Assembly (NCBI RefSeq): GCF_016859285.1
Contig: NC_053416.1
Coordinates: 16,324,501-16,388,500, forward strand
Reading direction: 5' to 3'
DNA: 64,000 nucleotides
Origin: Xiphias gladius
Taxonomy: Eukaryota > Chordata > Actinopteri > Istiophoriformes > Xiphiidae
Shown: positions 1-64,000 of the stretch, piece after piece
How positions within the stretch are numbered: position 1 is the stretch's first letter
Layout: the number at the start of each line of letters is the position of its first letter
The notes under the pieces: model-generated
What the model was told of the DNA's origin: nothing
What the model saw: the letters and a program-made list of their open reading frames with translations, nothing else
Databases searched by the model: none
Program-made: the position numbers and the translations under genes

Positions 1-185
1 TATCTGTGTTTTCATATGTTGGGTTTTGGATTATTGGTTGGACAAAACAAGACGTTTTGAAGACATCACCTTTGGCATTGGGAAAATGGGACAGGCCTCT
101 TTCACTATTTTCTGACGTTTTACAGACCAAACGATTAATCGAGAAAGTAATAGAGATAGAGATAATCGTGAGGTGCAACCCCAAT
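1..185 (+). repeat. Fragment of abundant teleost MITE-like repeat
   Basis: The text contains the recurring block 'tggacaaaacaag ... ttttctgacgttttacagaccaaacgattaatcga ...' (shortened here), known to me as a very common fish interspersed repeat, probably a non-autonomous DNA transposon. Related pieces occur in this window near 24620-24790, 36540-36840 and 59575-59880. Class assignment is from memory. Confidence 0.5.
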
Positions 186-1638
186 TGATTCTCCTAATTC
201 CCTGTCGGAATTTGTTCTTTTCAAGTAACTAGACACTGGGTTTGTCTGGAGAATGAGTGAGGCTTGTAAGGCAACGACAGTTTGAGCCTTATGCAAAGTG
301 AAAAATATTTGTCTGCTCAGAGTTAACACACATTAGACGAAAGCCAACTTATCAGTGGCCATTCCTCAAACTGTTTACATCTCCCTTATGATCTACACTA
401 CTCTTCCAGCCTGTAATCAGTAAAAACTCTTGCTCCTCACATGAAACCCCCCCCCTTCCTTCAGGAGATCTGGAAAATGAACTCATGCTGATTGATTGTG
501 TGACTGTGTAAAAGGATACCCTACTTCCTGTAGGCCCTAACTCCAGACAGCAGGACCAGAAAATCTTGGATCAGACATCTTTCTCTGTGTGTGTGTGTGT
601 GTGTGCGTCTGCACTGTCTGCAGATTCAGGAAACTGTAACGTCTGACTTTTAAAATCCCTCTATTGTATCACTGGAACCAATAATACCCTCACTTAATAG
701 GATTTTTCTGAGTTTCGACCTTGAGTGTGGGGACTTGAAGAGGTATTTCTTAGTTTTATTTGATGTATTTATTTCTCTTAGCTTTCTTTTTTTTTTCCTA
801 GAGGAGAGAGTTAGACTTTCTTTTTCTGCTGTTCGCTGCTCAACATCTTCATTTAAAAAACTGGCTGTTGAAGAATGCTAGCAACATTTTTTTAATCAGT
901 CATTCTATTAATTATCTGTTTGATTAATTGATCATCATTTAGTCAGTTAAACTTAAAAAATGTCCTCTAAAGTTAGTTTAAAATCAGTCTTAAAATTGCT
1001 CACTTTGTCTGTCAATCAGTCAAAAAGTCCTTTTAGTATTGTTGTTTAAAATTGTGATCAGCCTTTTGTCAGTGGAGTAATAATAATTAGCATGAGCTGC
1101 AGGACATCGCAGGTCCTCAAGCAGGCCCAGTCCAGGATTAGCCAGCCTGAACCTATAACTTTGGCTACTGCCTCAATGAGTCCGGGGCTCTGAGGGAATA
1201 CTTTCGAGGACTGGTCATAAAAACTTTCCTCGGGATCTGTTTTCCTACTTAGTCTTTAGGAAAGTTTTTTTTTCTTTCCATTTAAATATGCACATCTAAA
1301 ATATCTGCTTGAACTGAGGCATTGTTGTATTGAGTTTTGAAGGATAAGTTGAGGGACCACAAGGCATGGATTCAGCTTCCTGTGATGCATTCATAGCTTC
1401 TGCTTCTAGATTGAAAGATGCTACTGTATGATTTTGCAGGAATACTAATGCAGGGTCTTAGGAAGGAAAGTTGAACAGTATTTATTTGTATTCCAATAGG
1501 TAAAATTAGAACAAATCTGTTTTATAGGAGGTTTAACTCTTGGTGACAATATTAAAAAATACAAGATGTTGCTATTTTTTTGCGGTCTGTTCATGTTTGT
1601 GAGTTTCATATTAATTCTCTCCCCTTTCGTCTTCTTAG
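1..1638. other. Upstream region of phldb2 with no recognised coding exon
   Basis: No exon with a recognisable protein or good splice sites was seen here. The first ~185 bases match an abundant teleost interspersed repeat (listed separately). A short (GT)n run lies near 590-606. AT-rich sequence near 900-960 resembles the tail of the same repeat but is too short to call. This is probably a 5' intron or the promoter side of phldb2, because the first coding exon at 1639 begins at a splice acceptor. Confidence 0.5.
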
Positions 1639-1707
1639 GGAACAAAGCATACAGGGCCCAGGTGAATCCTGCATCCTCAGAGTGAATCAGAGAAGGAGGT
1701 CAGTGGG

Positions 1708-4700
1708 ATGAACAGCATGCTTCCTCAGAGGAGTGCAGTCGCCACACTGGGCTACGGCTCAGGTAAGACAACATTCAAGTACGATTTTTCTTGATATTAT
1801 ATTGATGTGATATTTAGATGGATCTTTGGTACTGATCATCTGTGTGATTCAGCAGTGAATCTCAAGGTAATCTACAATTATAGATTATACAGTCCACATC
1901 TAATATTTGATTACATCTCCCTTAAGCTGTGTCCAAAGAACAGTCAGCACAATGACAATAAACAAGATCATTTTAGCTGGCTAACATCACGTAAGTGTGG
2001 ATTAGTTAAGTGCTCCATGATGTAGGCTTATTGAGTTATCTGGATGACTGTACTTAAACTGGAAGCCAGAACAGCCTTTTTTTTTTTCAGTAGGTCCAGT
2101 CATCAAAGTTATTGAGATATTGTGACTCAGTAGATTTGCTTCTTGGAACAGGCTTCTGACCTTTGTTTTCAATCATGATAAAAAAAGTGCTGAGAATTTT
2201 AGCTCAAACTGAAGAGCACAGTCACACTAGAGCTGTTTGTATAGACAGAAGAAGATATCAGCTTTATTCCTTCATTGTCACAATTTTAAATGACAGTCTA
2301 GATTTTAAGTTGATAATCAAAATGTTTGATTTGACCCAGCAAACTTTGTCATTTTGAAGGTCCATATTTCATTTATAAAACTCAAATTTGTGAAGGAATT
2401 TTTATGAAAAAGGAGGTGGGCATTCTGTAATACCACATGAACTCTCTAATTATATATTTATTCAGCATCCAGCAACCAATGACTCGGGGAACGGTCCTCG
2501 CATTGCTTGCTAAGATATTTGGGTGTCCTCAGGCTTTCTTTTGCAGTCGAGACTATGATGCATTCTGGCTTGTCTTGGTCTGCCAGCATTCTTCCATTTT
2601 TAGAAGAAGCTTAACCACTGATTGAGCCAGTGTTTGTATTGGGCTCAGAACTGTATGAGTGTACATTCTTCACTGCCCCCCCCCCTTACTCAGCACATGT
2701 ACATGTGTGATAGCACTTCTCTTAGCTGCGCTGGTGCTTATTAAAGAAGTTACATTAAACCTGAGTATATAGTCCAAAAATAGAAAGGATGTCATGCTCT
2801 GTCAACTTTCTCTTTTCTACAGACTGTGTGAAGATTGAGCACAGCAGCAGTGGCTCAGTGGGTGGGACGTTGCTGAGAGGCTCCCGTTCTAAGGCAGAGC
2901 TACAGGAACTGATGGAGACGCTGCAGCGTAGGAAGAATGCCCTGGAGGCCAGCCTGAGGGCAGCTGAGTGCAGCCGCAAGTACCTCAGCGTGCCCTCACC
3001 TGTTGGACCCCAATCCACCAGGACATTGTCCATCCTCAGCAGTGCCGATCGCCCTCCGTCTGCCCCTAGAAATTTCTCCTACATGACCAGCAGCAGCGTG
3101 CCTCCATCACCCCGCCAGGGCGAACGCCAGCTGAGCCCTAACGGCTTGCTCCGTCATTCCCACTCTCGCCACCAGTCGCAAGACAGTCTGCTCCTCTCTA
3201 ATGCAGCAGATGGAAGTTCTCTGCTCTCCTCTTATGGGGAGCCCCTACCTCGTTCTCCCAGGGTCAAAAGTGGAGCAGCCAGTGTGCCGTCCAGCCCTCG
3301 CATGGGCCGCAGGCTGTACTCTCAGGGCAAAGCTGGAGGAGACTCACGGCAGAGGAAATACTCAACTGGCTCCCTCAGCACCCTGGGGATGCACAGCCGT
3401 TCTCTTCCACGGCTGCACAACACAACAGACCCCCCACTTCTGTCTCTTCCGTCACGCCACTCAGTGGGTTCCCAGAGAGGAGTGGGCTCAGCAGGGGCAC
3501 GGCGCAGTCTCTCTTCCCTGGAGCAGCCACCAGATGTGACAGTACCAGCCAGCATGCCAAGCACTCCCAGAAGGGCTAGTCTGGCCTCTCTAAGCTCTCT
3601 GGGTGTAGAGGTCGACGGGATGGGCTTAGATCTGGGCTTCGGAGAGAGGAGGTTGTCATTTGGGAAGGGTGGGTTGGGTCCAGGACAGAGGGTTGGCAGC
3701 ATCACCTCTTTGAATGGCAAAGAGGAGCTGAGAGACTATCACCAGCACCAGAGAGATGAGCGACTCAGGGAGCAGAAAGTGCAGAGATTGGTGTGTTTCT
3801 TTTTTTTTTTTTTTTTGTTTTTTTTGTTTATCCACTTTCATACTAATTTAACAGCTTATTAACACGTTGTTTGATGAAACCCTTGTTTGTAGGAATGCCA
3901 GCGTCTAGAGACCATCTTGAACCTGTGCACTGAGTTGGGTCAGGCAGAGAGAGAGTCAGCGGGTTCAGCTGTTTCTGACCTACAGAAGATCAATAAGGAG
4001 TTGGAGAAGCTGCAGGTGTCAGACGATGAGTCGGTGTTCTCGGACTCTCCCAGCAGCACTGCTCCAGAGGGCTGCTTTGGGGCCAAAGCCAGAGATTTCC
4101 AACTCGCTGATGAGCAGCAGATTAGCCAGCGTCAGCAGAGCGGCTACAGAGAGGCCAGGTCCCACTCACCAGCTATCAGCCTGAACAGCAGCGCCCCCTC
4201 ACCCTCCACCCACCACAGAGTCAAGGTAAGTTTCACCAAATTCATGCTTATTGACAGATCCTCAAAAATATCAGACCATGAGGGTGAAATTGAAAAATGA
4301 CAAATTATAAATTAAACTAAATCCCAGCCAAATAGTGAAAAAATGTGCAAAATTCAATTACTGGAAGGATTTTGCTAGAAATAGGTCATTGAAAAGACAA
4401 GTCAAGCAAATTTTATTTATGTAGCCCAAAATCATGAACCACTAATTCTCAAACACAAAGGAATTACAGATCAAAATCACAAATCACATAGTGCTTTTTA
4501 AAATAATAAAACACAAAAGGGGAAAAAACAACTTCAGCTCATTTTTAATTAAATGATTTGTAAACTGAACTTGCTCCATGGACCATGTTAACTACAGGAG
4601 AGATGAGGTTTTCTTTTTAGGTGGTCTGTACTATATAAGCTACTAAACTCTAAATAGGGATATACTAATCAGCAAAATAAGATGTGGGTGACCAAAAATA

Positions 4701-7700
4701 CTACTATGTATCTGTACTTGAAAAAATGCCTAGTTATGTATACTACAATCTGTATATTGTAAATAGGCTTATACATTTTATAACAGAGTAGTGGTTAGAA
4801 CGGCTATTAATTTTTGGGGGGAGATAGAAGAACACCACGACAAGCTAACAAAACCACGGTGTTGACACATTCATTAGCTAACGTATTAGCACAGTTAGCT
4901 ATCTGGTAGATGGGTAGCAACATGAGCATTCATTTGGAGGCTTTATTTTTCTGGCCACTTGACGAAAGCAAGTCCAACATTCACTCCGCTTTTTATCGCT
5001 GTTTGCATCTCCAACAAACTTTTGACAAAAATATCTGTGTGTTTAGCTGTTAAACGCGCCACTGCGTGCACTAGCTAGCAGTTAGTTGCTAACTTAACTA
5101 GGTGCTTTTGTCACAGCAGACATTTTGAGCTGTCACAACAGGAAAAGCGCAGTCATTTTCTGATAACTTAAAAGCTCACTCTGTTCTATTCAGGTGTCCC
5201 AGTAAGCCATGACAGAGGCTGTGTCCAAAATCACACCCTATTTTCTATGAAGTGCACTATATTTACCTTGTGTGAAATTGATTCACTATAATGCACCCTG
5301 AGAAATTCTCACGATGGAGTGACAAAGGTTTTGTCTACACTACTTTCTGCTTAAAATCTCACAATGCTATGTGCTGCGTTTCATAGATGCAAAAATTACT
5401 GTTCACTGCTCACTATAGAGAAAACTACTGTGAGTGTATTGTTAAGGGAATAGTGAGTGAGTGAATGAGGGAGGGATTTCGGACACAGCTAGTGGTGGCA
5501 GTGAGCCAGCATTCACAGGACCCTGAAAATGAAGCAACAAAATTAAATTCACTTAATATTTATTTTATTATTTATACCTGTGCTTTTCCTGCTGTAATAT
5601 GTGGAGATAAAAAAAACTGTGCAATAAGCTAATTGTCTTTGGGTTTGTCTTTGTAGCAGCCCCTTTCACATTACTAGTAATTATTTTATTCATTCATTCC
5701 TTTCCTTGACTTCTCTTGGTTACTTCCTGCTACAAAATGAGTATTAAAGTAAGTGAAGAGAGGACCGAGCCGCGGTGAAGACTTAATGGGTCACATCTCT
5801 GCTGTGGAATGCAGTTTATCAGACTTCTGATTGCTTGTTTAACTTTGTTTGTTTACATGTTGTAATACCATGGTAAATTCCTTCCATCTCCAGGTTAATT
5901 TGCATTTCCCTTTCCACATTTCCACAGAAGTTAATTTTAAATTCTAAATTTTTATAGAATTTTTTTATAGAATTTAAATTCTATATATATATATTATATT
6001 ATGTTTAATGGGACTATAATGTTTACAACTTTTATATTTTGGAGCAGAATTTTTTTCCCCTAAGGGAAGGAAGGAACAACTGGCAGGTTTAAAGGGGTTA
6101 AGGGCCAGAAAAACACAATCATCCTACACTCAGTGATCATTTTGTCCTACATTTGGTTCGAACTAAATTTGTCTAGATGATAAGTGGAAAGTATTATCCA
6201 ACACTTAAACACTTTATTGAGGTAGATTCCCCAAAATCATTGGGCTTTCTTGAAGTACTCTTAAGTGTGTGCAGTTGGCAATTTGTACATTTCCTGTTTA
6301 CGTGGGTTGTTCAGACACATAAACAGGGAAATCAGAGTTTCACAAGACCTCCTCACAGCTTTGATGTTACTACAATTCGACCTCATCTTTTCTCTCATTA
6401 ACTTTTTTGAATGTTTTACAGTGGGAAGCCTTGCCACACACACAGAGAAATGAATGAACATGTTTCCTTTAAAAATATAAATATTCTAAAAAATATGTTA
6501 AATACTGTGATTCCAGCTTCCAGCCAGGCCACCTCCTCCACTGTCTCAGTCCTAGTGCCGCTGAGTTACTGTCTCTGTAAAAATGCATCTTTTTTCCCCT
6601 CTACAGCAGTAACAACGTAATGGTGTGTCTGGTTTTAATGAAGAAGTCCTAGATTTCTTTCAGCACTCAACTATTCAAGGTCTTCAAGGAGGGGGGAACA
6701 GGAAATGACTTTATCCCATGGAGAATGATTGTGTGCATGTGTATGTGTGTGCACATGCACAACCGTTCGCGGGTGTGTGTGTGTGTGTGTGTATGTGTGA
6801 GTGGAAGAATGTTAGTGTATATGTATGGCAAACATATGCGTTTTCCCAGATGTTTTGAACTTAATACTGAGGGTAAATGGGTGGAAGGCCTTGTGAAAAT
6901 GAAACTGTAGTTAAAACATCAACACAGGTATCCAACCAATCTTTGTTATGTGAAAGTTACAATTTTCAAACACACCTAGAGTTTGTGGAAATTAGATTTC
7001 CTTGTTGAGACCATAATTTCTGCAGTGTGTTAGTTGTGACAGAGGTTTACAGGTTCCAAGTACCTACCATCTCTTGCATTCCTCAGAGCAGTGTGCACAG
7101 GAAGAAAGCGAGCTCACAACCCATCTGAGAAACTATAAATCCTAGACCTGCTGGCCACATGAGTCTCTGAAAAATCCTCTAGGCTCCTTTAAGGAAGAAT
7201 ATCTAATAATACAGAGTCTCTTAGATGCACCCATGTATGAGTATGAATTAAATGTTGGTAGGATGCTCGTAGATGGTGCAAACCGTGGGAGTGCTTTGGC
7301 ATGACTGGCAGTGGCTGGAGCGCAATGAGAGAGATTTCCATTACATCATGTAGAAAAGAATCCTGTTGTCAGTGATCCAGCTTCGGTTGAGTTAGAACAG
7401 CAACTGCTGTCCTCTAATTCAACAAGAATTGATTTTACTGCCTGGCAAATTATATTCACAACATGCAGTACTTCATATAAGGACACAAGTAGTTTTTCAT
7501 GTTATAAAAACTTTCTGTAACTTTTTATTGAACATACAATCACCACAAGATGCTCCTGCCAAAAAACCTTGCGATAGGGATTTTTGCATTCTTGGTTCAA
7601 TGTGTGTATCACAAAATTTGAAGTCTCCTGTAGAGCCAAGCATTTACATGCATTCCTGATGTGACTACAGGCCTTGGAGAGTGTGCAGCTGAAACAAGAA

Positions 7701-8689
7701 GTAACACATATAGAGGAAGAGAGGATTCAAGTTCTGAACAACATAGAAGAGCTAGAGCAGAAGATCAAAGACCTGGACAACCAGATGGAGGAGTCTGTCC
7801 GAGAGGTAGGCGGCACAGTGCACTATATAAACACAACTGACACCTGAACAGCCTGACTGTGTTTGTTCTAACCTAGTGTCAGATAAAATGATGGGTTCTT
7901 GATAACTTAAGAGCAATGTGCAGTAGTTTTTTTTTGTTTTTGTTTTTTACCAAAGCTCAAGACAGGAAAAACTTGCTGTGGATTTGCTGATGGAGGCAGC
8001 CTTCAGAAATGCAGGAAATGCACTGAACTAAAGTAATCCAGAGGCAGGTTTTTATACTCCGTGCTGCTGTTTCCTGCAGATGGAGGTGGAGTGTGCTCTG
8101 CTGGAAGGGGAACAGGAGTCAGAGATGGGCCAGCTGCAGAGGGAAAAGGAGCTTCTGGACCAACTCAAGGAGAAGATTCATAGTATTGAGAAGACGAGCC
8201 GCACTGAGAAATCACAGGTAAAACATTTTAAAATGCTCAAAAATTACAAGCCATGAATAAATTCTAGGGACAGATTTGAAATAAAACTGTCCAAATGTCT
8301 GACAGAAAACAAAGGGCTAGAATGTGGATCTGGATCCCTTCTTAGTCCCGCATTTGGGAAGAGGCCCAAATAGTTACAATGTGTAAAAAATAAATAAATA
8401 AATAAATAAAATAAATAATTACGTGAAACCTCACATCACTTGGAAAGACATTTAGCGTAACACTTACTACATTGTCCAAAATAGCATCTGTCTTATAGCC
8501 ATCTGAAGCAGATGGTCAGTCAGATGCTTAAATCCTGAATTTGAATTAGCATTAAATACTGAAACACCAAAAATATTTTACATCAGTGGATTCCCAGAAT
8601 TAAAGTTTTATTTCTTTCCTTGTGCCCAGATTAGATCTAATTCTTAAACAGTGTATTCTTATCTATTCATGTACTTTTACTTTGTGTGT

Positions 8690-8726
<37 letters not shown>

Positions 8727-11700
8727 TGTGTGTGTGTGTGTGTGCGCTTGTGTGTGTATGTATCTGTGGTGTTCCTCAGGAAGCTAAGGAGCAGACAAAA
8801 AGTTTGGAGGATTTGGAGTTTCAGAAAATGGAGAGAGAAATTAATCAGGGCGAGGAAAAAGAGAATCAGAGCCAAGAGCTGCTGCGAGAGATCGCCGAGT
8901 GTCAGCGTCTTACTGTCACACGCAAGGTACAGCAAGTGAGGTTTTGTGAATGTTCATGTAGCTTGTGGTGCATGTATAACAAATGCAGTTAATACCGGCA
9001 CTGGCATCACTCTAAAATGTCATTTATTTAAAATGTCAAATTATTAGCAAGAAGTATCTACAGTACAAATACTACTATGGCTATTTCTGGAGCACTACAA
9101 CAGAATGCAACTAAACAGCTTTAATAAAGTAACCAAACAAAATTTTTTCAAGATCTGAAATGTGTGCTGTTTTATAGTTTAGCTACAGTAAATCATTAGT
9201 ATTAGTATGGACTATTCAGTGCATTTTCAGTGCACAAAATTTTTCTTTAAAAAACCCCCGGAATTTTATGTGTAAATGGTGTATGTAGTTGTTTGTTACA
9301 AGTTATACTATTTGATAATAAAATTTGAATATTAAAGTTTAAACCTGCAGTGCATAACTTTTGTCTCCCACTTCTGGCAGTGAGAGTAGTTACATAAACA
9401 GCATTGAATACAGAAAAATTGGTAGAGTAAATGTCATGGCTACATACACTACTCCAAATATTTTACAAACGGCAACCTGTCCAAGAGCAGCAAGGCGACA
9501 TCCGTGTCTGCCCTCAGTCTCTTCTCTTCTTTCAGTACTCTCCATCGAGGAAAAGCCAAACCAATAGTAATCCGTGTTTGTCCTCGCTGTCGTTCGCTTT
9601 CTTTTTTCTCTTTTAGACTGTAATCCTTCCTCCCCTGCTCCCCCTCTTCAGCTGTGGCAAACTTGCTGGTTTACGTAAAACGCATTGCTACCAGTGCACA
9701 GCACAGAAATGTCCCCGTAGACAGCAGATTCAAAACTCCAGTATACTGTGAAATCAGTCATGTATATGTAAAAGTCCTGCACTGCAGCTTTAATATTGTA
9801 CCAGATAAATAAATATGTTACAGTGATAGGATTGTAGTTTGAGTTTGAGCACGGAGCAGGAATAGTCTGCAGGTCAAAACAAAGTTTATATAATGTGCAT
9901 TGTCACACCAATTTGTCTCAAGGAACAAACAATAAAAACAATTACCCACACTGTAAATCTGTCAAAAAGTTTTCGTGGTGAGCATTTAAAATTTTCTTTT
10001 TCCTGGATTTTTTCAATTACTGCATAGTGGTTTGTTGTTATTAATCTTACTACGGGTTGTGCATGAAAATAAAGCTGCAAAATTGTGAGATTTGCAGCGC
10101 AAAGCATGAACAAATTACAATAAACAACAATCCCAAGAATGCAAAGCATGCAGTACCAAAGGCCTAAAGAATTAATCGACTTTTCAATCGAAAAGAGAGG
10201 GCATAAACAGGGTGAGGATATTACATTAATGTGTAAAAAATATGTAGTTTTAGGAAAACAAAAATCTCACCAAACAAATTTTCCTGTCACAAAATGGGTA
10301 TTTGCTCTTGGTCACTCTTCCGGTGCTTCAAAATAAAACACCTCTGCAATATCTGCTAATGTCACAACATTAATTTGCTTCTTACTTGGTGTGCTCTTGT
10401 TTCTCATAGGAAAGACTCATGACACTGAAGAAACAGTCCTCACAGATTACCTTACAGGCTCAGCAAGAAAGAGAGAATTTCCAGAGAGAGAAAAACAATT
10501 TGCTTGTCATGCTGCAGAAGGTAAGAGACTTCTTTGCATGCTGATATTATAAGTATTTAACTTTATTCACTTGAAGAGCCAATCTGGATGTTTGCAGGAG
10601 AGAGAAAAACTGGTGTCTTTGGAAGGAAAGTATGCAGAGTTGTCTGAGGGGCAAACCTTCACTAACATCCCTGTAGCCATCAAAGAGGTAGGAGTCAGTT
10701 ACAGTTACAATAATACTTAATATTTCCACCAGCAGGCTGCTTCTCTGTCTTTAAACAAAGTACCTGACAGTGAATGACCAAAGTTTCAGTGTTTCTGAGG
10801 ATAAATCCTGTTATTTTTATCCTTTGTGATTCCTTTGATTTCTGTGATTACTGCAGCACTTGCAGTCTCTGAAGGAAAGGAGAAGAAGCAGCAAAGAAAA
10901 CTCTTCCCATCCAAGTGATAGCCTACCTCATAAGAGGAGCCAGCAGCTCCCCACCTCTTTCGGCAGATCCCTGGGACGCACGCTTCCTCCAAAGGTTTTT
11001 TTTTTTTTCTCCAAAAGTAATCTGAGCACACATTAAAGGTCGGATGCAGTAGGACTGAACAGGGTGTTTCAAATCTGATACAGGATGTTTCCAAAGGTGT
11101 TTCATCGATCTCAAAGAACTATTAGTATTCTCTTATTTAAAGCATAATAAAATACTATGGTTGAGGCCTTACGGCAATAATAACCCAGATTTTGAGAGCT
11201 GGATCTTTGAATATTTTAGTAAAACGTTTCTAAATTGAGAAAGTTTCGAAAAACAGTTTCGAAATAAAAGTTCTGATCCGGGACTTCAGAAGAGGGGATT
11301 TCATTGCCCTCATTATTTGCATCCAGAAAAATCTGAACTTTTTGTCCCTAGAGGATGATCCACCCAAACAGGAATTCTCAGTTAGTCTTGCAACACCCAT
11401 CCAGTTCATGAAGCACTTTGCTAATGAGAGAAGTTTGTAGTTGTGTGAAGGTTGTAAAGCCTGGCCCTCACCACCATGTGTGCTGCTGTTTCCTCCTCAG
11501 GCTCACCTGCCTCTGTCCCAAAGCTCCAGCTGTGGCAGCGTCATCCCACAAGGTTTTACCTTCTCTGCCCGGGACCTGAACACCCGCCGCCTGCCCAAGA
11601 GTGAGTCAGAGTACCAGACTCTCGCATCTTGTCTGTATCGGATCTATGCAGTTTACTTGTTTGCACAGCATGCCCAAAACAAGAAACGCATGAAAAAATC

Positions 11701-14003
11701 TTTATTTGAAAATGACAGTACTTATAATCCTTAATTTATGAACAATGCAAAATGTTTCATTTGATGGATCCAATGAGACTTTTTTTTTATTTTTGAGAAG
11801 CTGTTTTGAGATTAAAACTTATAAGAATTTATCAGTCAAGAAAAGCATGTTGTTAAATACTATAGTATTTGATTGGAGCAATTTTAACAATACAGGTTTT
11901 TGTATGTAATCACAAAGTTTTTCTTAAGATTTAGGGAGAAGTTTGATAAACTACTCTGCTTTGTAAAGTAGAGTGACTAAAATTCTGTCTTTTTCTAACC
12001 CACACTGTTGAACTATTTACCTTTTACATCATGTTGATTCAAATTAAATGCCTCTATCTCTGTCTATCTTGATGGATCACTGTTACTTGGCCCTGTTGCA
12101 ACAAACAGATTATACAAAATTATGATTACAAGATACTATCCAGCTTGGCCAACTAGTTAAGGAATGCAGCTCTTATGTTGTGATTTGGTACTTTTACTAG
12201 CTCATGCATGCTGAGGATATTTCCACTTTATTGCTGTAATATTTTCATCTGTCAGCAGGCAACAGCCATGCGCACATGAATGAAGACAGACAGAGAAGAA
12301 GCGATTTTTGCAGCAGGATGGTTTCTGAGCCCAACGTGTTCCTGGACTCCTTCTCTTACCCGGACAACAGCCAGGCCTCAGATACCATCAGTGTGGACAG
12401 CTCTGACAGCCTGGAGACCAGCTTCTCCGCCTGCTCCCCAGACAACATCTCCAGGTTAGAGACAAACCACGATGATGTACAGATGAAAGGTCACTCTGAA
12501 AAGTTTAGGCAGAGCAAATGTGTGAGAGTTGTACTTCTAGAAATGAATTTATAGCATAAAGGCTGCAGAGGACATTTAGGAGAGATGTTCTGAAGGGCAA
12601 GCAGGAAGAGGAAATCTTTTTGGCTTTTGAAAAGGCTGTAATGCTCCGTGTACGATGAGAGACAAACATATCCACATGATATCTAGCTGTTCTTCCTCTT
12701 TCTCACACAGACATTTACATCTACAGCCCAGTCACAGCCTTTGTGATGCTGTTCATGGCGATGGCAATGCTGGCACTTAAAAGGGGGCTTAAAAGTTTGT
12801 TAGGGAAGTTTGAACTCGAAGTGATGTTAGTCACCCTTTTTCCGGCAAATTTAAATAAAAACTGAAATTAAAATCTATATATTGATTTTATGTTTGATAT
12901 TTCTACAAATTAGTTATTTGCATGGCCTAGTTTTTATTTTTTTCGTTTATTACAATGATTTTATCAATTATATTTGTTTTAGCTTATGATACACTGCATG
13001 TTCCACATACAGGAGTCTCCGTCCCTTATGAGAGAAATCTTTTTTTTGTTAACATGTTTTCCATTTTCCATCAGTGCTAGTACCTCCAATATGGCGAAGA
13101 TTGAGGAGATGGAGCGTTTACTCCGGGAGGCCCAGGCTGAGAAGCAGAGACTCCTCGAGCATCGGGTACTGTGTCACATCTAACCAAAACTTACCGTATA
13201 TATGGATGATCGTTTTTATAGATGGATGTAATTTACTCTATGTTGAATGTGCAGGAGCGTGAGATGGAGATGCGCAGACAGGCTCTGGAGGAGGAACGAC
13301 GAAGAAGGGAGGAACTAGAAAAACGACTGCAGGAGGAGACAAATAGGAGACAGAAACTTGTAGAGAGAGAGGTGAAGCTCAGGGAGAAACAAAGATCACA
13401 GGTATTCAGAGAAACCGACAAGAAGAATTTCAATTTGATTTTTTTGTTCACCATGAGCTTCAATTAAATACTTTTTGAACAAAGCAGCGTACAATGTTGA
13501 CATCTGTAATCTAATTTCATTGCTTGTTTCAACAGTCCCGGCTGTTGACACGCTACCTCCCTGTAAGGAAAGACGACTTTGATCTTCACGGTCACATTGA
13601 GGCAGCAGGACACAACCCAGATGCCTGCTTCCATCTGGCCATCACTGATAAAACTTGTCGAGGCTTCCTGGTCAAAATGGGTGGCAAAATAAAGACCTGG
13701 AAGAAACGCTGGTTTGTCTTTGACCAGAATCGCAGGACACTCACCTACTATGCAGGTGAGTACCTCATCTTTCAGTTCTCTGTTGAAAATGTTAAGTTTA
13801 AAATGTAAGAAAAAGTTACTGCAACCATGATGTCATTTTTAGCCTGTGCCAGGATACTTAGGATGCAGAGAATAAGCTTTGATCACAGTGTTGTCAGTCT
13901 ATAAATAGTTGTTTAACTTGTGTTTGCATTCTCCACTGCAGACAAACATGAGACCAAGATGAAAGGGGTCATTTACTTCCAAGCCATAGAAGAGGTGTAC
14001 TAT
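1708..14003 (+). CDS. phldb2: PHLDB2 (LL5beta) pleckstrin homology-like domain family B, 3' end lost in gap
   Basis: LL5beta is a PIP3-binding cortical scaffold that recruits CLASP/ELKS and anchors microtubules near adhesions. The ATG at 1708 follows an in-frame TGA at 1663 in an exon starting at 1639, so the start is well supported. Coding exons that join in frame: 1708-1762, 2823-3790, 3893-4225, 7671-7805, 8080-8217, 8780-8926, 10410-10520, 10598-10687, 10857-10994, 11501-11600, 12259-12454, 13075-13165, 13255-13401, 13536-13755, 13942-14003 (977 codons). Visible parts are a Ser/Arg-rich N-terminal half, two coiled-coil stretches (charged EEL/EKL/QQE segments in exons 4-9 and 12-13) and a C-terminal PH domain from about residue 924 with GGKIKTWKKRWFVFD. 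That PH motif, with YYADKHETK, fits PHLDB2 better than PHLDB1. No FHA domain is seen. The last ~55 residues, stop and 3' UTR fall in the N gap. The donor after 10994 (AAAG|GTTTTT) is weak. Confidence 0.88.
4226..7670. other. Large phldb2 intron, repeat-rich, no exon recognised
   Basis: This 3.4-kb intron separates the exon ending at 4225 from the coiled-coil exon at 7671, and the reading frame continues cleanly across it (phase 0). It holds a repeat-like tract near 4390-4520, a TIR element at 5217-5490 and a GT-rich run near 6730-6800. I saw no additional exon, although a small alternative exon cannot be excluded. Confidence 0.6.
5217..5490. mobile_element. Short TIR element (MITE) in phldb2 intron
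   Basis: The left end reads GGCTGTGTCCAAAATC. The reverse complement of the right end reads AGCTGTGTCCGAAATC. The ~270-bp interior has no ORF. This is the structure of a non-autonomous DNA transposon, and TIRs of this sequence are common in fish genomes. I saw no clear target-site duplication. Superfamily is not assigned. Confidence 0.6.
8684..8762 (+). repeat. (GT)n microsatellite next to a splice acceptor
   Basis: A long, slightly interrupted TG run ends about 20 bases before the acceptor 'gttcctcag' of the phldb2 exon at 8780. It sits where the branch point and polypyrimidine tract would be. Confidence 0.9.
9329..9796. mobile_element. MITE with 'CTGCAGTGCA' terminal inverted repeats
   Basis: The left end (aatattaaag ... 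cctgcagtgcataacttt) and the right end, reverse complemented (aatattaaagctgcagtgca...cttt), are imperfect inverted repeats enclosing ~400 bp without an ORF. Elements with this terminus are frequent in percomorph fish introns (recalled, not searched). It lies in the phldb2 intron between exons ending 8926 and starting 10410. Confidence 0.6.
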
Positions 14004-14503
14004 NNNNNNNNNNNNNNNNNNNNNNNNNNNNNNNNNNNNNNNNNNNNNNNNNNNNNNNNNNNNNNNNNNNNNNNNNNNNNNNNNNNNNNNNNNNNNNNNN
14101 NNNNNNNNNNNNNNNNNNNNNNNNNNNNNNNNNNNNNNNNNNNNNNNNNNNNNNNNNNNNNNNNNNNNNNNNNNNNNNNNNNNNNNNNNNNNNNNNNNNN
14201 NNNNNNNNNNNNNNNNNNNNNNNNNNNNNNNNNNNNNNNNNNNNNNNNNNNNNNNNNNNNNNNNNNNNNNNNNNNNNNNNNNNNNNNNNNNNNNNNNNNN
14301 NNNNNNNNNNNNNNNNNNNNNNNNNNNNNNNNNNNNNNNNNNNNNNNNNNNNNNNNNNNNNNNNNNNNNNNNNNNNNNNNNNNNNNNNNNNNNNNNNNNN
14401 NNNNNNNNNNNNNNNNNNNNNNNNNNNNNNNNNNNNNNNNNNNNNNNNNNNNNNNNNNNNNNNNNNNNNNNNNNNNNNNNNNNNNNNNNNNNNNNNNNNN
14501 NNN
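14004..14503. other. Assembly gap (500 N)
   Basis: Exactly 500 N, the same length as the second gap, so this is probably a placeholder of unknown true size. It removes the end of the phldb2 PH domain and the 3' exons of the first HIPK-like kinase copy, which converge on each other here. Confidence 0.98.
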
Positions 14504-16683
14504 TCCTTGGGGTCTACAGGAACAAAACAGGCGAGTCAGAAACTTCTTCCTTACTGTCTAATTGGGCCATAAAAAACTGTGAACAACTGAACAAGGTTAA
14601 AATACCTTCATCCACCATCTTGGGTTGTCCCAGTGCTGGTTCGCCGTAAAAAACTTGTGGGTGTAGTCCCCAGCACTGAGGAGGTGGTCAGCTGGCTGGC
14701 CCAGAACGTCTACAATGCCTTTCATCTGGAGAGAGAATATAAAGAATCACATCAGCCGACATCCTACATCAAAACCCCTTTGCTGGGTTTGGATATGTGT
14801 CTGGGGCAGAATATAACAGTCTTTGCATTTAAATCTAGACACATTTGGTTACTTACCGACTGGTACTCGCAGTTTATCGCAAACGGGTGTTCGGCGAGGT
14901 ACAAGAACCCGAGCAGGCAGCCAAGACTCCACATGTCTATGGCCTCGGACACGGGAAGGCCCAGGATGACTTCAGGCGCCCTGTGCGTAGAATCACGAGA
15001 ATCACAAGAGCTATTAAGTACTTTGTCAAATTCAGCATGCGTACTGAAGATTGAAACAACCTCTGCTGGATCATTTACAGCATACACACAACTGCAAACA
15101 TGTTAAAAGATGAGCTTTGCAGATTGAACCTACCTGTAACCCAGAGGCTGAATTGACATCCCACGTGCCTCTTCTCGGGTAGCGAAGGAAAGGCCAAAAT
15201 CAATGAGTTTGACTCTGAAGGGCTCAGTGTCGTGGTTCGCCAGCATTACGTTGTCCGGCTTCAGGTCTGAGTGAACGACGCCTATACCCTTCAGTGCGTC
15301 AAAGGCCGTCAGCAACTGCAGAGACAAAGGACACAATGTAGATGGTTAAAGATACCGTTGACCAGGCTGCAGGCTTAAACAGATCAAGAAGTAAGAGTTA
15401 TGCTACTTCAGTATGTAACTTCTTTCTCAACGGTCTGAGTATATTGTCATCTCATGTCGATGATCGATCAGAGCCACATAGTCTTTACCTGGTGCGTTAT
15501 CGGCCGTATCTCACAGAGAGACAGTGGCTTCCAGTCTCGTTCTTCGAGCAGCTGATAAAGACATCTGTCAAGCATTTCGAAAACCAGACAGGTATGTCCT
15601 TTGTGGTAAAACTTTTCGAAGAACCGAACCACATTCTTCTTGACTGGGTCAAGAACGCTCAGTATTTCGAGCATTTTGATCTGTGGAGAAAATAGTCAAA
15701 TTTACATAGGTAAATTGTAAGTGACATAGCATGGTATCAGCAGTTCATTTAATAAACAAAATGTAGTCAAGAAAATGTGAAAAAAACCTAATCAACAAAA
15801 AGACTTAAATAAACTACCTCTCTTTCAGCGGTCTCCTCAGTATGCAGGATTTTGAGGGCCACGTCCTGCGATGTGATTAAATTCACACCCTTGGCAACTT
15901 TGGCAAAGCACCCTTCTCCACCAAAGTCCGTAATGAGGTAGCTACTTGTGATGCTGCAGAGTATGTCGTTCTTTAGCACCTCAGAGCTCTCATATTTCTT
16001 CTCTTCAACTGTGACGGCAAACAGAGAAGTAGTACATTGGGAGAGAAGGAGAACATGTGAAGATCAACACATGGAGTCAGCGGGGCTCGTTCAGTCAACA
16101 CCACACAAATGTAGCTGAAGCATTCATTATGCTCATGTAAATAAACATTTCATTATCATTCTATGACCACATGAAGAAGAATATTATGTCAGGTACTGAA
16201 AATGGCATAATGTCCATTTCAATGATTGGTATTCCCAAAGAAGGAGAAGAGCAAAATACACTGAATGAGGGAAAATCTGATCAACACTGGTCTTCAGCAT
16301 TCAGATCATTTTATTAAGTAGAAGAAGCAATACCACGATGTAAAAATACCCAATTACAAGTACAATTCTTGCCTTGAAAATGTTACGTAGTAGGTATGTG
16401 TTATCAGAACAATGTACTTGAAGTATCTAAAGTTAAAGCACTTGTTCAAACTCGTAACCTGCTAAGTAAGTAATATTTCCAACTGTCAAATGAATTTAAT
16501 GGATTCGACATATAAAGCAGAATCAAATTTAGATGCTTATAGTGCAAGCCTCCTAAGTACTGTGCTTGAGTAAATATACTTAGTTACTCCTTATCTTTGT
16601 GTTCGTGTGTGTGTGTGTGTTGAGTTTCCCTTACCAGTTGTACCTGTTGACCAACAGCTGGCTACATGAGTACGTGAAGACAT
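14504..16683 (-). CDS. HIPK-like protein kinase, copy 1, 3' part lost in gap
   Basis: A homeodomain-interacting-protein-kinase-like (CMGC, Ser/Thr or dual-specificity) gene. Exons, 5' to 3' on the minus strand: 16635-16683 (start ATG, 16 codons), 15818-16008, 15489-15680, 15134-15315, 14857-14980, 14606-14725, and 14504-14513 running into the gap. All junctions are GT-AG and in frame. Visible motifs: glycine loop GGEGCFAKV, VALKIL lysine, VVHSDLKPDN catalytic loop, LIDFG, YRAPE and the HIPK-like block GLPVSEAIDMWSLGC. Predicted coding exons are almost identical to copy 2 (offset 11895), with no stop seen in the visible part. The last bases next to the gap differ by one C from copy 2, probably a contig-edge error. 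HIPKs regulate transcription and p53/Wnt/TGF-beta signalling; the function of this fish-type short member is not known to me. Confidence 0.8.
16330..16600. repeat. Old interspersed repeat ('cttgagtaaatatact' type)
   Basis: The stretch contains 'aagtacaattcttgcc' and ends in 'gcttgagtaaatatacttagttactcc', which resembles the common fish repeat whose better copies lie at 36420-37075 and 59309-60110. It is also present in the second duplicate (about 28225-28495). It is diverged, so the call is tentative. Confidence 0.4.
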
Positions 16684-17161
16684 TTTGCCGCAACAAATCT
16701 TTCTCACTTGTTCGATGTAACTTCTTCAACTAACTCTGGTCTGTAAGTGTTTTCAGCTGAAGGAGAACTGACCAGTTCTAAACATCAAAATTATGACTCA
16801 TCAGAATTATGATGTCGTGACATTCTACGCTAAGATTCTATTAAACTCTTTTATCAGAGAAATGAGGGACAATCACTTGATTCAAAGACGAAATGTTAAT
16901 CTGTGATTTATGCAGTTGATCATTTGCTATCTAGTACATATTTTAAGTATAGGTTTTTGCCATGGTTACCTGTGACCTGTGTTTACTTGTTTAGAGCAGA
17001 CTGTAATAGTTCACAAATACACAAACACAAGCACACATACTTCTTTCCCAAGTATGTGAGACATGTAACCGTAACCCCAACCTAAGCCTGTTGTGAGGAC
17101 ACTCATTGACATAATACCCTCCCTAGCCCCTTAACCTAGGCTTAACCATCACAACTAAATG

Positions 17162-17216
17162 CCTAACCCTAACCTAAACCTAAACCTAAACCTAATTCTA
17201 ACCCCAACCCCAAAAC
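17162..17216 (+). repeat. Degenerate interstitial telomere-like array
   Basis: A short run of CCTAA-type units (cctaaccctaacctaaacc, then several cctaaa units, then accccaac units) resembles the vertebrate telomere repeat TTAGGG in reverse complement. It is degenerate and only ~50 bp. The same array is at 29073-29127 in the second duplicate. Confidence 0.7.
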
Positions 17217-18763
17217 CAAGTCAACTAGTCGGTATTTGAATAATAAAATATCTGGCCTTTTATGTACGTTTTTTTGCTATATTGCCTTTTTTCTTTGGAC
17301 ATAAACTTGCCTTATTTTGAAATGTTCTACACTGATGTATGTTTACCTCAAATACAAATGATAGATACAGTAAATAGAAGTACGTTTTACGATTGTCCCT
17401 CTGAAGGATAATGAAAAGGCAGGGTAAAAGTGCAGATACTGAGAGAGAGATATTAAAGTGAGATTTGAGGACCCCCACCCATTACAATCCCACGCTACGC
17501 TGCCGGAATCTTTTATCACCCCTTTGGAACCCCGTGCAAAATTTCGTAGATGTGCCATTGCTCATTCAACATTCATCAAGCTGTAGCTTGTTTAATGAAG
17601 TGAGTATGGACCAACCAGCCAGAGCATTAGGTCATTCCAGTGCAATCACTCTGCACTGATGACCCCTGCTGGTGACAAAACATAATGAAATGCTTTAGTG
17701 TAGGGAACACGCAGGTGATACTGTACATACATCATCACTGCTGCACAACATGGCCTCCTCTTATCAGGCCAGGAGCCTCTACTATAGATAGAGGGAGCTA
17801 GTCGCACAGCGGTAGGTATGAAACAAAGTACCGTTGCCGTCGGGGAAAATGTTCTACTTTAATGAGTAGAATATTTGTCAACAATTACAAATAAGTCATG
17901 ATAATAAAACATAAAAAAGTGCCTATAATAGTCTCTCCTTCGCGGATTAAGTTTACATATGTGAAGAAAAGCACGAATCGTGGCTCGCTGGAATGAAAGT
18001 GATACAAAGAGAGATGTATCTAGTTTAAAGGAATACTAAAGGTGGACATTCAGCCCTGCTTTAAATAAGCAGACAAGAGCAGCTTATGCTGGTCGTCTGG
18101 CAGCAGCAATCAAAATACTTGAGTTAAAATTACATTGGAATAATAGTGGCAATATAGAGATAATAAATCTGAGTTAACGTAAAAATGTGCATTCCCTCAA
18201 CTACAAACCATCTTATATGGGTAAAAATCACCAGGAAGTTGTGACCCACTGATATTCAAAAGAAATAAATTTCAGCCTGACTAAGATATAGAAATACTGA
18301 GAAGGTGGAGTCAAGTCATAGAGGGAAGGAAGGATAAGAAACAGAGGTGGACCTACAGTATAAAATTTGGTTTTTAAAATGTGGGATGAGTAAATTACAG
18401 AAGGCTACAGTTTATGGAAAGCTGTTTGACAGATATGCATCCGTTATAGAGAAGCAGCATCAGTGTGTGTCGCAGTGTGGAGGCGTAGCAGATGTTGAGT
18501 TTCCAATCATTTAAAAAATTCCCTGATAAAGTTTTGACTGAATAAAAGCTAAACATAACCGGAAGAGTGTGAGACAAGCAGACATTTTGTATAAGGAAGG
18601 AGATAGTGGGAATATGTAACAGCTACATTGTTTCTAGATTTACTGATGGGATGAGGTGATACATGTGTGGGAGGGAGAAAGACAAATGGAAGGAGAAAAG
18701 CAGAAGACAAACAGATGTCAACAGTATTCACGGTGCACGTGTGGACGATGCCACAAGCTAAAA

Positions 18764-18935
18764 AGTAAATTACATGCATCTTTAAACACGCTCATCCATA
18801 TATACGGTAAGTTTTGGTTAGATGTGACACAGTACCCGATGCTCGAGGAGTCTCTGCTTCTCAGCCTGGGCCTCTCGGAGTAAACGCTCCATCTCCATCT
18901 TGGCCATATCGGACGTACCAGCACTGATGGAAAAC
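18764..18935 (-). pseudogene. Inverted fragment of a phldb2 coiled-coil exon (copy 1)
   Basis: On the minus strand this matches phldb2 13064-13236: the acceptor 'ttttccatcag', the whole exon coding ...MAK..MERLLREAQAEK..., and ~70 bases of the following intron. Relative to the parent exon it has a 3-base in-frame deletion (MAKIEEMERLL becomes MAKMEMERLL) and a few substitutions. The exon frame stays open. It is therefore a piece of phldb2 copied in inverted orientation about 5.7 kb downstream. It lies upstream of the HIPK-like kinase on the same strand. No other phldb2 exon was found around it. Confidence 0.85.
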
Positions 18936-19102
18936 AGTAACCATTTCTTGAGTGATGTGAATGCACGGACGCTTCTGGACTGTTATTTTTTATGCTGGAC
19001 CAGGCCTCTTTACGAAGTCGAACTTGTCCTCCCAGTTGAATCTGACAAAAATCCATAACAAAAATAATCAGATTAGATTGTACATATGCATACAAAAGTC
19101 AG

Positions 19103-19182
19103 AAACACTTGTAGTAGCCTACAAGTGTTTCTTGTAGGGCACTCTAGTACCCCTACTACACTTGTTACAAGTGTAGTAGGGG
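19103..19182. repeat. Two adjacent perfect hairpins sharing the 'acacttg' motif
   Basis: Hairpin 1 is 19103-19113 paired with 19120-19130 (aaacacttgta / tacaagtgttt). Hairpin 2 is 19150-19164 paired with 19168-19182 (cccctactacacttg, 3-base loop, caagtgtagtagggg). Both use the same acacttg core. The arrangement is kept in the second duplicate at about 31031-31110. Confidence 0.8.
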
Positions 19183-20204
19183 GTCTTGTTTAGTTCCTGA
19201 TACTGTGTGTTTAGTTGTTTAAGTTGTGTAGCTATGCTTGTAGTGGCAATGTGTATGTGTATGAATATGTATACATATATTGTAAACAGGGCAAATATTG
19301 TACCTCATCTTCTTTTGGAGATACAGATGGCTCCATCGCATTCTCACTGCCAGACTCTGCAACTATATAGAGCATAATGTAAAGATACTCCACAGCTACA
19401 CCCTGCCTAAATCCACCCACTTGTATCAGGGCCTATACTTACTTGAGCAGCTCTCAAGTGATCACAATGATTAATGACAAATATGCTCGGAAAAGGAACA
19501 GTCAGACACAAGGATTTAACTTAATTGTTGCCTGCTGTGTTCCTGTCATTTGCACTACTGAACAACGCAATATAAGGGGCGTAACATCCAATCAGAAGTG
19601 TGTTTGGAGGTAACAGCTTACAAGAAAGCTACAGCTACACCAACATCCCTAGTCCAAATTAGAAATATTGCATCAGATAATGTATTGTTCATAATGACCA
19701 AGGCCATATTTTACAATCACTACAAACATCTCTCAAAAAAGATGTGTGCTCTCCTCTGTCTCTGTACTGCAGCCATCTCAACCCCCAACAGGCTACTCTT
19801 AGCCTATCAAGAACCTGGGGGTGATATTTTTGCTGCACTTATAAGGTCTTCTTTGGACTCGGGGATACAGGATCTTTGACAGTTAGAGAGAGCACAAGCA
19901 TATGACAAATATGAGAGATGATGGAAAACACGCCAACAAAGATTATGCATGGCAAACATTGTTTTAAGATCACCGCTGAAACACTCCAACAAGACTCACA
20001 GGCTTTCCCAAACTCCTATCCAGAATGTGCTGAAATTTGAATTTGCTATATCTGTAGCTGCTGTTCATTGAATTTTAATGTTTTGTCTTTATTCCCTGTC
20101 TCAAATGTCAGTTTCTGAACGGCCGACAATTGCGTCATCACAAAACGGTAAATGGACTGCACTTATTTGGTATATCTCTTTTTCTACCTCAACAAACAGG
20201 GGGC

Positions 20205-20420
20205 TTTACAACTGGCCTCTCATTCACCCATTCACACATGGACGGTGACAGAACGGTCACGCGAGGCGCCGGCCTGCGCATTGGAAGCAAGTTAGGGTTC
20301 GCTGTCTTGTGCGACGACACTCTGACATATAGACAGGAGGAGCTGGGACTCGAACCACCGACGCAGAGATTAGTGGGTGACCTGCTTCACTTCCTAAGCA
20401 ACAGCTTCCCGAGACGGCGA
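20205..20420 (-). mobile_element. tRNA-derived SINE (copy 1)
   Basis: Read on the minus strand, the head has a perfect pol III B box, GGTTCGAGTCC (20346-20356). It is preceded by an A-box-like 'ttgcttaggaagtgaagcagg' region (spaced as in a tRNA) and followed by the SINE body with 'ccaatgcgcaggccggcgcc' and 'tgaatgggtgaatgag'. This layout is a familiar fish tRNA-SINE. It sits about 90 bp from the copy-specific breakpoint at ~20511. Confidence 0.7.
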
Positions 20421-21752
20421 CGTTTCCTAATATGGAACATTACTCGTTCACCCCGGAAGTAGTACCAGCATTATTTCCTGTTAACAGGGATGCCGTGTAG
20501 TTTCAGCCAACTGCTCCAAGACCAGATGAGCATTAGTGTGTACTCTTGGGCTATGACAAAAAAGGGGCAGTATCATACTGACAATTGAGGCAATAGCACC
20601 TTTGAGCACGTTCATCATCTTGTGTCCATGTAAAAGTGGAGTTGCTGAACACCCTCACATGAATCAAGTCCCTATAGTAAAGAAAGGGCTCGTACTGCTT
20701 AGCTGAGCAAGTATACATACATTGTGCTGTATAGAAAAATAGTCATGTCTACCAAAGCATATTATGCAAAATAGATCACTGATAATTAGTTGGAAAACTT
20801 TTAGAGAGCAAGGACTATGGATTAGTGCCACTGTGGTGACAGTAAGAGGCTACATTTTATGGGCTTAAAGGAATTAACCGTGAAAAATTGCATTTTTCTT
20901 TCAACGCCATTCTCAGAGTTCAGGGAGAATGAGGGGAAAAAATCTGTCCTCACCACTGCACTTTGCTGTTGATGTGGAGTTCAGTGTCTTCGGCAGATGT
21001 TGCTACAACTCTATGTTTAGAGCTCGTAGAGTTTTATTTTCAGCCCCAACTGCGGCTCCGACCTAAAACAGAAGGAAATATGTCATGACTAACTGACATT
21101 ATAAGAAACAATAAAAACTATGTGTGTGAAATATATGAGGTGAAGTTAGCTACTGTAGCTACTTATAGTGGACACAGGTAGCAGTGCACCTACACACACT
21201 TTGTCAATATTCAGAAATCACTGAAAGACCTCATCTGGATGGTATGTGGTACTTATGTCACCTAAACAAGTAGCACCCTCTAACTTTGCAATTTTGGCAT
21301 TCAATGTACAAAATATCATGTCACACGATGAACTGAAGAGTGTAAAACAACCCCCCCACCACCATCATCGTCGTCGTCGTCGTCATCTTCAGAGAACATA
21401 TCTGAAAGGGTCTTTTCTCTGGTTTTGGGCTGAGTGGAGACTATTTAGAAAATGTTATTTACACTGAATAAGTATTATCAACTCGTAATCGTTACCTTCG
21501 GCGCATTAGCGGTGCACGTGACATGATGTTAGCCTTTGATTGGATGTTTCCTACCGCAATGATGCTTTGGACTCGTAGTTTTCCGTACCCTCCCTAAGCT
21601 TTTATGAACTGCACTTATTCTTTTATATTAATGATTATTGCTATTTAACATCGGAAATGTCAAGGTATACAATTCTGCCTCACAAATTTTGTCTGTTGAC
21701 CTTTATGGCATTGTACAAAAAGGTGATTATGTGATTTGGTCCGCCTCATTTA

Positions 21753-22597
21753 CAGGGCCAAGAAAAAGAGAGTAAACCCTTTTGAATCCCCTACATTTAC
21801 ACATAACTCATCCATGAAATGTGGTGTGATCTTCATCAAAGTCACTGTAATAGACAAATACACTCTAGGTCAACGAATTGCACTCAAATCATTGTTTCAT
21901 GAATTGGCATATTTAATAAATAACCTCAATGTTAAAAATCCAAAAAACAAAATTGTAAGTGAACCCCCTCACAAATGACCTCTAAAAATGCTACTAGATG
22001 TCACATTTTCCCATTAATGAGTGGAATTTGTAGTTAGTGGTTAGTTGTGACTTGTTCTGTATAAAACACATGAAAAATATTTGTTACTGAAACGCATTGC
22101 TTCACAAGCTGATGTGAACCATCCCTTGTTCACATGCACTTTCAGAGTACTACAGATGAAGCAAGATGGCAGCAAATGTTTAAAAGTGTGGAAGAGAATG
22201 CTTGGGTTACAGTTAAGGTTTCAGGGTAGCCGTCAGTCATCTGATGCTTAATAGAAGTTGGGAGAAGTAACAAGAAAATGCCCCTAAGCACAGTGAAAAA
22301 TGGACTACAAAATGGCTTAGGCATAAGAAAAGTCATGTTTCAGAATGGTTGAGGTCAATCCTGGCTTCAGTTCAGTTGAGATTCTGTGACATGAACTGAA
22401 GAGAGCCATTCACGAAAGACATTCCTGAAACAATCATATAATTAAACTGTTTTGTACGGGGAAATGGTCTAAAATTCCTCCCGGCCAATGTCTAGATACC
22501 ATCAACACGTGCAGGAGGCATTTGGTTGATGTCACTGCTATGAAATAAGGCTTAACTAGTTACTAAAACCAAGGGTTCACTTTCTTTTTCCACCCTG
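21753..22597 (+). mobile_element. Decayed Tc1/mariner-like DNA transposon
   Basis: Terminal inverted repeats: the left end begins cagggccaagaaaaagagag and the reverse complement of the right end begins cagggtggaaaaagaaagtg. A TA precedes the left end. The interior contains phrases such as 'gagccattcacgaaagacat' and 'ggtctaaaattcctcc' that I recognise from a widespread teleost element of this type. No long ORF remains, so it is a fossil copy of ~845 bp. Confidence 0.65.
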
Positions 22598-23574
22598 ACT
22601 TTGAATGTTCAAGCAAATCATCCAATAAACACACCAAAACATGCATTTTTTTCATGTTACTATTTCAGGCTGATGTAGCTTGTCCATTATTATAACTTTA
22701 TGCAATATCAGACGTCATTTTATTTTATTTTATACATTTTTATGACTAAATTATGCAAAATACAGGGATATCCAAGGGGTTCATGTACCGATGGGTTCAG
22801 GCTAAATAAGAGAAACACCTCCTGTGTAACACAATACAGTGCAGATGGAAATTGTTTTGTAACCGTTGCCCTTCACTGATGACTACAGAGAAGAACACGG
22901 TACCCCTGGATCAGGTTCACACACTGCAGATGTTGAGGGGAGAGGCGATGATCAGGTGGGCTCCTCTACCAACCACACCTGAAGGGTCTCTTATAAAATA
23001 GGGTCGATGGTCTAGCAAGGCTCATTTCAGGCTTATTTTGGGGAAATTCTGTTTCATAAAGCTGGTAGTCTGACCTTAGACAGCCATTTTATGGGTCTCC
23101 AGAGATGTTAGATTGGGTTCAAGTCAGGGCTTCTTAGAAAAGGCTAATCTTCTTTTCTTTGTATAAAATACAAAATTGGCAAGGTCCTATTTGATGTTTA
23201 ATAGTCGTTTATAGCATTTTACATCATACACATTTATTGAATTTGCAGCACTTCCTATACAAAGAAGAAAAACAAAATCACACCCTAGATTTGAACTCAG
23301 CATGACATTACTACAAGCAGAGTGCTGCAAAAAACTATGCAAACAAAGGCATTTGTCAACACCAAGTTTATTTCTTGAATCTGAGATTAGAGCACAGGGG
23401 TTGGCAGTGACATGTTCAGACACTCTTTTGGATTTGTGTAAATCAGATATTTTGTTGGTAATTGCTTAAATGTTTTAGCTTTCATATCATGTGATATGTT
23501 TTTCTCTGTTAACATTGCAGTGATGGCATTATATTTTCCTTTTCTTTGCTGTGAATTGTTATCTGTGCTGGATT

Positions 23575-23805
23575 TGTGCTTTTTCATTTAGTTGCATAAT
23601 AATTCTGCGCACTAATAGTTGCCTAATAATGGTGTACATATAGGTATTCTCTTAAGAAAGCCCAAACTTCACTTTTACTACTTAAATGTTCAGGTTTGAG
23701 GGTTTGTTAACATTTTGGATTGACCAAGAGCAACGTCGTTGTACAATAACAAAATGAATCCTCAAAAATACAACCTGCCTAATAATTGTGCACGCAGTGT
23801 AGTAT
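23575..23805 (-). mobile_element. Terminal part of a 'CACTGCGTGC...' DNA element
   Basis: On the minus strand the end reads cactgcgtgcacaattatta, followed by ggcaggttgtatttttgagg. A second copy of the 'cctaataat.gtgc' motif lies inside near 23610-23640. Termini of this type belong to a common fish DNA transposon family. Its left boundary is uncertain and no transposase ORF is present. Confidence 0.5.
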
Positions 23806-23962
23806 CCAGTCGTCATGGTATTGAATGCTCGATATTACGAATTAAGTGAACTGATGTGTGGATGCACTTTGGATCAAACGGCCACAACTGAATATTGAAA
23901 TAAGGCTTTTTGTTTAATATTTGATTTGATTTGATTTGTAAGTCAGTCAGTCACCCCACTTT

Positions 23963-24490
23963 CTGTTCTTTTTATAATACTGTCAAGAGGTGAGTCTTCT
24001 CACATTTTCACTCAAACCTCGACTTTAAACAAGTAAATAATTGATTCAAATGTGTGTGTACATTTATGTATGGCATTATTATAAATTGGCTGTAATATTT
24101 ATACTTTCTATCCATCAGTTATCTATTATCTATCTGTGTTGTAATGCATAAAAACAATGGGATACTAAGCTATAGCAATTCATAAAGTTCTTTGTTGTGG
24201 ACGTGTGGACTGTGTACCAGGGGGAGCTCAAAAGTGATCAAGAAACATACTGGACAAGCAATTAAATGTACTTAAAATAACAATGTCAAACATCTTCAGT
24301 GAGAAATGTATAGATGTCACTAACCCACTAGATTGTCAGTGTCTTGCATTAAATGAGACGATTTGACAAAATGATGTTAAAGAAAAGGTATCAGAGTTAC
24401 TAGGAAATACAGATTCATCTTCTACAGACACATCTGAAAGTAACCATTTTAAGGTATTTCATGTAGAATTTTCAAGAATTGAAAATCGTG
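23963..24490 (+). repeat. Three-copy block, member A
   Basis: The block begins 'ttctttttataatactgtcaagag|gtgagtcttctcac' (about 23968) and runs past 24436. Member B is at 32450-32922, up to the second gap. Member C, more diverged and inverted, is in two parts at 33423-33780 and 35160-35400. The edge resembles a splice donor (AAGAG|GTGAGT), also kept in C. It could be a repeat element or part of a duplicated gene segment. Confidence 0.75.
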
Positions 24491-24619
24491 TTAATTTGCT
24501 GTAAATATTGTAAAGAAATCAGACCAACGACGAGTCGATCAACATCAAATTAATAGGCAACTATGTGAGCATTTGTCATTTTTGTTGTTGTTGAATAGTA
24601 TTAAAAATGTATATCTTTG

Positions 24620-24790
24620 CATTTTGGATTGTTGGCTAAACAAAATAAACATTTGAAAATGTCAACTTGACCTCAGAAACTTACAATGGCCATTTCCTCT
24701 ATTTCAGACATTTTACTGACCAAACAACTAATCAGTTATTTTGGATGATCAACAGCCATTTTATCTTTTAAGCAGCGTTTCAGCATCTGT
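24620..24790 (+). repeat. Fragment of abundant teleost MITE-like repeat
   Basis: Contains 'ttggctaaacaaaataaac', 'cattttactgaccaaacaac' and 'taatcagtta', matching the repeat seen at the start of the window and at 59575-59880. Confidence 0.45.
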
Positions 24791-24856
24791 GAAATGACTG
24801 GAATAAATAAACAATCACGGTGTCATCTCCAAAACACACACAGGAAGGAATTCAAG

Positions 24857-25110
24857 TGAACTTCTTGTTTATTGACATCAGGTCAAGAATTCAAAGCTGC
24901 TTTACAACAATTACAACTACTCCTTACAATATGATTTCCAGAGACCCAACATTCCCAGAGTTTTTCCTTGCGACAGTGGCGAGGAAAAACTCCCTTTTAA
25001 TGGGAAGAAACCTCGAGCGGAACCTGGCTCATGGTGTGTGGCCATCTGCCTCTACCGGATGTGTTGAGAAGGGGGGGTGGTAGAGAAACCTTCCCTCAAC
25101 AGAGGAGAAG
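24857..25110 (+). repeat. Widespread fish interspersed repeat ('gtggcgaggaaaaactccc' type)
   Basis: The block with 'gacagtggcgaggaaaaact' and 'gaagaaacctcgagcgg' followed by 'aacctggctcat' and 'ggccatctgcctctaccgg' is a very common teleost repeat, which I take to be a LINE 3' end (from memory). It lies just downstream of the kinase copy 2 stop codon. Confidence 0.6.
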
Positions 25111-25308
25111 GTCTAGGACACCACTTATCCCCCACCTACAATGCTCTCCTTTCCTCCCTATCCAGGACATTTTACACCTATTCACACTTGACTTCCTCCA
25201 AAATCTCCAACGACTGTCAAATGTTGAATGTCAAATTTATACACCCATCAGCCACAACAGTAGAACCAGTTATCGGGTTTTAATGTTGAATGTGACATTC
25301 AACATTTC

Positions 25309-25314
25309 TTTATT
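25309..25314 (-). promoter_or_regulatory. AATAAA polyadenylation signal overlapping the kinase stop codon
   Basis: On the minus strand the reading ends AAG AAA TGA-style at 25314-25316, and AATAAA starts in the last base of the TGA. A perfect 11-bp-arm hairpin follows immediately (25282-25306: aatgttgaatg / cattcaacatt). If this signal is used, the 3' UTR would be only a few tens of bases. Confidence 0.55.
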
Positions 25315-28300
25315 CATTTTTTTTTCATTTTGAACAAGGTCCTTATTGCTCTGCCAAAGAATTTCTTGATCCTCTTCAATGGACTCTCCTTAACTCTGGC
25401 AGGTGGACCCTCATCAGGTGACCCGTCTTTGGCTGATGTCTCCTCAGCTGGACTGCTTGGACATTGGCTAACAGCTAGTTCCTGTTCAGCTGAGCCAGCA
25501 GCGTCTGTTTTTATATCAGCTTCCTGTCCCTCAGATGAGTTAGGCGTGTTTTTAATGCCGCCGTCACAGGAGCGAATAACAGCTGAGCCTGCATCAGTAG
25601 GAGGAGGTGTGGCTGAAGGCTCTTCACCTCTGGGCTCTTCCTGAGCCTCACCATCAGCTGGACTGGCTTGCCCTCGGCTAACAGCTAGTTCCTCTACAGC
25701 TGAGCCGGCAGCGTCTGTTTCTGCAGCAGCTTCCAGTCCCTCAGATGAGTGAGGCGTGTTTTTAATGCCGTCACAGGAACGAATGACGGCTGAGCCTGCA
25801 TCATTAGGAGGAGGTGTGGCTGAAGGCTCTTCAACTCTGGGCTCTTCCTCAGCCTCATTGTCTGGAGATAGGTCTTCGTCCAAGTCATCCATCGGTAAGA
25901 CCGCCATTTTCTCCAAACAATCCTCCACACTGAATAAAACATGACAATGAATCAATGGATCACTTGGTCAGTAAACAAACCTCCCCTTTAATCCAATCGT
26001 GTATCTATTCAACCCTACTGAAACCAAAACACAGTCACTTACTACAAGCTGGTCTCTATATCGTCCATCAGATGAGCCATTGTGGCAAAGGGGTGCTCGA
26101 GAGCCTTCCCCGGAGTGATCCTCTTCTCTGGGTCAGTGTTTAGAAGGCTCTTCAGGAGGCTGACGAATGCTCTTTGATCCACTAGCTCGATGGATTCCTG
26201 TGTCTCTGGGTCATGCTGGATTCAAAACAAAGTAGGTGAGAGTTCAGTTGAACTGCTTCCTGTCTCTCAGCGACAGATCAAATTGGTATGAATTCATTCT
26301 TTAGTCATGAAATGGACCCCTTACTGTCATCAGGTCATCCAGACTTCTAAGAGCGCTCTTCCATGTTTCGGGCTCAATTCCAGTGCCAAGCTGGTATTCC
26401 CTTGGGGTCTACAGGAACAAAACAGGCGAGTCAGAAACTTCTTCCTTACTGTCTAATTGGGCCATAAAAAACTGTGAACAACTGAACAAGGTTAAAATAC
26501 CTTCATCCACCATCTTGGGTTGTCCCAGTGCTGGTTCGCCGTAAAAAACTTGTGGGTGTAGTCCCCAGCACTGAGGAGGTGGTCAGCTGGCTGGCCCAGA
26601 ACGTCTACAATGCCTTTCATCTGGAGAGAGAATATAAAGAATCACATCAGCCGACATCCTACATCAAAACCCCTTTGCTGGGTTTGGATATGTGTCTGGG
26701 GCAGAATATAACAGTCTTTGCATTTAAATCTAGACACGTTTGGTTACTTACCGACTGGTACTCGCAGTTTATCGCAAACGGGTGTTCGGCGAGGTACAAG
26801 AACCCGAGCAGGCAGCCAAGACTCCACATGTCTATGGCCTCGGACACGGGAAGGCCCAGGATGACTTCAGGCGCCCTGTGCGTAGAATCACGAGAATCGC
26901 AAGAGCTATTAAGTACTTTGTCAAATTCAGCATGCGTACTGAAGATTGAAACAACCTCTGCTGGATCATTTACAGCATACACACAACTGCAAACATGTTA
27001 AAAGATGAGCTTTGCAGATTGAACCTACCTGTAACCCAGAGGCTGAATTGACATCCCACGTGCCTCTTCTCGGGTAGCGAAGGAAAGGCCAAAATCAATG
27101 AGTTTGACTCTGAAGGGCTCAGTGTCGTGGTTCGCCAGCATTACGTTGTCCGGCTTCAGGTCTGAGTGAACGACGCCTATACCCTTCAGTGCGTCAAAGG
27201 CCGTCAGCAACTGCAGAGACAAAGGACACAATGTAGATGGTTAAAGATACCGTTGACCAGGCTGCAGGCTTAAACAGATCAAGAAGTAAGAGTTATGCTA
27301 CTTCAGTATGTAACTTCTTTCTCAACAGTCTGAGTATATTGTCATCTCATGTCGATGATTGATCAGAGCCACATAGTCTTTACCTGGTGCGTTATCGGCC
27401 GTATCTCACAGAGAGACAGTGGCTTCCAGTCTCGTTCTTCGAGCAGCTGATAAAGACATCTGTCAAGCATTTCGAAAACCAGACAGGTATGTCCTTTGTG
27501 GTAAAACTTTTCGAAGAACCGAACCACATTCTTCTTGACTGGGTCAAGAACGCTCAGTATTTCGAGCATTTTGATCTGTGGAGAAAATAGTCAAATTTAC
27601 ATAGGTAAATTGTAAGTGACATAGCATGGTATCAGCAGTTCATTTAATAAACAAAATGTAGTCAAGAAAATGTGAAAAAAACCTAATCAACAAAAAGACT
27701 TAAATAAACTACCTCTCTTTCAGCGGTCTCCTCAGTATGCAGGATTTTGAGGGCCACGTCCTGCGATGTGATTAAATTCACACCCTTGGCAACTTTGGCA
27801 AAGCACCCTTCTCCACCAAAGTCCGTAATGAGGTAGCTACTTGTGATGCTGCAGAGTATGTCGTTCTTTAGCACCTCAGAGCTCTCATATTTCTTCTCTT
27901 CAACTGTGACGGCAAACAGAGAAGTAGTACATTGGGAGAGAAGGAGAACATGTGAAGATCAACACATGGAGTCAGCGGGGCTCATTCAGTCAACACCACA
28001 CAAATGTAGCTGAAGCATTCATTATGCTCATGTAAATAAACATTTCATTATCATTCTATGACCACATGAAGAAGAATATTATGTCAGGTACTGAAAATGG
28101 CATAATGTCCATTTCAATGATTGGTATTCCCAAAGAAGGAGAAGAGCAAAATACGCTGAATGAGGGAAAATCTGATCAACACTGGTCTTCAGCATTCAGA
28201 TCATTTTATTAAGTAGAAGAAGCAATACCACGATGTAAAAATACCCAATTACAAGTACAATTCTTGCCTTGAAAATGTTACGTAGTAGGTATGTGTTATC

Positions 28301-28594
28301 AGAACAATGTACTTGAAGTATCTAAAGTTAAAGCACTTGTTCAAACTCGTAACCTGCTAAGTAAGTAATATTTCCAACTGTCAAATGAATTTAATGGATT
28401 CGACATATAAAGCAGAATCAAATTTAGATGCTTATAGTGCAAGCCTCCTAAGTACTGTGCTTGAGTAAATATACTTAGTTACTCCTTATCTTTGTGTTCG
28501 TGTGTGTGTGTGTGTGTGTGTGTTTGTGTGCTGAGTTTCCCTTACCAGTTGTACCTGTTGACCAACAGCTGGCTACATGAGTACGTGAAGACAT
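25314..28594 (-). CDS. HIPK-like protein kinase, copy 2, complete
   Basis: Nine exons join in frame with GT-AG junctions: 28546-28594, 27713-27903, 27384-27575, 27029-27210, 26752-26875, 26501-26620, 26325-26408, 26043-26215, 25314-25929; 1731 nt, 576 aa. Kinase domain is about residues 40-362: glycine loop GGEGCFAKV (46-54), VALKIL with Lys69, HSDLKPDN (159-166, Asp161; Ser where most kinases have Arg), IDFG (182-185), YRAPE (204-208), then GLPVSEAIDMWSLGC and a C-lobe ending TMAHLMDD, all HIPK-like. The HIPK activation-loop Tyr appears to be Ser198. The tail (372-576) is not HIPK-like: two ~67-residue acidic/Ser/Pro repeats (399-465, 466-535) and a basic end, SPLKRIKKFFGRAIRTLF then KMKKK. 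The protein is much shorter than HIPK1-3 (>1100 aa) and lacks their long C-terminal regions. Substrate unknown; a nuclear or membrane role is inference. Confidence 0.85.
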
Positions 28595-29072
28595 TTTGCC
28601 GCAACAAATCTTTCTCACTTGTTCGATGTAACTTCTTCAACTAACTCTGGTCTGTAAGTGTTTTCAGCTGAAGGAGAACTGACCAGTTCTAAACATCAAA
28701 ATTATGACTCATCAGAATTATGATGTCGTGACATTCTACGCTAAGATTCTATTAAACTCTTTTATCAGAGAAATGAGGGACAATCACTTGATTCAAAGAC
28801 GAAATGTTAATCTGTGATTTATGCAGTTGATCATTTGCTATCTAGTACATATTTTAAGTATAGGATTTTGCCATGGTTACCTGTGACCTGTGTTTACTTG
28901 TTTAGAGCAGACTGTAATAGTTCACAAATACACAAACACAAGCACACATACTTCTTTCCCAAGTATGTGAGACATGTAACCGTAACCCCAACCTAAGCCT
29001 GTTGTGAGGACACTCATTGACATAATACCCTCCCTAGCCCCTTAACCTAGGCTTAACCATCACAACTAAATG

Positions 29073-29127
29073 CCTAACCCTAACCTAAACCTAAACCTAA
29101 ACCTAATTCTAACCCCAACCCCAAAAC
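29073..29127 (+). repeat. Degenerate telomere-like array, copy 2
   Basis: Same sequence as 17162-17216 in the first duplicate. Confidence 0.7.
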
Positions 29128-30691
29128 CAAGTCAACTAGTCGGTATTTGAATAATAAAATATCTGGCCTTTTATGTACGTTTTTTGCTATATTGCCTTTT
29201 TTCTTTGGACATAAACTTGCCTTATTTTGAAGTGTTCTACACTGATGTATGTTTACCTCAAATACAAATGATAGATACAGTAAATAGAAGTATGTTTTAC
29301 GATTGTCCCTCTGAAGGATAATGAAAAGGCAGGGTAAAAGTGCAGATACTGAGAGAGAGATATTAAAGTGAGATTTGAGGACCCCCACCCATTACAATCC
29401 CACGCTACGCTGCCGAATCTTTTATCACCCCTTTGGAACCCCGTGCAAAATTTCGTAGATGTGCCATTGCTCATTCAACATTCATCAAGCTGTAGCTTGT
29501 TTAATGAAGTGAGTATGGACCAACCAGCCAGAGCATTAGGTCATTCCAGTGCAATCACTCTGCACTGATGACCCCTGCTGGTGACAAAACATAATGAAAT
29601 GCTTTAGTGTAGGGAACACGCAGGTGATACTGTACATACATCATCACTGCTGCACAACATGGCCTCCTCTTATCAGGCCAGGAGCCTCTACTATAGATAG
29701 AGGGAGCTAGTCGCACAGCGGTAGGTATGAAACAAAGTACCGTTGCCATCGGGGAAAATGTTCTACTTTAATGAGTAGAATATTTGTCAACAATTACAAA
29801 TAATTCATGATAATAAAACATAAAAAAGTGCCTATAATAGTCTCTCCTTCGCGGATTAAGTTTGCATATGTGAAGAAAAGCACGAATCTGCGTGATGAAT
29901 GATGAAAAAAAGAAGAGAGTAGAGAGTTAAAAGAATAATAAAAGGTAAAGACATTCAGCCCTTTTTTAAATAAAAAGACAAAGAGCAGCTTATGCTGTGT
30001 CTGGCAGCAGCAATCAAAAAAAATTGAAAAAAAAAAAAAAAAAATAATACACACTAATTACATTGGAATAAATATAAATATATATAGATAATAAATCTGA
30101 GTTTTAAAAAAAATGTGCATTCCCTCAACTACAAACCATCTTATATGGGTAAAAATCACCAGGAAGTTGTGACCCACTGATATTCAAAAGAAATAAATTT
30201 CAGCCTGACTAAGATATAGAAATACTGAGAAGGTGGAGTCAAGTCATAGAGGGAAGGAAGGATAAGAAACAGAGGTGGACCTACAGTATAAAATTTGGTT
30301 TTTAAAATGTGGGATGAGTAAATTACAGAAGGCTACAGTTTATGGAAAGCTGTTTGACAGATATGCATCCGTTATAGAGAAGCAGCATCAGTGTGTGTCG
30401 CAGTGTGGAGGCGTAGCAGATGTTGAGTTTCCAATCATTTAAAAAATTCCCTGATAAAGTTTTGACTGAATAAAAGCTAAACATAACCGGAAGAGTGTGA
30501 GACAAGCAGACATTTTGTATAAGGAAGGAGATAGTGGGAATATGTAACAGCTACATTGTTTCTAGATTTACTGATGGGATGAGGTGATACATGTGTGGGA
30601 GGGAGAAAGACAAATGGAAGGAGAAAAGCAGAAGACAAACAGATGTCAACAGTATTCACGGTGCACGTGTGGACGATGCCACAAGCTAAAA

Positions 30692-30863
30692 AGTAAATTA
30701 CATGCATCTTTAAACACGCTCCTCCATATATACGGTAAGTTTTGGTTAGATGTGACACAGTACCCGATGCTCGAGGAGTCTCTGCTTCTCAGCCTGGGCC
30801 TCTCGGAGTAAACGCTCCATCTCCATCTTGGCCATATCGGACGTACCAGCACTGATGGAAAAC
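30692..30863 (-). pseudogene. Inverted fragment of a phldb2 coiled-coil exon (copy 2)
   Basis: Second copy of the fragment at 18764-18935, carried by the segmental duplication. It has the same 3-base deletion relative to phldb2 13075-13165, so the capture predates the tandem duplication. Confidence 0.85.
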
Positions 30864-32132
30864 AGTAACCATTTCTTGAGTGATGTGAATGCACGGACGC
30901 TTCTGGACTGTTATTTTTTATGCTGGACCAGGCCTCTTTACGAAGTCGAACTTGTCCTCCCAGTTGAATCTGACAAAAATCCATAACAAAAATAATCAGA
31001 TTAGATTGTACATATGCATACAAAAGTCAGAAACACTTGTAGTAGCCTACAAGTGTTTCTTGTAGGGCACTCTAGTACCCCTACTACACTTGTTACAAGT
31101 GTAGTAGGGGGTCTTGTTTAGTTCCTGATACTGTGTGTTTAGTTGTTTAAGTTGTGTAGCTATGCTTGTAGTGGCAATGTGTATGTGTATGAATATGTAT
31201 ACATATATTGTAAACAGGGCAAATATTGTACCTCATCTTCTTTTGGAGATACAGATGGCTCCATCGCATTCTCACTGCCAGACTCTGCAACTATATAGAG
31301 CATAATGTAAAGATACTCCACAGCTACACCCTGCCTAAATCCACCCACTTGTATCAGGGCCTATACTTACTTGAGCAGCTCTCAAGTGATCACAATGATT
31401 AATGACAAATATGCTCGGAAAAGGAACAGTCAGACACAAGGATTTAACTTAATTGTTGCCTGCTGTGTTCCTGTCATTTGCACTACTGAACAACGCAATA
31501 TAAGGGGCGTAACATCCAATCAGAAGTGTGTTTGGAGGTAACAGCTTACAAGAAAGCTACAGCTACACCAACATCCCTAGTCCAAATTAGAAATATTGCA
31601 TCAGATAATGTATTGTTCATAATGACCAAGGCCATATTTTACAATCACTACAAACATCTCTCAAAAAGGATGTGTACTCTCCTCTGTCTCTGTACTGCAG
31701 CCATCTCAACCCCCAACAGGCTACTCTTAGCCTATCAAGAACCTGGGGGTGATATTTTTGCTGCACTTATAAGGTCTTCTTTGGACTCGGGGATACAGGA
31801 TCTTTGACAGTTAGAGAGAGCACAAGCATATGACAAATATGAGAGATGATGGAAAACACGCCAACAAAGATTATGCATGGCAAACATTGTTTTAAGATCA
31901 CCGCTGAAACACTCCAACAAGACTCACAGGCTTTCCCAAACTCCTATCCAGAATGTGCTGAAATTTGAATTTGCTATATCTGTAGCTGCTGTTCATTGAA
32001 TTTTAATGTTTTGTCTTTATTCCCTGTCTCAAATGTCAGTTTCTGAACGGCCGACAATTGCGTCATCACAAAACGGTAAATGGACTGCACTTATTTGGTA
32101 TATCTCTTTTTCTACCTCAACAAACAGGGGGC

Positions 32133-32348
32133 TTTACAACTGGCCTCTCATTCACCCATTCACACATGGACGGTGACAGAACGGTCACGCGAGGCGCCGG
32201 CCTGCGCATTGGAAGCAAGTTAGGGTTTCGGTGTCTTGTGCGACGACACTCTGACATATAGACAGGAGGAGCTGGGACTCGAACCACCGACGCAGAGATT
32301 AGTGGGTGACCTGCTTCACTTCCTAAGCAACAGCTTCCCGAGACGGCG
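32133..32348 (-). mobile_element. tRNA-derived SINE (copy 2)
   Basis: Duplicate of the SINE at 20205-20420, with the B box GGTTCGAGTCC at 32275-32285 on the minus strand. The deletion junction of copy 2 lies about 90 bp to its right. Confidence 0.7.
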
Positions 32349-32449
32349 ACGTTTCCTAATATGGAACATTACTCGTTCACCCCGGAAGTAGTACCAGCAT
32401 TATTTCCTGTTAACAGGGATGCCGTGTAGTTTCAGCCAGTAGTTTCAGT

Positions 32450-32922
32450 AGTTTCTTTTTATAATACTGTCAAGAGGTGAGTCTTCTCACATTTTCACTC
32501 AAACCTCGACTTTAAACAAGTAAATAATTGATTCAAATGTGTGTGTACATTTATGTATGGCATTATTATAAATTGGCTGTAATATTTATACTTTCTATCC
32601 ATCAGTTATCTATTATCTATCTGTGTTGTAATGCATAAAAACAATGGGATACTAAGCTATAACAGTTCATAAAGTTCTTTGTTGTGGACGTGTGGACTGT
32701 GTACCAGGGGGAGCTCAAAAGTGATCAAGAAACATACTGGACAAGCAATTAAATGTACTTAAAATAACAACGTCAAACATCTTCAGTGAGAAATGTATAG
32801 ATGTCACTAACCCACTAGATTGTCAGTGTCTTGCATTAAATGAGACGATTTGACAAAATGATGTCAAAGAAAAGGTATCAGAGTTACTAGGAAATACAGA
32901 TTCATCTTCTACAGACACATCT
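32450..32922 (+). repeat. Three-copy block, member B
   Basis: Nearly identical to 23963-24436 (offset about 8487). It is cut by the N gap at 32923. Confidence 0.85.
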
Positions 32923-33422
32923 NNNNNNNNNNNNNNNNNNNNNNNNNNNNNNNNNNNNNNNNNNNNNNNNNNNNNNNNNNNNNNNNNNNNNNNNNNNNNN
33001 NNNNNNNNNNNNNNNNNNNNNNNNNNNNNNNNNNNNNNNNNNNNNNNNNNNNNNNNNNNNNNNNNNNNNNNNNNNNNNNNNNNNNNNNNNNNNNNNNNNN
33101 NNNNNNNNNNNNNNNNNNNNNNNNNNNNNNNNNNNNNNNNNNNNNNNNNNNNNNNNNNNNNNNNNNNNNNNNNNNNNNNNNNNNNNNNNNNNNNNNNNNN
33201 NNNNNNNNNNNNNNNNNNNNNNNNNNNNNNNNNNNNNNNNNNNNNNNNNNNNNNNNNNNNNNNNNNNNNNNNNNNNNNNNNNNNNNNNNNNNNNNNNNNN
33301 NNNNNNNNNNNNNNNNNNNNNNNNNNNNNNNNNNNNNNNNNNNNNNNNNNNNNNNNNNNNNNNNNNNNNNNNNNNNNNNNNNNNNNNNNNNNNNNNNNNN
33401 NNNNNNNNNNNNNNNNNNNNNN
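32923..33422. other. Assembly gap (500 N)
   Basis: 500 N, identical in length to the first gap. It falls where member B of the three-copy block meets the inverted member C, so the assembler probably broke at an inverted repeat. Confidence 0.98.
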
Positions 33423-35400
33423 CACAATTCCTTATTACTTTGAAAATACTACATAAAATACCTTAAAATGGTTACTTTCAGATATGTCCCTTTGTTTTGG
33501 ATGACTTCAGTCTGTCAATTAGGCTGTCCCTTCGTTCAAAATATTTCAACAATTATTCAATGGAGTTCCATTGAATTTTCTCTGAAATTCATGGCCTTAC
33601 AGAAGATGAATCTGTATTTCCTGACATCTAGAAATTTTCTCTCATTTTGTTTCCCAAGTACTGAAGATGTTTTAAATTGTTGTTATAAGCAGGTCAATTT
33701 TATTGCTTGTCTCTTGCAAGGTGTCCAGCATGTGTCTTCATCACTCTTGAGCTCCCCCAATGTCTTTATTTAAATATTTTCCATTCATATATTGTTTTCA
33801 TTTAATCTTTTAAATAATAATATTGCCGAAATGTATTTACAAAGTAAATCAAATCAAATTTTCTAAACTTGTAACAAAAAAAAATAGAAATTAAGCAAAA
33901 AAGACAAGAATAAATTTAGAAGGATAATCAGTTATAAAATTAATACTTAACATATAAAAATGCATTTTTTTTTGTTTTCTTATTAAAATAAATGAGAAAT
34001 GGGGAAAATGAGATGAACCTGTTTTGAGTGTGAATGATGATGGTGGTCTAGCAGACCTATAAAACATAAACTGCGCATACAGGAACAAAAGAAAAATCAT
34101 ACCTAAAATGTCAGTTAAAGTTAAAGGGTAGTTTCCTAAATATAGTCGGTATTTACTACTGATAGATATCTGGTTTAGATTTAGCAGTGTTTTTTAAAAT
34201 ATTCAGAAATTGTCCCTATTTTTTTTCCATATAAAGGAAAACAAATGACTCTTCCCCAAAACAGCCCTGCAATCTTTTTCTGCTCTGTTTCGAACGAAGA
34301 AAGTTTCTTTTGTAACAGCACTGTCCTTTTTATCATATTTATTCAACTCCATCTTCTTTTTCATTTAAAGGTTAATCTAGTAAAAATGAAAGTACCAAAG
34401 TATCATCTTGAAATCTTAGCATAGCAAGTGTAATTTATCGGCATCAGTGGCTGCATTTGTGACATGAGGTTTTCTTTATGATACTGTTGTTATATTTCCA
34501 TGAAATAAAAAAAATGTGTAACAGAAAAAATGAAGATGTAAATACGATATTGGTTTTCATTGGGTTCTACCTTTAAGTGCAGTATTAAAGTTGTCAACAG
34601 ACTTGTCTCTTTGGGTTCTTCTGGGCCTTTCCTCTTATACAGTACAAAGATAACTTGATTAGCTGGATAGGTTCGTTGATTAACTTGCACTTGCACACAG
34701 GGCCATAGCTACCATTGAGGACATCAGCGACATGTCGTTGGTAAAATTTCTTGGGGCTCAGGGGGTTCAGTGGCATGAGGAAAATTTAAGAGGAGTTTAA
34801 ATTCTTTGATTACACAGATATTATGCATGTGTCTTATAAGGCAGACTTTGATATCTTTTACACCAAATATCTTAAAAATGACCGTTTTATGGCAAACAAT
34901 AAATAAATAAAACTGAAATTGAAGGGATTTCTCCACCAGAGTTACATACCTAGCACTGTAGAAAAAGTTTTGAAATAAGATTTTTTTTACATCTGATTCT
35001 TCTTAAATAACTTTGAAAATTTTGCGGGGTTTGGTTGGTGGATAGTTATATTTCTTAGGTCAGTAGGGTCTGTTTGGGAAATGCAGACTCATGGCTACTG
35101 CATTACTAAAATGTTACTGTTTGTAATGTTAATACTAATGTTATTTCCTTTGGTACACAGAGTCCACATGTCCACAACTAAGAACTGTATGAGTTGTTAT
35201 AGCTTAGTATCCCATTGTTTTTATGCATTACAACACAGATAGATAATAGATAACTGATGGATAGAAAGTATAAATATTACAGCCAATTTATAATAATGCC
35301 ATACATAAATGTACACACACATTTGAATCAATTATTTATTTGTTTAAAGGTGAGGTTTGAGTGAGAATATGAGAAGACTCACCTTTTGACAGTATTACCG
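33423..35400 (-). repeat. Three-copy block, member C (inverted, diverged, interrupted)
   Basis: The reverse complement of 33423-33780 matches about 24230-24490, and that of 35160-35400 matches about 23970-24220, with many differences. The ~1.4 kb in between (33780-35160) has no counterpart in members A and B and looks like an insertion. I recognised no coding sequence in it. Confidence 0.7.
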
Positions 35401-35655
35401 TATATCACAAGGTATATGCGCAAGGGGAAAAAGAACAGAACGGCTGAACCGATATAATTAACTTTACAAATAAGTATGTGCATCAATGAGCGTGCGAAGC
35501 CTATGTTTGTAACCATGATAGTTATGCTCACGCTCGCGTTACTTTTATTGGGTTCAATGCGCAGAACAACTCGCGTCTTCACAGTATTACCGTTACTCAC
35601 GCAGTGTATGGGCAAGGGAAAAAGGAAGGGAACGACCGAACCGGGCCTTTGCTGG
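35390..35655. repeat. Pair of diverged ~65-bp direct repeats
   Basis: Two stretches starting 'cagtattaccgt' (about 35391 and 35581) continue in parallel: 'gcgcaaggggaaaaagaac..acggctgaacc' and 'gggcaagggaaaaaggaag..acgaccgaacc'. They are about 190 bp apart at the outer edge of block member C. The function is unknown to me. Confidence 0.6.
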
Positions 35656-35659
35656 ATGC

Positions 35660-36415
35660 TTCTCGGGGAACAGATGTATCTGTCAGGTAGACATTTCATC
35701 CCCAAACTGTCATCCACTCTGTGCGACGCAAGCCTTGAAACCAAACAAATTACCCCATTTATAGATATATTATGAGAACGTTTAATATTTTTTGTATATG
35801 AACAATTAGGATTTTAGTTGACACAATGCTATAGGTTTTTATACTCGACATGTGTCATGAATAAATAATTTAGATAATGAATCATATCTCGGAAATGTTA
35901 TGGTGTCTTATTTTGTATGCTGAACATGAACATATTTACAGGAAAAAACGTAATCGTGTTAAATACTGGGGGATAAGTGAGCACTTTCCTTGCTGTAGCA
36001 CTAAAAGGAAGCTTTATAAATCCCTATATGGCAAGATGGTGTGTTTTCTCATGGATATTGAGTACCATAGCATTATTTCTACACTGAGATGTATTACCAT
36101 AGGAATTGATGGCCTTATTATATTGGCCTGCACAATGCCACTGTTGTGAAGTGTTAACAGATATTTTCATCAAACCTCTTAAAGGAATTTGCCTTTTATT
36201 TTTGGATTTATAAGATACAATATCACCATTGCTGTGACATTTTGTGCTAATTCACCAGCTCTCAGTATATCTGAATAGTATCTGAAATGTCTCAGAAACT
36301 CAAAAACAATATTTTCTTGTAATGTAATACTCAACAATGTGGCGCAGCCTTATCAGAAAGAAGCAAGAGGTGTAAATCTCCACATCCGTTTTCACCATTT
36401 TAGAGCTTTTTGACA
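35660..36415. other. Intergenic, nothing recognised
   Basis: AT-rich sequence with short unsupported reading frames. I see no exon, RNA gene or named repeat. Confidence 0.5.
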
Positions 36416-37075
36416 GTATATAGAAATACTCAAGTCCTGCATTGAAAGTTGTAAGTAAAAGTATGTAAGTATAATCAGGAAAATGTACTTAAAGTACTAA
36501 AAGTACAATTAACTCATCATGCAGAAAAATGGCCCCTGTGACTGTTATGCTATTATATGTTATATCTTACTATTTTCATAATTAATCGATTGATTTGTAA
36601 AAATATTTGATTTGTAAGGATTCAGAAAATAGTGAGAAATGTCATCACTCAGAGCCTTGTTTTCTCCAGTCAACAGTTGCAGAAAACAAACAGCAAACTG
36701 TCATATTTGAGAAGCTGGAACCATGAAATGTTTTGCATTTTTACATGAAAAATGACTTGAAAAACTATCAAGATAGTTACCAATTACTTTTCTGTCAATC
36801 GACCACTTTATTAACGGATAAATCTTCAGTTGTTAAGAAGTTTAATTTATAGCAAAACATCACCTTTTATAAATCTTAATCTGCAGAGTTACTAGTAACT
36901 AAAGTTGTCAGAAAAATGTAGTCAAGCAGAAAGTACAATATCCCCTGTGAAAGGTAGTGAGGTAGAAGTATAAAGTAGTAGAAAATGGAAATACTCAAGT
37001 AAAGGTACAAGTACCTCAAATCTATACTTAAGTACATGACCTGAGTAAATGTAATTACTCAAATTCAACCAGTGG
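36416..37075 (-). repeat. Interspersed repeat ('aagtactcaagtaaatg' type) with nested element
   Basis: Ends near 37040-37072 with 'acaagtacctcaaatctata' and 'cttaagtacatgacctgag', the mirror image of the start of the element at 59309. The middle (36540-36840) contains the 'attaatcgattgattt ... ctcagagccttgttttc' type repeat. Both are common in percomorph genomes and are probably non-autonomous DNA transposons. Confidence 0.6.
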
Positions 37076-37079
37076 TTAT

Positions 37080-39970
37080 TTTTTTTTTTCTGCTTGAGTA
37101 TTTCAGCCAAGATCAATGCAAATACAGTTTTTAAGAAATAAACTGGTAATAGTATGTAAAATATGCCTCAAAATTACAGTGAATAATTATTATGATACAC
37201 AAAAATGTTCAAATTCAATAATTCAATTTAAAAGTGTGTATGAAGTAATAACTGGGTGTCTTATTAGCATTTATTGTACACTGTGCATGTGCTCATTTCT
37301 AAACTCCTCCCCCGGACACTTGCAGCCTTTCATTGGTTGACCTAGTGGGGTTGGCATGGAAACACAGAATGAAGCATGCTAAATTAGGTTCTAAAGGGGC
37401 ACACCGTCTCTCCAGAGGCAGAGGCAGACATAAACACATACAGATCATAGAAAGCCAGGGTGGCCTCAGTGCATTATGGGTGCTGTAATTTGTGTCACAT
37501 ATTTGGCTTCATTAAAGACAATGCAACTGTGTTTGCTGGGAAACACACAAACAACCTAAAAGCAGAGGTACTCTGAGACTGCTTATGTAATTTAACTCAG
37601 AAATTTGTTTCAACTTCTTCCCTGGTTGTATTTCACTCAAGGCTGTTATCATCATCACTTATATTGTAAGCATGAAAGCCACATTGCGGGGAAATCATGT
37701 GAATGGATGTATACAGAAGGCAGCATTCACTGACTATGCCTGTTACAGTTTCCTCTTTAAAACGGCAGGAATAATGTTCATACCAGCCGTTTCCTGTAAT
37801 GGAGAGCATAATGTCATTTATAACAGTGGCACAATGTGAGCCCTCATAAACAGCCTGATATTTGCTGCAACACACATGATTATAAATCTACATGCTTTTT
37901 AAGCCAGCTTATGAACGTTTTAATTCCAAATCTCCGGTGTTACCTCTTGGTAACACCTGAGATTTGGCAACCATGTGTTGGCAACCATGTGTTGTGTCAG
38001 GGTGTCAGGGCAAAACTGTTCTTTTCTGGGGAGATGCACTACAGAGGGTAACTCTGTAGTCTGTTTTAGCACCTGATGTGGTGAAATCCTCGTGTTTTCT
38101 CAGGCAAATGGTGGTCTTCTCTTCTCAGCTTGCAGCCTCTGGCTCCGTAAAATAAACAAAGGTCTTTTTGTGTCACCTCCGCAATTCTTTTTTTGTTAAT
38201 AAAGAAAATACCCTTTGTCCTTTACTCCTTATTCCTAACACCAGACTCCTCTTAACACTACCCCATGACTCAGATCAGCTTCCCATCCTTAACCTGAGGT
38301 TTTATCTCACCACTAGTAGCTATTAGAAGTACCTTTCAGTTTTATTATCTGTCTTTATGCAACATTGTAGCTAGTCATTATAGTTCACTCCAGCCATTTG
38401 TTCAAATAATTATTTTAATGTTGTTCTTTTCTTCAAAGATATCAAGCTGATACTAAGTGTCCAAATCAAATGATCAACTCAGGCTGAAGGGAATCATTCA
38501 TCAAATCCATTGGATGCGTTTCATGCTAAGAATAGCAATGACACACATTCCCATTCCCTTTTCCTGATTATAAGGTATGCATGTTAAGCGTTTTCCCTTG
38601 CAGCTGATTGGCCAGATTCTGCTGACATTCATGTGCTCGCTATTCAGGTCAGCGAGCTTGGAGCATGGATGATGCTGGAATGATGTTCCTATGAGGGCAC
38701 TCTGAGCCCAGGCCATGTAGTAAGATGTTGAGCCTCTTTGGGGCTTTGTCAGTGAATAAAAAATGTTTGTCATTTCTCTTCTCTCTGAGCCTCAACTTTT
38801 CTCTAGATGACAGAGTTATGTAATTTCCTTCCACATAACATTATCCAAAGAGCTGATGTATTCCTACTTAAATCAGAGCCAGTAAATCCTTTCATATGTG
38901 CTCACATTTCTTATCAGTCTGCAAACTGCTGAAGTATAGAATACAGGATATAATTCACAACTTAAACAGATCTCATCTTGCTAAGTACTCATATTGTTTT
39001 ATTGATTAAATAGGAAACAGAACAACATAGATGAGACTATACACAGAGATATTCTTCTCATCTTATAGTATTAGTGGGATAAGGATAAGGATGTGCCAGT
39101 GTACGAGTTGGAGATCTCATCTCAGCATCCTCTGTCTCGCTCTTAAGGTCCACATTGCCATTTATAATGGCTGCTGCTGCCTGTCCATTTCACTGGAAGG
39201 AATTATTTCCACCCTCCTCCCTTGAGCCACAGTCTCTCCCATAGTTCACAGTGAGATCTGATCAAGTTACATATAAGCAGACAGACACACAGGCCCTGTA
39301 CAGTTCAACATCTTGTGCAAAAATTAATGGCACGTTTTCTGCTACATACATCCAGAGATAGGTGTGGAATGTAAATTTGGTTGTTGCACTTCTTTATAGA
39401 GCTCCCGCTGTTCTTCTCCTGACATAAATAAAAGGTAAAGGGTCTGGTTGTTATCAAAGAGACTTTCTGGAAAGAAAAGACAAAAAGATTTGACCGTTCC
39501 TACAAAAAGTGGGAGTAACAAAAGTTAAAAGTACTGTAGAAAAGACTGAATAAATTCTGAAAGTCTGTAGGAAAAGCACCCTTAGGAAGGCACTCGCCCA
39601 TGTTGTGTGTGACTGTGTTCCCAGAAGACCTTTTAGCTTACTTATCCTTAGTTAACGATGCTGCTGTGTGTTCAGGTGTGACCCTGAACCTTTCCTGAGT
39701 GCATGTCCAGTTGGCTCAGCACCAAAGAGCCAAGCTTGTTGCTTCGGCTCCCTGTGGAGTTGTTTTGTGCTTGAGTGCTGTCATCCTCCTTGACTCTGTT
39801 AGTGTTGCTTATGTTATCCCCTCCAAGTGTAGTAAAGCCAAGAAATGACAGAAAGACAAGCCAAGAATTATAGTATAGAAATATGATTTAAAAAAGGGTG
39901 GTCATATAGGTATATTGGAAAAAAGTTGCAGTCAAAGCCATAATCTGTATCCTTGATTGATTCAGTCCAT
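37080..39970. other. Intergenic region downstream of the AMER-family gene
   Basis: No exon, RNA gene or clear repeat family recognised. It presumably includes the 3' UTR of the minus-strand gene ending at 39975. Short reading frames here have no domain or codon evidence. Confidence 0.5.
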
Positions 39971-39974
39971 TATT

Positions 39975-42900
39975 TTATTTTCTTATCTGGGTGCTGCCTC
40001 CCACAAGTGCAGGTTTATTACCAACCCTGCGAACAGGAACCTTGGACACGGGTATCTTGGTGCGAGGGGGTTCTTTACCTTGAGGGATTTGGGAGACAGT
40101 GTGAGACTGTGTGCTGTGCTTCACAGGGATCCTTGAGTCACGCGGCAAACTGGTGAGGACTTTCGGCTGGGGAGGCTGCTGACTGTCCCCCTGGGTTTGT
40201 TTTAAGGTTGGCAAATTAGCCTCAACATCACTGATTTTATCTTTGCTCCCTGCATCATGTGAGTTGAAATGGGGCCTCTCTTCTTCTAGAACAGGAGTAG
40301 GTGGGTCATCATTGACATGTTGGCTGTCCCGGACAGGTAGCTTGCCTGCTCTGCTCCCTCCAACTATGGGTATTTTGCTAAGCCCTGATGCCTTCACTTG
40401 TGGTGTCCTCCTTTCTCTGTTGGGGCCCTGTAGGCTCATTCGTGTCTCACTATGCAGTTCTTCTGTTTTGGACGGCCCAGTCTGGGCCTCCTGGGCACCT
40501 GTGCTACTTGGACTAGCCAGTTGCCAATTCACTGATGCCTGTCCACTTCCTCTCATCTTGGCAGAGGCTGGGACCTCACTCGGCCAAGGTGCAGAGGCAG
40601 AAGGAAGAGAAGTGACAGGGCAAGGAGCAGGGGCAGGGGTAGGTGCCGGAGGGACTTTAGATTGAGAAACTTGGATTTGAGCAGGAGCAGGGGGATCTTT
40701 AGATACAGAAACTGGACTACAAACAGGCACGGGAGGGTCTTTAGATACAGAAACTGGGGTCTGAATAGGAGCAGGGGGATCTTTAGATACAGAAACTGGG
40801 ATCTGAGCAGGCGCAGGAGGGTCTTTAGATACAGAAACTGGGATCTTAGCAGGCGCGGGAGGGTCTTTAGATACAGAAACTGGGGTCTGAATAGGAGCAG
40901 GGGGATCTTTAGATACAGAAACTGGGATCTGAGCAGGCGCAGGAGGGTCTTTAGATACAGAAACTGGGATCTTAGCAGGCGCGGGAGGGTCTTTAGATAC
41001 AGAAACTGGGATCAGAGCAGGCGCGGGAGGGTCTTTAGATACAGAAACTGGGATCTGAGCAGGCGCAGGAGGGTCTTTAGATACAGAAACTGGGATCTGA
41101 GCAGGCGCAGGAGGGTCTTTAGATACAGAAACTGGGATCTGAGGAGGCACAGGAGGGTCTTTAGATACAGAAACTGGGATCTTAGCAGGCGCAGGAGGGT
41201 CTTTAGATACAGAAACTGGGATCTGAGGAGGCGCAGGAGGGTCTTTAGATACAGAAACTGAGATCTGAGCAGGCGCAGGAGGGTCTTTAGATACAGAAAC
41301 TGGGATCTGATCAGGTGCAGGAGGTTCTTTAGATACAGAAACTGGGATCTGAGCAGGAGCAGTGGGATCTTTAGACAAAGAAATTGGGATTTTAGCAGGG
41401 GCAGGGGGAGCGTTAGAGTGAGAGATTGGGATCTGATTAGGCGCAGGAGGGTCTTTAGATACAGAAACTGGGATTTGATCAGGTGCAGGAGGTTCTTTAG
41501 ATACAGAAACTGGGATCTGAGCAGGAGCAGTGGGATCTTTAGACAAAGAAATTGGGATTTGAGCAGGGGCAGGGGGAGCGTTAGAGTGAGAGTCTGGGAT
41601 CTGACCCAGAGAAGGAGGTTTTGGTGACGCTGTTGAAACAACAGCATGAGTGGTAGGGGCTGGAGTTGGTGTTGAAGCAGAGGGCACCTTATCTAAAGAG
41701 ACTGGTGCAGGCGTGGGTTTAGTCATGGGAGGAATCTTATCTAAAGAAGTTGATGATGGAGTTGGGACAGATGCAGGGCTGGGTTGGGTTTTAGTTGTGG
41801 CAGTTGGGGTAGAGGAAGACAAAGGACAAAGATCTAAAACAGTGACAACAGGGGGAGGGGTCTTATTTAAGTCCATTGGGCTAGAAATGAGGGTAGGCTT
41901 GGAAAGGGCCACAGATACCGAGCCTGTGGTTGTAGTTGATGTGGGAACTGTTGTCATCTTGGAGGCGATAACCGTTGCTGGAGAGGAGGGTTTGGTTGTA
42001 TCACCAGTACAGGCTGGTGATACTGTCACTGGGGCTTTAGATTCTCCTGCAGCTGAACTTAGGGAAGGTTTGTAGGAAGTGGAAGTTTGCAGGTTCAAAG
42101 TGGTAGCTGAATCCAATTTATTAGGCTGAGGTTGTGTAAAAGCAACAGGGGTGGAAGGACTATGTGTTACTGGTGGTGGTTTAGCTGATGCAGGAGGTGG
42201 AGTAGCTACAGGGCAAGGTTTACTTACTGAATCAATACCTGGAGGAGGTGCTACAATCTCTGAAGCCAATTTGCTAGCCTTTGAGGTAAGAGTTGGACTA
42301 ATTGAGGGAGCCTTGACTACAGTGGCTGGGTTGTTTGGAGGAGCTGTGGTAGTAGCAGAGGTGGAGCTCTGTGTGGATTTAATTGTTATCGAAGAAGCAG
42401 ACATTACTGGAGCCGAAAGGCTTGTTAACGTTAAAGGGGTAGTTGAAAGTTTTGTTGCGGTGGGGGCAGGAGCTGACTTAGTTTTACTGCTGGCAGAGGC
42501 TGTAGTAGTGTCTGAGCTCAATTTGACTGACTGCGTTGTCAAAGTGGAAGATTTGGTCAATGTCGTGATGATGGTGCTCGGTTTGGCAATGGGGGAAGAG
42601 GCTGAAGTTGTCTTTGTCAGAGGAGTAAAGGATTGGTTTGAGGCTATCGTGGGGATGGCTGTAGAAGAGGGTTTTGCCATGGCAGCAGTGCCGGCAGAGG
42701 TAGAAATCAGTGGAAAGGAGATGGTGGATTTGGAGTAGAGAGATGTGGATGATGGCGTGACTTCACTCACCATAGCACTGATGGCACTACTGGCTTTTCC
42801 CCATTCTGCCTCCACATCAGCCATGATGTCTCCACCCCCTGAGATTGAGTCAAAAGTCAGGAGAGAGGAGATGTCTGCCAGCAAGGAGCTTAGGCTGTTA

Positions 42901-43676
42901 TCACCCGGTACCAAGGGTGGTTCCGAGGTGGGCAAAGGCAGAAAATTCTCATTAGTTCGACTCACATTACCTGCTGTCACCTGGGGAGTTACGGTCTCTG
43001 ACGGGGACGTGGCTGCACTGTCCTGTGTTGTTAAGCTCTTGACCGGCTCACAGCTCTCAGTCTCGGGGCTGTCCAGAGATCGAGGCTGGGATTTGGGGGT
43101 GAGCGTGAGGTCCTCTTTGATGATTTCCACACTGTTGGCGCGGGACGACATGAGAAGTGGGCTCGGAGGGGCCTCCTCCTGGTCCTCTTTATCCCTTGAG
43201 CGGAACTTAACATTGCCAAAGAGACCCTTCAGCCCACGCCGTTGCCGACCCGTAGGTTGGGATACGGTGTGGGCTCGGCGGTCCCCCACTCCTCTCCGGC
43301 CACCTCTCAGTAATGACAGGAAGCTGAGGGACTTGGCTGAGCTAGTTGAAGAAATGGAGGTGCGAGCAGGGGCAGCAGCCAGAACGCCATCTTCGCCAAG
43401 CAGCTCCTCCTCTGCCTGCTCCCTCTCTCTTTGGCTCACCTCCTGTCTCTTTTCCTTATCTGGCTCCTGCTCCAAATCTGGTGCAGTGGTCTCTGATAAC
43501 CCATCCAGGGTTTTGCCCTTGTTCACAGGTGACTTGTTGTTTCCATCCCCTTTGCTTCGGATAGAAAAGATGTTACCTGGCTTGCGTTTGCCAAACAGCT
43601 TGAATCCTTTCCTGATTTTTCCACTCGGCTGGGATTCAGAAGGCAGGGGGTCCACGTTCTCTGTTTGTACATCCAT
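39975..43676 (-). CDS. AMER (FAM123)-family APC membrane recruitment protein with repeat-rich middle
   Basis: A single uninterrupted 1233-codon frame, like the intronless coding regions of AMER1-3. AMER proteins bind PI(4,5)P2 and recruit APC to the plasma membrane in Wnt signalling. N-terminal block: PSGKIRKGFKLFGKRKPG (about 18-34), KTLDGLSE (~55-62), SAKSLSFLSLLRGG (~113-126) and RGLKGLFGNVKFRSRDK (~147-163), all close to AMER2. An AMER A-motif-like segment, DISSLLTFDSISGGGDIM, lies near residue 270. The end (PPRTKIPVSKVPVRRVGNK, near 1205-1223) also matches AMER2. Between them are a Ser/Thr/Pro-rich stretch (~290-690) and ~23 tandem 14-residue repeats (~690-1010). It could be an amer1 or amer2 co-ortholog: sequence ends favour amer2, while nearby ZDHHC15 and PCYT1B, X-linked in human like AMER1, favour amer1. 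The total length exceeds human AMER2 (671 aa). Confidence 0.8.
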   Translation of the reverse strand: MDVQTENVDPLPSESQPSGKIRKGFKLFGKRKPGNIFSIRSKGDGNNKSPVNKGKTLDGLSETTAPDLEQEPDKEKRQEVSQREREQAEEELLGEDGVLAAAPARTSISSTSSAKSLSFLSLLRGGRRGVGDRRAHTVSQPTGRQRRGLKGLFGNVKFRSRDKEDQEEAPPSPLLMSSRANSVEIIKEDLTLTPKSQPRSLDSPETESCEPVKSLTTQDSAATSPSETVTPQVTAGNVSRTNENFLPLPTSEPPLVPGDNSLSSLLADISSLLTFDSISGGGDIMADVEAEWGKASSAISAMVSEVTPSSTSLYSKSTISFPLISTSAGTAAMAKPSSTAIPTIASNQSFTPLTKTTSASSPIAKPSTIITTLTKSSTLTTQSVKLSSDTTTASASSKTKSAPAPTATKLSTTPLTLTSLSAPVMSASSITIKSTQSSTSATTTAPPNNPATVVKAPSISPTLTSKASKLASEIVAPPPGIDSVSKPCPVATPPPASAKPPPVTHSPSTPVAFTQPQPNKLDSATTLNLQTSTSYKPSLSSAAGESKAPVTVSPACTGDTTKPSSPATVIASKMTTVPTSTTTTGSVSVALSKPTLISSPMDLNKTPPPVVTVLDLCPLSSSTPTATTKTQPSPASVPTPSSTSLDKIPPMTKPTPAPVSLDKVPSASTPTPAPTTHAVVSTASPKPPSLGQIPDSHSNAPPAPAQIPISLSKDPTAPAQIPVSVSKEPPAPDQIPVSVSKDPPAPNQIPISHSNAPPAPAKIPISLSKDPTAPAQIPVSVSKEPPAPDQIPVSVSKDPPAPAQISVSVSKDPPAPPQIPVSVSKDPPAPAKIPVSVSKDPPVPPQIPVSVSKDPPAPAQIPVSVSKDPPAPAQIPVSVSKDPPAPALIPVSVSKDPPAPAKIPVSVSKDPPAPAQIPVSVSKDPPAPIQTPVSVSKDPPAPAKIPVSVSKDPPAPAQIPVSVSKDPPAPIQTPVSVSKDPPVPVCSPVSVSKDPPAPAQIQVSQSKVPPAPTPAPAPCPVTSLPSASAPWPSEVPASAKMRGSGQASVNWQLASPSSTGAQEAQTGPSKTEELHSETRMSLQGPNRERRTPQVKASGLSKIPIVGGSRAGKLPVRDSQHVNDDPPTPVLEEERPHFNSHDAGSKDKISDVEANLPTLKQTQGDSQQPPQPKVLTSLPRDSRIPVKHSTQSHTVSQIPQGKEPPRTKIPVSKVPVRRVGNKPALVGGSTQIRK
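40645..41610 (-). repeat. Coding minisatellite: ~23 x 42 bp (PVSVSKDPPAPAQI)
   Basis: In-frame tandem repeats of 14 residues inside the AMER-family gene. The commonest unit is PVSVSKDPPAPAQI; variants change the last three positions or replace KDP by KEP or NAP. Because 42 is a multiple of 3, all frames on both strands stay open here. Confidence 0.95.
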
Positions 43677-45176
43677 CTTCTCTCTGTTTCCCCCTTTCTC
43701 TGTATCCTCCAGTCACTTGCTGCAGTTATTCCCCAGCCAGTGGAGTGAGCATTTATATCCAGACCTTATCTTTATCTCCGTCTGTAGCCTTGCTTTAAGT
43801 CTGTTGCTCTCAGTGCGTTTCTTTATCAGTTGCCTGTATCCCTCCCACCGTCTATCTTTCCCATCCAACCCTTTCTCCTCTATTTCTCCCTTGAAAGCCC
43901 CTCCCCTTTGCCTCGTTTTTGCCTGGCTGCTCTCCCTGGTTGCCATAGCAACTGAGGATCTAAGCAGCTTTCGTCAGCAATGCAGAGCCAGGGGCTGTCA
44001 CCAACCCACCCTGAACGCAGCTTTCTCTTCCTCTCTCTCTTCCTCTCTGTCTGATGACTCTGTTTACATAAATAGCAAAGACAAATGCTCCATTAACAAG
44101 GCCAAATTTTGAATTCTGAATGATCTGGCTTCATATAAACATCTCGAACCATAATTTTATAAATAGTTATTGCCAGACAGTGTCACAATTTATTACATTC
44201 AAGTTTGGGAGGTATTTAGCATATTGACCTACATCTCAATATGTACAGAATTTTCCTCTTTCAATGCATATTACTTCAAAAAGCATCATTTTAACACCTA
44301 TTACAGAACATGTAAAAAAAAAAAACAAAAACATAATGCTTACTGTGAAGCGTAAATGTTAATGTTTCTTTCATAAAATCAAATCTTGTGGCAGGACATG
44401 ACCTTTTGAACATCTTAACAGAGTCAACAACACTCCTGAAGACAATCAAGCCTTTGAGAATGATTACATAATCATAAATGAATGAATAGATTTCATTTTA
44501 AGGAGAAGAAGAAAAACGAGTATGGTAGTGTTAATATAATTCCTCTTATTGTCTGCTATGGTCAATATTATTATGTGTACATTTTAATTTGAGCCTTTTT
44601 ATAATTAAGGCATTTAATAACCGACACGTGATTTTTTTTTTTTTGAAAAGGTGACTAATGTCAAATGCAATCCTCTAATCAATACAGTGCTCTAGTCATT
44701 AGTAACTTTTATTAGTTTTCATTCATTTGACTTTTTCCGTGGCTTGAAGTGACAAAAGGTTTTTAGTTCTTTGCCAGTCTGTAGGAATGAATACCAGTAT
44801 ACAGATTACTTGAGAAGTTAGTCTAAATTGAGTTAAATCTTAAGTATCAAGTGCTATCAGTTTAATTAATATTTTGCTTGCTTTGCACAGGTATGAATAA
44901 ATGACTTTAATTAGTTACTTTAAAACATGTTTAACCATAAATATCTACTTTTGTGTGAGTGTTTTAAAAAGGTTAAAGTTATACATTTCATACATTAAAC
45001 ACATTACAACTAAAAACAAATAATGAGTTATTTTATATCTTCTGGCCTGACCCATAATTGCCAATATAATTCTTATCTGTGTGGTTTCACTGAATTCAAT
45101 TATATTGTGGTGTATTTTTTTTATAAACTAGTCATTTGAGTCAAAGAAAGGAAATGGGTTGTTCTTTATTACCAGG
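43677..45176. other. 5' side of the AMER-family gene and intergenic DNA
   Basis: Pyrimidine-rich sequence just upstream of the start codon (43680-44060) may hold the 5' UTR and promoter of the minus-strand gene. No TATA box or other signal could be supported. From 44100 to 45176 the sequence is AT-rich with nothing recognised. Confidence 0.45.
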
Positions 45177-45465
45177 TTACTGGATGAGGTTTTGAAGTGG
45201 AACAAGCGCCGCCTCTTGTGGTTGCTTGAGAAACAGCATGTAGCACAGTTTGGCTGTAGACGACTGTAAAAGGTACACCAAGTCTGAAAATAAAGCTGCT
45301 GTCTCATCCACATCGAGTCCCTGGCCCAAATAAGCCTGAGTAAGTGGGTCAGCAAATCTGGCTGTTTTCCCAGGCTTTGTTAAAGACGCAGTAGGAGGTT
45401 TAAGTGTAGAATCACACTGGTACTTAGTTGTAGAGGACAAAGAAATAGACGGATTAAGTTGCCTT
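45177..45465 (-). CDS. Unidentified exon-like ORF, possible 3' exon or gene remnant
   Basis: On the minus strand an acceptor-like 'aaagtttttag' at 45466 is followed by ~95 open codons ending in TAA at 45177. The product has protein-like composition: a Lys/Pro/Thr stretch, then FADPLTQAYLGQGLDVDE and a hydrophobic helix-like TAALFSDLVYLLQSSTAKLC. An ATG at 45440 would give an 87-aa protein. I do not recognise the family. The next upstream donor-like site (GTAAGC at 45508) bounds a stretch with no ATG and a stop in the matching frame, so I could not build a full gene. It lies between the slc51a 3' end and the AMER gene, on the same strand. Confidence 0.4.
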
Positions 45466-46019
45466 CTAAAAACTTTGGTATATTTTCACAGGGTCAGGGT
45501 GCTTACATTTTTTCAGCGGAGATGGATTGACATGATATTCACTCTAAAACTGGACTATAAATAAACTAACTTCTCTGTACATGCTGCTCAATGGACAATA
45601 GAGAGAATAGATTCTTTTTTATTAAATGTATAATTTTTTGGGTGGTTAGATGCTCAGCGACCTGGGCACTGTACTAAATACATACATAAATAACCAGCTG
45701 AATAACCAGCTATCGTAGGCCTCACTTCAACATCTCCAAACCTTGACCAAACTCATCATTATTGCTTTTATTTACTGTTCTTTAGGCAAATGTAAAAGTT
45801 TTGTTCTTCCATACACATATATTCATAAACCTGCACAATCCCAGTCCAAAATGACCACTTTGCTAATTTCCAGTCTCTCATCTGCTCTATATTTGTCCCA
45901 GTATGACCTGTTCCAGTATGAGAAGGATCCGGTGTTCTCCTCCAGATCCTAGTTATAAGCTGAAAAAAAAGGCTATCACCCCAATGTCTCAAGTAATTCT
46001 TTAGCTTTAGAAACTAGTG

Positions 46020-46465
46020 AAGCCTAAAGGAATAGTTTATTTTTTTGTGGAACAGAAATATTCGCTCTCTTGCAGAGACTTAGATCGCAAGATTGACACT
46101 ACTATCATATGGCACCAGTCCTCACATTTAACTCTCAGCGAGAAACGGAAAAAGTGCGTGTCACAAAACATCAAACTATTGTCACTTCATGCAAATCACA
46201 AGAAGGGAAAAAATCTCTCATCTATCTACTGTCTATCAGGTAATATTGGTGCATATGCGCAAGTTTTGACATATCTGTGTCTGACATTTCTGCCTCCACT
46301 CCAGTACAGTGGAAGTGAATGAAATTTCATTTGTGGTGCTCAAAACATAGAGAGACACGTAAACAATTCAACAGCCAACATCTCTTTCCACTGTGTACAA
46401 TCTTCAGAGGGACAATTTTTTTGGGAAGGACATAGTAATTTGGGTGAACTAATCCATTATGTTTT
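46020..46465 (+). repeat. Percomorph interspersed repeat, partial
   Basis: Starts 'aaaggaatagtttatttttt', continues 'tattcgctctcttgcagaga' and 'cttagatcgcaagattgac', and ends 'gggtgaactaatccatt'. These phrases belong to a very common percomorph repeat family whose class I cannot name with confidence; a related copy is at 62205-62530. Confidence 0.5.
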
Positions 46466-46712
46466 GTCATCTACAAGATGCAGACAAGTGTCAGTGATTG
46501 TTGTGTGAAAAGTACAAAGAAAGAGGGCACCAAAGTAGTCCTTTGATTATATAAAAAAGAGGTTCTTTTCCAATTACACTTGAGTGACAGAATGAGGTAA
46601 AATGTTACATCAAATGAAAAAGGTTTATCAGACTCAAGTTTGACTATCCGATGGTCTCCTAATTTAGATCACCTGATACGCAATTTGAAGAAGACTGTCA
46701 TTGTCTCCTTTT

Positions 46713-46864
46713 TTAGACATCTTGCTCCACAAGAACTTTGGCGTTCTGGTCGTTTTCATGTGCCCCAGAGAGAAGTGTGTCATATGTACGACGGTACAAA
46801 AACCGAGTGACCAGAGTGATGATGAACATCTCCATGATCATCATCTGCTGGCTTAGCACTGCAC

Positions 46865-46912
<48 letters not shown>

Positions 46913-49506
46913 AAATCTTTTTTTTTCTTTTCACTTCACACATTAGCAGTGGATGCAGAAAGACATTGGGGGATTTTTCTTACTGGATCCACGAGCTTGC
47001 GAAGAGAAGGGAGGCGAACAGGAGATGGTTCCATTCAAGGCCAGGATGTTAATGATTGATGTCTGCAGCTGACTCAACACAAGTATTAGCTAATGAGAAA
47101 ACCAATTCTGGATCAGTTACACATGCAGTTAACCGTACACTGTGTAGCATCTCTGAATATCAACATTTTCCAGTAGGATTCTGGTCTGATAAATACAAAA
47201 TATCCAGAGATTGAGACTGACTGAGCAATTTAGCGTACAACATGGTATTGGTTGTGACTCACTTGGTACATGGCGTACTTGGGTATGATTTTGAGGCTGT
47301 GTAGATGGCTGTTAGTGTTCATGAAGATGATGGCAACAGGCCAAAGGGAGATGATTGTGAGAACACCAATTAATGGGTTAATCCAAATAGCTGTACCAGT
47401 TATCTCTAGCTGAAAAAGAAGCAAAGAAATGTTTCATTTTTTTTTCATGCTCATTTAATTTTTTTTAGTACAATCAGATATGTAGCAAATCGTATCAAAT
47501 ACTCACATCAGAGAGATCAAAGTTGCCGTTTGTCCACAATATTATGGCAAGGACAGAAAGCACCGTTTTAAGGATTGCATACTGAAGAGCACCCATCTTC
47601 AGCAAGAATAACATTCGCCTGAATGATCCCAAATAAAGACAGATCGACTTTAATTGTGTATACGCTCATAAGACAATGTCTAATCATTATAGAAAGAGTA
47701 TATAAAGGATATAAATAAGAGTGGGATTAAATTAATTTATAAATCTCAATTTATGAGAAATAAATAACATAGGCTTGAGTTATTAGAGCCAGAACAATAA
47801 TACCCCGACTGTATTTGTAGAAACAGGTATAATTACCATGACATGGGTACGCGGGGTAAACAGGGGCAGCAGCAGCAGCAGGGTCCTGTGCTGATCTTAA
47901 AGGTTTCACCAGAAAACCGCTTCAGAAAAACATCACTGCCCCCGAACTCCTGAATCATCAGGACCAAGACTTTATACACCACGACTGCAAAATAGCTACA
48001 GAGAGAAAGCAATTTAGGCCTGTATATGGAGAAGAGAAGTGCAATAATTTTCAAAAATCCGTCACATGGAGTACTGAACTTGATTTTCACAGTCTGTGAT
48101 GTTACATTTGTGCTTCTCTAGACAGGAATCCAAATGTCAAATTTAATATTTCATTTATTTATCACCTAAAAGGACACCTATGCTTTTGACCTAACTGCTG
48201 AACATACTGTATTATTTACTGTACATAAATCACATCAATCAGAAATCATAAAATATTTACCACTGTACATAGATTTCCTCTATTTTATTAAAGATGAGCA
48301 CATCGTGGCTGGAGATGTGGTGTGATCTTTGACCTTATTGTGTGTAATAATTCATCGAATGGTTGAACTCTGCGGTGAACTTGTGAAAAGTAAATTATAC
48401 TGATAGTGAGCATATGGTGAGGGTCAGAGGAGACGGGGGAGTATTTACATCAGTAAATACAAATTATTTTGTTTGCATTTACTCCTTTGGCCAAGACTCC
48501 AATAATCCGTGTTTTATCTTTACCAAAATGACAAGGTGATATAATTCGTCTCATTGTCATTTATCCTAGAATATGGACAGAAACCCCAATGTTGTATTTC
48601 AGCTTTTTAGAAGTGTCAGTGAAAGAAACCCTCTACTGTAGGAGAAAATACTTTGCCCCACGTACTAAATTAGGTGTAGGTGAGAGAAAACGTACCAGTT
48701 AGACGTCATGTCTGTGATCATGACGGCCTTTGGGATCCACATCCCAAAACAAGCCATGGTGGCAATGACCTGACATGGGGAAACGAGATAATGTGCATTA
48801 ATCAGGTTTCACGTTGTGTTTCAAAGGGCCTTGTGTCCCAGTTCTTGACACCTACTCCACAAATTCAGTGGTTGCTAATGATCATATTTCAATTGGTTTT
48901 AGAATTAGCAGCATATCATAACATCAGAATAGGGCCGAATGCTTACAGGTGCTGCACCATTTATCCAGATGATGGTTGTCTTTTTGGGGTACGGCAAGTT
49001 TTTATAAATATAGACACACTGCTCCAGGTACAGCAGCAGAGAGACCACGGACATGAAGGTGAGCATGGAATACAGGCAAACTCCAAACACATCCAGCTCT
49101 GATTAAAAAAACAAAAAGGAAACAGGTTTTCCTCAGTCTTAACACAAATGAATTTAACTCTAGCAGACATATAACTACTGCAGGTCCATGACTGTGTACT
49201 ATTGAGTACTATCAGATTATTTATTTTTATTTCATGGGACATTGTTGTATGTTGGAATTGAGGCAAATAAATGATCAAAAAAGAAACCAATATCATATGG
49301 TACATTCAGGGCTTTCAGACATATGGACACACACAGGTCACTGCTGAGTACACTGTTGATGTCATTAGCACAGACTGGCTGATAAGGAAATGTTATCAAC
49401 TATTAGAATGTAGTAATGTGGGTTACTTACGCTTTATCACGTCGATAGCCAGGGGAGGCTCTTGTAAACAAGCTGGATCAATGGTGCTGTTGAGGGCCTC
49501 CTCCAT
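46713..49506 (-). CDS. slc51a: Organic solute transporter subunit alpha (SLC51A-like)
   Basis: OSTalpha pairs with OSTbeta at the basolateral membrane to export bile acids and conjugated steroids. Eight exons join in frame: 49431-49506, 48947-49098, 48696-48769, 47837-47995, 47507-47618, 47263-47409, 46984-47089, 46713-46858; 972 nt, 323 aa. The start CCATGG at 49504 gives MEEALNST, with an early N-glycosylation site (NST) as expected for an extracellular N-terminus. The family signatures are present in order: EQCVYIYKN, PKKTTIIW, the cysteine cluster TGPCCCCCPCLPR, GALQYAILKTVL, TAIWINPLIGVLTI, LVLSQLQTSI, SPPFSSQARGS and ITLVTRFLYRRTYDT. About seven hydrophobic segments are expected. Length is close to human (340). 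The last exon acceptor is preceded by a long (CT)n tract. A basolateral partner gene (slc51b) is not in the window. Confidence 0.92.
46867..46908 (+). repeat. (GA)n microsatellite acting as a polypyrimidine tract
   Basis: An almost pure GA run on +, hence (CT)n on the minus strand, begins about 8 bases upstream of the acceptor 'gccgtgcag' of the last slc51a exon. Confidence 0.9.
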
Positions 49507-50890
49507 GGCATGCAGATATCCCCCTTGAGAAATTCACTGATAGACTAAAGTTTAAAAAGAAATGGTCTAGAAAATTCAACCTGAACTCAGTTTTTTTTCC
49601 TCCTTAGTAGGATGTGATTGTAAAATAACAAGGTCTACTTAAATAATTTGTTTTCCCTTTACATTGCAGTATCCGGCAGTGGGTTCTGGTAGCCCATTTG
49701 ACAGCGAGCGCACTTTAACCCTTAAGTTTCTTTTTAAAGAATGAAGGTGAGATGACAGGTTCAGAGCTTAAAAGTTTATGAGAACTCCTCCGTATAAGTA
49801 ACTGTCAATTATTCATTCACAGACTGAGGTCACAGTAATTAAAATAACACCAAGGTCTGGGTTTTAGTTAAAAGGGTGAGACCCAATGCGTCTTTCAAGT
49901 GTGATGAACTTTGACAGGGTGTGTTGTTCCCTTCCCAGTAAATATAAAAGGGTATAAAAAGATAAAGATAAAAGTTTTAGTGCCTTGAGTGCCCTACAGT
50001 ATTTCTCAGTGAAATTTAATCACATTATTTTGCTTATATTAGTTATTATTTTGTTGTATTGTGTCCCCCTCAGGATATTACTACTGAATTATGTAAAATT
50101 ATTTGGTGTGGTCAGCATCACTCTTATGCAAGATAACGCTGCATGGGTGGTTGGACATGAGATTATTATATTCAGGTTCATCTGAAAGGAAAATTAATCC
50201 CCTTTATTTCATTGGAGACAAATGTGTTTTTTTAAGATGAATCTTTGATGATCAATAACTGTCAGTGCTGCATTTAGAGTATCAGTCCAACACTGAAAGA
50301 ATTACTAATGTTGTTGATCTTTTGTCACTATTACGTCCAAGAATGGGCAGCAAAGACAAATTTGAAAAAAAGTTTCAGATTAATCATTTGAAAATCCCGA
50401 ATAATCTTTTATGAGGAAGCTAAAAGCTACAAAGAGTCAAATGGTTAATTTTTTTCCAATACAAAGCTGAGTGTCGAGACTCTTACAACTTTATCTGTAG
50501 CGCAGTTATGGAGAGCTGAATGGCACTGAGGTCATTCACCTTTCCCCGGCTAGCCGAACAACCGTTCCCAGCTCGACACGTTTCTGTGCAAGGCGAGGAG
50601 TCAGCTCAGTGAGTGCCAAAAATTACCTCAAGCTTATCAGCAGTGTCCAGCTTTTGCAGTCTTGTGTCACAATTTCCGCTGTGAGCTCTTGTGAAATACA
50701 GATGCTGTAGAAGTTGTATATCCCCAGCACTTACACTGTACCTAAACCATTTAGTTGAGGACTAGATACTTACGCCATTCATGATGGATATAGAATTTGT
50801 AATTTTTGCTTCAAAATTTAAAAAGGAGCTAAGGCATCATAATGTCTATACTTTACTGAGAACTGAGAATATTGTTTCACATGTGGCTCA
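49507..50890. other. Upstream of slc51a, nothing recognised
   Basis: Presumed promoter and 5' side of the minus-strand transporter gene. No exon or named repeat recognised. Confidence 0.45.
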
Positions 50891-50894
50891 TGTT

Positions 50895-52110
50895 TAGTCA
50901 ATCAATCATTCAGAGTTTATTTGTATAGCGCTTTTCATACAAACACAGTGAAACACAAAGTGCTTTACACAATAAAAAACTAAAACCTCCCAAGGAAAAC
51001 AATCCAGAAAAAAAAAACAGAATAAAAAGATATACCAAGTAGTAAAACAGACTAAAATGTATGATAAATAGACAGATAAATAAATGAAATACATAGAATT
51101 CAATTAGCCAGACTAAAAAGGGAAGTCCTGAGTTTGCTTTTTAAAAATATCAGCATTTCTCTGCTGCCCACAGGTCTTCAGGAAGGCTGTTCCAGAGGCG
51201 TGGACCATAGTAATAAAAAGGATGCCTCTCCATGGGTTTTTGTTCTGATTTTGGGTATGATTAAAAGGCCACTACCAGAAGACCTGAGGGTTTCTAGAGG
51301 GTTCATAGGATAAAAGCAAATCCGATAAACTGGTCCAACCAGTAAATCAATAAAAGGATCTCAAAATCAGTTGTGAAGCAGACAGGTAGCTTGTGCAGAG
51401 ACTTTTAATTGGTGTAATGTGTGCTCTCTTTCTCGTCTTAGTCAACACACGTGCGGCTGAGTTTTGAAGCAGTTGTAGTTGAGATAAAATCTTCTTAGCG
51501 AGACTAGAAAGCAGAGCGTTACAATAGTCAATCCTGCAGGTAATAAAAGCGTGCAGCAGTGTCTCTGCATAGGCTTTGGCTTGAGAGAGAAACGGTTGCA
51601 TTCTGGCAATGTTCTTCAAATGGTAAAATGCAGTCTTAGTTATGTTTCTAATGTGAGGCTCAAAACTGATCTGACTCCTAGGTTATTCAGTTGTTGATCG
51701 TGGTTCAATTCCAGCGCTTGATGTTTCACACTGAGTTTCTCTCTCTGAGCTTCAGTGCCAATGACGAAGACTTCAGTTTTGTCGTGATTGAGCTTTAGGA
51801 AAATATTCTCTGCCATCCATAACTTGGTATCTAAAATACAGTTTAAAAGGGCATCAATTGGCCTTGGGTCATCAGGAGACACAACAATGTAAAGCTGTGT
51901 GTCACCAGCATAGCTCTGGAAATGGATGCCGTGCCTCCCGGTGACGTTTTCAAGTGGCAGCATTTAAAGGTTACACCACAATTCATTTTATAGCTTTTAG
52001 ATGAACATTCATCCATGCTTACAAAAAATTCTCTTCCGGTAAGATAAGATTTGAACAAAGTATCAGAGAAGCCAATCAGACTGAAGTCATATCAGGTCAA
52101 TATAGAGTTT
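50895..52110 (-). mobile_element. 5'-truncated, degraded LINE (non-LTR retrotransposon)
   Basis: On the minus strand there are reverse-transcriptase pieces: SYLTGREFFVSM...SKSYKMNCGV, then a lost PQGS region, SYAGDTQLYIVVSPDD (catalytic YADD changed to YAGD), WMAENIFLKLNHDKTEV, and later ITCRIDYCNALLSSL and LQNSAARVLTKTRKR. Several frame shifts separate them. The 3' tail (50895-50960) reads 'agcgctatacaaataaactctgaatg'-like in reverse complement, a typical LINE terminus. The sequence style fits the L2/CR1/Rex group of fish LINEs; the exact clade is uncertain. Confidence 0.85.
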
Positions 52111-54492
52111 TTTTTCATAACCATTTCAGCAATTATCACAGGGAGATTTTTTTTCCTTTTTTTTTGGTGGCTAAACAGTATGGAGCTCCAGTGACCACCT
52201 TAGATTTAACAAGACTAAGAGTCTACAGTGATGCTAGTGGCTCTATGCGCCTGTACTTTGGTACAGCGGTGCTTTGTGCTTAAATTATGTCAGCAAGCTT
52301 ATGATAATTAGCACTAAAGACAAAGCACAACTGGGTTGATGGTGATGTTGGGAGCTTTTCCAGGTATTTAGCAAGTCATAAGCCCAAGTATGGGACGAAT
52401 TAAAATTTTGACTCGATGATGGCACTAGCTGAAAAGTTAAGGGATTACAAAAATTGCAATTCATCCTGATGGAAACATGGAGTTCTGCACCAAGCCTTAT
52501 GGCAATCCGCCCAATAGTTAATTTCGCTAGAAGCCAAAAATATCAATCCATAGTTAAAACACTACAATTTGATATTTTTTGCATTGCTCAGGCATAAATA
52601 AGTAATTTGACTGGAATCTGGACAAATCTATAGATTAAACTGATATGACAAACATCTGAAAAGGCAGGGCTGTAATCCACAAAGTCAGTCATCACAGTTG
52701 TTTCACAGACAAGAATTCTACACTGCTCTCATTTGTTACAAATCACAGTGTACTTATGTTTAAGATGAAGAACCACATTTTATAGTTTCTTACATTACAT
52801 TTATTGTTACAGAACAATGAAGATCACCCTGCATGAATCATTTTCTCAATAAAAAGTTATTTACAGGCCTTACTACATTAGCGGCTCTAGCTGCTTGGTT
52901 GGTGTATTAAGCCAAGTTCAGTCAGTGAAATTAATTATTAAACTACTGTGAGTACATTCACATGGGCGACCACTCAGTCAGTAAGATCTACACACAACTT
53001 TTATTATCTGCTGATCACTCAGGTGAACCCCCCAACCACACAGTGCTGTGAATTGTGTCCAATAAAAGGAATATAATGTAATGAAACAGCCGCCAGGAGC
53101 ACAGAGGAATATTTATTATGACACCTCATCTACCCTGGTTTAGGCTCATGGACACAGTGGGACAAATTTCCCTGACCTTTCTGACATGATCTTATGTTTT
53201 TTTTTTTAGTTGTTTTTTTTAAAATAGTGGTTTCATTTTGTGCTCTTTGTTTTCCAAACTTTCAAATAAATCTTATCAAACTGGAAAAACAAATGGAAAG
53301 AACACAGATTGATCCTTTACATTAACACTCAAGGTTGATTCATTGTATACAAATATAAAGCAAAGGATTGATCATGAGTATGAACCTGGTTATGGAAGGA
53401 CAAACATGACCTATAATCTAGTATCTTTTTAAAAAGGTAATAAATATAAATAAATAAAATGAATATACATGGAAAGACAATGCAATTAATTTATAAAAGC
53501 TTGATAACAAATAAATTACAAATATCTATAGTGCAGTGAAAAATGGTAATTTCCTTGATATTATACAATAGCATTATACAGTAGGTGATCTACTGGTTGT
53601 GTGTCTTAATTATTAGGAATGAGAAACAGTCTTAACTGCAGTTAAACTGGAATTGGTCCTCACATTTTAAGCTTATATCACCTGTATATTTACCCATCAT
53701 ATACAATTTTAAATGCAAAAATAATATCTTAAAAGTGTAAACAGAGAGACCTTTAAATCTTTTCAATCAGGTAAACTGTAAACTAAATTAGACCCTTTGA
53801 TAACTGACTACTGGTCTTAATAATTGCACTGTGCTTGGAGTTAAAAACTGATAAGACATATTGGACACAGCATTGAAATCCCTCACCATTTTGTATGAGT
53901 TATACAATTCTCGCTTTAGTGGTTCACACTGATCTACATCAAAAATAACCAGATTGGAGGCTTAGTCGTTAATGCTTGATTAATACTGATAAAAGGATGA
54001 TTCTCTTGTTGAAATGTATAATGTGATTAATCCATGTAGACAAATTCAGACAATGTAGACATACATTGGCTCAAGGGGTCCCAGAGTTTTTCAGATGCAA
54101 TGATTACAAAACATTTTTTGAGTGTCTTTGGCTCAAAACAAAGACAAAACTGCTGAATCACCTCTGAATGACCTGGTGGGGTCATTGAGGTCCCTGTACA
54201 GTCTCAGTTGACATGATAACAGTATTGTTTAAAGCACTGTAGATGAAGGATGTTCTGTTTAATGTACATACAGAACATGTGGCTTGAGGTTGCACTGTCA
54301 AAATGAAAATGAGGGTGGAGGACGGCTCCTGTGGAGGTGCTGATGCACCTGATTTAAGGCATCATAGTTGATGAGCTCTTTCCTGATGTGCTTGCGACCT
54401 GTGGCAACAGTCAACAAAGTACAAATAAACACAGGAGGATGAAAAAACCAGCCAAAAACTCTACAGTTGTTCATTTCATGTCCACATACCTG
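52111..54492. other. Intergenic and 3' UTR side of zdhhc15-like gene
   Basis: Mostly AT-rich DNA with no recognised exon or repeat. The part nearest 54492 probably includes 3' UTR: an acceptor-like site near 54400 and a donor-like site just after the stop codon suggest an intron inside the 3' UTR. Confidence 0.45.
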
Positions 54493-57400
54493 CTACGGCT
54501 CACTCTCCATTGTCACAGACACCATCTTGCCTCCATCTGAAAGGAAACAGTGAGGTCACAAGAGACGGTTCAGGATTAAGGGTTGCTTTGTGAGCGGAAA
54601 AGTAATGATCAAAAACACGTCACATGTAAGCCATAATGACAACAAATGAAAATGTGAGAAAAAGCATCAGCAACACACCAGTTTTCTCTTTGCTGTCGTC
54701 CACTGTGTGTTGTATTTTGTTGCCAAGCACACAAGGGTTGGTCTCCCCATCAGCAGGGCTGTAATTTAAGTCACATTAGAGATTAACACAATTAGCAAAC
54801 AAAACTGAATGGAAGCAGATTTAAAAAAAAAAAAAAAAAAAAAACCAAAACAAAACAAAACACTAGCCTTTTTCCATTTTGCTGCAGGACACTGTTTGCT
54901 TGTTCAGGATCTATGTGTACCAATCTGGTAACAAAGGAATGTCCATCTCCCAGACTGATAAAACAGAGATAAAGACAGCATTAGTGAACATGTTGGAACT
55001 GGACTGATTCAGGGTTAACTGTACTTTGGGGACTATGCTTTCTTATCTTCTCCACTCCATCACTAATGGTAGATATGGAGTTTATAAGTCTGCTAATACA
55101 GAGATAATCAACCTTAAGCACAGTGCAGACATACAGTAGTGCAGCCTATCTGTTTACATCATTGTGATTGCTAAGGTGATTGATAGCTGCAGTTATAATC
55201 AGGTCAAAGGAGACTCACCTTGAGTAAATAGGAAAAATCCAGTACTTTGCTTGGTCTCCAAACACCTCAGCTACATTTCTGCAAAAGCCGAGCGAAAACC
55301 CATTTTTGTCCGGACCATTTGCGAAGACCGGAGCTCTAAAAGCCTCTGAAAAGAATATAAAAATATAGATAGTCAGTGGTGTCTTTCCAAGGATATAATT
55401 AGCAGCTGAATTAAATTACATATTTATTTATAGTTACCTATAGTGGTCCTGTTCTTTCCCACAAGCCATAGGTGGTAGCTGAGAAGTGACAGGATGCTGA
55501 TAAAGAACAGGGCCGCAACGAAAAATAGAAACAAGATGTGGAATTTGGCGTGCGTGTCAGGCAGCTGTTTCTTCAGAGGGAGAAAAAAAAGAAAAAGAAA
55601 AAAAAAGAAAAGAAGTCTCACTCTGCACGTCTGCAGGAATATTTCTTGTCCTCATGTCAGGTCATAACAACTGACTATTGGTAACACCCACTATCCATTA
55701 TTGTCTTAAATCATTTTTCGAATAGTTTTTTTGCTATAACAATATACTTCTTCACTGTTGGACTATGTGACAGGAGCCATTGTCTCATGCAAAGCTGTAT
55801 AATGAAGAGAGTCCACTCATATGCAATCACATGACACACTTGTGCACTACAGTGACACATTTGTAAACCAACTGGTCGATATCTTACGATGCAGGCAGCA
55901 GTGGCTGATGCACATGCCTCAACACAGCCTCACTGCACTCAACTTTTAAACTGTATCTAATAAATAATAATGTTAAATAATGTCCTTCAGAGGATGTAAG
56001 TTTAATTTCTAAGTTTAAAAGAAAGAGTGTTAATGTTTTTTAAACCCATGAATCCTGACTGCCAAGAGTAAAATGGGCCTCAAAAAGGTCCTGCAACCAC
56101 CTTTAATTGAACTGTGACCACATCAAGCATTCACGGGCAAGCACCTGCCAATTTAAAACAATGAAAGCAAGAGGAAGTTTCTATACTTACAGTCCAGAAT
56201 TTGATGAAATACTGGATGACTGTTGCACAAATTACTACACAGTAGAGAGAGGCGTAGGCCAAGAACAAGACAAAGTACTTGTAATTTGAGAATCCAACAC
56301 AGTTATTCACCCTGAAAGAGACGTGACAGAAACATGAGACAGACAGTGAAATCTCTCCATATTTTTTTTAATTTTACAATAAACCAGACATTATGGCCAA
56401 TGAAATAAATAACAGTTTAAAATCCTAGTTAAACAAGAAAATCTTACCAGGGGCAGTGATGGTCCATTTTTAGCACACACCTTGAAGGATGAGAACAAGG
56501 AAAGTATACATCCTATTAGTAAAATATAGTACACATCTATATGTTAGACATTTGAAATAAGATGATACACAGAGTTCAATATTTTAAAAAGGTCAGAATT
56601 TATCTGTGTTTATGTTGTATATCAAAAATGGGCAAAGATCTCATTTTAAAAACCTACAAAAAATGTGTGTGAAAATCTGGCTTAAAACCACTATTTGCAG
56701 CGTCAGTGAGCACTGTTTAACTATGTACTCTCTTATTTCTCATCAGCAACACATCGGCAATTTTGCCCCAGTTTTCTCTTCACTTTCTGTTACCAGAAGC
56801 TGCAGTTGACGTTGTCTTGCAGCCAGAAATAAAAACTTAATTATACAGTGTGTGCGCTTAGAAAACACTCACATTTCACAGGTTGAGCAGTGATGGCAGC
56901 GGTCAGGTTTGATTACCTGGCAGTTGTCACAGTATCGGATGGCTATTTGGAGAGAATGAAAGCAGAATTATTAAAGTACTACTGTATACCCATTGCTTTT
57001 TTCCCCTATTAACAGTGCTCTTATATGAAAGAAAGCATGATTGTGTAGTTATGAGGTAGCTACTATTTATGCAAAATAAGAATTTGAGGTGTTTTAACAC
57101 TCTTAAGACTTTCCAAACTTTCAAAAATGTCCTGCTTTCTTCATTGTTTTTGTCAATGTCTCCAGTTTAATAAATATGAGGGCTTTATTTTTATAGTGCC
57201 TCTTCAAATACGCCAGTGAAGCCAAGTAGGTGAGATAAGCTGAATCTGAGTCCACCTAAGCCTCCTGATACATGCAGTTCTGTAACCGCAAGACAGACGA
57301 CCGCATCAGCAGAGAAATAACATCTTATAGTATCCCGGAGTACGTTGTTTTAAAAAGATATAAACAATAAACAAATATAAACAAAACAACATCATTTGCG

Positions 57401-58271
57401 TTGCTGATTTAATGTTGTGCATGTGAGTGACAAACATGAGCTGAACGATGAGGACAGCGTCTCCGTGTCCTTCCTACTCTGCTACAGGCCATGGCGACAA
57501 CGGTGAAACAGTGAAGAGTTTTCTCTGGTGGTTAATGCTTTTGAGAAACTACTGGGCATTAAAATAGTGAGCCAACCACAGGCAGTTTTGCTGTCGTGTT
57601 GAAAGCCTCACCTCCCCCTGCCGTGCGTGTATACACGGGTAAATTCCTCGCCACTTTCTTCAGAATCTCTTGTTGCGTCTCGGCCCGCTCCTCTCTCTCA
57701 TACAGTTCCTTCTCTGCTCTGGGCAGACTGAACTGACAGGAGGAGAAAAGAAAGCCTAACATTCAGAGTAAGCCTAACATGTAACACACAGTACTTGTAT
57801 TGGACAATCATGCAAGAATCTTCTGCTAAATTATGCATTTTCTATACATGCGTATTTACCAAATCCCGGCCTCTAAACAACTGAAAATAGGTGTGTTAAA
57901 AATGTGTTCATTTTTTTTCCTCTTGGCTTACTGCTTTTGAGGGGCCGGCTGGTGTGGACCAGATAGTTTTCCAGTAGGACCATATGAACATTGCAAGGAA
58001 AATGTGGAAGATGACCAAGTAGCTGACTGTTGAGAGAAACAAAAAGCTTCATCTGTAGTTACACTGGCATCTCTGGCATACTCTTTGCTACGAATAATCA
58101 ACATGAGAGGAATTACGTCAGGAAACTGGAATTACTAAGCAATGTCAATGGAGAAAATGAACAGTGTGTGGGGGTATCACTCACTTCGTTCTGCATTATT
58201 TGGTATTGTATCTGGATAAGGCAGAGAAACATATATTATAGGGAGCAGTAATGAATGTATGACTACACATC

Positions 58272-58322
<51 letters not shown>

Positions 58323-59097
58323 TGCACCATGTGGCAGCAGCCTGGCACGGCCGGCAGTGAAACACCAATAACAGAGAGCTTTGTTTAGGCAGCAGGGATG
58401 TCCCTGTCCTGACCACAGCCACTGAGTTACAGACATAGCTACTGTACGTCTACATGCTGATAATGGTATCATCAGTTCCAGCCTGGAACAGCCGATACAA
58501 AAAAAACCTGCTGTGAGTGCAGGGATAGTGCATGATCAATATCTATCTGCTGAATAAAGCGTACAATACTCATGTCCACCGAACTTCTTTCAGACCCGCT
58601 TGTTGAAGTCTGGAAAACTGAGTCAGGTGTATCCTAAATGAATATGCATACATATTGATCACATTTAATTATGAGGTAAGGGTAGGAAATGATAAATACA
58701 CAAACAAACTTTGGCCGAGTTGTAATTCGACTACGTTCAAACCCGCGGAAACAGTCTGTGTCATTAAAATGGGATTTTAACTCAGAGAGCTAAACTACCC
58801 ATTCATAACATTACACAGTCAGAAACAGTCAGAAACTGAGGTTTAAACGCATGTAAGCAGCCCGGGGATGATTTGAAATCCCACTTCAACTAGCAAACTT
58901 GGGAACCCCTGAAACTGTCAACGCAAGCGGATATCCGCCCCGCGATAGAAAACACCCACGTAAAAGTGATTGTACTTACACACACAGAGCTCCACGACAT
59001 AAGCGTAGTAAGACCAACCGACAACCAGGTTAATAAACAGGACCGGTACCCAGTTAAGAGCCCGTTTGCAGCACCTCAGCGCATGAGAGGGCGCCAT
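54493..59097 (-). CDS. zdhhc15: DHHC palmitoyltransferase, ZDHHC15-like
   Basis: Attaches palmitate to protein cysteines, probably in Golgi/endosomal membranes. Twelve coding exons: 58980-59097, 58185-58211, 57932-58026, 57612-57732, 56873-56942, 56448-56480, 56191-56311, 55438-55570, 55219-55345, 54868-54954, 54679-54758, 54493-54536; 1056 nt, 351 aa. TM1 is in [19 protein letters not shown] and TM2 in [17 protein letters not shown]. The Cys-rich domain [16 protein letters not shown] is at about 124-139 with the catalytic DHHC at 150-153 (KMDHHCPW). TM3/TM4 lie in exons 7-8 ([15 protein letters not shown]), then TTIEAF (TTxE motif) and NGFSLGF (PaCCT-like). The close paralog is ZDHHC2; [11 protein letters not shown] and [17 protein letters not shown] favour ZDHHC15 of fish. 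The intron after 54868 seems to use a GC donor (AAG|GCTAGT). Confidence 0.9.
58274..58320 (+). repeat. (CA)n microsatellite in zdhhc15 intron 1
   Basis: A pure CA run about 60 bp upstream (minus strand) of the tiny 27-nt coding exon 58185-58211. Confidence 0.95.
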
Positions 59098-59308
59098 CTT
59101 TAATCCGTGCAGGATATTAACTGACGGCGACGTCACATCTATGGTTTTAAATGACGGAGCCAAAGATACTACAAGACCCAGACGCTCGACTGGAACATGC
59201 GCAGATATTTTTGTAGTTCTGAAACATTCAGTCAAGTGGCGCATATTTTAACGCCCGGTATGTATACTGGACTCCTCAATCTCCTTTGGTTTGACTACAG
59301 ATTCGTCC

Positions 59309-60110
59309 AGAGGTGGAAAGTAACTTGGTTCATTTACTCAAGTACTGTACTTAAGTATAAATTTGAGGTACTTTCTCTTCATCCTGTTTTATACTTACAC
59401 TGGAGTACATTTAAGAGGGAAATAGACCTATTGTACTTTTACTCCATTACATTTATGTGACAACTTCAGTTGATTTACAGATTAACCTTTTTTTACATAC
59501 AAAACATTGGAGGAGCATATGAAATATAATAATGTTATAAATCAAATTACTGTACCAAACAATATATTCTAGTAGAGAAGAAATGATTAGTTGATTAATT
59601 GATTAGTCATTTGACAGAAAAATATTGGCAACTATTTTGATAATGGTGTTAGTAATCCTCAAAAGTGAGGATTTGCTGCTTTTCATTATAGTTGTTTCAA
59701 TCATTTTAACTTATTTTTTAATGAGTTTGAGGTTCAGTCTGTTGTTGGGACAAAATAAACATTGTGAAAGTGTCACTATTTTCTGAAATTTTACAAACCA
59801 AACGAACAGTCGAATCGATGAATTGAGAAAATAATCTGGAGATTAATCATAATAAAATAAATTAGTTGCAGTCCTACATGAAACACTTAACCCACTGTAA
59901 TGAACCACAACTTTAAAATGCTGCTTACACATTCATGCATCAATAATAATAATCTAATGATGTAATAGTATAACAGTCACAGGGGACATTTATCTCCGTT
60001 GAATACTTCTACTTTTGATACTTTGATACTTTAAATACATTTTCGCAATTATCCTTACATACTCTTACTCAAGTAACATGTTCAGTGCAGGGCTTTTACT
60101 TGTAATGTGG
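59309..60110 (+). repeat. Non-autonomous DNA transposon-like repeat with nested MITE
   Basis: Starts 'cagaggtggaaagtaacttg', continues 'actcaagtactgtacttaag' and ends 'cttactcaagtaacatgttc ... gggcttttacttgtaatg'. This start is a hallmark of a highly abundant percomorph repeat, probably hAT-like (from memory). The middle (59575-59880) is the 'accaaacg..aatcgatgaattgag' repeat also found at the start of the window. Confidence 0.65.
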
Positions 60111-61184
60111 TACAGCTTAAGTCAATGCCCTGCTGTGAGTATTTTTAAATACACCCGCCGTACACAAGTCGGACATCTTGCTTCTCATCGTCTTTGTTTG
60201 GCTGCATAAATATTCTCAGCTGATTCCTTTAACCATAGTCTATACATTCTCATCTCTTTATAATGTTTTATATCATAGTTAAGAACACTGAAGGGTTAAA
60301 ACAACTCAATTTGCTGATCCCTTTATTCCGTAACCAAGGTCTGGTGATTGGAGGCAGACCTGTTTCTCCTTCCTCTCCTTGGAGCAATAGCAATACCCTC
60401 TTCCTGAGCGACATCTATAATAATGACAAAGGCCTCTGCACTTTGATTTGGATGGTTGTGGGGAAACATTAAAGACGTAATCCTGGCGAACCAATTTAAC
60501 AACTTGTAATACATCATCTATGTTCATCAAGACGTCACATCACATATTTGATCCATTTTAATACTAATAACAATTTTGATTGGAGCAGGTTTCTGTCAAT
60601 ATCAAGAATAAGATTTTGTCCAGATTTTGTCTGAGGAACTTCAGGGATATATTGCTTCTAAACTACTACAGATGTCATATAACTGAGTAAATACAAATTG
60701 GGCCTGTCTCCCTTAGACCTACAAAAAATTATCTTGGATTGCAAAAAACAATTCAGTCTCCTCAGTCTTACGGGAAGAATCATAATGTCCGTTTAGGACA
60801 TGAAATGGCAGGGACATTTGGGTTGATTATCACTGTAAGTCTGAAAAACAGTGACCGAGTCCTGCGAAGGCAATTTGAGGGTGAGTATGTTGTGCAAATT
60901 TATCTACTAGACATATGGAATTGTAACAAATACAAGAGGACAGATCACATTCAAGACAAATTTAATGTTCTTTTCCTCTTCTTTTCAGTGAATAAACATA
61001 ATGTACATTATAATATATTGCACTTGCACTTGAATAAACCATTTAATAAATTAAAGTACAAACATTTTTTGTTTGTTAATTTTATCAGTAGCATCTTTAG
61101 ACGTATTATGTACTAAATTGATAACGTATAGCCTCTGAAAAGACCAATAAAGATGACCCAAGTATGAGGAGTTCATTGCACATG
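60111..61184. other. Intergenic between zdhhc15-like 5' end and pcyt1b 3' end
   Basis: No exon recognised. It presumably holds the pcyt1b 3' UTR next to 61185. Short reading frames here lack support. Confidence 0.45.
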
Positions 61185-63998
<2,814 letters not shown>

Positions 63999-64000
63999 AA

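Follow-up and report, generated by a model that had tools for sequence, protein, structure and literature searches.

What kind of kinase is encoded at this locus of the swordfish Xiphias gladius, and where in the cell might its unfamiliar C-terminal tail place it? The window, meaning the whole 64,000-nucleotide stretch of DNA that was analysed (C17:16324501-16388500 of an assembly of 690.8 Mb in 1298 contigs), was said in a preliminary description, made from the letters alone, to contain a short HIPK-like kinase gene with a tail unlike those of known HIPKs. HIPKs and DYRKs are known to mature by tyrosine autophosphorylation. Judged by its sequence, the window gene is full-length and open and belongs to a large branch of HIPK-like kinases; it is of HIPK descent, keeps its catalytic residues, has lost the activation-loop tyrosine, and ends in a predicted helix that is more conserved than the spacer before it.

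The gene and its second copy

Nine exons on the minus strand, running from 28594 to 25314, join into a single open frame, so that the HIPK-like kinase gene of 576 aa first proposed proves to be real. AG acceptors precede all exons but the first and GT donors follow all but the last, and the lengths of exons 1-9 are 49, 191, 192, 182, 124, 120, 84, 173 and 616 nt. The features of the gene and of its second copy are these:

28546..28594, minus: exon 1, with the ATG at 28594 and an exact duplicate at 16635
27713..27903, minus: exon 2, with the glycine loop starting at residue 47 and catalytic Lys69
27384..27575, minus: exon 3, residues 81-144, with HTCLVFEML
27029..27210, minus: exon 4, HSDLKPDN (Asp161), DFG (Asp183) and the activation loop, in which Ser198 replaces the HIPK tyrosine
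26752..26875, minus: exon 5, APE and IDMWSLGC
26501..26620, minus: exon 6
26325..26408, minus: exon 7, with LDDLM
26043..26215, minus: exon 8, with TMAHLMDD
25314..25929, minus: exon 9, tail residues 373-576 with two acidic repeats and a basic C-terminal helix, including the stop
25444..25857, minus: tandem repeat within exon 9, unit of about 210 bp, 88.9% identical
14504..16683, minus: copy A, with exons 1-6 the same as in the described gene, then the first bases of exon 7; the N gap 14004-14503 takes the remainder

Exon 9 holds an open frame of 217 codons, a length that is not decisive in itself, since 40 Markov windows gave a longest run of 222 codons (median 149). The tail exon is accepted as genuine because paralogues carry the same exon 9, and an artefact confined to one gene is ruled out on the same grounds. 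The donor region of exon 8 (26038-26045) contains a tandem GTAGTAAG, and read-through into intron 8 would meet an immediate stop, making a 371-aa kinase without the tail possible. Scans of the whole window for tRNA genes and Rfam families gave no matches, and no relatives were confirmed in sets of viral contigs and genome contigs.

Copy A, which the preliminary description does not mention, and the described gene (copy B) are identical over the 858 nt of exons 1-6, and the likeness extends into their surroundings, 14505-20509 matching 26400-32438 at 98.2%; the flank of copy B continues to an N gap at 32923-33422. It is a distinct if somewhat doubtful possibility that the assembler joined two haplotypes of a single locus and that the copies are not tandem paralogues. 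They differ by 16 substitutions over about 5.9 kb outside one low-complexity stretch, with none in the 858 exonic nt, and 500-N gaps bound the stretch that carries them. Yet the gap-free stretch 14504-32922 contains both copies, a 3.46-kb indel separates them, three further near copies sit on C615 (99%), C736 (96%) and C770 (96%), and several tandem places with the tail occur on C15, C23 and C828, all of which fits tandem paralogues better. The 3.46 kb in question (20510-23965) is present in copy A and missing from copy B, which has at 32439-32452 a 14-bp filler resembling its own flank, the kind of trace that a deletion with templated repair leaves. Near the second gap, 33440-33488 and 35151-35397 are inverted copies of parts of 23975-24475, likely a dispersed repeat.

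Kinase domain and descent

The HIPK character of the domain, already recognised in the preliminary description, is upheld by a phmmer search of the PDB, in which the nearest solved structure is HIPK2 (E 4.8e-81, 276 bits), followed by HIPK3 (3.1e-75, 257 bits) and, well behind, DYRK1A (about 5e-41, 144 bits). Domain identities are 146/340 (42.9%) for HIPK2, 139/340 for HIPK3 and 107/310 (34.5%) for DYRK1A, and Pfam places a protein kinase domain in the 576-aa product at 5.5e-42. The HIPK2 match spans the exon 8/9 junction and continues slightly beyond the domain, stopping at residue 378. While the window gene has its kinase family and the intron layout of its domain in common with HIPK1-3, it differs from them in the loss of the tyrosine, in having about 25 residues before the matched domain, and in its 204-aa tail of acidic repeats and basic helix.

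The catalytic set is intact, with Lys69, Glu80, Asp161 (HSDLKPDN), Asp183 (DFG) and APE all in place. The activation loop reads GMSIQPLGYR against STYLQSRYYR in HIPK2, which puts Ser198 at the place of the tyrosine. The tyrosine is present in human HIPK2, HIPK3 and DYRK1A, and two ordinary fish HIPKs, L059 and L060, keep it within an unchanged STYLQSRYYR. Residue 198 was sought in 27 loci (L009-L028, including both window copies, L071, L061, L063, L066 and three ordinary HIPKs) and could be read in 23 of the 24 HIPK-like ones, L012 being the exception; none of the 23 has tyrosine, the residue being S, R, T, I, N, Q or A. Within the window family, 17 copies out of 20 have Lys69, Asp161 and DFG all in place; in L016 Lys69 is replaced by Arg. 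Two copies on C828, L026 and L028, read HAN for HSD, with Asn at 161, and have an open tail frame; they are possible pseudokinases.

PMC4353451 reports that the activation-loop tyrosine is conserved in HIPK1-4, that mutants without it have lowered activity, and that such mutants of HIPK1 and HIPK2 shift to the cytoplasm. It also describes HIPK4 as being without the HIPK1-3 regions outside the catalytic domain and as keeping the tyrosine (Y175). Compared by that description, HIPK4 resembles the window gene, which likewise seems to be without these regions, but differs in keeping the tyrosine; according to a review, it occurs only in mammals (PMC10952393).

A comparison of the human HIPK2 domain with the swordfish genome gave high-identity matches that were grouped by hand into five ordinary HIPK loci:

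C8:10190785: 99%, residues 1-185 in one piece
C1:16459248: 88%, residues 1-187 in one piece
C18:25154103-25157647: 64-91%
C8:5744703-5745834: 74-95%, perhaps with weaker pieces at C8:5726325-5727620
C21:21192583-21195359: 69-95%

The last of these bears on descent. The six domain introns of the window gene lie at HIPK2-domain residues 59, 123, 183, 225, 265 and 298, and the C21 locus matches in pieces covering residues 1-61, 60-125, 123-185, 177-227, 209-266, 264-296 and 293-350. All six intron positions are within about 3 residues of piece ends, which are ends of matches and not verified splice sites. This common layout makes descent of the branch from a HIPK gene with introns most likely.

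Two trees, one of 15 rows and one of 14, have on their ordinary side human HIPK2 and HIPK3 together with two ordinary swordfish HIPKs; both separate ten HIPK-like rows, including the window gene, from the ordinary HIPKs with 100/100 support. In the 15-row tree DYRK1A is a long branch and drew a warning of long-branch attraction; the tree rebuilt without it gives the same groups. The HIPK-like genes of an array on C773, of C15:23965390 and of C21:23158300 fall in this clade with the window gene and are like it in tyrosine loss, as read in L061, L063 and L066, but their domain lies mostly in one open frame, unlike that of the nine-exon window gene. The C773 array (L063-L065 and L067-L069, of which L063 is the one read) represents another HIPK-like subfamily, 43-45% identical to HIPK2. 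A search with the tail gave no match at any of these three sites within about 1.5 kb of flank. One of them, L066 (C21:23158300), encodes its domain in a single open frame and has KNQFKRIRKFFRSGGAIGFHR as its end; by eye this is near the LKRIRKFFGR of the tail family, and it carries the KRIRKFF motif as the window gene does. L066 groups with the tail family at 89/92 and 94/95, values under the tool's support star for what is a long branch. This one locus, compared by eye, hints that the basic end may be older than the acidic repeats.

The tail in an expanded branch

The 204-aa product of exon 9 begins with the short segment that matches HIPK2, continues with two acidic repeats and finishes in a C-terminal end of net charge +10. 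Both the acidic Ser/Pro repeats and the basic amphipathic end noted at the outset are there. The repeats are 69 residues each (399-467 and 468-536), with net charges of -11 and -10 and three S/T-P sites apiece; nine such sites fall within the tail, against two elsewhere in the protein. The end, KESPLKRIKKFFGRAIRTLFKMKKK, has a hydrophobic moment matched by 12 of 20000 shuffles. AF2, run on the tail alone as a single sequence, returned a mean pLDDT of 52.6; tail residues 183-203 form the one helix that scores well, with 83 and 90 in its ten-residue blocks and 74 in the last four residues.

The claim that this tail is new stands in part. No Pfam family was found in the 204 residues, and a PDB search gave no matches at E 10, but the tail belongs to a whole branch and not to this gene alone. 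It was not found at the ordinary HIPKs of this genome, none of its 113 matches falling at their five loci. The homeobox-interaction, PEST, SUMO-interaction and Tyr/His-rich C-terminal regions of HIPK1-3 may be missing from it, Pfam having found nothing in the tail.

The preliminary description had supposed a fish-expanded branch, and the swordfish genome bears the expansion out. The DNA of the gene gave at least 53 matches in its own genome, 40 candidates out of 313 having been scored; with the tail protein there were 113 at E up to 0.01. Clustering 74 of the latter, and leaving out 39 within about 1 kb of a clustered match, yields 70 places: 24 on C1-C24 (ten on C15, seven on C23, two on C10 and one each on C1, C5, C6, C11 and C17) and 46 on other contigs, which may include haplotigs. 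A kinase adjoining the tail was confirmed at the places checked for it, L009-L028 and L071 (C11, with kinase matches upstream of the tail). Lifted onto 20 copies, the exon model reads to the tail stop in seven (L009, L011, L014, L015, L017, L019 and L026), is cut by a gap in L013 and meets frameshifts or early stops in the remaining 12, so that some of the family's members are either dead or poorly assembled. L014, L015 and L026 have no ATG at the lifted start and no AG at the lifted exon 2 acceptor.

Expansion of DYRK/HIPK kinases in fish is already known in outline. Of the 40 DYRK-subfamily kinases of fugu, 30 form a separate cluster (PMC3359783), 14 Hipk genes are among the new genes specific to Pleuronectoidei in flatfishes (PMC8618825), the HIPK family is expanded in the yellow goosefish (PMC7729161), and Hipk1 is among the families unique to the marine medaka (PMC7493909); the main text of PMC8110480 does not contain 'hipk'. 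The fugu, flatfish and goosefish kinases resemble the present branch in being lineage-expanded, and may belong to it, but the accessible parts of these papers describe neither the tail nor the tyrosine loss. The open-access PMC literature, so far as accessible, likewise holds no description of either, and publication elsewhere is possible. What is new here, read from the sequences, is the common architecture: a lost tyrosine, an acidic spacer with a variable number of repeats, and a conserved basic helix.

Repeat number, as read from the frames, varies from copy to copy: there is one acidic repeat in, for example, L017, L019 and L055-L057, two in the window gene, L014, L015 and L026, and three in L045 and L046. 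The paralogous ends retain LKR(I/V)(K/R)KFFGR with few exceptions, such as LKTI in L014. Out of 5000 shuffles, the number matching the hydrophobic moment was 2 for the window gene, 4 for L017 and 39 for L019, and it was 608 for L014, 369 for L015, 132 for L045, 319 for L041, 172 for L054 and 560 for L066; amphipathicity is thus clear in three of the nine ends and moderate in the other six.

Rates of substitution (NG86) were obtained for nine pairs among the seven readable models. Across these pairs pN/pS is 0.07-0.58 in the kinase, 0.63-1.22 in the acidic part and 0.00-0.82 in the helix end, which is below the acidic part in all nine; in three pairs (L019-L015, L019-L026 and L017-L026) the helix ratio reaches 0.63-0.82. 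Because some sequences occur in more than one pair and the helix end spans just 36-37 codons, constraint on the helix has here support and not proof. The acidic repeat evolves close to neutrally, and conservation of its sequence is not supported, pN/pS being near 1.

The same figures bear on the view, in our judgement distinctly improbable, that the family arose in a burst of duplication and is now decaying, and that the window gene, tail included, does little. The 12 frame-broken models in 20 would suit decay, as would HAN in L026 and L028, Arg at Lys69 in L016, and the divergence of the window gene's two repeats (pN 0.121 and pS 0.108 over 68 codons). Against it, kinase pN/pS is 0.42-0.58 in eight of the nine pairs, with 0.07 for L009 and L011, which are near copies; the catalytic residues stay together in most copies; and of the 12 broken models, 11 map to contigs above C24, which we take to be unplaced and where assembly error is likely.

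Possible site of action

We favour, with a probability of about 0.5, a Ser/Thr kinase that works independently of the tyrosine and that its helix brings to acidic membranes. Such a kinase would be active on Ser/Thr without tyrosine autophosphorylation, the basic C-terminal helix would anchor it to negatively charged membranes, and the acidic spacer would serve as a flexible arm that could be phosphorylated at its nine S/T-P sites. A counterpoint to a membrane helix is that in six of the nine ends 132-608 of 5000 shuffles reach the observed amphipathicity, and the basic helix could alternatively serve as a nuclear localisation signal, or as a binding site for RNA or protein.

For placement by the helix, a nuclear or nucleolar address ranks second to the membrane and seems to us rather unlikely. 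It would make the protein nuclear like HIPK1-3, which are mainly so according to PMC4353451, and the ends are strongly basic, with net charges of +10 to +12 in seven of nine and +8 in two. A plain localisation signal, however, needs no hydrophobic residues, and these are retained together with the charge in LKR(I/V)(K/R)KFFGR; moreover HIPK4, which is without the HIPK1-3 tail, is given as cytoplasmic in the same source. Anchoring at membranes is our first choice, and the conserved C-terminal end would offer a concrete handle on the site of action of the fish kinase expansion. A large natural branch that has the catalytic residues without the tyrosine would also show whether the autophosphorylation step is dispensable. 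More speculatively, and with little probability as a whole, the fish might hold an arsenal of HIPK-derived kinases, dozens in number, that no longer depend on tyrosine autophosphorylation and that a conserved helix tethers to membranes; the number of spacer repeats would set reach, and turnover would be fast, as in an immune gene family.

Two other features of the window deserve mention. An exon at 13942-14003, encoding a 21-residue piece, runs into an N gap; a PDB search with the piece was empty. Motifs for the rest of a PHLDB PH domain, of which it may be part, were not found in the window, so the scaffold order near this exon is perhaps doubtful. On the minus strand at 39975-43712 lies an open frame of the AMER family (Pfam PF09422, 6.1e-29) with an array of SKDPPAPxQIPVSV-like repeats.
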